In this document: one piece after another, positions 1 through 47,547 of the stretch
Numbering within the stretch: position 1 is the first letter of the stretch
Layout: each line of letters starts with the position of its first letter
Source of the DNA: Pseudoselenomonas ruminantium
Lineage (GTDB): Bacteria; Bacillota; Negativicutes; Selenomonadales; Selenomonadaceae
Direction: 5' to 3'
DNA length: 47,547 nt
Assembly (NCBI RefSeq): GCF_900113715.1
Contig: NZ_FOQK01000025.1
Location: 1 to 47,547 of the forward strand
Position numbers and translations under genes: made by a program
Notes under the pieces: model-generated
Seen by the model: the letters and a program-made list of their open reading frames with translations, nothing else
What the model was told of the DNA's origin: nothing
The model's database searches: none

Positions 1-106
1 AACATCTGGCTTGAATCATGTTGCATGATTCATTCTGCATTGTTTAGTTTTCAGAGAACAATCTCTGGTTCTTTCGAACCGTGCCGCTCATCTTAGCGAC
101 TTGTTT

Positions 107-135
107 ATTATATCGCGTTGAGTTTTCTCTGTCAA
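107..135 (-). promoter_or_regulatory. rRNA operon promoter (proximal, P2)
   Basis: Read on the minus strand, a perfect -35 TTGACA (130-135) and a perfect -10 TATAAT (107-112) are separated by exactly 17 bases. Downstream, at about 40-80, lies a leader with TCTCTGAAAACTAAACAA, which resembles the boxA-like leader that precedes 16S genes in Firmicutes. The 16S gene itself is not in the window; it should start just left of position 1. Bacillus also has an rRNA operon after bofA. Confidence 0.85.
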
Positions 136-247
136 GAACTTTTTTAAATTCTTTTTGACTGAATTCGGAACCAACATGTTTCAATCCCTTACCAGTCAAG
201 GCTTCGCGGGTTCACATCGTGTGCCGTATCTCTCAGCGACTTGTATT

Positions 248-276
248 ATGATACACGTCTTTTCCTCATATGTCAA
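248..276 (-). promoter_or_regulatory. rRNA operon promoter (distal, P1)
   Basis: A second promoter 141 bases upstream of the first, on the minus strand: -35 TTGACA (271-276), 17-base spacer, -10 TATCAT (248-253). The sequence after both -10 boxes is nearly the same (ACAAGTCGCTGAGA here, ACAAGTCGCTAAGA in P2), so the pair looks like a local duplication. Tandem promoters are usual for bacterial rRNA operons. Confidence 0.8.
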
Positions 277-307
277 CACTTTTTTTCATTTTTTGCATGT
301 TTTTATG

Positions 308-355
308 AATAGATCCCTGACCGCCAGCATCAGCCAGTACAGCCAGGGATCTATT
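308..355 (-). terminator. Hairpin directly after bofA
   Basis: A 12-bp perfect inverted repeat (308-319 with 344-355) begins two bases after the bofA stop codon. The loop is 24 bases and only a broken T-run follows on the minus strand, so it is a weak terminator or an mRNA-stabilising or processing hairpin that separates the ybaB-recR-bofA transcript from the rRNA promoters. Confidence 0.5.
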
Positions 356-356
356 C

Positions 357-590
357 TCAGTTCATCAGCAGGACGATGATTACCCCCGGAACTCCGAGTA
401 CACCTGCCAGCAAAGCTTTCACAAAGGTGATTTGGATACCAGCTCCAAACAGGTTGACCACCCACAACAAAACAGCACCCACCACACTGTTCGTAATGAG
501 TTTCCACAATAGCTTCATCGGCAAGGCAATGATCTTGCCGATCAGGCAGAGTACAATAAGGCCCACTGCAAAGGCCACGATGATTTCCAT
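357..590 (-). CDS. bofA: BofA-family small membrane protein
   Basis: A 77-aa, almost wholly hydrophobic protein with two or three predicted membrane segments (about residues 3-22, 33-52 and 55-75) and the glycine-rich ending GVLGVPGVIIVLL typical of the BofA family. In Bacillus, BofA holds the SpoIVFB protease inactive and so delays pro-sigmaK processing in the mother cell. Position supports the call: it follows recR, as in Bacillus, and rRNA promoters lie next downstream. Its ATG shares one base with the recR stop (TAATG) and has GGAGGG seven bases upstream, so the two are translationally coupled. Selenomonas-type bacteria are generally not known as spore formers, so the role here may differ or be a relic; no SpoIVF or sigmaK gene is in the window. 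Confidence 0.85.
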   Translation of the reverse strand: MEIIVAFAVGLIVLCLIGKIIALPMKLLWKLITNSVVGAVLLWVVNLFGAGIQITFVKALLAGVLGVPGVIIVLLMN

Positions 591-1186
591 TAGATTTCCC
601 TCCGATTTTCCATTGCCTTGGATAAGGTCACCTCATCCGCATACTCAAGATCGCCGCCAATCGGCAGGCCATGCGCGATGCGCGTGACTTTTACTCCCAT
701 TGGCTTGAGCAGCTTGGCAATATACATGGCAGTTGCCTCCCCCTCAACATTCGGGTTCGTCGCCATAATGACCTCCTTGACTGTATCATCAGCCAGACGG
801 TTCAACAGTTCTTTGATGCGTATCTGGTCAGGCCCCACACCTTCGAGCGGGGACAGAGCGCCATGAAGCACATGATAGACGCCGTGAAAATCACGCATGC
901 GCTCCATCGCTGCAACATCCTGCGGCTGCTCGACCACGCAGATAAGCGAATGATCGCGCTGGTCGCTGCCACAGATTGCGCAGGGGTTCTGGTCGCTGAG
1001 ATTGAAGCAGGTATTGCAATAACCGATCTTCTCCTTCGCTTCGACGATAGCACCAGCTAAAGCCTTGGCCTGCTCCACATCCATATCCAGCACATGATAA
1101 GCAAGACGCACTGCCGTCTTGTTTCCAATCCCCGGCAGTGCGCGAAAATGCTCTATCAGTTTTGCAAGCGGTGCAATGTATTGCAC
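590..1186 (-). CDS. recR: Recombination mediator RecR
   Basis: 198 aa, normal length for RecR, which with RecF/RecO loads RecA onto gapped single-stranded DNA. Visible features in order: N-terminal helix-hairpin-helix ([17 protein letters not shown]), a four-cysteine zinc finger ([17 protein letters not shown], about residues 57-73), a Toprim domain ([15 protein letters not shown]), and the C-terminal [14 protein letters not shown] and [16 protein letters not shown] blocks. The start is GTG at 1186, two bases after the ybaB stop and with only a weak ribosome site, so translation probably depends on coupling with ybaB. Confidence 0.97.
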
Positions 1187-1188
1187 AA

Positions 1189-1524
1189 TCAGAACATCCC
1201 TGGCGGCAAACCAAGACCACTCGTCAGCTTGCCCATCTCAGAGGCCATCATATCGTCTACTTTCTTGATGGACTCATTGAATGCTGCCGAGATCAGATCC
1301 TGCAGCATCTCAACATCTTCCGGATCGACAGCTGCCGGATCGATGACCAGCGACTGCACCTGCTTCTCGCCATTCATGACAATCTTGACTGCGCCGCCAC
1401 CAGCCGTGACCTCAACAGTCTTGCGTTTGAGTTCGTCCTGCATCTTCTTCATTTCGTTCTGCATTTTCTGGACTTTTTTCATCATGCCGGCCATTTGGCC
1501 CATGTTGCCCATTCCACCAAACAT
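1189..1524 (-). CDS. ybaB: YbaB/EbfC nucleoid-associated protein
   Basis: 111 aa with the family layout: a Met/Gly-rich N-terminus ([17 protein letters not shown]), a long charged helix (residues about 15-35), the [21 protein letters not shown] strand region, the [23 protein letters not shown] helix and a Gly/Met-rich tail. The family binds DNA as a dimer and sits beside dnaX and recR in many bacteria. Here it is first gene of a three-gene unit with recR and bofA. A plausible promoter lies about 70 bases upstream (1590-1618). It is separated from dnaX by the beta-glucan operon. Confidence 0.95.
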
Positions 1525-1589
1525 GTTATTGCTCCTCTCATCACACGCTGTTAACCAAGCATGCTTGTCTTTCTTTTTTCACTTCCTCT

Positions 1590-1618
1590 AGCCTACCAAA
1601 ATAACGTGCCAACGTCAA
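1590..1618 (-). promoter_or_regulatory. Putative ybaB-recR-bofA promoter
   Basis: Minus strand: -35 TTGACG (1613-1618), 17-base spacer, -10 TAGGCT (1590-1595). The -35 box is good, the -10 box poor. It lies downstream of the terminator ending the beta-glucan operon, where an independent promoter is needed. Confidence 0.45.
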
Positions 1619-1645
1619 CCATAATCCGCAACAGCCTACGCGAAC

Positions 1646-1682
1646 AAAAAATCCCGCCGTCTGCACGACAGCGAGATTTTTT
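1646..1682. terminator. Terminator of the beta-glucan operon
   Basis: Imperfect hairpin whose outer arms are AAAAAATC (1646-1653) and GATTTTTT (1675-1682), with paired inner segments and a short loop. T-runs occur on both strands. It lies just after the GH9 stop codon and before the ybaB promoter, so it mainly serves the minus strand. Confidence 0.75.
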
Positions 1683-1730
1683 GCAGAAACAGTTTTCCAA
1701 AGTTTTGCTATAGGTTTGAAAAAGAGAATC

Positions 1731-3524
1731 TTACTTCGCCACGACGGGGAAATCGCGCGTAAGCTTTATCTGAGATGCCGTAAGAGCTTCCGGTTTGGCA
1801 AACCATGCCAGAGCATAGGCTGCCGTTCCCGTATAGTCGATGGCATACTCATTCGTAGACCAGGACGACAGGACATCCAAATAGGATTTTGCCGTCGGGA
1901 TATGGCCGCTCTCCAGATACTTCGTCTGATCCGGATCGCCACCCGATACTGCATTCGGTCCACCAACCAAGAGGCCCGGGATATAGGCGCCCGTGCTCTC
2001 ATGGATGCGGTTGTGCGGATGCTCGGGCGGATTAGATCCGGCCCCAGTGAGGAAGCTCTTATCGAGCGAATTGCGGCCAAACATGTAATGGATCTGGGAC
2101 AAAGCACCTTCGACATAGGCCTGTTTCGGCTCAAGCTGATATGCCATCAGCAGCATATCGCCCTGCGTCATGGCATTCTTCGTCGAGGCCCAGGTGTATT
2201 CTTCTTTCGACAGCGCACAGCCAAAGCCGTCTTTAGCGATCTTGCCAGCAATCATATCCGCATAATCGAGATAAACCTTCTTTACCTCGGTCTGCAGACC
2301 TGCATCCGCATTCTTGGACATCGCATAGGCAAACTGCGCCAAGGCCAGCGTGTTATCCCAAGTGAAGAAGCCCGGTGCTTTGGTGAACTCCGCCTTGTTC
2401 GCCTTGAGATACTCTTCATATTTCTTGTCGCCCGTCGTACGGAACATTTCAGCGGCCATCCACAAGCGCTCCTGAATGTCATTCGTATCGTTGTACGGAC
2501 CCGAACCGCTTTCCTGGCCTTCATCCACGCGATAGACCGATTCTTTCGTCTTGGCCAGATAGCCCCATACCTTGTCGGCATCCTTCAGCAGCGACTTGGC
2601 ATATGCCGGATCGAAATCCTTGTAGACGCGGCCACCAATAGCCAGGCTGGCACCATACATCGCCGTGCTAGCCGAGCAAGTGCTGTATAAGAAGCGCTCC
2701 TGCGTATCCGTATCAGGGCTCTTGTCAAAGCCCGGCCACTGGGCACCAGATACCTTATGGAACGTACTGCCATCCTTGCGCATCATCTTTTTCATGAAAT
2801 CAAATTCGTACTTGACTTCATTGAGCGCATCCGGCAGATTCTTATCGTACTTGATGCCTTTCGGGAACAACAGCTGCCCCTTCGTGAAATGATCAGGATG
2901 CGCCTCATAGGCCAGCAGCAGCTCAGCAGCGGCAATGCCAGCTGTCGTCGTGTATTTGCCGTAATCGCCGGCATCATACCAGCCGCCTGTCACATCGACT
3001 TTATCGCCCTTCTTATTGAGCTTGTCCGTGAAATACACCTTGGCTTCTTTGTCCTGCGCATGGCCGTTTTTGACTTTGAGGCCCGTGATACCCGCATCAT
3101 CAATCGGCGTGCCGCTGCGCGTCAGCGTATAGGAACGCCAGGTCTGGACCGCTGGGACAGCATAGACATTGTCGCCGATAGCAAAGTCATAGGATTCACG
3201 ATTGCCCACTTTGAGCTTATATGTACCAGGCGTTTTGAGCCCTGTGAAATCCGCCCGGCGCAGCGTTTCCTCAGACATCGGATCAGCCTTGGCTGCCGAC
3301 AGTTTCCCCGTATAGACAACCTTCCCCGTCTTGGCATCGACTACGCTGAAATCCGTATCGCCGGAATCCGTTACCATAGCTACTTTTTCATAGCCAGTAA
3401 GGTAGCCGACCTGATCGACATGCATACCAGCATCGGCAGCTTCCGTAAGGGATGCCATCCCGCAGGTTCCTAGCATGGCAATCCCCGCCAGTACCAACTG
3501 GCAAAGTCTTTTCTTGCTCTGCAT
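1731..3524 (-). CDS. Secreted GH9 endoglucanase
   Basis: 597 aa. Residues 1-30 form a signal peptide (KKR, hydrophobic core, cleavage near TEA-A). Residues about 33-120 match the immunoglobulin-like domain found before many GH9 modules (HVDQVGYLTGYEKVAMV, PGTYKLKVG). The rest is a GH9 (alpha/alpha)6 barrel: GGWYDAGDYGKY at 180-191 holds the catalytic-base aspartates, HPHNRIHES is the conserved His/Arg block, and NEYAIDYTGTAAY carries the proton donor at about E559. GH9 enzymes cut beta-1,4-glucans (cellulose, mixed-linkage glucan) with inversion. No carbohydrate-binding or dockerin module is visible. It is last in the operon, 14 bases after the lichenase gene, and is followed by a terminator. 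Whether the product is periplasmic, surface-bound or released cannot be told. Confidence 0.93.
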   Translation of the reverse strand: MQSKKRLCQLVLAGIAMLGTCGMASLTEAADAGMHVDQVGYLTGYEKVAMVTDSGDTDFSVVDAKTGKVVYTGKLSAAKADPMSEETLRRADFTGLKTPGTYKLKVGNRESYDFAIGDNVYAVPAVQTWRSYTLTRSGTPIDDAGITGLKVKNGHAQDKEAKVYFTDKLNKKGDKVDVTGGWYDAGDYGKYTTTAGIAAAELLLAYEAHPDHFTKGQLLFPKGIKYDKNLPDALNEVKYEFDFMKKMMRKDGSTFHKVSGAQWPGFDKSPDTDTQERFLYSTCSASTAMYGASLAIGGRVYKDFDPAYAKSLLKDADKVWGYLAKTKESVYRVDEGQESGSGPYNDTNDIQERLWMAAEMFRTTGDKKYEEYLKANKAEFTKAPGFFTWDNTLALAQFAYAMSKNADAGLQTEVKKVYLDYADMIAGKIAKDGFGCALSKEEYTWASTKNAMTQGDMLLMAYQLEPKQAYVEGALSQIHYMFGRNSLDKSFLTGAGSNPPEHPHNRIHESTGAYIPGLLVGGPNAVSGGDPDQTKYLESGHIPTAKSYLDVLSSWSTNEYAIDYTGTAAYALAWFAKPEALTASQIKLTRDFPVVAK

Positions 3525-3538
3525 GATACTATCACTCC

Positions 3539-4336
3539 TTATTCTGCAAACGGCGTATACTTGATGGATTTGTATTCAGCCACCAGCGGCATGTTGTCAT
3601 CTTTGAAGGGCTTGAGCCACTCATCGACGCCTTTGCCACACCATGCGTTCATAAGGATGCGGCCCTTCGTGCACGGCAGGTCGCCCCCTTCGACACGGTA
3701 GACCTCTTTGCCATCGACATACCAGATGATAGAGTTCTTGTGCCACTCGAATGCGTAGGTATGGAAGTCTTCCGATGCATCAAAGCCCAGGTCGATCATC
3801 TTCTCATGACCACCAACACCCTTGCGGAAATAGTTGAGCTGAACCTTCGTGGTGTCCTTGCCAAGTACCTCGAAGTCGATCTCATCCCAGTCGTTGCCGT
3901 TGTCATAAGGACCCGTGCAGGTAAAGAACGAGGAGACAACACCATCATTCTTGATGGCCTTCATCGTCGTTTCAAAACGGCCATAACCATAGAAATTCTT
4001 GGTACGATACTCACCACCGGAATACGGAACCTTATCCGCCGCCGGATTCGGCGAAGCATCAACAATCAACTGCATTGCACCATCTTCAAATGTGACATTT
4101 TCTTTATGCCAGAATACATTGAACGGATTGCCATTCGTCCAGCCATCCGAAGGGATGGAGATGTCATTCTGCCCGCCTTTCGTCAAATCGATCGTAAAGG
4201 CATCACTGGCTTTCGTTTCCGCTGCCGGTGCAGCAGAAACAATTGCCGGCGAAACCACATCCAGCGAAACAGAGACCGGAGCTGCCAGTGCAGCCAAAAC
4301 TGCTACTGCCAAAGCTTTCTTGCGAATATCCATCAT
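3539..4336 (-). CDS. Secreted GH16 lichenase (beta-1,3-1,4-glucanase)
   Basis: 265 aa from the chosen ATG at 4336. A longer reading from 4357 is possible, but GGGAGG lies inside that extension at correct spacing for 4336. The signal peptide is long and Ala-rich (residues about 1-40). The mature part closely resembles Bacillus lichenases: GEYRTKNFYGYGRFE, VVSSFFTCTGPYDN, catalytic WDEIDFEVLG (E152, D154, E156 in this numbering), GKDTTKVQLNYFRKGVGGHE, and WYVDGKEVYR. The enzyme cleaves beta-1,4 bonds next to beta-1,3 bonds in cereal-type glucans. It sits between the GH1 and GH9 genes and should supply short oligosaccharides for the PTS. Confidence 0.93.
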   Translation of the reverse strand: MMDIRKKALAVAVLAALAAPVSVSLDVVSPAIVSAAPAAETKASDAFTIDLTKGGQNDISIPSDGWTNGNPFNVFWHKENVTFEDGAMQLIVDASPNPAADKVPYSGGEYRTKNFYGYGRFETTMKAIKNDGVVSSFFTCTGPYDNGNDWDEIDFEVLGKDTTKVQLNYFRKGVGGHEKMIDLGFDASEDFHTYAFEWHKNSIIWYVDGKEVYRVEGGDLPCTKGRILMNAWCGKGVDEWLKPFKDDNMPLVAEYKSIKYTPFAE

Positions 4337-4361
4337 TCTGTATTCCTCCCGATTCATATAA

Positions 4362-6109
<1,748 letters not shown>

Positions 6110-6118
6110 TATAAAACC

Positions 6119-6421
6119 TCAATCCTTCATAAGTTTACGCGCGAAATCCAGAGCACCCTTGCCATCCATGCGGCCATACATGCGCATGTCGATTGCATCT
6201 ACCGGAATCCCCGGAATCTGCTCGGCAATCTTGTTCTTCTGGAAGCGGATCTGCGGTCCCAGCAGGACACAGTCCGCATCAGCTGCCTTCGTTGCCGCCT
6301 CCGATGCGGAGAACGCATCGATCGAGCAATCGTAGTTATCAGCAGCTGCTGCCTCTTTCATCTTCTTGACCAGCATGCTCGTGGACATCCCCGACGCACA
6401 AAGCAAAACAATCTTTTTCAT
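6119..6421 (-). CDS. celA: PTS cellobiose-family IIB protein
   Basis: 100 aa, usual for a free-standing cellobiose IIB. The phosphocysteine is C8 in VLLCASGMSTSMLV; VLLGPQIRFQ and the C-terminal region agree with the family. Cytoplasmic; receives phosphate from IIA and passes it to the sugar entering through IIC. It follows the porin gene by 52 bases, the longest gap inside the operon. A clear AGGGGAG ribosome site lies before the ATG. Confidence 0.95.
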   Translation of the reverse strand: MKKIVLLCASGMSTSMLVKKMKEAAAADNYDCSIDAFSASEAATKAADADCVLLGPQIRFQKNKIAEQIPGIPVDAIDMRMYGRMDGKGALDFARKLMKD

Positions 6422-6473
6422 GATAAACTCTCCCCTTTGACTTTGGAAAAACTATAGTATTGACAAATCACGC

Positions 6474-7712
6474 TTAGAAATGGTAATCGAGCTGGGTGCG
6501 GATAAGGTTGCGTTTGAACGACTTTTTCTCCCACCATTCGCCATCGGCTTTCTGCGACATGCCGCAGTCAGCAATCTGATAGAACGTCTCCCATTCGACA
6601 TTCTTCCACGGCACATATTTGAAGCCGACCGTCCAGCCCTTGGAATCCTTGAGCAGCGATCCCCAAGCATCATCAGCCCAGATATTGCCATGCGCCTGGA
6701 TGTCATGGTAGCGCAGATAAGCACCGAACGAACCGACGACCGATGGATTCGTCCACTTATAATCCAGTCGGGCCAGATAGGCACGGTTATTATCCTGTTC
6801 ACCTGGGTCTGCCTGATAATTCGTCTGCACATAATCCGCAGTAAGCCGCAAATTCTTAGCAACATTCGTCGCCGCACTCAAAACAAATCCCTGATTGCCA
6901 AATGGAGTCTTCTGTTTGCCATCTTCATAGAATTTATTGATTTCACCAGTACGGCCAACATTCAACTTTGCATAGGCAAGATTGATATCGAAGTTATGAC
7001 CAATTGGGCCGCGGATTGTCGGGCCCCACATCGAAAAGTCCGCATTATCATACTCAGCCATCGCGTAGTAGAAAGCACCAGCTCGCAATCCTTGTTTCGT
7101 AATCGGATAGCTTACATCGATACCACTCGTGGTGCAGCCAAGCAACGAGAACTGCATGCCAAGCGGACTCCACTTACGGCCCGCATTGATTTCCAAACCG
7201 TTCTTGAGATTGCCCGTAAGCCAAATACGCTGGATCTGTCCATGCTCTCTCTTCAATTTACCTTCCGTGCCATTACCAGTCTGATGCGCGAACCGCTGAT
7301 TTGTCTCGCTCTGGAAATGACCTGTCCATTCATCATTGATTTTGAGATCACCCAGCAAGTTCAGATAATAACGGGAATTATCCTTCTCATCAGCCCAGGC
7401 ATCACCTTGATTGCGAGCGTTATCCTTGTCCCACGATGCACGTACAAAACCATAGATTTTGACGCGATCCTGCTCTGCCTTCAATGCTTGAATATCATTT
7501 TTGTTCTTATTCGCTACCGTCTTTGCATTCTTCAGCTTGTTGTTTTCCTGTTTCAACGCTTTGAGCTGCTCAGCCAGCTGTTGCTGCTGTGCCTCCAATG
7601 CAGCAATGCGTGCAGTGACATCTGTCTCGTCAGCCGGTGCTGCACATACCGTTCCCGTAAGCCCCATAGTCAATCCCAGCAGGATAGCTCCCGTTTTTTT
7701 ACGATTCATCAT
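6474..7712 (-). CDS. Outer-membrane porin with coiled-coil N-terminus
   Basis: 412 aa. Residues 1-25 are a signal peptide (cleavage near CAA-PA). Residues about 30-83 form a coiled coil rich in Gln, Lys and Leu (IAALEAQQQQLAEQLKALK). From about 84 (RVKIYGFVRASWD) the protein alternates amphipathic strands such as GRFETT-like segments, KIYGFVRA, LRLTADYVQ and WTVGFKYVPW, and it ends in aromatic Phe (RTQLDYHF), the C-terminal signature of outer-membrane beta-barrels. This is direct evidence of a two-membrane cell. The gene lies between PTS IIC and IIB with short gaps (16 and 52 bases), so it probably lets beta-gluco-oligosaccharides through the outer membrane. Selectivity is inferred only. Two ATGs in tandem make the start uncertain by one codon. 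Confidence 0.88.
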   Translation of the reverse strand: MMNRKKTGAILLGLTMGLTGTVCAAPADETDVTARIAALEAQQQQLAEQLKALKQENNKLKNAKTVANKNKNDIQALKAEQDRVKIYGFVRASWDKDNARNQGDAWADEKDNSRYYLNLLGDLKINDEWTGHFQSETNQRFAHQTGNGTEGKLKREHGQIQRIWLTGNLKNGLEINAGRKWSPLGMQFSLLGCTTSGIDVSYPITKQGLRAGAFYYAMAEYDNADFSMWGPTIRGPIGHNFDINLAYAKLNVGRTGEINKFYEDGKQKTPFGNQGFVLSAATNVAKNLRLTADYVQTNYQADPGEQDNNRAYLARLDYKWTNPSVVGSFGAYLRYHDIQAHGNIWADDAWGSLLKDSKGWTVGFKYVPWKNVEWETFYQIADCGMSQKADGEWWEKKSFKRNLIRTQLDYHF

Positions 7713-7728
7713 CTAACTCCCCTTTATC

Positions 7729-9072
7729 TCAATGTGTAGTGACTGCATCCGTATCTTCGACGTTCTCCTCAGACTGCTCACCGCGTTCCTCTTTAAGGAA
7801 GGCATTGTCCTGCGCCTTGAGGAACGGGAAGTAGACAGCCGTAGCGATGGCAAGGTTCACAATCTGTACGACAGCGCCCTGCCAGCCACCGAGCAAGAAG
7901 CCAGCGATTACCGGCGGCGTCGTCCAGGGAACCTGTACAGCACTGAACGGAGCCATGAAGCCCAGCGAAATCGAGAAATACGTGACAAACATAGCCAGCA
8001 GCGGTACCAGGATAAACGGTACGAGCAGATACGGATTGAAGACGATCGGCAGGCCGAAGATGATCGGCTCATTGATATTGAAGAGTCCCGGAACAAAGGC
8101 CATCTTCATCAAGGATTTAAGCTGCTGCGAACGGGCCGTAATCGCACCGGCAATCAGCAGGCCCAGCGTAAGGCCACAGCCACCGCTCTTGACAAACACA
8201 TCATTGATCTGGCAAGTGAATATCTTAGCCTGCGGGTTGTTGATAAGGCTCATGCCCGCATCGATGATATGCTGGTTGTCCAACGAGTTGGCAATCAAGA
8301 GCGGGCTGACTACACCGCCGACAACGTTCGGGCCATGGATACCAGCCCAGAACAGGATGCTCTGCAAACCGACGATGATCGAACCACCAGCCAGCGAATC
8401 CGAAAGACCCTGCAGCGGCGTCTGGATGACTTTGAAAATAAGCTCTGGCAGCGTCGTAGCGCCGATATAATGGCAAAGGCCATAGAGTACCGATGCCGTT
8501 GTGAAGAAGATCATACCCGGTACCAGAGCCGTAAAGGCTTTGGCAACGCCCGAAGGCACCGAATCCGGCATCTTGATGCCGATATGATTCTTCTCGCAAT
8601 AGCAGAACACATACGAAACAAAGAAGGCAATGATGATTGCCGTGATGACACCGTTACTGCCAGCCCAAGCCTTCGGAATGATATCACCAACAGTCTCCCC
8701 ACCCTTGGTGATGATGGACGGCGGCAGCAGGATCAGGAACGTGGACAAGGCCAGGATCGACGCCATGATTGCATCGCAGCCTTCGTTCTCTACATATTTA
8801 TACGTGATAGACAAAACTACGATAAGTGCCAGCACGCTGAACGTACCACCAGCAACTGCATTGAGCGGTGCCGTCCAATCGTTGCCGAATAGCGAAGCCA
8901 TGAACTCAGCATAACCGGGAATCGGCAGATTTGCGAGCAGCAGGAACACCGAACCGCAAATCGTGAATGGCGTCGTCATGATGAAACCATCACGCAGAGC
9001 TGCTACAGCACGAATCTGAGCGAACTCTCCCATGAATTCGATAAACTTATCGAACAGTTCTTGTTTACTCAT
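7729..9072 (-). CDS. celB: PTS cellobiose-family IIC permease
   Basis: 447 aa with about ten membrane segments. Typical family blocks: RDGFIMTTPFTICGSVFLLLANLP, FAGI-like FWAGIHGPNVVGGVVSPLL, and the conserved FNINEPIIFGLPIVFNPYLLVPFIL, followed by QVPWTTPPVIAGFLLGG. The product moves and phosphorylates beta-diglucosides across the inner membrane with IIA and IIB. I chose the ATG at 9072, which has AGAGGA upstream, rather than a reading from 9093. It is the first gene of the operon, so permease synthesis leads the transcript. The C-terminal 25 residues are acidic and soluble. Confidence 0.93.
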   Translation of the reverse strand: MSKQELFDKFIEFMGEFAQIRAVAALRDGFIMTTPFTICGSVFLLLANLPIPGYAEFMASLFGNDWTAPLNAVAGGTFSVLALIVVLSITYKYVENEGCDAIMASILALSTFLILLPPSIITKGGETVGDIIPKAWAGSNGVITAIIIAFFVSYVFCYCEKNHIGIKMPDSVPSGVAKAFTALVPGMIFFTTASVLYGLCHYIGATTLPELIFKVIQTPLQGLSDSLAGGSIIVGLQSILFWAGIHGPNVVGGVVSPLLIANSLDNQHIIDAGMSLINNPQAKIFTCQINDVFVKSGGCGLTLGLLIAGAITARSQQLKSLMKMAFVPGLFNINEPIIFGLPIVFNPYLLVPFILVPLLAMFVTYFSISLGFMAPFSAVQVPWTTPPVIAGFLLGGWQGAVVQIVNLAIATAVYFPFLKAQDNAFLKEERGEQSEENVEDTDAVTTH

Positions 9073-9146
9073 GTTCTTTTTCCTCTTTTCCAATAGTCGA
9101 TAACCTTGAGGCTGCGCGCCCAGCCCCGTCCCCTTAAGGTAAGTCT

Positions 9147-9176
9147 AATATAACACGCCGTACTTTTTGCGCACAA
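9147..9176 (-). promoter_or_regulatory. Putative promoter of the beta-glucan operon
   Basis: Minus strand: -35 TTGTGC (9171-9176), 18-base spacer, -10 TATATT (9147-9152), about 75 bases before the IIC start. Both boxes are imperfect, as expected for a regulated promoter. Upstream at 9215-9235 is an imperfect palindrome (GCAC, AAAGA, TCTTT, GTGC with a 2-base bulge) that could be a regulator site. The rest of 9073-9289 is AT-rich and holds no gene. Confidence 0.4.
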
Positions 9177-9289
9177 TAACGCCAAACCAATACGAAACAC
9201 TGATTCAACGAAGTGCACAGAAAGATTCTTTGTGCTGTATCACTGTTACATATATTGCAGGTATTTGAAATATTCTGTTATTTACGCAT

Positions 9290-9316
9290 AAAAAAAGGCT
9301 TCCCCGCAGGGAAGCC
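9290..9316 (-). terminator. Terminator after the RpiR gene
   Basis: Perfect 8-bp stem (9297-9304 with 9309-9316), 4-base loop, followed on the minus strand by a run of seven T. It begins about 12 bases after the rpiR stop and ends the dnaX-rpiR transcript before the beta-glucan operon promoter. Confidence 0.92.
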
Positions 9317-9328
9317 AGAAAATCTTCA

Positions 9329-10171
9329 TCAGTAGTAAAAATGCTTGTTGAGCCACTGCTCCTTTTGCTGGGCATTTTTGTAATCCACCCGTGTCATCAG
9401 CACAGCAAACAAGATATCGGTCACGTATTTCGCCGTCAGCAGGAAGACGCGCGGCCCCAATTCTTCCATGGACTTCACCGTCGCCACAGGAAAAACCACC
9501 TCTGCCATGGAGGCCAGGGACGAATGCGGTGCCGCCGTCAGCAGGATGATGGAATTGCCCCGGAGTTTGAGCAGATGCGCGATATCGAGCAGCATACGGT
9601 TCTCGCCCGTCCGGCTGATGAAAAATGCCACATGATCCTTGGGCGCACCAGTCGCCTGCAAATACTGCATGGTCATAGCCGGATGAACGGTCGAACACTT
9701 ATTGGCCATGATGAAGCTGGAAGCAGCCATATTCGCGATATCGAGATTGTTGTCCGTCGCGTAGAAATCAATATGGTTCGTCTTGTTGAGCAGCGCCAGC
9801 GCCCGCACAAAATCAGCCGGGTCGAGCATCGTCCGCGTATCCTTGATCGCATCGAGCTCAATACTCGTAACCTTATCCAGCAGCGAGTGCACGGAGTCGC
9901 GATCCGTCATGACAAGCTCATCGCCATGGGGCCGTTCAATATAGCGCATCATCTCCGCCAGGAATTTGACCCGGAACTCCGTATAACCGCCAAACCCCAG
10001 CTTCTGGCTGAAGCGGACGATCGCTGCGGAGCTCGTAAAGGTTTCCTTGGCCAGCTGGCGCGTAGACATTCCTGGCAGCATGCGGAAATGCGTCAGCAGA
10101 TAGTCCGCAATCATCGCCTCAGATTCCGAAAATCCTGTCTTCTCTTGCAGTTGCTTCACTAACCCTGTCAT
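9329..10171 (-). CDS. RpiR/MurR-family transcriptional regulator
   Basis: 280 aa with the two RpiR domains: an N-terminal helix-turn-helix (residues about 1-75; MSTRQLAKETFTSSAAIVRFSQKLGFGGYTEFR) and a C-terminal SIS sugar-phosphate-binding domain (about 125-255; GAPKDHVAFFISRTGENRMLLDIAHLLKLRGNSIILLT). Such proteins sense phosphosugars made by PTS uptake. It lies immediately upstream of the beta-glucan PTS operon, which is its likely target. Its ATG overlaps the dnaX stop by four bases (ATGA), so it is translationally coupled to dnaX and probably expressed constitutively at low level. Activator or repressor role is unknown. Confidence 0.92.
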   Translation of the reverse strand: MTGLVKQLQEKTGFSESEAMIADYLLTHFRMLPGMSTRQLAKETFTSSAAIVRFSQKLGFGGYTEFRVKFLAEMMRYIERPHGDELVMTDRDSVHSLLDKVTSIELDAIKDTRTMLDPADFVRALALLNKTNHIDFYATDNNLDIANMAASSFIMANKCSTVHPAMTMQYLQATGAPKDHVAFFISRTGENRMLLDIAHLLKLRGNSIILLTAAPHSSLASMAEVVFPVATVKSMEELGPRVFLLTAKYVTDILFAVLMTRVDYKNAQQKEQWLNKHFYY

Positions 10172-11874
10172 TTGTCATCCTCGATTTCTACTACATGATC
10201 CCCAAAATAGTTGAAAGCCGTCTCCAGCGGCGCCCGCTCCTCCGGCGGAATGTCATTGAGGTCCACCGGAATGGTTGGCGGCTCCTCTGGCAGCGGAATG
10301 GATTCCGCCCGCGGTTTTGGTTTGGGACGCGGCGGCGGAGCCATCGGCATGTCTTCGCCACTGCACGACAGATGCAGTTCGCGCCCCGTGATTTCCTGCA
10401 GCAGCGCTTCAAGCTGCTGCCGATAATTGCGCATCGTCAGCGACGCCATCAGACTGCCCTTGAATTGGATGAAAAACTGCTTTTCAGTCATACCGGCAAA
10501 ACTTCCCTGCTGTACACAGGCCAGGATCGGCATCTTATTGGTCTCCCGCAATCTGCGCAACAGGGTATCCCAGACCTCTGCATCAGCCGCCGTGACCTCC
10601 AGCGGCGCAGGCGGCGGTGCAGTCTGCGCCTGGACCGGAGGTGCAGGGCGCACAGCAGCTTTGGCAGCTGCTGCCGGAGCTGCCGGTCTTGCTGCCAGAG
10701 CTGCCGTTACCTGGGCCAGCTTGGCCTCCAGCTGGGCGATGCGCGGATCTGCGGCTGCCGCAGGCGCAGCCGCCGGATTGACGGCAGCTGCCTCCGGACG
10801 GCACAAAGCCAGCAGGGCAACCTCGACTGTGATGCGCGGCTGCGGCGACCATTTCATTTCGTTCATTGCCTCATGCAGGCGCTTGATCATCTGCATGATC
10901 TGCTCTGACGTAAATAGCTGCGTCTGCTCCTTGAGCACTTCATCCTGCTCAGCATATAGATCCATATTCGCTACCGTACCTGCGGCCTGATAGATCATCA
11001 AACTGCGCAGGTGCAGCGAAAGCTCCGCCACGATCTGCTTGAGATCCTTGCCATCCCGCAAGAGCTCCGCGATGATTTCGAGCACTTCCTGCGCCTTATG
11101 TGCGGCCAAAGCCCTTGTCATGCGGTAGATCCAATCATGACCGACAAGACCTAGGATCTGCCGCACGCGCTCAGCCGTGATCTTCCCCTCAGCCAGCGCC
11201 GAACATTGATCGAGGATCGAGAGGGCATCACGCAGACCACCATCGGCCTGGACAGCAATCATCGTCAGGGCCTCATCCTCAGCATCCAGCTGCATTTCCT
11301 CGGCCACATAAGCCAGCCGCTCACGGATCTCCTCCACCGTGATGCGCTTGAAATCGTAGCGCTGGCAGCGCGACTGGATCGTCGCCGGCACCTTGTGCGC
11401 CTCCGTAGTCGCCAGGATGAAGACGACATGTGCCGGCGGCTCCTCCAGCGTCTTGAGCAGCGCATTGAAAGCCTCCGACGTCAGCATATGGACCTCATCG
11501 ATGATATAGACCTTATAACGGCCATCCACCGGTGCGAATTTCACCGTCTCACGCAGGTCGCGGATCTCATCGATACCACGGTTCGAAGCCGCATCGATCT
11601 CAAAGACATCCATCGACGAACCATCATTTATCTTGCGGCACTGCTCACACTCGCCACAGGGATCAGGCGTCGGGCCCTGCTCACAGTTCAACGCTTTCGC
11701 CAAGATCTTAGCTGTACTTGTCTTACCTGTACCACGCGGGCCTGAAAACAGATAGGCATGACCGATGCGCCCCGATGTGATGGCATTGGACAAGGTCCGG
11801 CTGATATGTTCCTGCCCCACCAGGTCCTTGAAACTGCCCGGACGCCATTTCCGGTATAATGCAATATACGCCAT
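10168..11874 (-). CDS. dnaX: DNA polymerase III subunit gamma/tau
   Basis: 568 aa from the ATG at 11874, with AAGGGGAG upstream. An open extension to 12045 is not real because it runs through the SRP RNA. Domains: AAA+ clamp-loader ATPase with Walker A GPRGTGKTS (45-53), four zinc cysteines (C64, C73, C76, C79), Walker B IIDEVHML, sensor-1 LATTEAHKVP and the Arg-finger region; then helical domain III (to about 360); then an Ala/Pro-rich linker (about 385-450) and a C-terminal tau-like region. It loads the beta clamp in the replisome. Gene order SRP RNA-dnaX agrees with Bacillus. The downstream partner is rpiR instead of ybaB. Confidence 0.97.
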   Translation of the reverse strand: MAYIALYRKWRPGSFKDLVGQEHISRTLSNAITSGRIGHAYLFSGPRGTGKTSTAKILAKALNCEQGPTPDPCGECEQCRKINDGSSMDVFEIDAASNRGIDEIRDLRETVKFAPVDGRYKVYIIDEVHMLTSEAFNALLKTLEEPPAHVVFILATTEAHKVPATIQSRCQRYDFKRITVEEIRERLAYVAEEMQLDAEDEALTMIAVQADGGLRDALSILDQCSALAEGKITAERVRQILGLVGHDWIYRMTRALAAHKAQEVLEIIAELLRDGKDLKQIVAELSLHLRSLMIYQAAGTVANMDLYAEQDEVLKEQTQLFTSEQIMQMIKRLHEAMNEMKWSPQPRITVEVALLALCRPEAAAVNPAAAPAAAADPRIAQLEAKLAQVTAALAARPAAPAAAAKAAVRPAPPVQAQTAPPPAPLEVTAADAEVWDTLLRRLRETNKMPILACVQQGSFAGMTEKQFFIQFKGSLMASLTMRNYRQQLEALLQEITGRELHLSCSGEDMPMAPPPRPKPKPRAESIPLPEEPPTIPVDLNDIPPEERAPLETAFNYFGDHVVEIEDDK

Positions 11875-11904
11875 AACCCGTCTCCCCTTTGACTTTCTGC
11901 ATAC

Positions 11905-11932
11905 AAAAAAAGGATAGCCTTTTGCTATCCTT
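11905..11932 (-). terminator. Terminator of SRP RNA
   Basis: Nine-bp stem AAGGATAGC/GCTATCCTT (11910-11918 with 11924-11932) with a 5-base loop, then T-run on the minus strand. It lies 30 bases before the dnaX start, so it ends the SRP RNA and limits read-through into dnaX. Confidence 0.85.
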
Positions 11933-11940
11933 ATTCTTTT

Positions 11941-12070
11941 CCACGTCGGACCACAGTCCCCAGGCGACCTTGCGGCACATGAAGCGGCCCTCTTATCGCT
12001 GCTTCCTTCCGGACCTGACGAGGTTCGCGGGACTTCATTGCGCAAGACCCAGACACTATGGCCCGACCTG
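11941..12070 (-). ncRNA. ffs: Signal recognition particle RNA (small type)
   Basis: On the minus strand the domain IV core GTCAGGTCCGGAAGGAAGC is present, the hallmark of bacterial SRP RNA that binds Ffh. The ends pair (GGTCGGGC at 12061-12068 with GGTCCGAC at 11945-11952), giving a hairpin of about 125-130 nt. Ends are approximate. It lies between tRNA-Ser and dnaX and is followed by a terminator. The same SRP RNA-dnaX adjacency is known in Bacillus. Confidence 0.93.
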
Positions 12071-12105
12071 AAAAAGAATAATCCTTATAAAAATAAATAA
12101 AAAAA

Positions 12106-12197
12106 TGGCGGAGAGTGAGAGATTCGAACTCTCGATACAGCGTTCACCGTATACACGCTTTCCAGGCGTGCTCCTTCAACCACTCGGACAACTCTCC
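12106..12197 (-). tRNA. tRNA-Ser (anticodon GGA)
   Basis: 92 nt with encoded CCA. Acceptor stem GGAGAGT/ACTCTCC with G discriminator; anticodon stem CACGC/GCGTG around loop CTGGAAA, giving anticodon GGA (reads UCC/UCU); long class II variable arm; T arm GAGAG-TTCGAAT-CTCTC. A consensus promoter lies upstream and the SRP RNA follows 35 bases downstream. Confidence 0.97.
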
Positions 12198-12263
12198 ACA
12201 ATGCTCTACAAAAGTAAGCTATTTATTTTTCGCTATTGTGCTTGCCGCTTAACAACAGAATTT

Positions 12264-12292
12264 ATTATAAAGGCTAAAACGATATCTGTCAA
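12264..12292 (-). promoter_or_regulatory. Promoter of tRNA-Ser / SRP RNA
   Basis: Minus strand: perfect TTGACA (12287-12292), 17-base spacer, perfect TATAAT (12264-12269), about 65 bases before the tRNA. A consensus promoter fits stable RNA genes and suggests one transcript for tRNA-Ser and SRP RNA. The surrounding 12198-12350 is AT-rich and holds nothing else I can identify. Confidence 0.88.
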
Positions 12293-12350
12293 CACTTTTT
12301 TTTAATTTTCCTAGAAAAGAAAAGGAGCAGCAACTCTGCCCCTGATTATA

Positions 12351-12998
12351 TCAGAAAAATTCATCTACCGCCAGCACAATCTGGAAAGCTCCCACTGACG
12401 TGTAGACCCGCAGGCACAGTTGATGGCTCCCCTGCGGAACGACATCTTTTCCCCACCGCGGCAATTGCAGCTCACCTTCGAGATCCTGTCTTGCCATCGC
12501 CACCGAGAACAGCCCCTGCACCACATTAAGGAACTCAGAACAGGCATCGATCGCCATGTCGTCGACCTCTGTCAGCGAATCATCTTCGCTGTAACGGCGT
12601 GCAAGCTCCAAAAAAACAGATTCGCTGGCAATCACGCCTCCCACGAAGTCAAAGTCACCATCGATGCGGACAGATGCCGCATACGCAGGCGACGGCTCAG
12701 TCTCCTGGCAAGGCTCCTGGGCAATCACAGCTTCCGTATGCACAAGCTCACGGAGCTTTTCGATGAATATCTCCACATACGCCGTATAGATCGACAATTC
12801 ACCTGGTGAGTAGCCATCACCGGCCGCCCGCAGCAAAGCCGTTCGCACTGGCCGCGTATCGACCGTCTCGACCTTCGGCAACAGCCGGACCATAGCCCCT
12901 TCATTTTCCTCGCCTTGTTTCAGAAGCACCTGTATCTCTTCGGGCGTATGTTTCTCCTCGTTGAGCAGGCACTGGGCGATATTGTACTTACTTGCCAT
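12351..12998 (-). CDS. CheX/CheC-like chemotaxis phosphatase
   Basis: 215 aa from the ATG at 12998, which overlaps the cheY-like stop by 11 bases; a longer reading would lie within that gene. Residues about 1-95 are helical and unassigned. Residues about 105-215 resemble the CheC/CheX/FliY phosphatase fold: FDFVGGVIASESVFLELARRY, then DACSEFLNVVQGLFSVAMAR containing the E155-x-x-N158 signature whose Glu and Asn place water on the CheY phospho-aspartate, then beta strands to the end. The overlap with a receiver gene implies that the two act together, with this one likely dephosphorylating the other. Family assignment rests on the motif and context. Confidence 0.72.
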   Translation of the reverse strand: MASKYNIAQCLLNEEKHTPEEIQVLLKQGEENEGAMVRLLPKVETVDTRPVRTALLRAAGDGYSPGELSIYTAYVEIFIEKLRELVHTEAVIAQEPCQETEPSPAYAASVRIDGDFDFVGGVIASESVFLELARRYSEDDSLTEVDDMAIDACSEFLNVVQGLFSVAMARQDLEGELQLPRWGKDVVPQGSHQLCLRVYTSVGAFQIVLAVDEFF

Positions 12999-13374
12999 TC
13001 GCAGCGACCTTCTTTCGGACCGTCTCGATGGTCTTCTTGATCTGGTCGCTGGAGTATGGTTTCTGGATGAAATCCATTGCCCCCATCTTGAGGGTAACCA
13101 TGAGCTTCTGCGGCGTTCCTGCCGACGAAAGCATGACAACCGGCAGATCAGGATTCACTTCCTTGATGACCTGCAATGCCTCGATGCCTCCAACTTCCGG
13201 CATCACGATATCCAAAAAGATACAGTCGACAGATTCCTGCAGATTGATCATGACTGCCTCTTTGCCATTCTCCGCTTCCAACACCTCGCAGTCCAGTGCC
13301 TCCAGTTCCTGGCGCAGTTTCTTGCGCAGCATTTTGGAATCGTCCGTAATCAGCACTCTAAGTTTTCTATCCAA
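12988..13374 (-). CDS. CheY-like single-domain response regulator
   Basis: 128 aa from a TTG at 13374; GAGGGGG lies eight bases upstream of it, while the ATG at 13440 has no ribosome site. A complete receiver domain: acidic pair D11/D12, phosphorylation site D55 in FLDIVMPEVGG, switch residues in VVMLSSAG, and lysine in DFIQKPY. No output domain, so it acts by protein contact as CheY does. The adjacent phosphatase-like gene supports this. No flagellar or che operon is in the window, so its target could be motor or another process. Confidence 0.9.
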   Translation of the reverse strand: MDRKLRVLITDDSKMLRKKLRQELEALDCEVLEAENGKEAVMINLQESVDCIFLDIVMPEVGGIEALQVIKEVNPDLPVVMLSSAGTPQKLMVTLKMGAMDFIQKPYSSDQIKKTIETVRKKVAANGK

Positions 13375-13493
13375 AATTAACGCCCCCTCAGCAATATCTC
13401 TTGCTTCTGCAAATCTTTGTTCTTCGTGATATGCATTCAATCAATGCGATGTATTACTTAATTCGGCGGCCTGCCTGCAAACTCCTTCCCTGC

Positions 13494-13526
13494 AAAAAAA
13501 AGAACCTGACAAAAAGCCAGGTTCTT
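13494..13526 (-). terminator. Terminator after nupC
   Basis: Nine-bp perfect stem (13500-13508 with 13518-13526) and a T-run on the minus strand, 15 bases after the nupC stop. Confidence 0.9.
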
Positions 13527-13540
13527 GCTTTGTTCAGCGA

Positions 13541-14740
13541 TTACCAGATAAAAAGGCCAGCGATGCCTGCCGACAGCAGCGATACCAGGATACCGGACAG
13601 CAGCATGTAGCCGACATTGCGGGAAATCAGATCGTTCTTGTCCTCGTCGACAATGCCCTTGAAGCAGCCGATGATCATACCGACCGTCGAGAAGTTGGCA
13701 AAGGACGTGATGAAGACTGTCAAGACGCCCTGCATGTGCACACTGAAGTCCGCCATGATGTCCTTGACATTAAGCATGACGACAAACTCGTTCGTGATGA
13801 GCTTCGTGCCCATGTACTGCGCCAGCTGGAATGCCTCGCCAGCATCCAAGCCGAGCAGCCAGGCAAACGGGAACATGATGCAGCCGAGGATATTCTCCAA
13901 CGTGACTGACGGATGGATGAGGACGAGCAGCTTATCGATGAGTGCTGCCAGAGCAACGAACGCGATGACGTTGGCGCAGATGATGAGTACCAGGCGGCCA
14001 GCGCCAAGGATCGAGTTGCCGAGGAAGGAGAAGAACGGCTGACGCTCAGCTCCGTTGTCATCCAGCGTAGCGATGACATCTTCCTTTTCCGAGACCCGTA
14101 CCGGATGCAGCAGGTTCGAAACAATCAGCGCGTTGATGCAGTTGAGCGGAACAGCCGTCAGAATGAATTCCGCCGGCATCATCTTCGTGTAGACACCAAT
14201 CAGGGCAGCCGTGACACAGCTCATGGACATCATGGCCAGCGTCAGGTTGCGGTCAGCCTTCATGCGCTTGAGCTGCAGCGTGGAGACAGCCAGTGCCTCC
14301 GTATTGCCAAGGAACATCATCTCGATGGCAAAGAACGACTCAAACTTCGGCGTGCGCGTGATGAACGCCAGTGCCTTGCCGATCCAACGGATGACAAACG
14401 GCAGGATGCCGATGTACGTCAAGATATCAAAAAGCGGTACAACCAGCAGGATCGGCAGCAGTGCCGAGGTGAAGAAGTTCATCTGCTCGACATGGACCCA
14501 ATCGGGGAAAGCAAAGGCAATACCATCGTAAGCAACGCTGACAAGCCAGACGAAGCCTGCCGCTGCACCAGATACGATGTCACGGCCGATTGGGAACGTC
14601 GTCAGGAACCAGGCGATGAACACATTCAAAAGCAACAGCGCACCAACACAGCGCCACTGAATCTCTTTACGTTTCTTGGATAAAAGAACGCCAATGGCCA
14701 GAAAGACCACTACACCAAGAAGATTGATAATGAAATACAT
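13541..14740 (-). CDS. nupC: Concentrative nucleoside transporter NupC
   Basis: 399 aa, typical CNT-family length, with an N-terminal group of helices and the conserved core: NFFTSALLPILLVVPLFDILTYIGILP, FFAIEMMFLGNTEALAVSTLQL, SVTLENILGCIMFPFAWLLGLD, and the signature NEFVVMLNVK and FANFSTVGMIIGCFKGI. It imports nucleosides using an ion gradient in the inner membrane. It is last in the salvage block after cdd, with its own putative promoter and an inverted repeat in the leader. Confidence 0.95.
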   Translation of the reverse strand: MYFIINLLGVVVFLAIGVLLSKKRKEIQWRCVGALLLLNVFIAWFLTTFPIGRDIVSGAAAGFVWLVSVAYDGIAFAFPDWVHVEQMNFFTSALLPILLVVPLFDILTYIGILPFVIRWIGKALAFITRTPKFESFFAIEMMFLGNTEALAVSTLQLKRMKADRNLTLAMMSMSCVTAALIGVYTKMMPAEFILTAVPLNCINALIVSNLLHPVRVSEKEDVIATLDDNGAERQPFFSFLGNSILGAGRLVLIICANVIAFVALAALIDKLLVLIHPSVTLENILGCIMFPFAWLLGLDAGEAFQLAQYMGTKLITNEFVVMLNVKDIMADFSVHMQGVLTVFITSFANFSTVGMIIGCFKGIVDEDKNDLISRNVGYMLLSGILVSLLSAGIAGLFIW

Positions 14741-14770
14741 CTTTTTCTTTCTCTCCTTTTTGCATCATGA

Positions 14771-14820
14771 GAAAATAAGGACACGAGTCCTATTTTCGCA
14801 CACGCATCTGGTATTGTCAA
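14771..14820 (-). promoter_or_regulatory. Putative nupC promoter with overlapping inverted repeat
   Basis: Minus strand: -35 TTGACA (14815-14820), 18-base spacer, -10 AAAATA (14791-14796). An inverted repeat GAAAATAAGGAC / GTCCTATTTTC (14771-14782 with 14787-14797) covers the -10 region. Its centre contains AGGACAC, also found upstream of deoC. It may be an operator or an mRNA hairpin. Confidence 0.5.
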
Positions 14821-14835
14821 ACTTTATCTATGAAT

Positions 14836-15222
14836 TTAGAGATCTTTTTCAGTAAAGGCAAACGGAAGGACTTCCTCCAGGGTAACCACCTTTACATCCC
14901 CCTTGAGATTCGCCATGATGATGCGGTTGATGTGGAACTCTCCCATGACTTGACGGCAGGCACCACATGGTGAACACGGCCCCTCGGTATCGGCAATCAA
15001 AGCGATGGCCTCAATCTCGCGTTCGCCCTCGGATACCGCCTTGAAGATGGCCGTACGCTCCGCACAGTTGGTCAGCGGGTAGCTTGAGTTCTCCACATTG
15101 CAGCCGCCGTACACATTGCCCTTCTTCGTCAGCACCGCCGCACCGACTTTGAAGTTGGAGTACGGGCTATAAGAAAACTCACGGTACTTGCGCGCGACTT
15201 CAATCAATTCTTTGTCATTCAC
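14836..15222 (-). CDS. cdd: Cytidine deaminase
   Basis: 128 aa, the usual length of the homotetrameric form, from a GTG at 15222 with GAGGGAG nine bases upstream; a reading from 15321 would run into the upstream terminator. Zinc site: C53 and proton-shuttle E55 in TNCAERTA, with C86 and C89 in PCGACRQ. Converts cytidine and deoxycytidine to uridine and deoxyuridine, which then feed the pyrimidine phosphorylase encoded upstream. Confidence 0.96.
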   Translation of the reverse strand: MNDKELIEVARKYREFSYSPYSNFKVGAAVLTKKGNVYGGCNVENSSYPLTNCAERTAIFKAVSEGEREIEAIALIADTEGPCSPCGACRQVMGEFHINRIIMANLKGDVKVVTLEEVLPFAFTEKDL

Positions 15223-15268
15223 GCTAAAACACTCCCTCAATACAAAATTTATTGACAATTTTGCCGAT

Positions 15269-15293
15269 AAAAAACGCCTCCCCCAGGGGAGGC
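15269..15293 (-). terminator. Terminator after the pyrimidine phosphorylase gene
   Basis: Eight-bp GC-rich stem (15276-15283 with 15286-15293) with a very short loop and T-run on the minus strand. It lies between pdp and cdd, so it may attenuate rather than fully end transcription into cdd. Confidence 0.8.
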
Positions 15294-15317
15294 ATTCTTT
15301 ATCCCTCGCCGCAACAA

Positions 15318-16640
15318 TCAATACTTTTCGACTTTGTCCTTCTCCACGCGGGCATAGACCAGTGGCTCTTTGACCGGCTGGGTATCGCCGATGACTACAG
15401 CCTCGCGGTACAGGCGCTCCGCATCCTTCAGCGATGCTTCCTTGGACGTGTAGAGCGTCACCAGGCTGTCGCCCTTCTTGACGGCATCACCAAACTTCTT
15501 GTGCAGGACAAGACCTGCCGAGAAGTCAATGTCGCTGTCCTTCGTCTCGCGGCCAGCACCAAGGATGACCGACGTCTCACCGATCTCCTCCGCATTCATC
15601 TTGGTGATGAAACCATCGCGCTCAGCCAAGACTTCCTGCTTGTATGGTGCCTGGGCAAACTTCTCATAGTCGCGCAGCACGGAGTCATCGCCGCCCTGTT
15701 CACGGACCATCGTGCAGAACGTCTCGAAGGCACTGCCATCGGCAATGGCTTTCTCCGCCATCGCCCGGCATTCCTCGATCGTGCCTTTGCCAACGAGATA
15801 CAGCATGTTCTCAGCCAGCTGCAGCGATACTTCCGTAAGGTCAGCCGGGCCACGGCCCTTGAGGACATCCATCGACTCGATGACTTCCAGGCTGTTGCCG
15901 ATGCCAAAGCCCAGCGGCGTATCCATATCGGTGATCAACGCCACCGTGCGGCGGCCAGCGCCCTCGCCGATGGCTACCATCGTCTGCGCGAGCTTGATCG
16001 AGTCATCGAGCGTCTTCATGAAGGCACCGCTGCCCGTCTTGACGTCCAGCAGGATGCAGTCGCTGCCAGCTGCCAGTTTCTTGCTCATGATGGAGGAAGC
16101 AATGAGCGGGATGCTGTCGACCGTAGCCGTGACATCACGCAGCGCATAGAGTTTCTTATCAGCCGGAGCCAGATTGCCCGACTGGCCAATGAGGCTCATA
16201 CCGCATTTGTTGACCGTATCGAAGAATTCCTTGCGGTCGAGCACCGTGCGATAGCCCGGGATCGCCTCGAGCTTATCGACCGTGCCGCCCGTATGCCCAA
16301 GGCCGCGGCCTGACATCTTGGCAACCTTGCCGCCACAGGCCGCCACGATTGGTGCCACGATCAGCGTCGTCTTGTCGCCGACACCGCCCGTAGAATGCTT
16401 GTCGACCTTTTTGCCAGCAATAGCCGACAGATCGATCATATCGCCAGACTGCGCCATGACTTTCGTGAGTTCTGTGATCTCATGATCGTTCATGCCGTTG
16501 AACCAGATGGCCATCGTCATTGCGGACATCTGATAGTCAGGAATCTCACCATTGACATATCCCGTGATCATGAACTGGATTTCCTCATCCGTCAGGACCT
16601 CGCCATGTTTTTTCTTCGTGATAAGATCATACATTCTCAT
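15318..16640 (-). CDS. pdp: Pyrimidine-nucleoside phosphorylase
   Basis: 440 aa. N-terminal helical part (MYDLITKKKHGEVLTDEEIQFMITGYVNGEIPDYQMSA), phosphate and nucleoside site VDKHSTGGVGDKTT, signature KMSGRGLGHTGGTVDKLE, then the alpha/beta domain with DVKTGSGAF. It splits uridine, thymidine or deoxyuridine with phosphate into base plus (deoxy)ribose-1-phosphate. Broad pyrimidine specificity rather than strict thymidine phosphorylase is inferred from Firmicute relatives. The start has AAGGAG at good spacing. Its product goes to DeoB. Confidence 0.95.
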   Translation of the reverse strand: MRMYDLITKKKHGEVLTDEEIQFMITGYVNGEIPDYQMSAMTMAIWFNGMNDHEITELTKVMAQSGDMIDLSAIAGKKVDKHSTGGVGDKTTLIVAPIVAACGGKVAKMSGRGLGHTGGTVDKLEAIPGYRTVLDRKEFFDTVNKCGMSLIGQSGNLAPADKKLYALRDVTATVDSIPLIASSIMSKKLAAGSDCILLDVKTGSGAFMKTLDDSIKLAQTMVAIGEGAGRRTVALITDMDTPLGFGIGNSLEVIESMDVLKGRGPADLTEVSLQLAENMLYLVGKGTIEECRAMAEKAIADGSAFETFCTMVREQGGDDSVLRDYEKFAQAPYKQEVLAERDGFITKMNAEEIGETSVILGAGRETKDSDIDFSAGLVLHKKFGDAVKKGDSLVTLYTSKEASLKDAERLYREAVVIGDTQPVKEPLVYARVEKDKVEKY

Positions 16641-16691
16641 TGCTGCATATCTCCTTTATATAACAGGGGAGGTGATGCCTCCCCCTTATTA

Positions 16692-17873
16692 TCAGTCTTT
16701 CACCAGCCGTGGCAGCAGGCTCTCGCCCTTCGTCTTGAGCTCGCAGCCGAACATATCCGCAATCGTTGCCCCGATCATCGCAAAGGTCGGATACGTGCCC
16801 AGATTCAAACCAGCCTTGATCTGCTTGCCATAGACGAGCAGTGGCACATACTCACGCGTATGATCCGTGCCTGGAGCTCCCGGATCGCAGCCGTGGTCAG
16901 CCGTGATCATCAGCACATCGTCGTCGCGCATCTTGGCCATGAACTCGCCGAGCTGGCGGTCAAAGACCGTGGCAGCCTCAGCATAGCCATCGATATTGCG
17001 ACGGTGGCCGTACTGCATATCAAAGTCGACCAGGTTCACGAAGCACAGGCCCGTGAAATCCTCATCCATGAGCTTCAGCGTCTTTTCCATGCCATCGACA
17101 TTGTCCTTGTTGATGCCAAGGCTGCGGCTGATGCTGCGGCCAGCAAAGATATCCGAGATCTTGCCGACACCAATCGTCTCCAGCCCCTTGCGCTGCAAGG
17201 CGTCCATCATCGTATCACCGGTCGGGTCAAGGGAGAAGTCATGACGGCGCGACGTGCGCGTATAATCCGGGAAACTACCGACATACGGACGGGCAATGAC
17301 ACGGCCGACACCGTGCTCGCCCTGCAGGATCTCGCGAGCCGTCTTGCAGTAGCCATAGAGTTCCTCGATGGGAACATCCGCCTCATTGGCAGCAATCTGA
17401 AATACGCTGTCTGCCGACGTGTAGACGATGAGCCCCCCCGTCTTTTCCTGCTCCTGCCCATAGTCATGGATGACCTGCGTACCCGAATAGGGCTTATTGC
17501 AGAGTATCTTCTTGCCAAAAGCCTTCTCCAGCTTCGCGATGAGGTCAGCCGGGAAGCCATCCGGATAGGTCGGCATCGGCCGCTCGGACACGATGCCCGC
17601 GATCTCCCAATGCCCCGTCGTCGTATCCTTGCCGCGCGAAAGCTCACGCAGGCGGGCAAATGCGCCGATTGGCTCTGCTTCCGGCGTGCCGCAGCCGACA
17701 CCATCGATGTTGAACAGGCCAAGCTTCTTCATGTTCGGCGTGTCGTACTTCGGCGAAGCGGCGATGGATCTGAGCGTATTGCAGACATCGTCGCCAAACT
17801 CCGGCGCATCCGGCTCACGGCCAATACCATAGCTATCCAGAACAATGATGAACGCGCGTTTGAACTTACTCAC
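16692..17873 (-). CDS. deoB: Phosphopentomutase
   Basis: 393 aa from a GTG at 17873 with AAGGGAAGGG just upstream; the open frame continues to 17993 but the extension is Arg-rich and overlaps the deoC end. Alkaline-phosphatase superfamily features: RAFIIVLDSYGIGREPDAPEFGD at the N-terminus, GKDTTTGHWEIAG, and the metal ligands in NLVDFDMQYGHRRN and MITADHGCDPGAPGTDHTREYVPLL. Converts (deoxy)ribose-1-phosphate to the 5-phosphate for DeoC. Confidence 0.97.
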   Translation of the reverse strand: MSKFKRAFIIVLDSYGIGREPDAPEFGDDVCNTLRSIAASPKYDTPNMKKLGLFNIDGVGCGTPEAEPIGAFARLRELSRGKDTTTGHWEIAGIVSERPMPTYPDGFPADLIAKLEKAFGKKILCNKPYSGTQVIHDYGQEQEKTGGLIVYTSADSVFQIAANEADVPIEELYGYCKTAREILQGEHGVGRVIARPYVGSFPDYTRTSRRHDFSLDPTGDTMMDALQRKGLETIGVGKISDIFAGRSISRSLGINKDNVDGMEKTLKLMDEDFTGLCFVNLVDFDMQYGHRRNIDGYAEAATVFDRQLGEFMAKMRDDDVLMITADHGCDPGAPGTDHTREYVPLLVYGKQIKAGLNLGTYPTFAMIGATIADMFGCELKTKGESLLPRLVKD

Positions 17874-17901
17874 TTTATACCCTTCCCTTCTAGCGCCACT
17901 G

Positions 17902-18561
17902 TTATTTGCCGATTTCGTCTTTGAGTACCTTGACCGCAGCACTGGCACCAAGACGCGTGCAGCCAGCCTTGAGGAAGCCTTCCATTTCCTCACGCGTATG
18001 GATGCCGCCAGCAGCCTTCATCTCAACGCCTTCGCCGATGTGCTTCTTGAAGAGTTCGATGTCTTCAAGCTTCGCACCAGCCGAGCCAAAGCCCGTCGAC
18101 GTCTTGATGATATCAGCGCCAGCCTTCGTCACGCACTCACAAGCGGCAATCTTCTCCGCTTCCGTCAGGAAGCAGGTCTCTACGATGACCTTGAGCACGC
18201 GCTCGCCGCAGAGGCGCTTGAGGGCGCGGATTTCTTCAGTGACGTAATCCGTCTCGCCAGCCTTGAGCATGCCGATGTTGATGACCATGTCAATCTCTAC
18301 GGCGCCATCAGCCAGAGCCTGTGCCGTCTCGGCAATCTTGGCTGCCGTATTGCAGTTGCCGTTCGGGAAACCAACTACCGTCGCGATCTTGAGCGAATCA
18401 CCATACTGTGCCTTGATGCGCGGCACAAAGCAAGACGGCACCATGACCGTGGCCGTATGATATTCGACTGCCTCATCGCAGATTTTCTCGATATCTGCCC
18501 AGGTCGCCGTCTGTTTGAGATACGTATGATCGACACACGCTAAGATTTCCGTTGCTTTCAT
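17902..18561 (-). CDS. deoC: Deoxyribose-phosphate aldolase
   Basis: 219 aa, a TIM barrel. Substrate loop ACVDHTYLK, DMVINIGMLKAG, LKVIVETCFL, and Schiff-base lysine K153 in IIKTSTGFG, then AAGGIHTREE. Splits deoxyribose-5-phosphate into glyceraldehyde-3-phosphate and acetaldehyde. First gene of the salvage block, so the leader at 18562-18753 should carry the main regulatory signals. Confidence 0.97.
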   Translation of the reverse strand: MKATEILACVDHTYLKQTATWADIEKICDEAVEYHTATVMVPSCFVPRIKAQYGDSLKIATVVGFPNGNCNTAAKIAETAQALADGAVEIDMVINIGMLKAGETDYVTEEIRALKRLCGERVLKVIVETCFLTEAEKIAACECVTKAGADIIKTSTGFGSAGAKLEDIELFKKHIGEGVEMKAAGGIHTREEMEGFLKAGCTRLGASAAVKVLKDEIGK

Positions 18562-18669
18562 GAAAATTCCTCCCTATGGATAGGTAACTATGTTTACAAG
18601 GATTGACGAATCGCATCATCATGTTTCCCTTTGTTGCTATTATTGTATCGCTTTCCTTCGCATAATAAA

Positions 18670-18725
18670 AGGACACATGTCTTTAATCACCACGTATTTC
18701 ATCGTGTTTTCTAAACATGTGTCCT
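18670..18725. promoter_or_regulatory. Inverted repeat upstream of deoC
   Basis: Eleven-bp perfect inverted repeat, AGGACACATGT (18670-18680) and ACATGTGTCCT (18715-18725), with a nested CACG/CGTG pair. On the minus strand a TTTTATT follows, so it may be the terminator of the upstream GNAT gene. A -10-like TACAAT lies downstream (18642-18647), so it may instead be a regulator site for the deo genes. Confidence 0.55.
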
Positions 18726-18753
18726 GTTTTTCTTGTTTTTCCGGCAGCAGCGG

Positions 18754-19296
18754 TCAGCAGCCAAGCTCCAGCCCCTGCTCCCTGCGCGCGCGATATTCGC
18801 GATCGAGGATGCCGAGTATCACGAGATTCTCATAGACGCCATTGGTCAGTATCGTCTCCCGGATCAGCCCCTCGCGCAGCATGCCTTCCGATTCATAGAG
18901 ATGCAAGGCCCGCGCGTTGTAGTCCTTGCAGTCGAGCCAGGCCCGGTGGAACCCCAAGGTATCGAAAGCCCAGGCCTTCAAAAGCTTCATCGCTTCATGC
19001 CCGTAGCCCAGCCCCTTCTTGCCGATGATGACATGCGTCCACTCGATTTCCTTGGCCGGTGTCGTCAGCCCATTGATCATCAGATAACCAACTGCCGCCC
19101 CCGTCGCCCGTTCTTCGACAATGACATCCATTGCGGCCTTGCCCTCCGCAATGATGCGCGTATGGAACTCCCGGTCAAAGGGTACGATGAACTTGAGGTT
19201 TTCCGGTTCGTATTCCAGCTTCATTATATAGTCCAGATCCGTGAGCTCTGCCTTGCGCAGCTGCAAGCGCTCTCCAGATTGCAGAATCTCGGCCAT
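18754..19296 (-). CDS. GNAT-family N-acetyltransferase
   Basis: 180 aa from the ATG at 19296, with CGGAGTG upstream. RimJ/RimL-like layout: SGERLQLRKAELTDLDYIMKLEYEPENLKFI at the start, the acetyl-CoA-binding region IIGKKGLGYGHEAMKLLKAWAFDTLGFHRAWLDC, and NARALHLYESEGMLREGLIRETI, where such enzymes bind acceptor. The acceptor (protein N-terminus, amino acid or other) cannot be told. Neighbours give no clue; it is divergent from mscS. Confidence 0.88.
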   Translation of the reverse strand: MAEILQSGERLQLRKAELTDLDYIMKLEYEPENLKFIVPFDREFHTRIIAEGKAAMDVIVEERATGAAVGYLMINGLTTPAKEIEWTHVIIGKKGLGYGHEAMKLLKAWAFDTLGFHRAWLDCKDYNARALHLYESEGMLREGLIRETILTNGVYENLVILGILDREYRARREQGLELGC

Positions 19297-19420
19297 GCTA
19301 TCACTCCGTTTCCTGAATTCGTGAAAATCACCTTTTCTTTTCACATAGGTATAGTATAATTAGAGAGATTTTTAAGTTCAAGTAATCCTGTCACGAAAAC
19401 GACGATGAGGAGGTAATTTT

Positions 19421-20473
19421 TTGCCTAATTTAGCATGGATGGGCTGGATTGACTGGACCCATCTCCTTGAAATGTTGATCATTCCGGGCTGCATCCTGGC
19501 AGCATCGCTTACAGCCGGAATCACCATCAACCGTATCATCCACCGGCGGGTCGCCCAGCATCTCGACACCGATGAAGCCAGCTGGCAGTATATCTTCATC
19601 AACGCCTTGCAAGGCGTGCCGATCTCGCTCTGCCTCGTTGTCGGTCTCTACTGGATCGTCAACACCATCGACATCATCGAACCGCTTGTACGCATCTTCT
19701 CCTATATCCTGTTCACGGTCATCATCCTGTCGATCACCCGCGTCATCGCCCGTGCCGTCAGCGGCATCATCAACATGCAGATTGAGCGCTCCCAGCAGAA
19801 ACTTCCCAAGACAACCCTGCTCAACGCCATCGTCAACTGCATCATCTACGCGATGGGCGGCCTTGTCATCCTCCAATACTATGGCATATCGATCGCCCCG
19901 ATCCTCACCGCCCTCGGTGTCGGTGGTATGGCCGTCGCCCTCTCGCTACAGGAAACGCTGGCCAATATCTTCTCAGGCCTACACCTCATCCTGTCCAAGC
20001 AGCTGCGCATCGGCGACTACATCCGCCTCAGCACAGGCGAAGAAGGGCGCGTCACCGACATCACTTGGCGTTTCACTACTATTGTACCGGCTGGCGACGC
20101 CAACATGGTCGTTGTACCGAATCAAAAAATCGCGTCTTCGATCATCACCAATTTCAGCATGCCGCGCCGCGACATCGTCATCAAGATCCCCATCGGCGTC
20201 GCCTATGGCAGCGATCTTGACCTGGTGGAGCGCGTGACCCTCGAAGTCGCGGAAAAAACACTGCAAGAGGTCGATAAGGATGTGAAGATCAAGCCTGCCG
20301 TGCGCTTCCACACCTTCGGCGAGTCCAGCATCGATTTCAACGTGCTCATGCATTCCAGCCGTTTTGACCATCAATTCATCATCCGTCACGAATTCATCAA
20401 AGCACTCACCAAACGCTATCGCGAAGAAGGAATCGAGATTCCTTACCCGATCCGCACGGTTATCCACTCGTAA
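19421..20473 (+). CDS. MscS-family mechanosensitive channel
   Basis: 350 aa from a TTG start with GAGGAGG seven bases upstream. Four to five membrane segments in residues about 15-165, then the pore-helix and beta-domain signature: ILTALGVGGMAVALSLQETLANIFSGLHLILSKQLRIGDYIRL, followed by GRVTDITWRFTTI and VVPNQKIASSIITNFS, with an alpha/beta C-terminal domain. Opens under membrane tension and protects from osmotic downshift. Longer at the N-terminus than E. coli MscS, closer to YnaI/YkuT-type members. A TATAAT at 19355-19360 may be its -10. Confidence 0.93.
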   Translation: MPNLAWMGWIDWTHLLEMLIIPGCILAASLTAGITINRIIHRRVAQHLDTDEASWQYIFINALQGVPISLCLVVGLYWIVNTIDIIEPLVRIFSYILFTVIILSITRVIARAVSGIINMQIERSQQKLPKTTLLNAIVNCIIYAMGGLVILQYYGISIAPILTALGVGGMAVALSLQETLANIFSGLHLILSKQLRIGDYIRLSTGEEGRVTDITWRFTTIVPAGDANMVVVPNQKIASSIITNFSMPRRDIVIKIPIGVAYGSDLDLVERVTLEVAEKTLQEVDKDVKIKPAVRFHTFGESSIDFNVLMHSSRFDHQFIIRHEFIKALTKRYREEGIEIPYPIRTVIHS

Positions 20474-20521
20474 TCCACAAAAGGGAAAATAATCTGTGGA
20501 TAACAATATATAGTGTATCTA

Positions 20522-20551
20522 TTGACTATCACCCCATACATATTGTATAAT
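20522..20551 (+). promoter_or_regulatory. Promoter of the nrdG unit
   Basis: -35 TTGACT (20522-20527), 18-base spacer, -10 TATAAT (20546-20551), about 85 bases before the first start codon. Confidence 0.75.
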
Positions 20552-20634
20552 TTGTTCAGATTCAAGCAATGCCTTGCGTCAAAAGATCAGGCGCTGACGC
20601 GCACTTGCAATATAGGAAAAGGACGGGGATCATC

Positions 20635-20919
20635 ATGGTAGTAAATGGTATTGATGTAACGATTGAAGGACTTTCTGATGTTTCCGAGCAGGAAATCATC
20701 AACTATATCGACTATGTCGAAAATGAGACAAACGATAAGATCGACACGCTGCGCATTTCGTCTGCTGGCGATGACACAGTAAACATCGATTACGTCCTGC
20801 AGCCGCACAAATTCGAGCGCATCCGCCGCATCACAGGCTATCTCGTCGGCACCATCGATCGCTGGAACGATGCCAAGAAGAGTGAAGAACACGACCGCGT
20901 CAAGCACGGCATGCACTGA
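20635..20919 (+). CDS. NrdD C-terminus-like small protein
   Basis: 94 aa from the ATG at 20635 (GGACGGGG upstream); the frame is open further up but without a good start. The C-terminal half, FERIRRITGYLVGTIDRWNDAKKSEEHDRVKHG, resembles the tail that ends class III ribonucleotide reductases (NrdD), but there is no glycyl-radical motif, no catalytic barrel and not one cysteine, so the zinc site of NrdD is absent. The N-terminal half (VVNGIDVTIEGLSDVSEQEIINYIDYVEN) is acidic and unassigned. It is two bases before nrdG, so it is almost certainly made with the activase. It could be an accessory or regulatory partner of NrdD, whose own gene is not in the window. Confidence 0.75.
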   Translation: MVVNGIDVTIEGLSDVSEQEIINYIDYVENETNDKIDTLRISSAGDDTVNIDYVLQPHKFERIRRITGYLVGTIDRWNDAKKSEEHDRVKHGMH

Positions 20920-20921
20920 CG

Positions 20922-21425
20922 ATGAAACTGCAGATTGCCGGTATCATCGATGACTCAATGGTCGACGGTGAGGGCATGCGGCTGACCGTCTTTACCCAGG
21001 GCTGCCCGCATCACTGTCCCGGCTGCCATAACCCTGCCACCCACGACTTTCGTGGCGGACGTGAGACGACCACCGAGGCCATCCTGGCTGAGGTCGATGC
21101 CAATCCGCTCCTCGCAGGCATCACGTTCAGTGGGGGCGAGCCCTTCATGCAACCCGCACCGCTGGCACGGCTGGCCCGTGAGATCCATGCCCGCGGCCTG
21201 ACCGTCTGGAGCTACACGGGCTTCACGCTGGAAGAGCTGCAGCAACGCTGCAATCCTGCCATCAACGCGCTGCTCGCCGAAGTCGATGTGCTCATTGACG
21301 GCCGCTTCCTGGAGGAACAGCGGGACCTCACACTGGCCTTCCGTGGCTCCTCGAACCAGCGCATCATCGATATGCATCACTGGCGCAAAACCGGTAAAAT
21401 CAAACTTTTATACACAGATACGTAA
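20922..21425 (+). CDS. nrdG: Anaerobic ribonucleotide reductase activase
   Basis: 167 aa, the usual size of NrdG. Radical-SAM cluster motif with spacing C-x3-C-x2-C at C28, C32, C35 (CPHHCPGCHN), then TFSGGEPFMQP, which binds SAM, and WSYTGFTLEEL. It uses SAM and a [4Fe-4S] cluster to form the glycyl radical on NrdD for anaerobic dNTP synthesis. This agrees with an obligate or facultative anaerobe. Followed at once by a strong terminator. Confidence 0.96.
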   Translation: MKLQIAGIIDDSMVDGEGMRLTVFTQGCPHHCPGCHNPATHDFRGGRETTTEAILAEVDANPLLAGITFSGGEPFMQPAPLARLAREIHARGLTVWSYTGFTLEELQQRCNPAINALLAEVDVLIDGRFLEEQRDLTLAFRGSSNQRIIDMHHWRKTGKIKLLYTDT

Positions 21426-21469
21426 AAGGAGCAGCGGGAAGTTATCCACAACTTCCCGCTGCTCCTTTT
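21424..21469. terminator. Bidirectional terminator between nrdG and usp
   Basis: A perfect 20-bp stem (21424-21443 with 21450-21469) and 6-base loop between the converging nrdG and UspA genes. A at the 5' edge and T at the 3' edge give U-tracts on both strands. Confidence 0.95.
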
Positions 21470-21485
21470 TGTTGTCTGCTCTGTC

Positions 21486-21902
21486 TTATTTCACGACCAG
21501 TACCGGGCACTTGGACTGCTCGACGATGTACTGGCTGACGCTGCCGAGCAGCACGCCTTTGACAACACCGAGCCCGCGGCTGCCCATGACGATCATGTCC
21601 ATCTCGTTAGTCGTCGCGAAGTCTAGGATGACGACTGCTGGCGAGCCCGTCTCCGAGAAGGCTTCCTTCTCGATGCCCGAGGGAACCATCTCCATTGCCC
21701 GGTCAAGGATGACGTTGCCAGCCTTGGTGACCGCCTCCAGGATCGCATCCGAAAGACAGGCATTGATGGCCAGCTGGTTGATATTCGCCACATACAGAAA
21801 GTTCAGCTTGGCTTCGCAGGCCTCAGCCAGCGCAATCGCCTGTGCTACCGCACGATCCGAACCTTCCGACCCATCTACTGGTACAAGGATATTTCTCGAC
21901 AT
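21486..21902 (-). CDS. Universal stress protein UspA family (copy 1)
   Basis: 138 aa single Usp domain: NILVPVDGSEGSDRAVAQAIALA at the N-terminus, DMIVMGSRGLGVVKGVLLGSVSQYIVEQSKCPVLVVK at the C-terminus. The G-x2-G-x9-GS nucleotide loop is intact, so it should bind ATP as MJ0577-type proteins do. It is 30 bases downstream of a second usp gene, likely co-transcribed. Its role in stress or energy limitation is known only at family level. Confidence 0.94.
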   Translation of the reverse strand: MSRNILVPVDGSEGSDRAVAQAIALAEACEAKLNFLYVANINQLAINACLSDAILEAVTKAGNVILDRAMEMVPSGIEKEAFSETGSPAVVILDFATTNEMDMIVMGSRGLGVVKGVLLGSVSQYIVEQSKCPVLVVK

Positions 21903-21932
21903 AGTATTACCCCCTTGATAAAATGCTCGAAT

Positions 21933-22364
21933 TCATCTGGCCACCACCACAGAGACAGTCGCCCGTTCTACGATTTCCTGACTGACGCTGCCCAACAGAA
22001 AGCCTTCCACCACACCAAGTCCACGGCAGCCAATCACGATGAGCCCGGCCTGCTTTTCAGCGGCAAAGCCCAGGATCTCCTCAGCCGGGATTCCCGTGCG
22101 GCGATGATAGACGGCAGTGACCGACGCGGGAACGTATTTCCTCGCCCGCTCCAGCGCCTCCTGCCCCACGCGTCCGACCGGCCCCGCAATCGATGCAGGC
22201 AGCCAGGACTCCTGCTCATCGTCGGTGTCCGCATCGAAATACGAGACATGCAGCACGTCCAGGACAGCTCCTGTCGCCTGTGCCAGACTAGCGGCCAGCG
22301 TCACGGCCCGGTCAGCACCGGCAGATGAATCAACAGGAACCAAGATACGGGTAAGATTCTTCAT
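21933..22364 (-). CDS. Universal stress protein UspA family (copy 2)
   Basis: 143 aa Usp domain related to copy 1 (RILVPVDSSAGADRAVTLAASLA; LIVIGCRGLGVVEGFLLGSVSQEIVERATVSVVVAR), with an intact nucleotide loop. The middle is divergent and more acidic (DADTDDEQES). Tandem paralogs such as these could form heterodimers. A 12-bp palindrome CGGCAATTGCCG (22403-22414) and a TACAAT (22392-22397) lie upstream and could be operator and -10. Confidence 0.93.
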   Translation of the reverse strand: MKNLTRILVPVDSSAGADRAVTLAASLAQATGAVLDVLHVSYFDADTDDEQESWLPASIAGPVGRVGQEALERARKYVPASVTAVYHRRTGIPAEEILGFAAEKQAGLIVIGCRGLGVVEGFLLGSVSQEIVERATVSVVVAR

Positions 22365-22469
22365 ATTTTCTTCCTCCCCCGTAATGCTTATATTGTATAT
22401 TTCGGCAATTGCCGCAAAATTCCTCTAAATTTTCCCAATCTCCGCGAAAAAATCCCCAGGATTTATTCG

Positions 22470-22499
22470 TTGACAATAATTGCGAAAAGATGATACACT
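22470..22499 (+). promoter_or_regulatory. Putative ilvA promoter
   Basis: -35 TTGACA (22470-22475), 18-base spacer, -10 TACACT (22494-22499). A leader of about 100 bases follows. I see no clear T-box or leader peptide in it. Confidence 0.6.
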
Positions 22500-22607
22500 T
22501 TATAGAACACTTAACGGCTATTTAAACTTTATATCTCCTTTATAGTGTAAAGTAAATCTTATTTTCTAGTATATTTGTGTATACATTCTTTTAAGGAGGC
22601 ATCATCC

Positions 22608-23858
22608 ATGTCGAAAACCGCCGCTGCATCACCATCCAACCAGGAAATCGTCGCATCGACCACCATTGCCGGTGTCTATCAAGCCGCCCGGCAGCTCGAG
22701 GGCGTGGTCAAGAAAACGCCGCTGATTCCCAGTGACTTTTTCTCGGAACAATCCGGCAACCAGGTTTTCCTGAAACCGGAAAACCTCCAGCATACTGGTG
22801 CCTTCAAACTGCGCGGTGCCTATAACAAGATCAGCCAGCTCAGCGAAGAGGAACGTGCCAAGGGCGTAATCACTGCCTCGGCTGGCAATCATGCCCAGGG
22901 TGTCGCCTTCGCCGCCCAGAAGCTCGGTGTCAAGGCAGTCATCTGCATGCCGGCCACGACACCGATCCTCAAAGTCGAGGGTACCAAGGCCCTCGGTGCC
23001 GAGGTGGTGCTGCATGGCGATGGCTTCGATGATGCCTATGCTTACAGCCTCGAGCTCCAGAAGCAGCATGGCTACGTCTATATCCATCCGTTCAACGATC
23101 TGCAGGTACTGCTCGGCCAGGGCACGACGGCCCTCGAAATCATCGATGCCTGCAAGGATATCGATGCCATCCTCGTGCCGATCGGCGGTGGCGGTTTCGC
23201 CTCAGGCGTGGCTTTGGCAACAAAACTCGTCAATCCCGGCATCAAGGTCATCGGTGTCGAGCCAGCCAATGCGGCCTGCATGAAAAAGGCCCTGAAGAAG
23301 AACAAGATCGTGACACTGTCCAGTGCCGACACCGTAGCCGATGGCTGCGCGGTCAAAACCGCCGGCACCCTGACCTTTGAGTTCTGCCGAAAATACCTCG
23401 ACGATATCATCACCGTCTCGGAGATGGAAATCATGGGCGCCCTGCTGTCCCTCATCGAAAAGCACAAGCTGATTGCCGAAGGCGCCGGCGTCCTCTCGCT
23501 GGCCGCCCTGCCCAAACTGCCCTTCAAGGGCAAGAAAGTCGCGGCCATCGTCAGCGGCGGCAACATCGACATCTCGATGATCTCCGCACTGATTGAAAAG
23601 GCACTGATCGCCCGCAGCCGCGTCTTCTGCTTCGCCGTCCTGCTGCCGGACAAACCTGGCCAACTCCTCAACGTGTCGCGCATCCTGTCCGAAGAGAACG
23701 CCAACGTCATCGAGCTCAACCATAATCAAGCCAAGGTCACCGACAGCTTCAAGAAGGTCGTGCTTGAAGTCACCGTAGAGACCCACAACGAAGAACACGT
23801 CCAGCGCATCATCCACGCACTGGCTCAGAATGGCTACGAAGTCGAGCGCCTTTATTGA
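22608..23858 (+). CDS. ilvA: Threonine ammonia-lyase
   Basis: 416 aa from the ATG at 22608 with AAGGAGG at good spacing. PLP fold type II: Lys67 in HTGAFKLRGA, TASAGNHAQGVAFAA, phosphate loop PIGGGGFASG, and an ACT domain at the C-terminus (about 335-410; VLLPDKPGQLLNVSRILSEENANVIELNH). Converts threonine to 2-oxobutyrate and ammonia. The single short ACT domain is the shorter form, between biosynthetic IlvA (two ACT-like repeats) and TdcB. It stands alone, with promoter and terminator, not in an ilv operon, so catabolic and biosynthetic roles are both possible. Confidence 0.93.
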   Translation: MSKTAAASPSNQEIVASTTIAGVYQAARQLEGVVKKTPLIPSDFFSEQSGNQVFLKPENLQHTGAFKLRGAYNKISQLSEEERAKGVITASAGNHAQGVAFAAQKLGVKAVICMPATTPILKVEGTKALGAEVVLHGDGFDDAYAYSLELQKQHGYVYIHPFNDLQVLLGQGTTALEIIDACKDIDAILVPIGGGGFASGVALATKLVNPGIKVIGVEPANAACMKKALKKNKIVTLSSADTVADGCAVKTAGTLTFEFCRKYLDDIITVSEMEIMGALLSLIEKHKLIAEGAGVLSLAALPKLPFKGKKVAAIVSGGNIDISMISALIEKALIARSRVFCFAVLLPDKPGQLLNVSRILSEENANVIELNHNQAKVTDSFKKVVLEVTVETHNEEHVQRIIHALAQNGYEVERLY

Positions 23859-23876
23859 ATATCCTCCCATTCTTTG

Positions 23877-23904
23877 GACCCGGTTCCTGCCGGGTTCTTT
23901 TGTT
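23877..23904 (+). terminator. Terminator of ilvA
   Basis: Stem ACCCGG/CCGGGT (23879-23884 with 23891-23896), 6-base loop, then TCTTTTG. It begins about 20 bases after the stop. Confidence 0.75.
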
Positions 23905-23958
23905 GTCGTCGGGATTCTATTCATAGTTTTCTGAAAATAGAACCTTTACGCTATCGCA

Positions 23959-23987
23959 TTGACTTTTTTAGTACCTGCTTATATAAT
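23959..23987 (+). promoter_or_regulatory. Promoter of lctP
   Basis: -35 TTGACT (23959-23964), 17-base spacer, perfect -10 TATAAT (23982-23987), about 60 bases before the start codon. Confidence 0.85.
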
Positions 23988-24050
23988 GAAGTATCTTATT
24001 TATTTTCATCATTTTTTCACAATGAGCTGTAAAGAAAGGAATGAACTCAT

Positions 24051-25586
24051 TTGGTTCTACTCGCACTGTCCCCAATCCTTTGGCTGGTCGTTGCGCTGAG
24101 CATCCTTCATATGCCCGGTCACAAGGCCTGCTCTCTGGCACTCGTCATCTCTGTGGTGGTCGGCATGGCTCTCTACGATATGACTGCTTTGCACGCATTC
24201 CAGGCCTTCCTTGAAGGTGTGGCTCTGGCTTGCTGGCCAATCCTTCTGGTCATCATCGCCGCAATCTTCACCTACAACCTTTCCCTGCACACCAAGGGTA
24301 TGGATGTCATCAAGAAGATGCTTACCTCGGTCAGCAATGACCGTCGTGTGCTCATCCTCCTGATTGGTTGGGGCTTTGGCGGCTTCCTGGAGGGTATGGC
24401 CGGCTTCGGTACGGCTATCGCGATTCCGGCCGGCATGCTTGCCGGCATCGGCATCAATCCGATCATGGCGGCTTCGGTCTGCCTGATTGCCAACTCTGTG
24501 CCGACTGCCTACGGTTCCATCGGCATCCCGCTTGTCACTCTCGGCAGTGTCACGGGCAGCGATGCCACGACGCTGGCCACCTACACCTGCCTGCAGCTCG
24601 CACCGCTCACGCTGCTCTGCCCGCTGCTCATGACGCTGGTAGCCAGCGGTGGTTCCCTCAAAGGACTCAATGGCATGATGATCATGTGCGTCGCAGCCGC
24701 TGCCGGCTTCCTCGTACCAGAGTTTGTCGTTGCTTCCACCATGGGCCCGGAACTCGCTGTTGTCGCTGGTGCTATCGGTGCCATGGCCGCCATCGTTGGC
24801 TGCGCCAAGGCTTTCCCGGTAAACGATCCCGAGTTTGCCATGCCTGCTCATGAAGACGAGGAACCTGTCACGGCTGCTGCCGGTATCAAAGCTTGGCTGC
24901 CGTTCATCCTCATCTTTGTCTTCCTGCTGGCAACGTCGAAACTCATCCCGGCAATCCACGATCCGCTGAACCTCATCAAGTCGTCGGTTCTCATCTATAC
25001 AGGTGAAGGCGGCGCACCGTATACGTTCACCTGGGTTGCTACGCCGGGTGTGCTGATCCTGCTGGCTGCCTTTATCGGCGGCAATGTCCAGGGTGCTGGC
25101 TTCGGTGAGATGCTCGGCGTCCTCAAGCGCACGATCGGCAATCTGCGCTTCACGATCCTTACGATCATCACGGTCATCGCTACGGCTAAAGTCATGGGCT
25201 ATGCCGGCATGACCCACGAGATTGCTGAGACGGCTGTTGCTGCAACGGGTACGGCTTATCCGTGCATCGCTGCTTTCATCGGCTCGATCGGTACCTTCAT
25301 CACGGGCTCGGCTACGTCGAGCTGCGTCCTGTTTGGCAAGCTGCAGACCGACTCGGCTATGGCCATCGGTGCAAGCCCGGCTGTCCAGTCCTGGATTGCC
25401 GCGGCTAACGCTACGGGCGCTTGCGCGGGCAAGATGGTATCGCCGCAGAGCATCGCGATTGCTGTTGCTTCCATCGGCGTTACCGGTGTCGACGGCCAGC
25501 TGCTGAAGTTCGCTGTCAAATACTATCTGCCGTTTGTTATCGTCATGGGCCTCATCGTTTACTTTGGCCAGGCGTTCGTCGGCTGA
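24051..25586 (+). CDS. lctP: L-lactate permease
   Basis: 511 aa from a TTG with AAAGGA about ten bases upstream; no ATG is near. LctP family with about 12-13 membrane segments. Family blocks: FLEGMAGFGTAIAIPAGMLAGIG, SVPTAYGSIGIPLVTLG, WVATPGVLILLAAFIGG, and the conserved GSIGTFITGSATSSCVLFGKLQ and ATGACAGKMVSPQSIAIA near the end. It carries lactate with protons across the inner membrane. Lactate is a known substrate or product in Selenomonas-type fermenters, so uptake or export is possible. Monocistronic, with its own promoter and terminator. Confidence 0.95.
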   Translation: MVLLALSPILWLVVALSILHMPGHKACSLALVISVVVGMALYDMTALHAFQAFLEGVALACWPILLVIIAAIFTYNLSLHTKGMDVIKKMLTSVSNDRRVLILLIGWGFGGFLEGMAGFGTAIAIPAGMLAGIGINPIMAASVCLIANSVPTAYGSIGIPLVTLGSVTGSDATTLATYTCLQLAPLTLLCPLLMTLVASGGSLKGLNGMMIMCVAAAAGFLVPEFVVASTMGPELAVVAGAIGAMAAIVGCAKAFPVNDPEFAMPAHEDEEPVTAAAGIKAWLPFILIFVFLLATSKLIPAIHDPLNLIKSSVLIYTGEGGAPYTFTWVATPGVLILLAAFIGGNVQGAGFGEMLGVLKRTIGNLRFTILTIITVIATAKVMGYAGMTHEIAETAVAATGTAYPCIAAFIGSIGTFITGSATSSCVLFGKLQTDSAMAIGASPAVQSWIAAANATGACAGKMVSPQSIAIAVASIGVTGVDGQLLKFAVKYYLPFVIVMGLIVYFGQAFVG

Positions 25587-25600
25587 TTCCATAGAGAAAC

Positions 25601-25632
25601 AAAACCTTCCTCGCAAGCGAGGAAGGTTTTTT
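25601..25632 (+). terminator. Terminator of lctP
   Basis: Fourteen-bp perfect stem (25601-25614 with 25617-25630) and T6. The A-run on the left would also allow use on the other strand, but no gene approaches from there. Confidence 0.95.
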
Positions 25633-25643
25633 CGCATGTCGTG

Positions 25644-25652
25644 TGGTATACT
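25644..25652 (+). promoter_or_regulatory. Putative extended -10 promoter of the mur operon
   Basis: TGGTATACT gives an extended -10 (TGn plus TATACT at 25647-25652). The -35 region overlaps the lctP terminator and has no good match. Start codon of murQ is about 35 bases downstream. Confidence 0.5.
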
Positions 25653-25686
25653 AAACACATATACCCGAAAAGGAGCTGCAAGCAGA

Positions 25687-26601
25687 ATGATTCAGCTAAA
25701 CCAACTCACAACCGAGCGGCGCAATCCGCAGACCGCTCATATCGACGAGCTCGATACGCTCGCTATGGTGACACTCATCAATAACGAGGATCAGACAGTA
25801 CCGCTCGCTGTCAGGGATGTACTGCCGCAGATCGCCGCCGCCATCGACCTGATTGCGGACAGACTCCGCTGCGGCAACCGTCTCATCTACATCGGCGCTG
25901 GCACCTCTGGCCGTCTCGGCATCCTCGACGCAGTCGAATGCCCGCCGACCTATGGCACCAGCCCCGATCTCGTGCAAGGACTGATAGCCGGCGGACTGCC
26001 AGCTATCTTCAAGGCCCAGGAGGGCGCAGAGGACAATCCTGGACTCGCCCGTCAGGACCTGGAGGACATCGGCCTGCAAAGAGGCGATGTGCTTGTCGGC
26101 ATTGCGGCCTCAGGCCGTACCCCCTACGTCATCGGCGGTCTCACCTATGCCCGCGAGCTCGGTGCTGCCACCATCGCCCTGTCGTGCAGTGCCGTTTCAA
26201 CGATTGCAGAGCTTGCCGATATCGCCATCACTCCCGTCACCGGCCCCGAAGCCATCACGGGCAGCACGCGCATGAAGGCCGGCACTGCCCAGAAACTCGT
26301 GCTCAATATGCTCTCCACAGGCACGATGATCAAACTCGGCAAAGTTTACGGCAATCTGATGGTCGACGTCAAAACCTCCAACCTCAAGCTCGAGGAACGC
26401 GCCCGCCGCATCGTCATGGAAGCCGCTGACTGCAGCCGTGAAGACGCCATCGCCGCTCTGGAAGCCGCCGATGGCAGCGCCAAGCTGGCCATCCTGATCC
26501 AGCTCACTGGCTGCACGCCTGCTGAGGGACAGGCTCTGCTTGCCCATTCGCAGGGAAAACTCAACCTTGCCTTGCAGAAAAAGGAGGAGCTGTCATCATG
26601 A
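25687..26601 (+). CDS. murQ: N-acetylmuramic acid 6-phosphate etherase
   Basis: 304 aa from the ATG at 25687 with AAGGAG upstream. SIS-domain lyase with family blocks LTTERRNPQTAHIDELDT, IGAGTSGRLGILDAVECPPTYG, IAASGRTPYVIGGL, and GPEAITGSTRMKAGTAQKLVLNMLST. Removes the lactyl ether of MurNAc-6-phosphate to give GlcNAc-6-phosphate. It overlaps the PTS gene by four bases (ATGA), so uptake and cleavage are translationally coupled. Confidence 0.97.
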   Translation: MIQLNQLTTERRNPQTAHIDELDTLAMVTLINNEDQTVPLAVRDVLPQIAAAIDLIADRLRCGNRLIYIGAGTSGRLGILDAVECPPTYGTSPDLVQGLIAGGLPAIFKAQEGAEDNPGLARQDLEDIGLQRGDVLVGIAASGRTPYVIGGLTYARELGAATIALSCSAVSTIAELADIAITPVTGPEAITGSTRMKAGTAQKLVLNMLSTGTMIKLGKVYGNLMVDVKTSNLKLEERARRIVMEAADCSREDAIAALEAADGSAKLAILIQLTGCTPAEGQALLAHSQGKLNLALQKKEELSS

Positions 26602-27971
26602 ATTACGAACACATCGCCCAAGAGATCTATGACGTGACCGGCCCAGCCGCCAACATCACCTCCATCAGCCATTGTATGACCCGCCTGCGCCTGTATCTTG
26701 CGCAACGCCCCGCAGATATGGAAGCCCGTCTGAAAAAGATTGAAGGCATCCTCGGTGTGAACGATACCGGCGATGAGCTGCAGATTATCCTCGGCCCTGG
26801 CACAGCGGATAGCGTCACCGATTGCTTTTCCCATATCGTGACAAAAGAATCTGCCGCCGCCAAAGCTGTTTCCTCTGCGTCCAGGCCACAGATTGGCGAT
26901 GGCCAGGCGCTCCATGCGCAGATCCGGGCAAAAAATGCTACACCATTCAAGTTATTCCTTAAACGCCTTGCCAGCATTTTCCTGCCATTGATACCGGCAT
27001 TCATCGCCTGCGGCCTGACTACGGGACTTTTAGGCACCGCCGCCAAGTTCGATCCCACCATTACGAGCACTGCCTGGTTCCAGCTTGGTGCCGTCGCTGG
27101 CAATGTCGTATTCTGGAGCATGAATCTTTTCATCGGCTACAACACCGCCAAGGAATTCGGCGGCTCGCCGATCCTCGGCGGCATCCTAGGCGGACTCATC
27201 AGCCATCCGGGACTGGCAGCCATCACGCTGGGAGACACCCAGCTCGTTCCAGGACGCGGCGGTGTCATCTCGGTGCTGCTCGTCGCCGCACTCGGTGCCT
27301 GGATTGAAAAGCGATTGCAGCGCCTGATCCCTGATATGTTCAGTCTCTTCCTGGTTCCCCTGCTGACCTTCCTGATTGCCGGGCCGATTGCCATCTGCCT
27401 GCTGCAGCCGCTCGGCGGCTTCATCGCTAGCAGTATCGGCAGTGCTGCCACCACGGCCGTCCAGAGCGGCGGTGCTATCACAGGCTTTGTACTCGGCGGT
27501 CTTTGGCTGCCCATCGTCATGCTCGGCATCCATCAGGCATTTACCCCGATCCATGTCGAACTGCTGTCCCAATATGGCATGACCATCCTGCTGCCGATCC
27601 TGGCCATGGCAGGTGCTGGTCAGGTAGGCGCCAGCTTTGCCGTCTTCTGCAAGACGAAGAATCCCCATCTCAAGAAAACCGTCGCCTCAGCGTTGCCGGT
27701 CGGCATCATGGGCATCGGTGAGCCGCTGATCTATGGTGTCACCCTGCCGCTGGGCAAGCCATTCCTCGCTGCCTGCATCGGTGGTGCCTTCGGCGGTGCC
27801 GTCCAGGCAGCCTTCGTGGTCGGTGCTTCGGCACTCGGCATCTCGGGGCTGCCGCTGGCCGCCACGACCAACCATGTACTCATCTATCTGGCAGGCGTAC
27901 TCACGGCCTACGTAACCGGCTTCATCGCCGCCTGGCTGCTCGGTTTCGATGACCCTGCCAACGAAGCGTGA
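26598..27971 (+). CDS. murP: PTS IIBC for MurNAc (MurP type)
   Basis: 457 aa. N-terminal IIB domain (1-90) with phosphocysteine C26 in ITSISHCMTRLRLYL, then a linker and IIC domain with about ten membrane segments (about 110-455), including GGSPILGGILGGLISHPGLA, LGIHQAFTPIHVELLSQYG and the conserved GIMGIGEPLIYGVTLPLGKPF. No IIA domain is fused, so it needs a IIA from elsewhere. Substrate inferred from the flanking murQ and mupG: MurNAc or a MurNAc disaccharide. Confidence 0.9.
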   Translation: MNYEHIAQEIYDVTGPAANITSISHCMTRLRLYLAQRPADMEARLKKIEGILGVNDTGDELQIILGPGTADSVTDCFSHIVTKESAAAKAVSSASRPQIGDGQALHAQIRAKNATPFKLFLKRLASIFLPLIPAFIACGLTTGLLGTAAKFDPTITSTAWFQLGAVAGNVVFWSMNLFIGYNTAKEFGGSPILGGILGGLISHPGLAAITLGDTQLVPGRGGVISVLLVAALGAWIEKRLQRLIPDMFSLFLVPLLTFLIAGPIAICLLQPLGGFIASSIGSAATTAVQSGGAITGFVLGGLWLPIVMLGIHQAFTPIHVELLSQYGMTILLPILAMAGAGQVGASFAVFCKTKNPHLKKTVASALPVGIMGIGEPLIYGVTLPLGKPFLAACIGGAFGGAVQAAFVVGASALGISGLPLAATTNHVLIYLAGVLTAYVTGFIAAWLLGFDDPANEA

Positions 27972-28016
27972 TTCCCGCTTCCGGCACGACTATAAAATGA
28001 TAAAGAAGGTAATATT

Positions 28017-29099
28017 ATGGAAAATGGTATTTCCATCTATCCAGGCCTTGACAACACCCCCGAGGAAAATCTGGCGCTGATTGAAAAGGCCGCCGCCTGC
28101 GGTTTCCGCCGGCTCTTTACCTCCCTGCATATCCCTGAAACAAATACCGCCGCCCTCAAGCGCGAGCTCTCAGAGCTCCTGAAAGCCGCCCGCCAGCATG
28201 ATATGGAGGTCATCTCCGACATCTCGCCGGCAACCATGGAACTGCTCGGCATCAAGGAGTTCAGCCCGCAAGCCTTCCGCATGCTCGGCATCACTACGCT
28301 GCGCCTCGATTACGGCTTCGGGCTTGAGGAGATTGTCCGGCTGTCACGCAACAAGCAGGGCATCCGCATCCAGCTCAACGCCTCGACAATCACAGGCAAG
28401 CTGCTGAGTGCCCTCGTCGAGATGGACGCCAACTTCCATCAGATCGACGCGCTGCATAATTTCTACCCGCGGCGCGGCACCGGCATCAGCGAGGAATTCC
28501 TCGTGCGCAAGACGATGATGCTGCACAAGCTCGGCATCCGCACCGGTGCCTTCGTACCCAGCCAGCATCGCCGCCGCGGCCCGCTGCACGATGGCCTGCC
28601 GACCATGGAGGAGCATCGTGACGAACCCAGCGAGCTGGCCGCCCGCCATCTCATCGCCCTCGGCATCGACTCAGTGTTTCTGGCTGACAGCCTGCCCGCT
28701 GATGAAGAGCTGGCCGCCATCGGCAGCCTGGCTGGCGACCAGGTCACACTGCGTGCAAAGCTCCTGACCCATGATCCCATCCAGCGCGAACTGCTCACGC
28801 ATACCTTCACGGCCCGTGCCGATGAAGCCCGTGACTGCATCCGGGCCGAGGAAAGCCGTGCGCTGCTGAAGAAGCAGCACGGCATCATCGCACCGGAAAA
28901 CACGCTTGTGCGGCCTGTCGGTGCCATCACCATCGATAACCAGGGCTACCAGCGCTACATGGGCGAACTGCAGATCATCCGCCATCCCCAGACTGCCGAC
29001 ACGCGGGTCAACGTCCCGGCCATGGTGGAGGAAAGCGAAGTCAACCTGCTCCAGTACATCACGCCAGGCCGAAAATTTTCATTCCGATTCGATACATAA
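28017..29099 (+). CDS. mupG: MupG-family 6-phospho-N-acetylmuramidase (DUF871)
   Basis: 360 aa. N-terminal TIM-barrel part (about 1-240; GISIYPGL, GFRRLFTSLHIPE, EVISDISPATMELLGI, LRLDYGF, QLNASTIT, HNFYPRRGTGIS) and a small C-terminal beta domain (about 250-358; GAITIDNQGYQRYMGELQII). DUF871 proteins such as S. aureus MupG split the phosphorylated MurNAc-GlcNAc disaccharide. This completes a recycling unit: uptake and phosphorylation (MurP), cleavage (MupG), lactyl ether removal (MurQ). 45 bases separate it from murP. Confidence 0.93.
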   Translation: MENGISIYPGLDNTPEENLALIEKAAACGFRRLFTSLHIPETNTAALKRELSELLKAARQHDMEVISDISPATMELLGIKEFSPQAFRMLGITTLRLDYGFGLEEIVRLSRNKQGIRIQLNASTITGKLLSALVEMDANFHQIDALHNFYPRRGTGISEEFLVRKTMMLHKLGIRTGAFVPSQHRRRGPLHDGLPTMEEHRDEPSELAARHLIALGIDSVFLADSLPADEELAAIGSLAGDQVTLRAKLLTHDPIQRELLTHTFTARADEARDCIRAEESRALLKKQHGIIAPENTLVRPVGAITIDNQGYQRYMGELQIIRHPQTADTRVNVPAMVEESEVNLLQYITPGRKFSFRFDT

Positions 29100-29122
29100 A
29101 CTGCTATAATAATTATGATTAT
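29082..29122 (+). promoter_or_regulatory. arsR promoter with possible autoregulatory site
   Basis: -10 TATAAT (29105-29110), 17-base spacer to a weak -35 TTCCGA (29082-29087, within the end of mupG). An imperfect palindrome ATAATTATGATTAT (29109-29122) overlaps the -10 and start point, where ArsR-family repressors usually bind their own promoter. Confidence 0.5.
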
Positions 29123-29145
29123 ATGCACAACTTAGGGAGGATTCC

Positions 29146-29517
29146 ATGGAAGAATTGACAGCTAACGATGACCTCTGCGAGATTCATCATACCCATCCAG
29201 ACAAATTAGAACACTGCGCCGTCCACAAACTCGACGACGCTACGAGTCAGGAACTCGCAGATATTTTCAAGATCCTTGGCGACAAGACCCGCATCAAGCT
29301 GCTCTCCCTGCTGGCCTCCGAAACCGAGCTCTGTGTCTGTGATATTGCCGAATCGTTGCAGATGGGCCAGTCTGCGATCTCACACCAGCTGCGCGTACTG
29401 CGCGCAGCCCGGCTGGTGAAGTTCCGCAAGGTCGGCAAGGAAGCCTTCTACTCCCTCGATGACGACCATGTCGTCAAGCTCATGAGCCAGGGCCTCGACC
29501 ATGTGCGCGAGACCTGA
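29146..29517 (+). CDS. ArsR/SmtB-family metal-sensing repressor
   Basis: 123 aa winged-helix protein (FKILGDKTRIKLLSLLASETELCVCDIAESLQMGQSAISHQLRVLRAARLV). Two metal motifs are visible. ELCVCD (C63, C65) with the Cys/His-rich N-terminus (C11, H14, H15, H17, H23, C24, H27) resembles the alpha3N site of CadC. At the C-terminus D106-x-H108-x10-H119-x2-E122 matches the alpha5 zinc site of CzrA/SmtB. So it could sense Zn, Cd or Pb and release DNA when bound. No metal exporter lies next to it in this window; the next gene is a cell-wall hydrolase, so its target is unknown. Confidence 0.92.
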   Translation: MEELTANDDLCEIHHTHPDKLEHCAVHKLDDATSQELADIFKILGDKTRIKLLSLLASETELCVCDIAESLQMGQSAISHQLRVLRAARLVKFRKVGKEAFYSLDDDHVVKLMSQGLDHVRET

Positions 29518-29559
29518 CGGCCAATAGCCGCTATCCTCTTGGCAGAAAGGACGGTTCCG

Positions 29560-30315
29560 ATGAAGAAATCCCGGTTGCTCCGCGCCGGCATCCTGACTGG
29601 CGTATCGCTTATGTTCCTGACTGGCGCTGCCTTTGCATCGCCCACACTTCATGCTGGCTCACACGGTCATGACGTATTGCTGCTGCAGAAAAAGCTCAAG
29701 ACCATCGGCTACACCATCAGCTCCGTTGACGGCGTCTATGGCAATGAAACCGAACGCGCTGTTGCCGAATTCCAGCGCGACCAGAAGATCCGCGTGACCG
29801 GTATCGTCAACAATGCCACCTGGCGGGCGCTCCAAAAGGCCAAGCAACGCGAATGGGGAGCGAATGTGCCGCCGCCAGCGGCGCCTTCGCTCCCCAACCA
29901 AAAGCTTCCTCTTGCCCCGAACAATAAACCGATCCTTGCTCCGGGCAAGGTCAAGGACATCATCAAGACAGCCAAGTCCTATATCGGTGTGCCCTACAAA
30001 TTCGGCGGCACAACCCCCAAGGCCTTTGACTGCTCCGGCTACCTGCAATACGTCTTTGCCCAGAACGGCATCGCCATACCGCGTACAGCCGATGAGCAGT
30101 ACAAGCTCGGACGCCGCACCACCAGCAGCCGCCAGCTTGTGCCCGGCGATCTCGTCTTCTTCACGACCTATGAACCCGGAGCCTCGCACTGCGGCATCTA
30201 CCTGGGTGATGGAGACTTCATCCACGCCAGCTCCAGCAAAGGCGTCCGCATCGACAGCCTGTCCAGTGACTATTGGCAGCCGCGATACTACGGCGGCAAG
30301 CATATCGTGAAATAA
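29560..30315 (+). CDS. Secreted NlpC/P60 peptidoglycan hydrolase
   Basis: 251 aa from the ATG at 29560 (AAAGGACGG upstream). Signal peptide 1-27 (KKSR, hydrophobic core, AFA-SP). Peptidoglycan-binding domain type 1 at about 33-95 (GHDVLLLQKKLKTIGY, DGVYGNETERAVAEFQ). Pro-rich linker 102-128. NlpC/P60 peptidase from about 130 to the end, with C158 in AFDCSGYLQYVF, H210 in GASHCGIYLGDGDFIH and H222. It should cut peptide stems in the wall. It is 42 bases after the metal sensor and converges on an unrecognised gene that ends five bases further on, with no terminator between them. Confidence 0.95.
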   Translation: MKKSRLLRAGILTGVSLMFLTGAAFASPTLHAGSHGHDVLLLQKKLKTIGYTISSVDGVYGNETERAVAEFQRDQKIRVTGIVNNATWRALQKAKQREWGANVPPPAAPSLPNQKLPLAPNNKPILAPGKVKDIIKTAKSYIGVPYKFGGTTPKAFDCSGYLQYVFAQNGIAIPRTADEQYKLGRRTTSSRQLVPGDLVFFTTYEPGASHCGIYLGDGDFIHASSSKGVRIDSLSSDYWQPRYYGGKHIVK

Positions 30316-30320
30316 GGCCG

Positions 30321-30734
30321 TCAGAGCATCTCTTCGAGTATGTTCCGGCGCGGCACGAATTTGACCTTGGCCTGTCCGATAAGCTCCGTGCCATCGGGGG
30401 CCTTGGGAATCGGCTTTGACTCGTCGATCACCGGCCGGAGTTTCGGCATCAGGCGATAGCAGCTCTCCAGATGACCGTTCTCATAAACGGAGATCCGGAT
30501 GCTGCCATCGGGCAGGATGCGTTTCACAGTCTCGGAAAACTCGCGCTGAACCTTGAGTTGCTTGATCTCTTCGCGCCGTTCTTCCATTGCCTCCAGCGTC
30601 TTTTCCAAGCTGCCTTTGCGCTGGGCCAGCAGACTGGAGAACAACTGCTGGAAATCTGCTGCTTTTGCTGTTGTCGTCTGCCTGCTGCCTGTTTCCCCGG
30701 CAAGCAGGCCAAAACCATCGATCTTTACCGCCAT
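30321..30734 (-). CDS. Unrecognised 137-aa protein
   Basis: I do not recognise a family. A perfect AGGAGG lies seven bases before the ATG and codon use looks like its neighbours, so it is probably real. No signal peptide or membrane segment. Residues about 40-68 are strongly charged and likely a coiled coil (KGSLEKTLEAMEERREEIKQ). Residues about 70-92 are beta-like (VKRILPDGSIRISVYENGHLES), and the tail is basic. It stands alone between the NlpC gene and the hem operon terminator, in the same direction as the hem genes but downstream of their terminator counted the other way, so it needs its own promoter. Confidence 0.7.
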   Translation of the reverse strand: MAVKIDGFGLLAGETGSRQTTTAKAADFQQLFSSLLAQRKGSLEKTLEAMEERREEIKQLKVQREFSETVKRILPDGSIRISVYENGHLESCYRLMPKLRPVIDESKPIPKAPDGTELIGQAKVKFVPRRNILEEML

Positions 30735-30798
30735 AAGCTATCCTCCTGTACAGATCTGACATCTCTACAGGTATTATCGGCGAAAATGGGAAAAACTT

Positions 30799-30838
30799 AA
30801 AAATCCCTGCAGACTTCTGATCGTCTGCAGGGATTTTT
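30799..30838. terminator. Terminator of the hem operon
   Basis: Sixteen-bp perfect stem (30799-30814 with 30823-30838), 8-base loop, A/T tracts on both sides. It lies ten bases after the hemL stop codon, on the minus strand. Confidence 0.95.
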
Positions 30839-30848
30839 GCGTCTGTAT

Positions 30849-32168
30849 TTATTTTCTGCTGTCAGCCACAGCCTGGAAGGCAATCTCTGCAGCAGCGATT
30901 GTACGGTCAATGTCCGCATCGCTGTGCGCGCCACTCATGAAGAGCGTCTCGAACTGCGACGGCGCCAGGTAGATGCCCTGCTCGAGCATCGCCTTGAACC
31001 AGACTTTGAACGCCTGCTGATCCGACGCACAGGAATCCTCATAGTCAAAGACATCGTGATCATTGAAGAAGATACCGAACATCGAACCGGCCTGATGTGC
31101 CTGGATCGTGACGCCAGCTGCCTTGGCTTTTTCCTGCCACCCCAGCAGGAGCTTCTTCGTCTTGAGCGTGAGCTCACGGCTGTAATCAGCCTTGCCATCC
31201 TCCGGCTCCGCCGTAAGGATCTTGAGCGTCTCAAGACCTGCCGTCATAGCCAGCGGGTTGCCCGAGAGCGTACCCGCTTGATAGACAGGGCCAGCCGGCG
31301 AGACCTTCTGCATGATGTCCCGGCGGCCGCCATAGGCAGCAACCGGCAGGCCACCGCCGATAATCTTGCCGAGGCAGGTAAGGTCTGGCGTGATACCATA
31401 AGCTGCCTGAGCCCCACCCAGGGATGCACGGAACCCGCACATGACCTCATCGAAGATCAGCAGAGCGCCATGCTTTTCCGTCAGATTGCGCAGCGTGCGC
31501 AGGTAGCCCTGCTTCGGCGGCACGCAGCCCATGTTGCCTGCCACCGGCTCCACGATGACCGCTGCGACCTCATCGCCAATCTCTTCCATGACCTTCGTGA
31601 TGGCTTCCGCATCGTTATACGGCACCGAAATCGTATCCTGTGCCGTGCCCTTCGTAACCCCTGGCGAGCTCGGCACACCGAACGTTGCCATGCCCGAACC
31701 GGCATTGACGAGCAGGCTGTCGCTATGGCCATGATAGCAGCCGATGAATTTGACAATCTTATCCCGGCCCGTATAGCCGCGGGCAAGACGCAGCGCACTC
31801 ATCGTCGCCTCCGTGCCGGAGTTCACCATGCGGATGACTTCAATCGACGGATAGACCTGCATGACGAGCTTGGCCAGCTCCGACTCGATGCAGGTCGGCG
31901 CACCATAGCTCGTGCCGCGCGTGGCAGCCTCCTGCAGGGCCTTGACGACCTGCGGATGCGCATGGCCGACGACCATCGGCCCCCAGGAACCCACATAATC
32001 GATGTATTCGTTGCCATCGATATCATAGATCTTATCGCCCTCAGCCCGGGCGATGAATGGCGGATTGCAGTCCACACTAGCATACGAGCGGACCGGACTA
32101 TTGACGCCCCCCGGCATGAGGTTCTTGGCCTCAGCAAAGGCAGCAGCAGATTTTTCAAGATTCAACAT
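30849..32168 (-). CDS. hemL: Glutamate-1-semialdehyde 2,1-aminomutase
   Basis: 439 aa, PLP fold type [13 protein letters not shown] near the N-terminus, [37 protein letters not shown] and the PLP lysine K268 in [17 protein letters not shown]. Isomerises glutamate-1-semialdehyde, made by HemA, to 5-aminolevulinate. Last gene of the tetrapyrrole operon, three bases after hemB. Confidence 0.97.
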
Positions 32169-32171
32169 GGC

Positions 32172-33152
32172 TTACACCTCTTCTTTGAGCCATTTCGCAG
32201 CATCCATGGCATGATACGTGATGATGATATCGGCCCCGGCGCGTTTCATGCTCAGGAGCGTCTCCAGCACGATGCGCTTCTCATCGATCCAGCCATTGGC
32301 AGCGGCCGCCTTGACCATCGCATATTCGCCGCTGACATTGTAGACAGCCACCGGATGATGGATATGGTCGCGTACCTGGCGCACGACATCGAGATAAGCC
32401 AGCGCTGGCTTCACCATGATGATGTCCGCCCCCTCGGCTACATCGAGATCGACTTCCTTGATGGCTTCATGGGCATTGGCCGGATCCATCTGATACTGGC
32501 GGCGGTCACCAAAGCAGGGAGCGCTATCCGCAGCATCGCGGAACGGGCCATAATAGCCCGAAGCGTATTTGACCGCATAGCTCATGATGGATACATTGGT
32601 ATAGCCAGCTTCATCAAGTGCCTCGCGGATGGCTGCCACACGGCCATCCATCATATCCGACGGCGCAATGATGTCCACGCCGGCCTTTGCCTGCGACACC
32701 GCTACTTTCTGCAACAGCTTGAGCGTCTTGTCATTGTCCACGTAGTGGTCTTCCAGATGGCCGCAATGACCATGCGACGTATACTGGCACAGGCAGACAT
32801 CGCCAATGACCATGAGTTCCGGCACAGCCTCCTTGATGGCCTTGATGGCGCGCTGTACGGGGCTCGTCATATCCCAGGCACTCGAACCGTCTTCGTCCTT
32901 GTACTCTGGCAGGCCGAATACCTCGACGGCGGGAATGCCGAGTTGCCAGCATTCCTGGGCAGTCTTCACGGCATTGTCGACCGACAGATGATAGCAGTCC
33001 GGCATGCTCGGGATCTCTTCTTTGATGTTTTCGCCTGGAACGACAAACAACGGATAGACAAAGTCCTTGGCCGAAAGGCTCGTCTCACGGACCATAGCGC
33101 GCATAGCAGGCGAGATGCGCATGCGGCGCGGGCGAAGTTTCTGAGTATACAT
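32172..33152 (-). CDS. hemB: Porphobilinogen synthase
   Basis: 326 aa from the ATG at 33152, since AGGAG sits nine bases before it and directly abuts the alternative ATG at 33161. Zinc cysteines C120, C122 and C130 ([13 protein letters not shown]); Schiff-base lysines in [16 protein letters not shown] and [10 protein letters not shown]. Joins two 5-aminolevulinates to porphobilinogen. Zn-dependent type by the three cysteines. Confidence 0.97.
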
Positions 33153-33173
33153 AAAGTCCATCTCCTATGAAAA

Positions 33174-34688
33174 TCACATGTTTTCTTTGATTGCTTCCAC
33201 AAGGCCATCAATCGTGTATTCTTTCGCCACGATGTCTGGCTCGATGCCATTGCTCTTGGCCGTGTCAGCCGTGACCGGGCCGATGGCGGCCGTCTTCACC
33301 CCAGCCAGTGCGGCTGCCGCGCCCACAATCTGGATGAGATTCGTCACTGTCGAAGAGCTCGTGAAGGTTACAAGGTCGATCTTGCCGCTTGCGAGCTGGG
33401 CCTTGAGTGCCTCCCCGTCCACGGCAGCAGCCACGGTCTGATATGCCGGGACAACATCTACCACCGCACCCTGCTCACGGAGCTTCTCGGGCAGGATCTC
33501 CCGAGCCTCCTGGGCCCGCGGCAGCAAGATCTTCGCATGGGGCGGCAGTTTCCCCTGGAGCGCTTCCAAAACACCCTCGGCGCGGAATTCCTGCGGCACG
33601 ACATCAGCCAGTATGCCATAGGCCTTGAGCTTTTCAGCCGTAGCGCTGCCAATAGCCGCCACCTTCGCATATCCCATTGCCCGCGCGTCCTTGCCAGCTG
33701 CAAACAAACGGGCAAAGAAATGCTCCACACCATTGACGCTCGTGAAAATCAGCCATTGATAATCGCTGAGATTGCCGATGGCAGCATCAAGCGCTGCATA
33801 ATCATCGGCGGGATCTTCGATGCGGATAGCCGGTGTCTCGATAACCTTGGCCCCCAGCTGTTCAAGACGCGCCGTCAGCTTCGAAGCCTGGCTGCGGGCC
33901 CGCGTGACAAGCACTGTCTTACCAAACAGCGGATGCGTCTTCGGTTCATCAAACCACTGCAGTTTTTCACGCAGGTTGACAACATCACCAACAATAAAGA
34001 TTGCTGGCGGCTTGAGACCAGCTTTCGCTACATCCTCTGCTGCCGTGCCGACCGTCGTCATGAGCACACGCTGCTCAGGCTTCGTACCCCAGCGGATAAC
34101 AGCCGCCGGCGTATCAGCCGGACGGCCATTTTCGATGAGTTTAGCCGTGATATGCGGCAGATTCGCTACGCCCATGAGGAAGACGAGCGTGTCGACACCA
34201 GTCGCCAGATGCTCCCAGCGCATATTGCTCTTTCCCTTGGTCGGATCTTCATGGCCCGTGACCACGGCAAACGAAGTCGCCACCGCCCGATGCGTGACCG
34301 GAATCCCTGCATAAGCCGGTACCGAAATCGCCGACGTGATGCCTGGCACGATTTCAAAGGGCAGGCCATTTTCCTGCAGCAGCAATCCTTCCTCACCGCC
34401 ACGGCCAAAGACAAACGGATCGCCGCCCTTGAGACGCACGACGCATTTTCCCTCCTTGGCCTTATCGACCAGCAGCTGATTGATATCCTCCTGCTTCATC
34501 GTATGATTGCTCGATGCCTTGCCGACGTAAATATACTCAGCATCATCGGGCGCCCACTGAAGAATGCGGTCATCGGCCAGGCGATCATAGACGACAACAT
34601 CTGCCTGCTTGAGACAGTCCACTGCCTTGAGGCTGATCAGACGATAATCCCCGGGGCCAGCCCCCACCAAATAAACCATTCCTGCCAT
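33174..34688 (-). CDS. cobA-hemD: Fused uroporphyrinogen-III methyltransferase / synthase
   Basis: 504 aa fusion. Residues 1-245 are the SAM-dependent methyltransferase (SUMT): [61 protein letters not shown]. Residues about 255-500 are uroporphyrinogen-III synthase (HemD), weakly conserved as usual: [69 protein letters not shown]. It makes uroporphyrinogen III and diverts it to precorrin-2, which feeds sirohaem and cobalamin. Such fusions are common in Firmicutes. Confidence 0.95.
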
Positions 34689-34714
34689 ATATCTATCTCT
34701 CCCTTGTTCCTTTA

Positions 34715-35659
34715 TTAATTGCGATCAAGCAGCAGCCCGAGTTTATGCATGATCTCAAGGCCGCCCTTTGCCAGCAGCATGTCAGCCAGCTGACGGCCGA
34801 GAAACTCGGCATCAGCAGCCTGCCCTGTGATCTTGTCGCGGTAAAGCTTGCTGCCATCGAGCGAGGCAATGACGGCCTCGACCTGCAGCTGCCCCGCCTC
34901 AGCCGGGGTTGCATAAACGCCGACAGGCACCTGGCAGCCGCCCTCGACGCGGCCGAGGAATGCCCGCTCAGCTGTCGCGCACCGCACAGTCTCGTCATCA
35001 TTAAGGAAATCGATAAGCGCACGGATCTCGGCATCATCGGCCCGCGTCTCGATGGCCAGCGCCCCCTGTCCTACGGCCGGCAGGACGATGCTCTTCGGCA
35101 GCACATCCGTGATGCGCTCGCCGAATCCCAGGCGCTTCAGCCCCGCCACGGCCAGGATGATAGCATCAAAATCCTCATCCGCAAGCTTTTGCAAGCGTGT
35201 GTTGACATTGCCGCGCAGATCGCAGATATTGAGATCGGGGCGCACATGCAGCAGCTGTGCCTTGCGGCGCAGGCTCGACGTACCGACCTTCGCACCGAGT
35301 GGCAGAGCGTCAAAGCGCTGGTATTCCGGGCTGACTACCGCATCACCGGGATCGAAGCGCTTGGTGATGGCCGAAATCACCAAGCCATCGGGAACCTCTG
35401 TCGGCATATCCTTGAGGCTATGCACAGCCAGGTCGATGCCCCCGGTCAGCATGTCTGTTTCCAACTCCTTGGTAAAGAGGCCCTTGCCGCCGATCTTGGC
35501 CAACGGCGCATCGAGTATCTTGTCTCCCTTGGTCGTCATGAGCTTCAGCTCAACGGTCAGTGCCGGGTATTTCTCCTCCAGGCGGCTCTTGACGTATTCC
35601 GCCTGCCAAAGCGCGAGCTTACTGCTCCGCGTACCGATAATGATGGTGTCTTTCTTCAC
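34715..35659 (-). CDS. hemC: Hydroxymethylbilane synthase
   Basis: 314 aa from a GTG at 35659 (AGGAGA about 11 bases upstream). Family blocks IIIGTRSSKLALWQAE, HSLKDMPTEVPDGL, GTSSLRRKAQLL, LRGNVNTRLQKL, and C242 in EGGCQVPVGVYA, which binds the dipyrromethane cofactor. Polymerises four porphobilinogens. Its first 41 bases overlap the end of hemA in another frame, an unusually long overlap. Confidence 0.96.
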   Translation of the reverse strand: MKKDTIIIGTRSSKLALWQAEYVKSRLEEKYPALTVELKLMTTKGDKILDAPLAKIGGKGLFTKELETDMLTGGIDLAVHSLKDMPTEVPDGLVISAITKRFDPGDAVVSPEYQRFDALPLGAKVGTSSLRRKAQLLHVRPDLNICDLRGNVNTRLQKLADEDFDAIILAVAGLKRLGFGERITDVLPKSIVLPAVGQGALAIETRADDAEIRALIDFLNDDETVRCATAERAFLGRVEGGCQVPVGVYATPAEAGQLQVEAVIASLDGSKLYRDKITGQAADAEFLGRQLADMLLAKGGLEIMHKLGLLLDRN

Positions 35660-36938
35660 GGGTAGCTGTCTCTCCTATCGTATCAAGTTTGAATAGCGAA
35701 CGCATCGCATCGATATAGAACTCCTCCTGCGGCGTTCCCGCCGAAGCATTGAGTTTCATCATCGGCATGCGCAGGATCTTGCGCACAATCATACGGGTCA
35801 TGTGCTCGATCTGACGCTGCTCCTCCGGTGTGAGATCCGGCAGCTTCGAGCTCGCCCGCTTGATCTCCCGCTGCCGGATGCGCTCGCAGCGCTCCGAAAG
35901 CAAGGCCATCAGCGGCCGGAACGAAAGGTACTGGAACTTGTCCTCGATGGAAAGGACTTCCTCTTCGATGATGTCCTTGGCCTGCTCAGCTTCCTCACGG
36001 CGCTCCTGGATATGCTCGTCGACGACTTCCTCCAGTGCATCAATGTTGTAAAGCGTGACGCCCTTGATGTCTCCGACATCTGGGTCGACATCGCGCGGAA
36101 CGGCGATATCGATGAGGAACAGATGGCGTCCACGGCGCTTCGTCATGAGCTGGCGCGTCTCCCAGGGCTTGATGACGTAATGCGGCGCTCCCGTCGAAGT
36201 CACAATGACATCGACATCCACGGCCTGCTTCATGGCCTCTTCAAACGGGATGGCCTCGCCATCGAACCTTTCAGCCAGCTGCTCGGCACGGTCGAAATGA
36301 CGATTGGTCACATATATCTTCTTGACCCCATGTGCCACCAGATGCTGTGCCGTGAGCTCAGCCATCTTGCCCGCTCCGAAGATGAGTGCATTCGAGCCTT
36401 CAAGACCATCGAGCTCCTTGCGCGCAAGCTCGACAGCCGCATAGCTTATCGAAACCGAATTATACTGGATGCGGGTTTCCGTGCGCACGCGCTTGCCCGT
36501 GGCAATCGCGCGATGGAACAGGGTATTCAGCACCGTACTCGTCGTGCCAGCCTCACGGCCCAAAGCATAGGCCTCCTTGACCTGGGAGAGTATCTGACCC
36601 TCTCCCAGCACCAGTGAATCCAGACTGGATGCTACGCGGAACAGATGGCGGATGCAATCCTCATGTGCATAATGGTAGAGATACTCATCGATGTTTTCCT
36701 CGTTGCCCGTAAGGTCGAACAAGAACTGCTTCAGCGTCGGCAGCTCCTGCCGCACATCATCTACCACCGCATACATCTCGCTGCGGTTGCAAGTCGATAA
36801 CACAACTGCCTCGAGCAGGCCTTCATATTCATTAAGATTCGCCAGGCCATTGCGCACCGCCTGCTTAGGAATCGAAAACCGCTCGCGCACATCTACGGGC
36901 GCTGTCTTATGGTTTAATCCCAGCATCAGTAATTCCAT
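35619..36938 (-). CDS. hemA: Glutamyl-tRNA reductase
   Basis: 439 aa. N-terminal LGLNHKTAPVDVRER, catalytic C50 in VVLSTCNRSEMYA, GEGQILSQVKEAY, NADPH-binding FGAGKMAELTAQHL, and a C-terminal helical dimerisation domain. Reduces Glu-tRNA to glutamate-1-semialdehyde, the committed step of the C5 route. The end runs 41 bases into hemC and the start overlaps the preceding gene by 32 bases, so translation of these three genes is tightly linked. Confidence 0.97.
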   Translation of the reverse strand: MELLMLGLNHKTAPVDVRERFSIPKQAVRNGLANLNEYEGLLEAVVLSTCNRSEMYAVVDDVRQELPTLKQFLFDLTGNEENIDEYLYHYAHEDCIRHLFRVASSLDSLVLGEGQILSQVKEAYALGREAGTTSTVLNTLFHRAIATGKRVRTETRIQYNSVSISYAAVELARKELDGLEGSNALIFGAGKMAELTAQHLVAHGVKKIYVTNRHFDRAEQLAERFDGEAIPFEEAMKQAVDVDVIVTSTGAPHYVIKPWETRQLMTKRRGRHLFLIDIAVPRDVDPDVGDIKGVTLYNIDALEEVVDEHIQERREEAEQAKDIIEEEVLSIEDKFQYLSFRPLMALLSERCERIRQREIKRASSKLPDLTPEEQRQIEHMTRMIVRKILRMPMMKLNASAGTPQEEFYIDAMRSLFKLDTIGETATREERHHHYRYAEQ

Positions 36939-37554
36939 GTCTTATCTCATCCTCCGCCTGGCGAAGCTCGCCAGCTCTCACTAAATCTATAATCTGTTGG
37001 TTGAGCACCTGCCGCCATAACTGCTGATGGGTATCACTGCCACCAGGCACTTGCTTGATTTCAGCCCGCAGCTTTGCCAGCCAGTCCATGAACGCTGTAA
37101 AGCTTTCAGGATATTCCTGCTCCAGCCGCTCACGCAGGAGCCGGGAAAACGCCGGGCTGCCGCCGCCTGTCGACACAGTCAGCAGCAGATCGCCACGCTG
37201 CACGCGCGATGGCACTTGAAAATCCGTGATCTCAGGCTGCGCAGCAGCATTGACCAGCGCCCCCAGCGACCGCGCTTCTGCGGCGGCCTGCCGATTGACT
37301 GCTGGCACATCTGCCGTGCAGAAAACCAATAAGGGGCACAGCTTCTGCAGGCTGCCAGGACGGTACTCTTCCTGCCGCCAGCAAAGCAGCCGCTGCTCAG
37401 CCAGCTGCCTGAGGCCTGCGGTCGCCTCCGGAGCGATGACCGTCACACGCGCACCAGCCGCCAGCAATCCCTGCGCCTTGCGCTCCGCCACACGGCCACC
37501 GCCTATGATGGCACAGACCTTGGCGGACAGTTCCAGATTCAATGGATAAAGCAT
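36907..37554 (-). CDS. Precorrin-2 dehydrogenase (sirohaem synthase N-terminal type)
   Basis: 215 aa. Rossmann part YPLNLELSAKVCAIIGGGRVAERKAQGLLAAGARVTVIAP, then NAAAQPEITDFQVPSRVQRGDLLLTVSTGGGSPAFSRLLRERLEQ. Matches the dehydrogenase/ferrochelatase domain of CysG (Met8/SirC family). Oxidises precorrin-2 to sirohydrochlorin and may insert iron. First gene of the operon; with the SUMT domain it forms the sirohaem branch. Confidence 0.9.
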   Translation of the reverse strand: MLYPLNLELSAKVCAIIGGGRVAERKAQGLLAAGARVTVIAPEATAGLRQLAEQRLLCWRQEEYRPGSLQKLCPLLVFCTADVPAVNRQAAAEARSLGALVNAAAQPEITDFQVPSRVQRGDLLLTVSTGGGSPAFSRLLRERLEQEYPESFTAFMDWLAKLRAEIKQVPGGSDTHQQLWRQVLNQQIIDLVRAGELRQAEDEIRHGITDAGIKP

Positions 37555-37575
37555 CTGCCGTCCCTGCTTTCCTGA

Positions 37576-37627
37576 ATGAATATCAATTACGAATTTGATT
37601 CATTTTTAATACACTTCTATTATTATA
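37576..37627 (-). promoter_or_regulatory. Putative hem operon promoter and operator
   Basis: Minus strand -10 TATAAT (37622-37627), with no good -35 (the 17-base position is a T-run of the preceding terminator). Between it and the first gene is an imperfect inverted repeat, ATGAAT...ATTCAT (37576-37603), with AT-rich arms, which could bind a Fur/PerR-like or other regulator. Evidence is sequence symmetry only. Confidence 0.4.
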
Positions 37628-37641
37628 CTCCATCTCTGCGC

Positions 37642-37677
37642 AAAAAAAAAGGAGATACCCGACCGGATATCTTCCTT
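37642..37677 (-). terminator. Terminator after the response regulator gene
   Basis: Imperfect hairpin (AAGGAGATA... paired with ...TATCTTCCTT) followed by nine T on the minus strand, about 20 bases past the stop. Confidence 0.8.
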
Positions 37678-37696
37678 CATTCGCACGTATTTCTTA

Positions 37697-38368
37697 TCAA
37701 TCCAACGATATGATCTTGTTCTTGAGCACATAAACCAGCGCCTGCGTGCGGTCATTGACCTTGAGCTTGTGGAAAATGCTCGTCAGATGATTCTTAACCG
37801 TCTTCTCGCTGAGGCCCAAGGCCTTGCCGATATCCTGATTCGAAAAGCCCTTGGCAATGCACTCAAGCACATCCATCTCGCGAGCCGTCAGACGTTCCCC
37901 ACGGCTCTCGTCGAGCATTTCGCGCGCCTTTGTCTCCACATCGTCCGACAGCGACAAGCTGCCGAACAAGCGCTCAGCCAGTTTCGGATAGACGAAGGCA
38001 TTGCCCTCATTGACCACATGGATGGCCTTGACGAGCACCGAGGGCTCGACATCCTTGAGCAGATAGCCCAGCGCACCGTTCTTGAGCAGCTCCAGCACAT
38101 AGTTGTCGCTGTCATGGATTGTCAGTGCAATGATCTTCGTCGGACAATCTGCCTGTTTGAGCTGGCGTGCGACTTCGAGCCCGCTGAGCCCCGGCATGTT
38201 AAGATCCAGCAGCAGTACATCCGGCTGGAGCATCAGCGTCCGCGCCAATGTTTCCTGCCCATCCTCTGCTTCGCCGATGACCTCCAAATCATCCTCGAAA
38301 TTCAATACACGCTTGATGCCTTGTCGCAGAAGCGCATGGTCATCTGCAATCAAAATCTTAATCGCCAT
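37697..38368 (-). CDS. LuxR/NarL-type response regulator
   Basis: 223 aa. Receiver domain 1-120: acidic D9/D10, phosphorylation site D55 in LLLDLNMPGLSG, lysine in GYLLKDVEPS. LuxR-type helix-turn-helix about 155-215 (RLTAREMDVLECIAKGFSNQDIGKALGLSEKTVKNHLTSIFHKLKVNDRTQALV). A DegU/NarL-like transcription factor. No histidine kinase is adjacent. It starts 12 bases after the secretin gene, so it is likely co-transcribed with the pilus-like genes and may control that or a surface programme. Confidence 0.93.
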   Translation of the reverse strand: MAIKILIADDHALLRQGIKRVLNFEDDLEVIGEAEDGQETLARTLMLQPDVLLLDLNMPGLSGLEVARQLKQADCPTKIIALTIHDSDNYVLELLKNGALGYLLKDVEPSVLVKAIHVVNEGNAFVYPKLAERLFGSLSLSDDVETKAREMLDESRGERLTAREMDVLECIAKGFSNQDIGKALGLSEKTVKNHLTSIFHKLKVNDRTQALVYVLKNKIISLD

Positions 38369-38380
38369 AACTGTTCTCCT

Positions 38381-39742
38381 TTACGTTTCCGGTTGACCTG
38401 TATCCCTTATCCCACCAGAATCTCCTAATATATGCGCCGTCAGGAAGATCATGATTTCTGACTCCGTACGGCTATGTTTCAGATTGCGAAAAAATTGTCC
38501 TAAGATAGGAATGTCCCCCAGGATTGGGATCTTGCTGAGCGAATGCGATTCCTCGCTGCCAATGAGACCACCAATCACCATCGTCTCGCCATCCCGCAGA
38601 CGCACATGGGTATCCGCGCTGCGCTTCTGGAAACGATACGCCTTGATGTCATTGACAAACAACGGCGTGCTGACCTCTGTGTGGACTTCCGCCGTGATCT
38701 GGCGGTCCTCATTCACCCGTGGCGTGCAGCGCAGGATAATCCCCGCCTGCCGATAGGTCATCGTCGTTGTCGTCGCCGCATCCGTAACCGATTGCGTCGG
38801 CACAGGGACTTCGCCGCCGATATTGATGACGGCCTCGTGCCCCTGCAGCGTCGTTATATTCGGACGCGCCAGGATCTTAGCCTTGCCATCTGTGAGCAGT
38901 GCATTGAGTTTGGCTGCAAAATAGAATTCAAAGGGCTGCCCCTCAGGGCCATGTCCAAACTGGATGATTCCCGGCACTTGCTCCTTGCCATCCCATTGCC
39001 GCCGGACTTCCGTCTCTACGCGCTCATTATCCTTCCCCACATGATACCAGCGCTTATGCGACTCCGGATACTGCGGCAGCTTCGACCACTGCCACTCTAT
39101 GCCCAATTCCTTGGAGGCATTGCGCGATAGAGCTACGACCTTGGCTTCCAAGGACACCTGCTCAGCGGGTACGTCCAACTCCTGCAGCAAAGCTTCCAGT
39201 GCCTGTGCCTCTGTGGCCGTACTATAGAAGACTACATCGCCTGTCGTTTCATTGACCAGCGCCAGTTTCTCCTCCTGTCCCGCAGCATCCGCTTTAGACT
39301 CTTTTTTCTTACCGTTATCAGTATTTAGATTCAACGCCGAATCCTTTTTTCCTGCCGCTTGCAGTGACAAATTTACAACTTGCGCCAAATCGTGCGGATT
39401 GGCGTACTTCGCCCTGTAAACATGCATACTGCGCAGGCTGGCTGCCCGCGCAGCAGTCGTCACCAGATACTCGTTGCCCTCCCGGACAACCAGCAGCCCC
39501 TTGGCTGCGGCCACCAGCTGCAGGACGCGTTCCGGCTCATCTGTGAGCGATAGCGTCACAGCTCCCGTCACCGCATCATCGAGCACCAGGTTGAAGTTTC
39601 CCATGCGCGCAGCCGACAACAGTACGGCGCGCACATCACCATCAACCACCTGTACCTGCATCGGTTCAGCCTTTGCGCCTGACAGCAGCAGGCTGAAGAT
39701 CATCCCTTGCACCAGCAAGCATTTCTGCCACAGTTTCATCAT
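38381..39742 (-). CDS. PilQ-like type IV pilus secretin
   Basis: 453 aa, shorter than classical PilQ. Signal peptide 1-25 (LLLSGAKA-EP). A small N-terminal STN-like domain (about 27-90; VDGDVRAVLLSAARMGNFNLVLDDAVTGAVTLSL). An N1-type domain (about 103-195) with a Lys/Asp-rich insert (KKDSALNLNTDNGKKK). Then the secretin barrel domain (about 200-445; VSLEAKVVALSRNASKELGIEW, ILARPNITTLQGHEAVINIGGEVPV, GIILRCTPRV, GLIGSEESHSLSKIPILGDIPILGQFF). Oligomers form an outer-membrane channel for a type IV pilus, a type II secretion system or DNA uptake. The partner upstream is PilP-like. No AMIN domain is visible. Confidence 0.92.
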   Translation of the reverse strand: MMKLWQKCLLVQGMIFSLLLSGAKAEPMQVQVVDGDVRAVLLSAARMGNFNLVLDDAVTGAVTLSLTDEPERVLQLVAAAKGLLVVREGNEYLVTTAARAASLRSMHVYRAKYANPHDLAQVVNLSLQAAGKKDSALNLNTDNGKKKESKADAAGQEEKLALVNETTGDVVFYSTATEAQALEALLQELDVPAEQVSLEAKVVALSRNASKELGIEWQWSKLPQYPESHKRWYHVGKDNERVETEVRRQWDGKEQVPGIIQFGHGPEGQPFEFYFAAKLNALLTDGKAKILARPNITTLQGHEAVINIGGEVPVPTQSVTDAATTTTMTYRQAGIILRCTPRVNEDRQITAEVHTEVSTPLFVNDIKAYRFQKRSADTHVRLRDGETMVIGGLIGSEESHSLSKIPILGDIPILGQFFRNLKHSRTESEIMIFLTAHILGDSGGIRDTGQPET

Positions 39743-39749
39743 CGTTTCC

Positions 39750-40280
39750 TCATCTCAGAGCCGGCAGGGACAAAACCAGACGTTTTTCCCGCCCGTCCTT
39801 CTGCATCACAACACTATCCTGGTCAATCGCCACCACACGCCATGCCTGACAGGTCTCGCCAACAGCCACAGCCACAGTTGTTCCCTGTATCCGCAGCAGC
39901 GCCAGGCAGCGGCTTTCCGTCTGCATGACACCGCATAACTCGGGTTCCGCCAGCCCCCCTGGCTCAGATGGCGCTGCTGCTGGCGGCGGCGATAGCGACG
40001 TTTCAGCGGGCAGCGGCTGCCCAGCAGGTATCACAACCGCCTTTCCCTGCTCAGCCGCAGTCTCATGTGCCAGCGTGAAGGGATTGCGCACTTCACTGCC
40101 GGCCTGTGCCAGCGCCAAGCCCTGCACTGGCCTGTGGCCAGTCTCTGGCTCACTTGCCGTCTCAGGAGCCGTCTCCACGGGAATCTCCTCCGGCTCGCCC
40201 GCATACAGGATCCCTGCCCCAGCCACCAAGGACGTCACCAGCAATACCATCAGTCTCTGCTTGTCACTCTGTAGGTCCAT
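39750..40280 (-). CDS. PilP/GspC-like inner-membrane protein
   Basis: 176 aa from the ATG at 40280, with GAGGTGG eight bases upstream. One membrane segment (about 11-29; MVLLVTSLVAGAGILYAG), an acidic Pro-rich linker (30-100), and a C-terminal beta domain (about 112-175; LCGVMQTESRCLALLRIQGTTVAVAVGETCQAWRVVAIDQDSVVMQKDG) with the V-G-E...V..I..D.V pattern of PilP and GspC HR domains. Those proteins link inner-membrane complexes to the secretin. It ends seven bases before the secretin gene. Two cysteines (near 114 and 123) may form a disulfide. Family assignment rests on pattern and position. Confidence 0.72.
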   Translation of the reverse strand: MDLQSDKQRLMVLLVTSLVAGAGILYAGEPEEIPVETAPETASEPETGHRPVQGLALAQAGSEVRNPFTLAHETAAEQGKAVVIPAGQPLPAETSLSPPPAAAPSEPGGLAEPELCGVMQTESRCLALLRIQGTTVAVAVGETCQAWRVVAIDQDSVVMQKDGREKRLVLSLPALR

Positions 40281-40390
40281 AAGCGATTCCACCTCTTTTG
40301 TCCGCGCATAATGGACTTTCCTTTTTTTATTATAGCCAAGCAGAATCTTGTTGTATAGTGTTTTTGCTTATTTACATTGCAACGATAACG

Positions 40391-40425
40391 AAAAAGAAGA
40401 ACTTCCTCCATGGAGGAAGTTCTTC
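40391..40425 (-). terminator. Terminator of pgi
   Basis: A perfect 30-base palindrome (40396-40425) followed by T5 on the minus strand, 19 bases after the pgi stop. Confidence 0.93.
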
Positions 40426-40443
40426 CCGACTCCGTTACAGGAA

Positions 40444-41904
40444 TTATTTCTGGTTCTTCGCCTTGCACTCTGCGAGTTTCGGTCCCATGATGCGTTTGTA
40501 GGACTCAACACCCGGCTGGTCGAACGCATCGACATCAGCCAGCTCACCCTCATAAGCAACCGACATAGCCAGCATGTAGAGGAGCTCGCCGAGATGATAA
40601 GCATCGAGCTTCGGCAGCGTGAAGCAAGCATTGTAGCGCTTGTTGGAAGCCAACGCATCCGCATTGGACTGACGTGCCACCTCAAGCGCCTGTCCCATCG
40701 TCACGCCGGAAATGTCCGCGAGCTTCTGAGCCTCAGGGAATACATTCGGAATCTCAAGGTCATTCTCCCAGTTTTCGAGGCGGATGAACTGGACAACCTT
40801 ATCGAGCTTGCCTTCCTGATGCTGCTGCGTCTGGGAATGCATGTCCGTCGTACCGACAGCAACGAGCGGCGTACGGCCATAGCATACTTCCTTGCCCTCT
40901 TTATTGTACTGCTTGCCGAGGGACTCAGCCAGCAGCTGGATGTACCACTCCGAAACGGATTTGAGGTAATCACCATACGGCATCATGACCTCAATGTCAC
41001 GGCCATGTTTCTCAGCAGCAGCGAACTTCAATGCCGCATTGAGCATAGCCGGGTTCTGCCAGATATCGTCGTTCTGGCAAGCCTTGTCCATATCCTTGGC
41101 ACCGTCGAGGAATGCCTGGATGTCAAAGCCGATGCAGGCAGCCAGCGTCAGGCCGACCTCGCAGAAGATCGAGAAGCGCCCGCCGACACCGTCTGGTACA
41201 GCATACTGCGGCCAGCCTTTTTCGATAGCCAGCTTCTTCAGCAGCGTCTGTTTCTCCATGTTCGGATCCGTTACCGCTACGACCTCGACATCGATGCCCT
41301 CAAACTTCTGCAGGGCATCATAGATGACCATGAAGTTCGACATCGTATCGAGCGTGCCGCCGGATTTCGAGATGACGAGCAGCAGTACCTTGAGATTGCG
41401 TTTCTCATGGCTCTGCGTGATGGCAGCCGAGCTCTTCAGATAGTGGATGATATCGCCCGTGCGGCGCGGATCGATGTTCTGGCCGCTGAATACAACTTTC
41501 GGGAAGCCGTTGCGCTCCTCTTTGGACATCGCATTCCAGAACTCGCCGCAATGGACATCAAAGAGAACCTTGTCACCAAGATAAGAGCCGCCGATACCCA
41601 GCGAAACCACAACATCCACATTGTCCTTGACATGGTCTGTGAGCTCCTGCAGGTGCTTCATCGAACTCGGGCTGTTCAGATGGCCCTCTTCGATATACGG
41701 CAGCTGGCTGAACAGAACTTTCTCCGGCTCACCATCCTTTGACAGATGCGCACGGATGAAGCCCGTCTCACGCATAACCTTCATTGCCTCATGGGCTTTC
41801 TTCAGATCTTCCTCGTAGCTCTTGAGATCTGCCTCGGTGACTTTGCCTTCACCATACAGGTTATCGTAGTCAAAAGTAAAGCCGGATTTCAGTTTCAAAC
41901 TCAT
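40444..41904 (-). CDS. pgi: Glucose-6-phosphate isomerase
   Basis: 486 aa from the ATG at 41904, with AGAGGAG upstream; the frame extends to 41982 without a start signal. SIS fold: SLGIGGSYLGDKVLFD, VISKSGGTLDTMSNFMV, VPDGVGGRFSIFCEVGL, QQHQEGKLDK, and the C-terminal FDQPGVESYKRIMGPKLAE. Interconverts glucose-6-phosphate and fructose-6-phosphate. Monocistronic with consensus promoter; connects the phospho-beta-glucosidase product to glycolysis. Confidence 0.96.
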   Translation of the reverse strand: MSLKLKSGFTFDYDNLYGEGKVTEADLKSYEEDLKKAHEAMKVMRETGFIRAHLSKDGEPEKVLFSQLPYIEEGHLNSPSSMKHLQELTDHVKDNVDVVVSLGIGGSYLGDKVLFDVHCGEFWNAMSKEERNGFPKVVFSGQNIDPRRTGDIIHYLKSSAAITQSHEKRNLKVLLLVISKSGGTLDTMSNFMVIYDALQKFEGIDVEVVAVTDPNMEKQTLLKKLAIEKGWPQYAVPDGVGGRFSIFCEVGLTLAACIGFDIQAFLDGAKDMDKACQNDDIWQNPAMLNAALKFAAAEKHGRDIEVMMPYGDYLKSVSEWYIQLLAESLGKQYNKEGKEVCYGRTPLVAVGTTDMHSQTQQHQEGKLDKVVQFIRLENWENDLEIPNVFPEAQKLADISGVTMGQALEVARQSNADALASNKRYNACFTLPKLDAYHLGELLYMLAMSVAYEGELADVDAFDQPGVESYKRIMGPKLAECKAKNQK

Positions 41905-42003
41905 GCTCGTCAACACTCCTCTTTGTGCCCCATTTCCGGTGCAAATCGTTGCAACCAAGCAAAATGCAGGCGTTAAAATCACTTATTGTTCCATACGTGA
42001 TTA

Positions 42004-42032
42004 TTATAACGAACCAGTTTCTCTTAGTCAAT
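42004..42032 (-). promoter_or_regulatory. Promoter of pgi
   Basis: Minus strand: -35 TTGACT (42027-42032), 17-base spacer, perfect -10 TATAAT (42004-42009), about 100 bases before the start. Confidence 0.85.
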
Positions 42033-42101
42033 ATCGAATCAAGACGGTTTCGGTTCTCTTGAAACAATATTCCAAAATCAGGAACACCGGGCCTGCCACA
42101 T

Positions 42102-42137
42102 AAAAATGCCATCGCCCAGTTCCCTGGACGGTGGCAT
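42102..42137 (-). terminator. Terminator after the phosphohexomutase remnant
   Basis: Hairpin with outer TGCCA/TGGCA and inner CCAG/CTGG pairs around a 4-base loop, then T-run on the minus strand, 18 bases after the stop. Confidence 0.75.
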
Positions 42138-42155
42138 CCTTCATCATTTTTCGTT

Positions 42156-42755
42156 TCAACAGCGTGCTGCCTTGAGCCGCTCCGCAATATCCTGCCAGGA
42201 AAATGCCTCCGCAGCCAAAAGCTCCGATAGCTTCTTCCCCTGGGAACGCGCGAGCAGTTCAAGCACCAGCAGCCAGACCAGCATACCGCGCTCGCCGCAC
42301 TCCCCAGGAATGCAACGGCCAGTTTCATCAAACAAGCAGCAGCGCCCCAGGTCGAGATCCCAAAGGACGCCCATATCCGCCTCCTGCTCGCGTACAGCTG
42401 CAGCCGTAGCCGCCCGCATACCATCATCGGCTGAATCTGGCACGCCGTAGGGGAAACTGCGGTCAAACACGTTGTTGACCTTCACGATATCAAACGGCAG
42501 CTTCTTTTCCAGTGCATTGATGATCGGTCCAGCCGGGCCATTGACCGTATTGGCCACGACCTTGTAGGGCTTGAGCTTGTCCCCATCGACATACGCGAGC
42601 AGTCCGTCCACATATGCCTGCATGACATCGACGTCAACCACCTCAGCCGTTCCATCGTTGTCGGCATCAAAATCGCTGGCGGCAATCTTCTTCTCAAGCT
42701 CTCTGAGGTCATATACCTCCTGAACCAAACGAACCTCTTTACTGACTGAATCCAT
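42156..42755 (-). CDS. Stand-alone degenerate phosphohexomutase domain
   Basis: 199 aa from the ATG at 42755 (GAGGTG six bases upstream). It resembles only the middle of a phosphomannomutase/phosphoglucomutase: YVDGDKLKPYKVVANTVNGPAGPIINALEKKLPFDIV, FPYGVPDS, and TAAAVREQEADMGVLWDLDLGRCCLFDETG. The active-site serine domain and the two C-terminal domains are missing. The metal loop, normally D-G-D-x-D-R, is D-L-D-L-G-R (133-138), with one metal ligand replaced by Gly, so mutase activity is very unlikely. The frame is intact and has its own ribosome site and terminator, so it may be a retained protein with another role rather than plain decay. The complete mutase lies 27 bases upstream. Confidence 0.7.
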   Translation of the reverse strand: MDSVSKEVRLVQEVYDLRELEKKIAASDFDADNDGTAEVVDVDVMQAYVDGLLAYVDGDKLKPYKVVANTVNGPAGPIINALEKKLPFDIVKVNNVFDRSFPYGVPDSADDGMRAATAAAVREQEADMGVLWDLDLGRCCLFDETGRCIPGECGERGMLVWLLVLELLARSQGKKLSELLAAEAFSWQDIAERLKAARC

Positions 42756-42782
42756 CAAATACACCTCTGTTTAATCCTATTG

Positions 42783-44465
42783 TCATGCCAGCAGCGGCTT
42801 CACAGCCTCTGCCAATTGTTCTTTCACCTGCTTGGCCTCAGCAAGATCCTTGCCCAGCGTCGTGAAGTACGTCTTGATCTTCGGTTCCGTACCGGAGGGA
42901 CGGACTACGACAGTCGAGCCATCATCGAGCGTATAGGTCAGCACATTGGCCTTCGGCAGGCCAGTTTTCTCCGGCTCCGCATAGTCGATGCATGTTGCCA
43001 CCTTGCGGCCCGCAAACTCCGTCGGCGGATTCTTGCGCAGCTCCGCCATGATGCCCTTCATCTTGTCCATACCCGAAAGCCCCGGGAAGGAGAAGGAATC
43101 TACAGCATTGTAGTACCGGCCATACTGCTGGTAGATCTCCTCCAGACGCTGCTTGATAGACGAGCCGATAGAACGGTAGTAAGCTGCCATCTCGCAGATG
43201 AGCATCGACGATACGACCGCATCCTTATCGCGGACATATGGGCCGGCCAGATACCCGTAACTTTCCTCAAAGCCGAAGATGAAGCGGTCTTCTTCGCCCT
43301 TGGCCTCAAGGCCGGCAATCTGATCGCCAATCCACTTGAAGCCTGTGAGCACATGGCGCAGATCGACGCCATAATGCTCAGCGACCTTGTCAGCCAGCGG
43401 CGTCGAAACAATAGACATTGCCGCTACCGGTTTCTCCGGCATAGTGCCTTTCTCCTTGCGGCCCTGGCAGATATAGTCAAGCAGCAGCACACCCATCTCG
43501 TTGCCAGATACGAGCTCATAGGAGCCATCCGCACATTTCATGGCAATACCGACGCGGTCTGCATCCGGGTCAGTGGCGAGCATCAGATCAGCCTGCTCAG
43601 CCTTGGCCAGCTCAAGGCCCTTCGCAAGAGCCTCGAAGATCTCCGGATTCGGATAGCTGCAAGTCGTGAAGTAACCATTCGGATATTCCTGCTCCGGCAC
43701 GATGGTGATATCCGTGATGCCTATATCCTTGAGCACGCGCGTGACCGGCACCAGTCCCGTACCGTTGAGCGGCGAGTAGACCAGCTTGAGTCCAGCCGTC
43801 TTGGCAAGGCCTGGGCGGACCTGACGCGCCTCGATTGCTTCGTAGAAAGCCTGTTTGCAGTCATCGCCGACGAACTGGATCAGGCCCTTCTCGACACCAG
43901 CAGCAAAGCTGATGTATTTCGCTCCAGTCAGTACATCGGTCTTCTGGATCGAGTCGTAGACGACTGCCACCGCATCATCCGTCATCTGGCAGCCATCGGG
44001 CCCATATGCCTTGTAGCCATTGTACTTGGCCGGATTATGCGATGCCGTCACCATGATGCCGGCATTGCACTTGTAGTAGCGCGTAGCGAAGCTCAGTGCC
44101 GGTACTGGCATGAGCTCATCGTAAAGGCGTACCTTGATGCCGTTGGCCGCCAATACGCTGGCTGCCTCGCGCGCAAAGTTCCACCCCTTGAGACGGCTGT
44201 CATAGCTGATAGCTACCGTCTGCGTGCCGCCCTGCGTCTTGACCCAGTCAGCAACGCCCTGGGTAGCCTGGCGCACAACCCAGATGTTCATGCGGTTCGT
44301 GCCAGCTCCCAATACGCCGCGCAAGCCAGCCGTACCGAATTCCAATGCAACCGCAAAGCGATCCTTGATGGCCTCCTCGTCATCGCGGATATCGTCCAAT
44401 TCCTTATTCAGGTCAAAATCCAGAAGATCTGCTGCGGCCCAACGTTTGTACTCATCTTGATACAT
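42783..44465 (-). CDS. Phosphoglucomutase/phosphomannomutase family
   Basis: 560 aa from the ATG at 44465 (AAAGGGATGG upstream). Full four-domain phosphohexomutase: FGTAGLRGVLGAGTNRMN, catalytic serine in GIMVTASHNPAKYNGYK, metal loop LATDPDADRVG, sugar-binding GFEESYGYLAG, phosphate-binding RPSGTEPKIKTYF. The length and sequence match the PgcA-type alpha-phosphoglucomutase of Firmicutes, which links glucose-6-phosphate to glucose-1-phosphate for envelope sugars and glycogen. A degenerate related domain lies downstream. Confidence 0.95.
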   Translation of the reverse strand: MYQDEYKRWAAADLLDFDLNKELDDIRDDEEAIKDRFAVALEFGTAGLRGVLGAGTNRMNIWVVRQATQGVADWVKTQGGTQTVAISYDSRLKGWNFAREAASVLAANGIKVRLYDELMPVPALSFATRYYKCNAGIMVTASHNPAKYNGYKAYGPDGCQMTDDAVAVVYDSIQKTDVLTGAKYISFAAGVEKGLIQFVGDDCKQAFYEAIEARQVRPGLAKTAGLKLVYSPLNGTGLVPVTRVLKDIGITDITIVPEQEYPNGYFTTCSYPNPEIFEALAKGLELAKAEQADLMLATDPDADRVGIAMKCADGSYELVSGNEMGVLLLDYICQGRKEKGTMPEKPVAAMSIVSTPLADKVAEHYGVDLRHVLTGFKWIGDQIAGLEAKGEEDRFIFGFEESYGYLAGPYVRDKDAVVSSMLICEMAAYYRSIGSSIKQRLEEIYQQYGRYYNAVDSFSFPGLSGMDKMKGIMAELRKNPPTEFAGRKVATCIDYAEPEKTGLPKANVLTYTLDDGSTVVVRPSGTEPKIKTYFTTLGKDLAEAKQVKEQLAEAVKPLLA

Positions 44466-44567
44466 AATTAATCCATCCCTTTCATGAATCGGTTGATCTG
44501 GCATTATGAATACATTAACCCATCCATTTACTTCGACACCCAGCCGCAAATCCCTGCTAAACAAGGA

Positions 44568-45911
44568 TTAACCGAGATTATATTTTTTCTTGAAGCTCCG
44601 GCTCGTCCAATAAAACGCGATGGCCAGCGGGACACACGAACCAATCCAGGCCATCGGATTGGCCAGGCAGGCCCCGAGATATCCCAGGGACGCACAGAGG
44701 AAGATCGCTGCCGCTGTGCGCATGACCAGCTCCATGATGCCAGCGATCGTCGGCACCACACTCTGCCCTAAGCCCTGCAGCGTATAGCGGAAAATGAACA
44801 GCAGCGACAAGATCCAATAGCACGAGCCATTGACCATCAGATACTGCTGCCCGTAGTCGATGACCTGCTGCTGCCCCTCGCCCACGAACAGATACATGAT
44901 ATCAGGGCCAAAGATGATGAGCAGCACACCAGCCAGGATGCTGAAGGATACTGACATATAGCAGCACTTGCGCACGCCCTCAGCGATGCGCTCGTATTTC
45001 TGCGCGCCATAGTTCTGTGCCGTATAAGCCGCCATGGCCAGGCCAAACGACATCATCGGCATCATGGCCACCGAATCGACCTTCTGCGAAGCGGCGTAAG
45101 CAGCCACAGCAGTCGGGCCGAGATTGTTGAGCGCCACCTGCAGGACGATGGCACCAATGGCGATGATTGATGACTGGAAGCCCATCGGCAGTCCGATCTT
45201 CAGATGTTCGCGCAGGATATGCCAGGATACATGCCAGTCCTCACGCTGCGTATGCAGCGCGGGGACACGACGACGGATGTAGAGATAGCAGACAGCATTG
45301 CCGATGAACTGCGCCACCACCGTCGCCAGAGCTGCTCCCGGGATGCCCCATTCGAGCACCAGGATAGCGACCGGCTCTAAGATGATGTTGATGATGAGCG
45401 CCAAGGCCAGGATGACCGTCGGCATCCGGCTGTCGCCGAGCGCGCGCAGGATATTCGTCTGCATCTGCAGGAACACGAACATCACGATGCCGCCATAGAC
45501 GATGCTGATGAACGATACGGCACCGTCCATGATCTCTGCCGGCGTCTGCATCCAGACCAGCAGCTGGCGGCAAAGCGAGACACCGGCCACCGTCAGGACC
45601 AGCGAAGCGGCCAATGACAGGATCGTGCAGGCCGCCGCACTCTGGCGCACGCCCTTCGCGTCCTTGGCACCATACCGCTGCCCCGTGTAGATCGTGATGC
45701 CTGTCGAAAAACCGATGACAAAGCCCAGCATCAAGAACATCAGGCTGCCCGTACAGCCGACAGCCGCCAGTGCCTCGACGCCCAGGAAGCGGCCGACAAT
45801 CAGCGTGTCGACAAACGCGTAGAGCTGCTGGAAGATATTGCCAGCAATCAGCGGCAGCGTGAAGAAGAATATGAGTTTAGCCGGATTTCCCTCCGTGAGA
45901 TTTTTTGTCAT
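44568..45911 (-). CDS. MATE-family efflux transporter
   Basis: 447 aa with about 12 membrane segments in two similar halves (FTLPLIAGNIFQQLYAFVDTLIVGRFLGVEALAAVG; LKIGLPMGFQSSIIAIGAIVLQVALNNLG). A DinF/NorM-type drug or metabolite antiporter; substrate unknown. Its ATG overlaps the YdcF gene stop by four bases, so the two are translationally coupled. Confidence 0.94.
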   Translation of the reverse strand: MTKNLTEGNPAKLIFFFTLPLIAGNIFQQLYAFVDTLIVGRFLGVEALAAVGCTGSLMFLMLGFVIGFSTGITIYTGQRYGAKDAKGVRQSAAACTILSLAASLVLTVAGVSLCRQLLVWMQTPAEIMDGAVSFISIVYGGIVMFVFLQMQTNILRALGDSRMPTVILALALIINIILEPVAILVLEWGIPGAALATVVAQFIGNAVCYLYIRRRVPALHTQREDWHVSWHILREHLKIGLPMGFQSSIIAIGAIVLQVALNNLGPTAVAAYAASQKVDSVAMMPMMSFGLAMAAYTAQNYGAQKYERIAEGVRKCCYMSVSFSILAGVLLIIFGPDIMYLFVGEGQQQVIDYGQQYLMVNGSCYWILSLLFIFRYTLQGLGQSVVPTIAGIMELVMRTAAAIFLCASLGYLGACLANPMAWIGSCVPLAIAFYWTSRSFKKKYNLG

Positions 45912-46666
45912 TCCAGATACCTCGTCACCGCAGCCCGCAATACCTCCTGCAGCACAATCACATTATCCCGCAATGCACCTGCCTGCGGGCTCAGCTTGTT
46001 ATAGTGGAACACATGGCGAAGATTCGTCTGGTAATCCGCAGGATATGGTGTCACCGTCATATCCTGCTTGGCGAAGGCCAGCACCGAACGGTTCATATGG
46101 AAGGCCGATGTCACCAGGATCGGATGTGTAAGGCCATGCTCCCGCAGGATGGCTGCCGAGAATTTCGCATTCTGCGTCGTATTGATGCTCTTCGTCTCCA
46201 CCAGGATCTTATCCTCAGGGACGCCGAGCGAAATCAGGATACGACGCGCGATCTTCGCCTCGGGGCCAGAATCCTCATAAACCTGGCCGCCCGAAAGCAG
46301 GATTGGCACATCGAGCTTGCGCTGCAGGCGCACCGCCGTCAGCAGCCGGCTCGAAGGATTTGCACAGAGCGTCCCCATGCCATCCACATCCGGTACATCA
46401 GAAAACGCTCCGCCGCCGAGCATGACGACAACATCTCCCTGCGGGTCTGCTGGCGGGGTATACGCCCCTTCCAGCCAGCCCATAGCCCGCTCAGACACCA
46501 GGCTCGTACAGAGCAGATAAAAGACCAGCGTGATGCCAGCCAGCACCGCCGCCAGCCGCCGCTCCCCTTTCCAGCGCCAGATATAGACAGCCAGCGCCCA
46601 TAGTGCCAGGATAAAGATTCCCGGCGGCAATATCCAGCTCGCACCAAACTTCAACAAATAGACCAT
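45908..46666 (-). CDS. YdcF-family (DUF218) envelope protein
   Basis: 252 aa from the ATG at 46666, with GGAGGTG upstream. Two N-terminal membrane segments (about 8-28 and 38-58), then the DUF218 domain: DVVVMLGGGAFSDVPD, LSGGQVYEDSGPEAKIARRILISLGVPEDKILVETKSINTTQNAKF, ILVTSAFHMNRSVLAF. Similar to ElyC/SanA-type proteins, tied to envelope or lipid-carrier homeostasis; biochemical activity is unsettled. Coupled to a MATE transporter. Confidence 0.9.
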   Translation of the reverse strand: MVYLLKFGASWILPPGIFILALWALAVYIWRWKGERRLAAVLAGITLVFYLLCTSLVSERAMGWLEGAYTPPADPQGDVVVMLGGGAFSDVPDVDGMGTLCANPSSRLLTAVRLQRKLDVPILLSGGQVYEDSGPEAKIARRILISLGVPEDKILVETKSINTTQNAKFSAAILREHGLTHPILVTSAFHMNRSVLAFAKQDMTVTPYPADYQTNLRHVFHYNKLSPQAGALRDNVIVLQEVLRAAVTRYLE

Positions 46667-46812
46667 TTCGCACCTCCGGCTCCAACACACAAAAGAAAAA
46701 GCGCAAATCCCTGGCCATTGCCGGAATCCCCGCATTTATTTCAGCATCAATAAGTTGTATAATGTCATTGTAGCAAATAAATTTAAAAAAGAAAAGAAGG
46801 AGAGTTTCAATC

Positions 46813-47157
46813 ATGGCCTTTATCGAACCAACCCCAATCCAGGCAACCAACAAAGCCGATGGCAACGGCACCATCACCATCGTCAAGCTGCTGACGCCAG
46901 CAGAGCTCGATGGCAAATGCGACATGTACGCGAAAGTCATCATCCCGCCACTTTGCTCCATCGGTGTCCACGAGCATCACGGCAACACCGAGACCTATCA
47001 TATCCTGCAGGGCACAGCCCTCTACAACGACAATGGCAAGGAAGTCACTCTCGGCGCAGGAGCCACAACCTTCTGCCCGGATGGCGAGAAGCACGGCATC
47101 GCCAATGCTTCGAAGACCGAAGACCTCGTATTCATGGCACTTATCATCAAAAAATAA
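46813..47157 (+). CDS. Single-domain cupin protein
   Basis: 114 aa, one beta-barrel. Cupin motif 1: GVHEHHGNTETYHILQG, with two to three His and one Glu as metal ligands; motif 2: FCPDGEKHGIANAS with the last His. It could be a sugar-binding or isomerase-like protein or a small dioxygenase; no substrate can be given. AAGAAGGAGAG lies eight bases before the ATG, and a TATAAT at 46758-46763 is a likely -10. Monocistronic, with a strong terminator. Confidence 0.9.
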   Translation: MAFIEPTPIQATNKADGNGTITIVKLLTPAELDGKCDMYAKVIIPPLCSIGVHEHHGNTETYHILQGTALYNDNGKEVTLGAGATTFCPDGEKHGIANASKTEDLVFMALIIKK

Positions 47158-47177
47158 GTAGCTGGCCGCTACACGGC

Positions 47178-47214
47178 AAAAATCCGTTGACGAAAATGCG
47201 TCAACGGATTTTTT
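47178..47214 (+). terminator. Terminator of the cupin gene
   Basis: Fifteen-bp perfect stem (47178-47192 with 47199-47213), 6-base loop, T-run. Starts about 20 bases after the stop. Confidence 0.95.
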
Positions 47215-47262
47215 GTAAATTGCAGTTTGTAAATTACCGTGTTTTTATTCGAGGAAAGCCGC

Positions 47263-47461
47263 GCCGCCGGGCAGGGGAGTACCAACGCTTCACTTAGATG
47301 CTTTGCTAAAAATATTTTTTGCCTTTAACTAAGCATTGAAAAAGTTCCCAAACGCGCTACGCTTGAACGGTGTGAATTTTTCAACGGAATGTGTAGGCAA
47401 AAAATATTTTCTTCACGCAAACCATCAATGTTACGCTTATGGTACTCCCCTGCCCGGCGGC
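47263..47461. repeat. Long imperfect inverted repeat, no gene
   Basis: A 199-base element. Its outer arms are a perfect 22-bp inverted repeat (47263-47284 and 47440-47461). A second 15-bp perfect pair lies inside (47309-47323 and 47396-47410), and a third of 8 bp (47336-47343 and 47377-47384). The arms are colinear, so one strand could fold into a long interrupted hairpin. No open frame fits it. It might be a small non-autonomous element, a repeated intergenic sequence or a structured RNA. No target-site duplication is visible at its edges. The remaining 86 bases to the window end show nothing I can name. Confidence 0.65.
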
Positions 47462-47547
47462 TTCGTTTCAGCAATAGCCCGAATGAATCTTCAACCTGCT
47501 AATACGTTAGTGCGTATCATTCTGTGCCTAGGACAGTCGCTCCAGAT

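Follow-up and report, generated by a model that had tools for sequence, protein, structure and literature searches.

A candidate eight-gene beta-glucan operon between dnaX and ybaB in Selenomonas and Mitsuokella

Bacillus carries phosphotransferase (PTS) operons for lichenan (lic) and cellobiose (cel), with an exported lichenase in the same pathway, and the regulator of these operons is typically a PRD-type activator (LicR/CelR). In the polysaccharide utilisation loci of the Bacteroidota, a single locus combines a regulator and exported glucanases with entry through the outer membrane. Among outer-membrane proteins, OmpM of Veillonella is represented by the structures 8bys, 8bym and 8byt (PMC10628300). 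The locus described here, found in a contig of 47,547 nucleotides that was analysed over its whole length ("the window"), is best understood as the diderm counterpart of the lic and cel phosphotransferase operons, with which it shares lactose/cellobiose-family IIA, IIB and IIC and a 6-phospho-beta-glucosidase. Its regulator, however, is RpiR-type (HTH_6 and SIS domains) rather than PRD-type, and the operon is therefore better described as working like lic and cel than as a member of their family; it also differs in including a porin and a GH9 enzyme, in belonging to a cell with an outer membrane, and in lying behind dnaX. Like the Bacteroidota loci, it groups a regulator with exported glucanases and a route through the outer membrane, but uptake is assigned to a PTS, and no SusC/SusD families were found among the ten proteins scanned. 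Its porin resembles Veillonella OmpM in its 16-stranded-type barrel (by fold match) and coiled-coil stalk, but differs in that no SLH domain is detected and in that its gene lies inside a sugar operon. Among the papers listed by our literature searches, none describes this operon or its site.

All features discussed here lie on the minus strand. On the upstream housekeeping side, tRNA-Ser (12106-12197) and the SRP RNA (12054-11955) lie just upstream of dnaX (10168..11874, ATG at 11874), which encodes DNA polymerase III tau/gamma; the name combines an earlier reading of the sequence with homology, and the 568-aa product matches dnaX in 170 of 189 family genomes (E <= 1e-60). The downstream side consists of ybaB (1189..1524; PF02575, TIGR00103), recR (590..1186; TIGR00615) and bofA (357..590; PF07441). 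A first-pass annotation of this DNA had proposed that the dnaX/ybaB-recR-bofA order is split by sugar genes, and the 8,646-nt interval between dnaX and ybaB indeed holds an operon (1731-10171) in the order rpiR, IIC, porin, IIB, IIA, GH1, GH16, GH9—eight genes, not the seven then counted. Two other parts of the proposed block are missing: recR and bofA meet at 590 with no yaaL between them, and Rfam finds no rRNA in the window, which is the whole contig. An rRNA does lie 3' of bofA in two relatives (G011 and G165), but the 8 kb extracted from a third (G017) yielded none. The dnaX–ybaB intervals, computed from the coordinates of listed match rows, are shorter than 1 kb in 75 of the 79 family genomes outside the genus that carry both genes on one contig; the usual gene order is therefore broken here beyond chance.

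The first-pass annotation implied an unusual and recent split, a view that the distribution of the site does not support. The operon sits between dnaX and ybaB in 11 of the 16 Selenomonas genomes with both genes on one contig, and three further genomes of this 22-genome genus fit the same placement on broken contigs; Mitsuokella jalaludinii and Mitsuokella G165 also carry it at this site. The other five assessable Selenomonas genomes are empty at the site, two of them carrying the operon elsewhere. The same eight-gene order occurs at other positions in seven other-genus or displaced genomes (G014, G162, G163, G024, G282, G284 and G272), and further genomes hold it elsewhere with a split porin match. 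The hosts with the operon at the dnaX site are gut and rumen Selenomonas and Mitsuokella. In the operon tree, a single clade for the 12 at-site Selenomonas copies was not rejected (p 0.447); these copies do not form a clade in the best tree, and its subclades match those of the rpoB tree. Given the occupied sites and a single clade that the data do not reject, the operon appears to be old and mostly vertically inherited within Selenomonas. The first-pass annotation had set against its own proposal the case in which all close relatives share these genes at this site by vertical descent. Intervals and trees largely describe such a case, apart from the five empty congeners, a diverged version of the operon in G009, and a porin that has not been inherited vertically. 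We consider it likely that in an ancestor of Selenomonas an eight-gene beta-glucan operon of the Selenomonadaceae, working by the mechanism proposed below, came to lie between the stop codon of dnaX and the promoter of ybaB, and that its later history was one of inheritance, broken by some losses and by what looks like a single replacement.

Whether that event also accounts for Mitsuokella is a separate matter. A joint clade of the 12 Selenomonas operons with those of Mitsuokella was rejected (p 8.9e-5), a result that speaks against one insertion for both genera, and it is quite plausible, if short of probable, that the operon entered the same site twice, once in each genus. Such a history would fit the empty sites of the nearest Mitsuokella relative, G166, and of G126, and the displaced copies, which likewise lie directly behind another gene, namely nrdD for G272, G274 and G014 and a response regulator for G024. 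In the gap behind dnaX the regulator would receive read-through, which could have favoured this site twice. However, the ATGA junction with dnaX is identical in Selenomonas and Mitsuokella, and copies that moved in neighbouring genera could blur the operon tree.

At this junction, rpiR (9329..10171), which encodes the RpiR/MurR-family regulator, has its ATG within the dnaX stop, the two genes sharing 4 nt in 10 of 12 cases. Because of this overlap, and because a terminator-like hairpin with an 8-bp stem and T-run (9297..9316) stands behind rpiR, the regulator gene probably rides on the dnaX transcript by read-through. The earlier claim that each flank has its own signals accordingly holds in part: ybaB has a promoter-like site (1590..1618, TTGACG-17-TAGGCT), present in the same form in 19 of 20 sequences from occupied and empty sites alike, and a terminator (1645..1683) lies 3' of the GH9 gene, but the claim fails for rpiR, which starts inside the dnaX stop codon and has its terminator at its own 3' end. 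The structural genes have a promoter-like site at 9147..9176 (TTGTGC-18-TATATT, with TG before the -10), whose hexamers were read from the window and which is not among the sites listed by a generic promoter scan; a TGnTAT-type -10, in a pattern written after the alignment had been seen, recurs in 19 of 19 intergenic sequences. Two operator-like palindromes, GTAACAGTGATAC (9237..9249) and GAATCAGTGTTTC (9194..9206), are spaced 43 nt and kept in the intergenic alignment. The pattern that they match, GWANCAGYGNTWC, has 2 matches in the window against 0.15 expected. The motif occurs in 15 of the 19 intergenic sequences (twice in 9) and is absent from 4; the chance estimate for this intergenic set serves only as a guide, coming from simple first-order resampling with a pattern written after the alignment was seen. 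Genome-wide, the pattern is not enriched (6 matches vs 30 for a reversed control pattern). RpiR may govern the IIC promoter through the two palindromes, and it would itself be made from the dnaX transcript, with its translation coupled to the dnaX stop codon.

The claim that the genes form a beta-glucan pathway agrees with their families and nearest solved relatives. The lactose/cellobiose-family PTS components are all present—IIC (7729..9093; PF02378), with 369 bits against a cut-off of 236 for TIGR00410, IIB (6119..6421; PF02302) and IIA (5786..6109; PF02255). The operon copy of S. ruminantium ATCC 12561 (G003) is without IIA and IIB. The GH1 enzyme (4362..5783) scores 778 bits with NF007154 (cut-off 624), and its nearest solved structure, 3pn8 (E 2.4e-209), and relatives 4f79 and 2xhy are 6-phospho-beta-glucosidases. 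The GH16 protein (3539..4357; PF00722), a predicted exported 1,3-1,4-beta-glucanase of the lichenase type, scores 141 against a Pfam cut-off of 22 and falls just under that of the BglS model (294.7 bits vs 300). The GH9 protein (1731..3524; PF00759, with a CelD_N domain, PF02927) is a predicted exported endoglucanase, nearest to 5u0h. In the proposed mechanism, a trimeric OmpM-like porin would let in soluble beta-glucan fragments; Sec-exported GH16 and GH9 would cleave chains of mixed linkage or of cello type, either in the periplasm or in the medium; the PTS would import and phosphorylate the disaccharides; and GH1 would cleave the 6-phospho-disaccharide in the cytoplasm. It is also conceivable, though rather doubtful, that the operon instead scavenges cello-oligosaccharides, serving for fragments of plant cell-wall cellulose and xyloglucan: the solved matches of GH9 include endoglucanases, cellulases, cellobiohydrolases and one xyloglucanase, and IIC also matches the cellobiose model TIGR00359, under its cut-off (369 vs 434). 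The best solved matches of GH16, however, are bacterial 1,3-1,4-beta-glucanases (nearest 3wvj), which argues for mixed-linkage beta-glucan.

The porin (6474..7712) has had a different history from its neighbours. Its structure model (pLDDT 77, pTM 0.70) finds its best structural matches in OmpM1 of Veillonella (Foldseek E 4e-13), and the fold match to OmpM reaches Z 25.0 over 300-301 residues at an rmsd of 3.0-3.2, the next entry standing at Z 19.4; the coiled-coil stalk corresponds to helix 30-81. The protein has no Pfam match over the curated cut-off and no SLH family at E <= 0.001, and its profile gives only weak coiled-coil matches among PDB sequences. Since no SLH domain is detected and the helix begins after only some 30 residues, we call it OmpM-like rather than OmpM, and no cell-wall tether is expected. 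Of the genomes searched, all 8 with the operon gave a strong porin match and none of the 3 without it did. In the porin tree, single clades were rejected for two groups and not for G000/G001/G002 (p 0.138); the porin gene has been exchanged between species while the neighbouring genes have not. The idea that such hypervariability is unique to the operon was weakened by a control with other barrel genes, paired by search rank rather than synteny. Two of its 14 pairs were dropped (G004c-G013c and G017c-G013c, the G013 ORF not being the porin). In 11 of the remaining 12 the other barrel (66 to 99.6%) exceeded the operon porin in conservation, and in one (G000a-G001a, 66.2 vs 79.3) it fell short.

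A more speculative and improbable extension would have rpiR translationally coupled to the tau subunit, such that repressor level and operon threshold follow replication-gene expression; the operon would for that reason favour positions behind constitutive genes for replication or nucleotides (dnaX, nrdD), and the porin would be a swappable cassette selected by phages or by glucan shape. A recent horizontal insertion particular to the strain or species, which might be read from the empty site in most of the family and in 5 of 16 assessable congeners and from the grouping of the G014 and G015 versions, located elsewhere, with genus g25, is very improbable and is rejected, as the site is occupied across the genus, in several rpoB clades with vertical-looking subclades, and in Mitsuokella, no direct repeat joins both ends among the 20 listed of 36 families, and no integrase or transposase is found among the ten proteins scanned from the interval.

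The ancestral operon preferred here represents a candidate route by which diderm Firmicutes living in rumen and gut could use soluble beta-glucans; in one operon it combines a phosphotransferase and two exported glucanases with an OmpM-like porin. Because it occupies several chromosomal sites and close relatives have empty ones, it is well suited to asking how a catabolic operon comes to lie behind a gene for replication, and also whether a housekeeping transcript can drive a regulator. That the porin has been swapped while the rest of the operon descended vertically suggests selection at the step of crossing the outer membrane.

On the minus strand of the window, tRNA-Ser, SRP RNA, dnaX, eight operon genes, ybaB, recR, and bofA follow one another in that order. 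The first-pass annotation described a complete beta-glucan utilisation locus splitting the conserved dnaX/ybaB-recR block, and the operon between dnaX and ybaB is indeed real and well preserved. The window makes up one entire contig (C15; 47,547 bases). The genome is 3.11 Mb in size, and the nearest named relatives in a YbaB search are Selenomonas ruminantium GACV-9 (YbaB 100%) and other Selenomonas, which places it in that genus. Family scans assign the operon proteins, in order, to an RpiR-type regulator, PTS EIIC, a protein without a family match, EIIB, EIIA, GH1, GH16, and GH9. Against NCBIfam models, GH1 scores above the cut-off of the 6-phospho-beta-glucosidase subfamily (778 vs 624), EIIC lies above the TIGR00410 cut-off (369 vs 236) and below the cellobiose-specific one (369 vs 434), and GH16 falls narrowly under that of BglS (294.7 vs 300). 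The closest solved structures are 6-phospho-beta-glucosidases for GH1, bacterial 1,3-1,4-beta-glucanases for GH16, and GH9 endoglucanases for GH9. By eye, GH16 contains DEIDFE, GH1 TFNEIN and VENG, and GH9 DAGD and a late NE, all of which we take to be catalytic motifs; GH16 and GH9 also begin with signal-peptide-like stretches.

Families, cut-offs, and nearest structures are consistent with the beta-glucan pathway proposed at first pass. Soluble beta-glucan or its fragments would most probably pass through the porin, and GH16 and GH9, putatively located in the periplasm or outside, would cut the chains; the PTS would then import and phosphorylate disaccharides for GH1 to split. RpiR, judging from its SIS domain, may sense a phosphorylated sugar and then let go of the palindromes before the IIC gene. 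The operon would work much like the lic and cel operons of Bacillus; it differs in regulator type, in its position behind dnaX, and in having GH9 and a porin among its genes. The genome of the window carries a second PTS/GH1 set on contig C42 (L039:5616-11721), with two IIC genes, IIB, IIA, and GH1, 75-79% identical and with a more distant RpiR. In S. ruminantium ATCC 12561 (G003; L066:7555-10138), the operon lacks IIA and IIB between the porin and GH1, and that genome has a single IIB match at E <= 1e-10, located outside the operon and 69% identical.

The comparison collection holds 22 genomes of the genus, with GH9 in 18 of 22 and YbaB likewise in 18; dnaX and ybaB share one contig in 16. 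The claimed split is found in 11 of these 16 (G000, G001, G002, G003, G004, G008, G009, G010, G013, G017, G019), with operon genes inside an interval of 7.9-17.6 kb, and the other five are empty, at 76-129 nt (G005, G011, G012, G014, G015). Three more genomes with broken contigs are consistent with the site: G018 (dnaX to GH9), G006 (IIB to ybaB), and G016 (GH9 end to ybaB). In G007 and G021, the contigs carrying GH9 do not show the site, and G020 gave no match to GH9, dnaX, or ybaB. Outside the genus, among the matches listed, the gap is below 1 kb in 75 of the 79 family genomes in which dnaX and ybaB share a contig. In the Mitsuokella group, G164 and G165 hold the operon in an interval of about 9.1 kb, G164 agreeing in its coordinates with Mitsuokella jalaludinii DSM 13811 (L083), and a third genome (G166) is empty (252 nt). 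Separations of 15 kb in G171 of genus g27 (G171:C1:2476201-2493365) and 221 kb in G241 presumably have other reasons.

Additional genes were observed around the site. Autotransporter-like proteins, so called by eye from a signal-like start, repeats, and a barrel-like C-terminus, and with no Pfam hit, lie between GH9 and ybaB in G008, G017, and G009, and 3' of GH9 in G007 (loci L056:1572-3605; L059:8876-10861 and 13065-17231; L063:14481-16550; L176 about 1968-4033). In G004, an oppositely oriented gene for a zinc-ribbon protein lies between GH9 and ybaB (L068:16464-17732). Behind recR-bofA, no rRNA was found in 8 kb from G017 (L229:1-8000), unlike G011 and G165.

An rpoB tree of 30 genomes implies at least four changes between operon at site and not. 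In a tree of six concatenated operon genes, the at-site Selenomonas operons except that of G009 share the rpoB subclades; forcing these 12 into one clade is not rejected (p 0.447), although the best tree does not recover them as one, the placement of G024 and G268/G009 being loose. A clade of these 12 plus the Mitsuokella operons is rejected (p 8.9e-5). Given the shared subclades and the unrejected clade, descent within Selenomonas is the better reading. Inheritance of the claimed insertion thus appears mostly vertical there, with departures: the G009 copy looks replaced, since it groups with G268 (on long branches) and, in the regulator, shares only about 47% identity with the window copy, and G014 and G015, with the operon set elsewhere, cluster with genus g25.

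Away from dnaX, the rpiR-to-GH9 order recurs in G014, G162, G163, G024, G282, G284, G272, and G274, the porin match being split in two for G282 and G284, and, minus IIB, in G268; G137, G140, and G146 have only parts of the set or a different order. rpiR starts 4 nt behind nrdD in G272, an nrdD end lies just upstream of the displaced operon in G274 and G014, and G024 shows a 4-nt overlap between rpiR and the end of a response-regulator gene. No gene abuts rpiR in G162, G163, or G268 (gaps of at least 148 nt), and no close same-strand neighbour was found in G282 or G284.

Of 12 at-site junctions, 10 show a 4-nt overlap between the start of the regulator gene and the stop of dnaX (nine ATGA, one GTGA); the overlap is 1 nt in G003, and rpiR directly adjoins dnaX in G013. 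Because of this overlap, and of a terminator-like hairpin 3' of rpiR (9316-9297), there would be little room for an rpiR promoter of its own, unless inside dnaX. G009 is the exception among at-site copies: other genes, about 6 kb in all, separate dnaX from rpiR. These (L063:1-6154) encode a glyoxalase, MarR regulator, sugar-binding protein, chemotaxis receptor, IIB, and GGDEF protein; genes 3' of GH9 in G268 and G270 encode relatives of this receptor and of the sugar-binding protein. Two palindromes, GTAACAGTGATAC and GAATCAGTGTTTC, stand 43 nt apart in the interval upstream of IIC (2 observed vs 0.15 expected in the window). Among 19 intergenic sequences, a relaxed form occurs in 15, twice in nine of them, and a TGnTAT-type -10 in all; across the whole genome, enrichment of the pattern was not seen (6 vs 30 for a reversed control pattern). 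A TTGAC-17-TA..CT site stands 37-65 nt upstream of the ybaB start in 19 of 20 sequences, occupied and empty, G017 lacking it, and in the empty G011 and G012 few bases separate it from the dnaX stop. As the regulator starts at the dnaX stop and this promoter-like site is common to occupied and empty genomes, the insertion is placed, on sequence grounds, between the dnaX stop and the predicted ybaB promoter.

The porin was modelled from 18 aligned relatives (pLDDT 77.2, pTM 0.70) as a helix (30-81) plus a barrel. Its top structural match is OmpM1 of Veillonella (Foldseek E 4e-13; Z 25.0 across 300-301 residues, the next entry Z 19.4). PMC10628300 describes OmpM as a 16-stranded trimeric barrel that also carries a coiled-coil stalk and, at the N-terminus, an SLH domain; in contrast to OmpM so described, the operon porin has no SLH family detectable by family scan. 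With OmpM1 as best fold match and no SLH family, the modelled porin is OmpM-like without the tether. Each of the 8 operon-bearing genomes searched gives a strong match (E <= 4e-178), and three operon-less genomes give best matches of 1e-48, 1e-13, and none; the porin therefore goes with the operon.

The porin also diverges where its neighbours do not. Between G018 and G019 it is 61.1% identical, against 94.5-99.3% for other operon proteins and 92.2% for dnaX; between G004 and G013 the figures are 45.3%, 92.6-97.7%, and 89.5%. DNA identity falls within the porin gene and returns directly 3' of it, and in G018/G019 the first part (signal plus stalk) keeps 86-94%. On the porin tree, two rpoB groups are rejected, G010/G018/G019 (p 8e-49) and G004/G017/G013 (p 2e-6), and a third, G000/G001/G002, is not (p 0.138). 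Other barrel genes in the same genomes, taken as a control, are variable too (66-99.6%), although in 11 of the 12 usable pairs the operon porin is the less conserved of the two. The exchange is thus real, and some of the variability is a general trait of outer-membrane barrels in these genomes.

As far as our literature searches went, they turned up no account of this operon, nor of any insertion downstream of dnaX. In kind it is ordinary: a catabolic operon found across the family, at an odd location, whose putative coupling of regulator to dnaX and porin exchange are the points worth testing.
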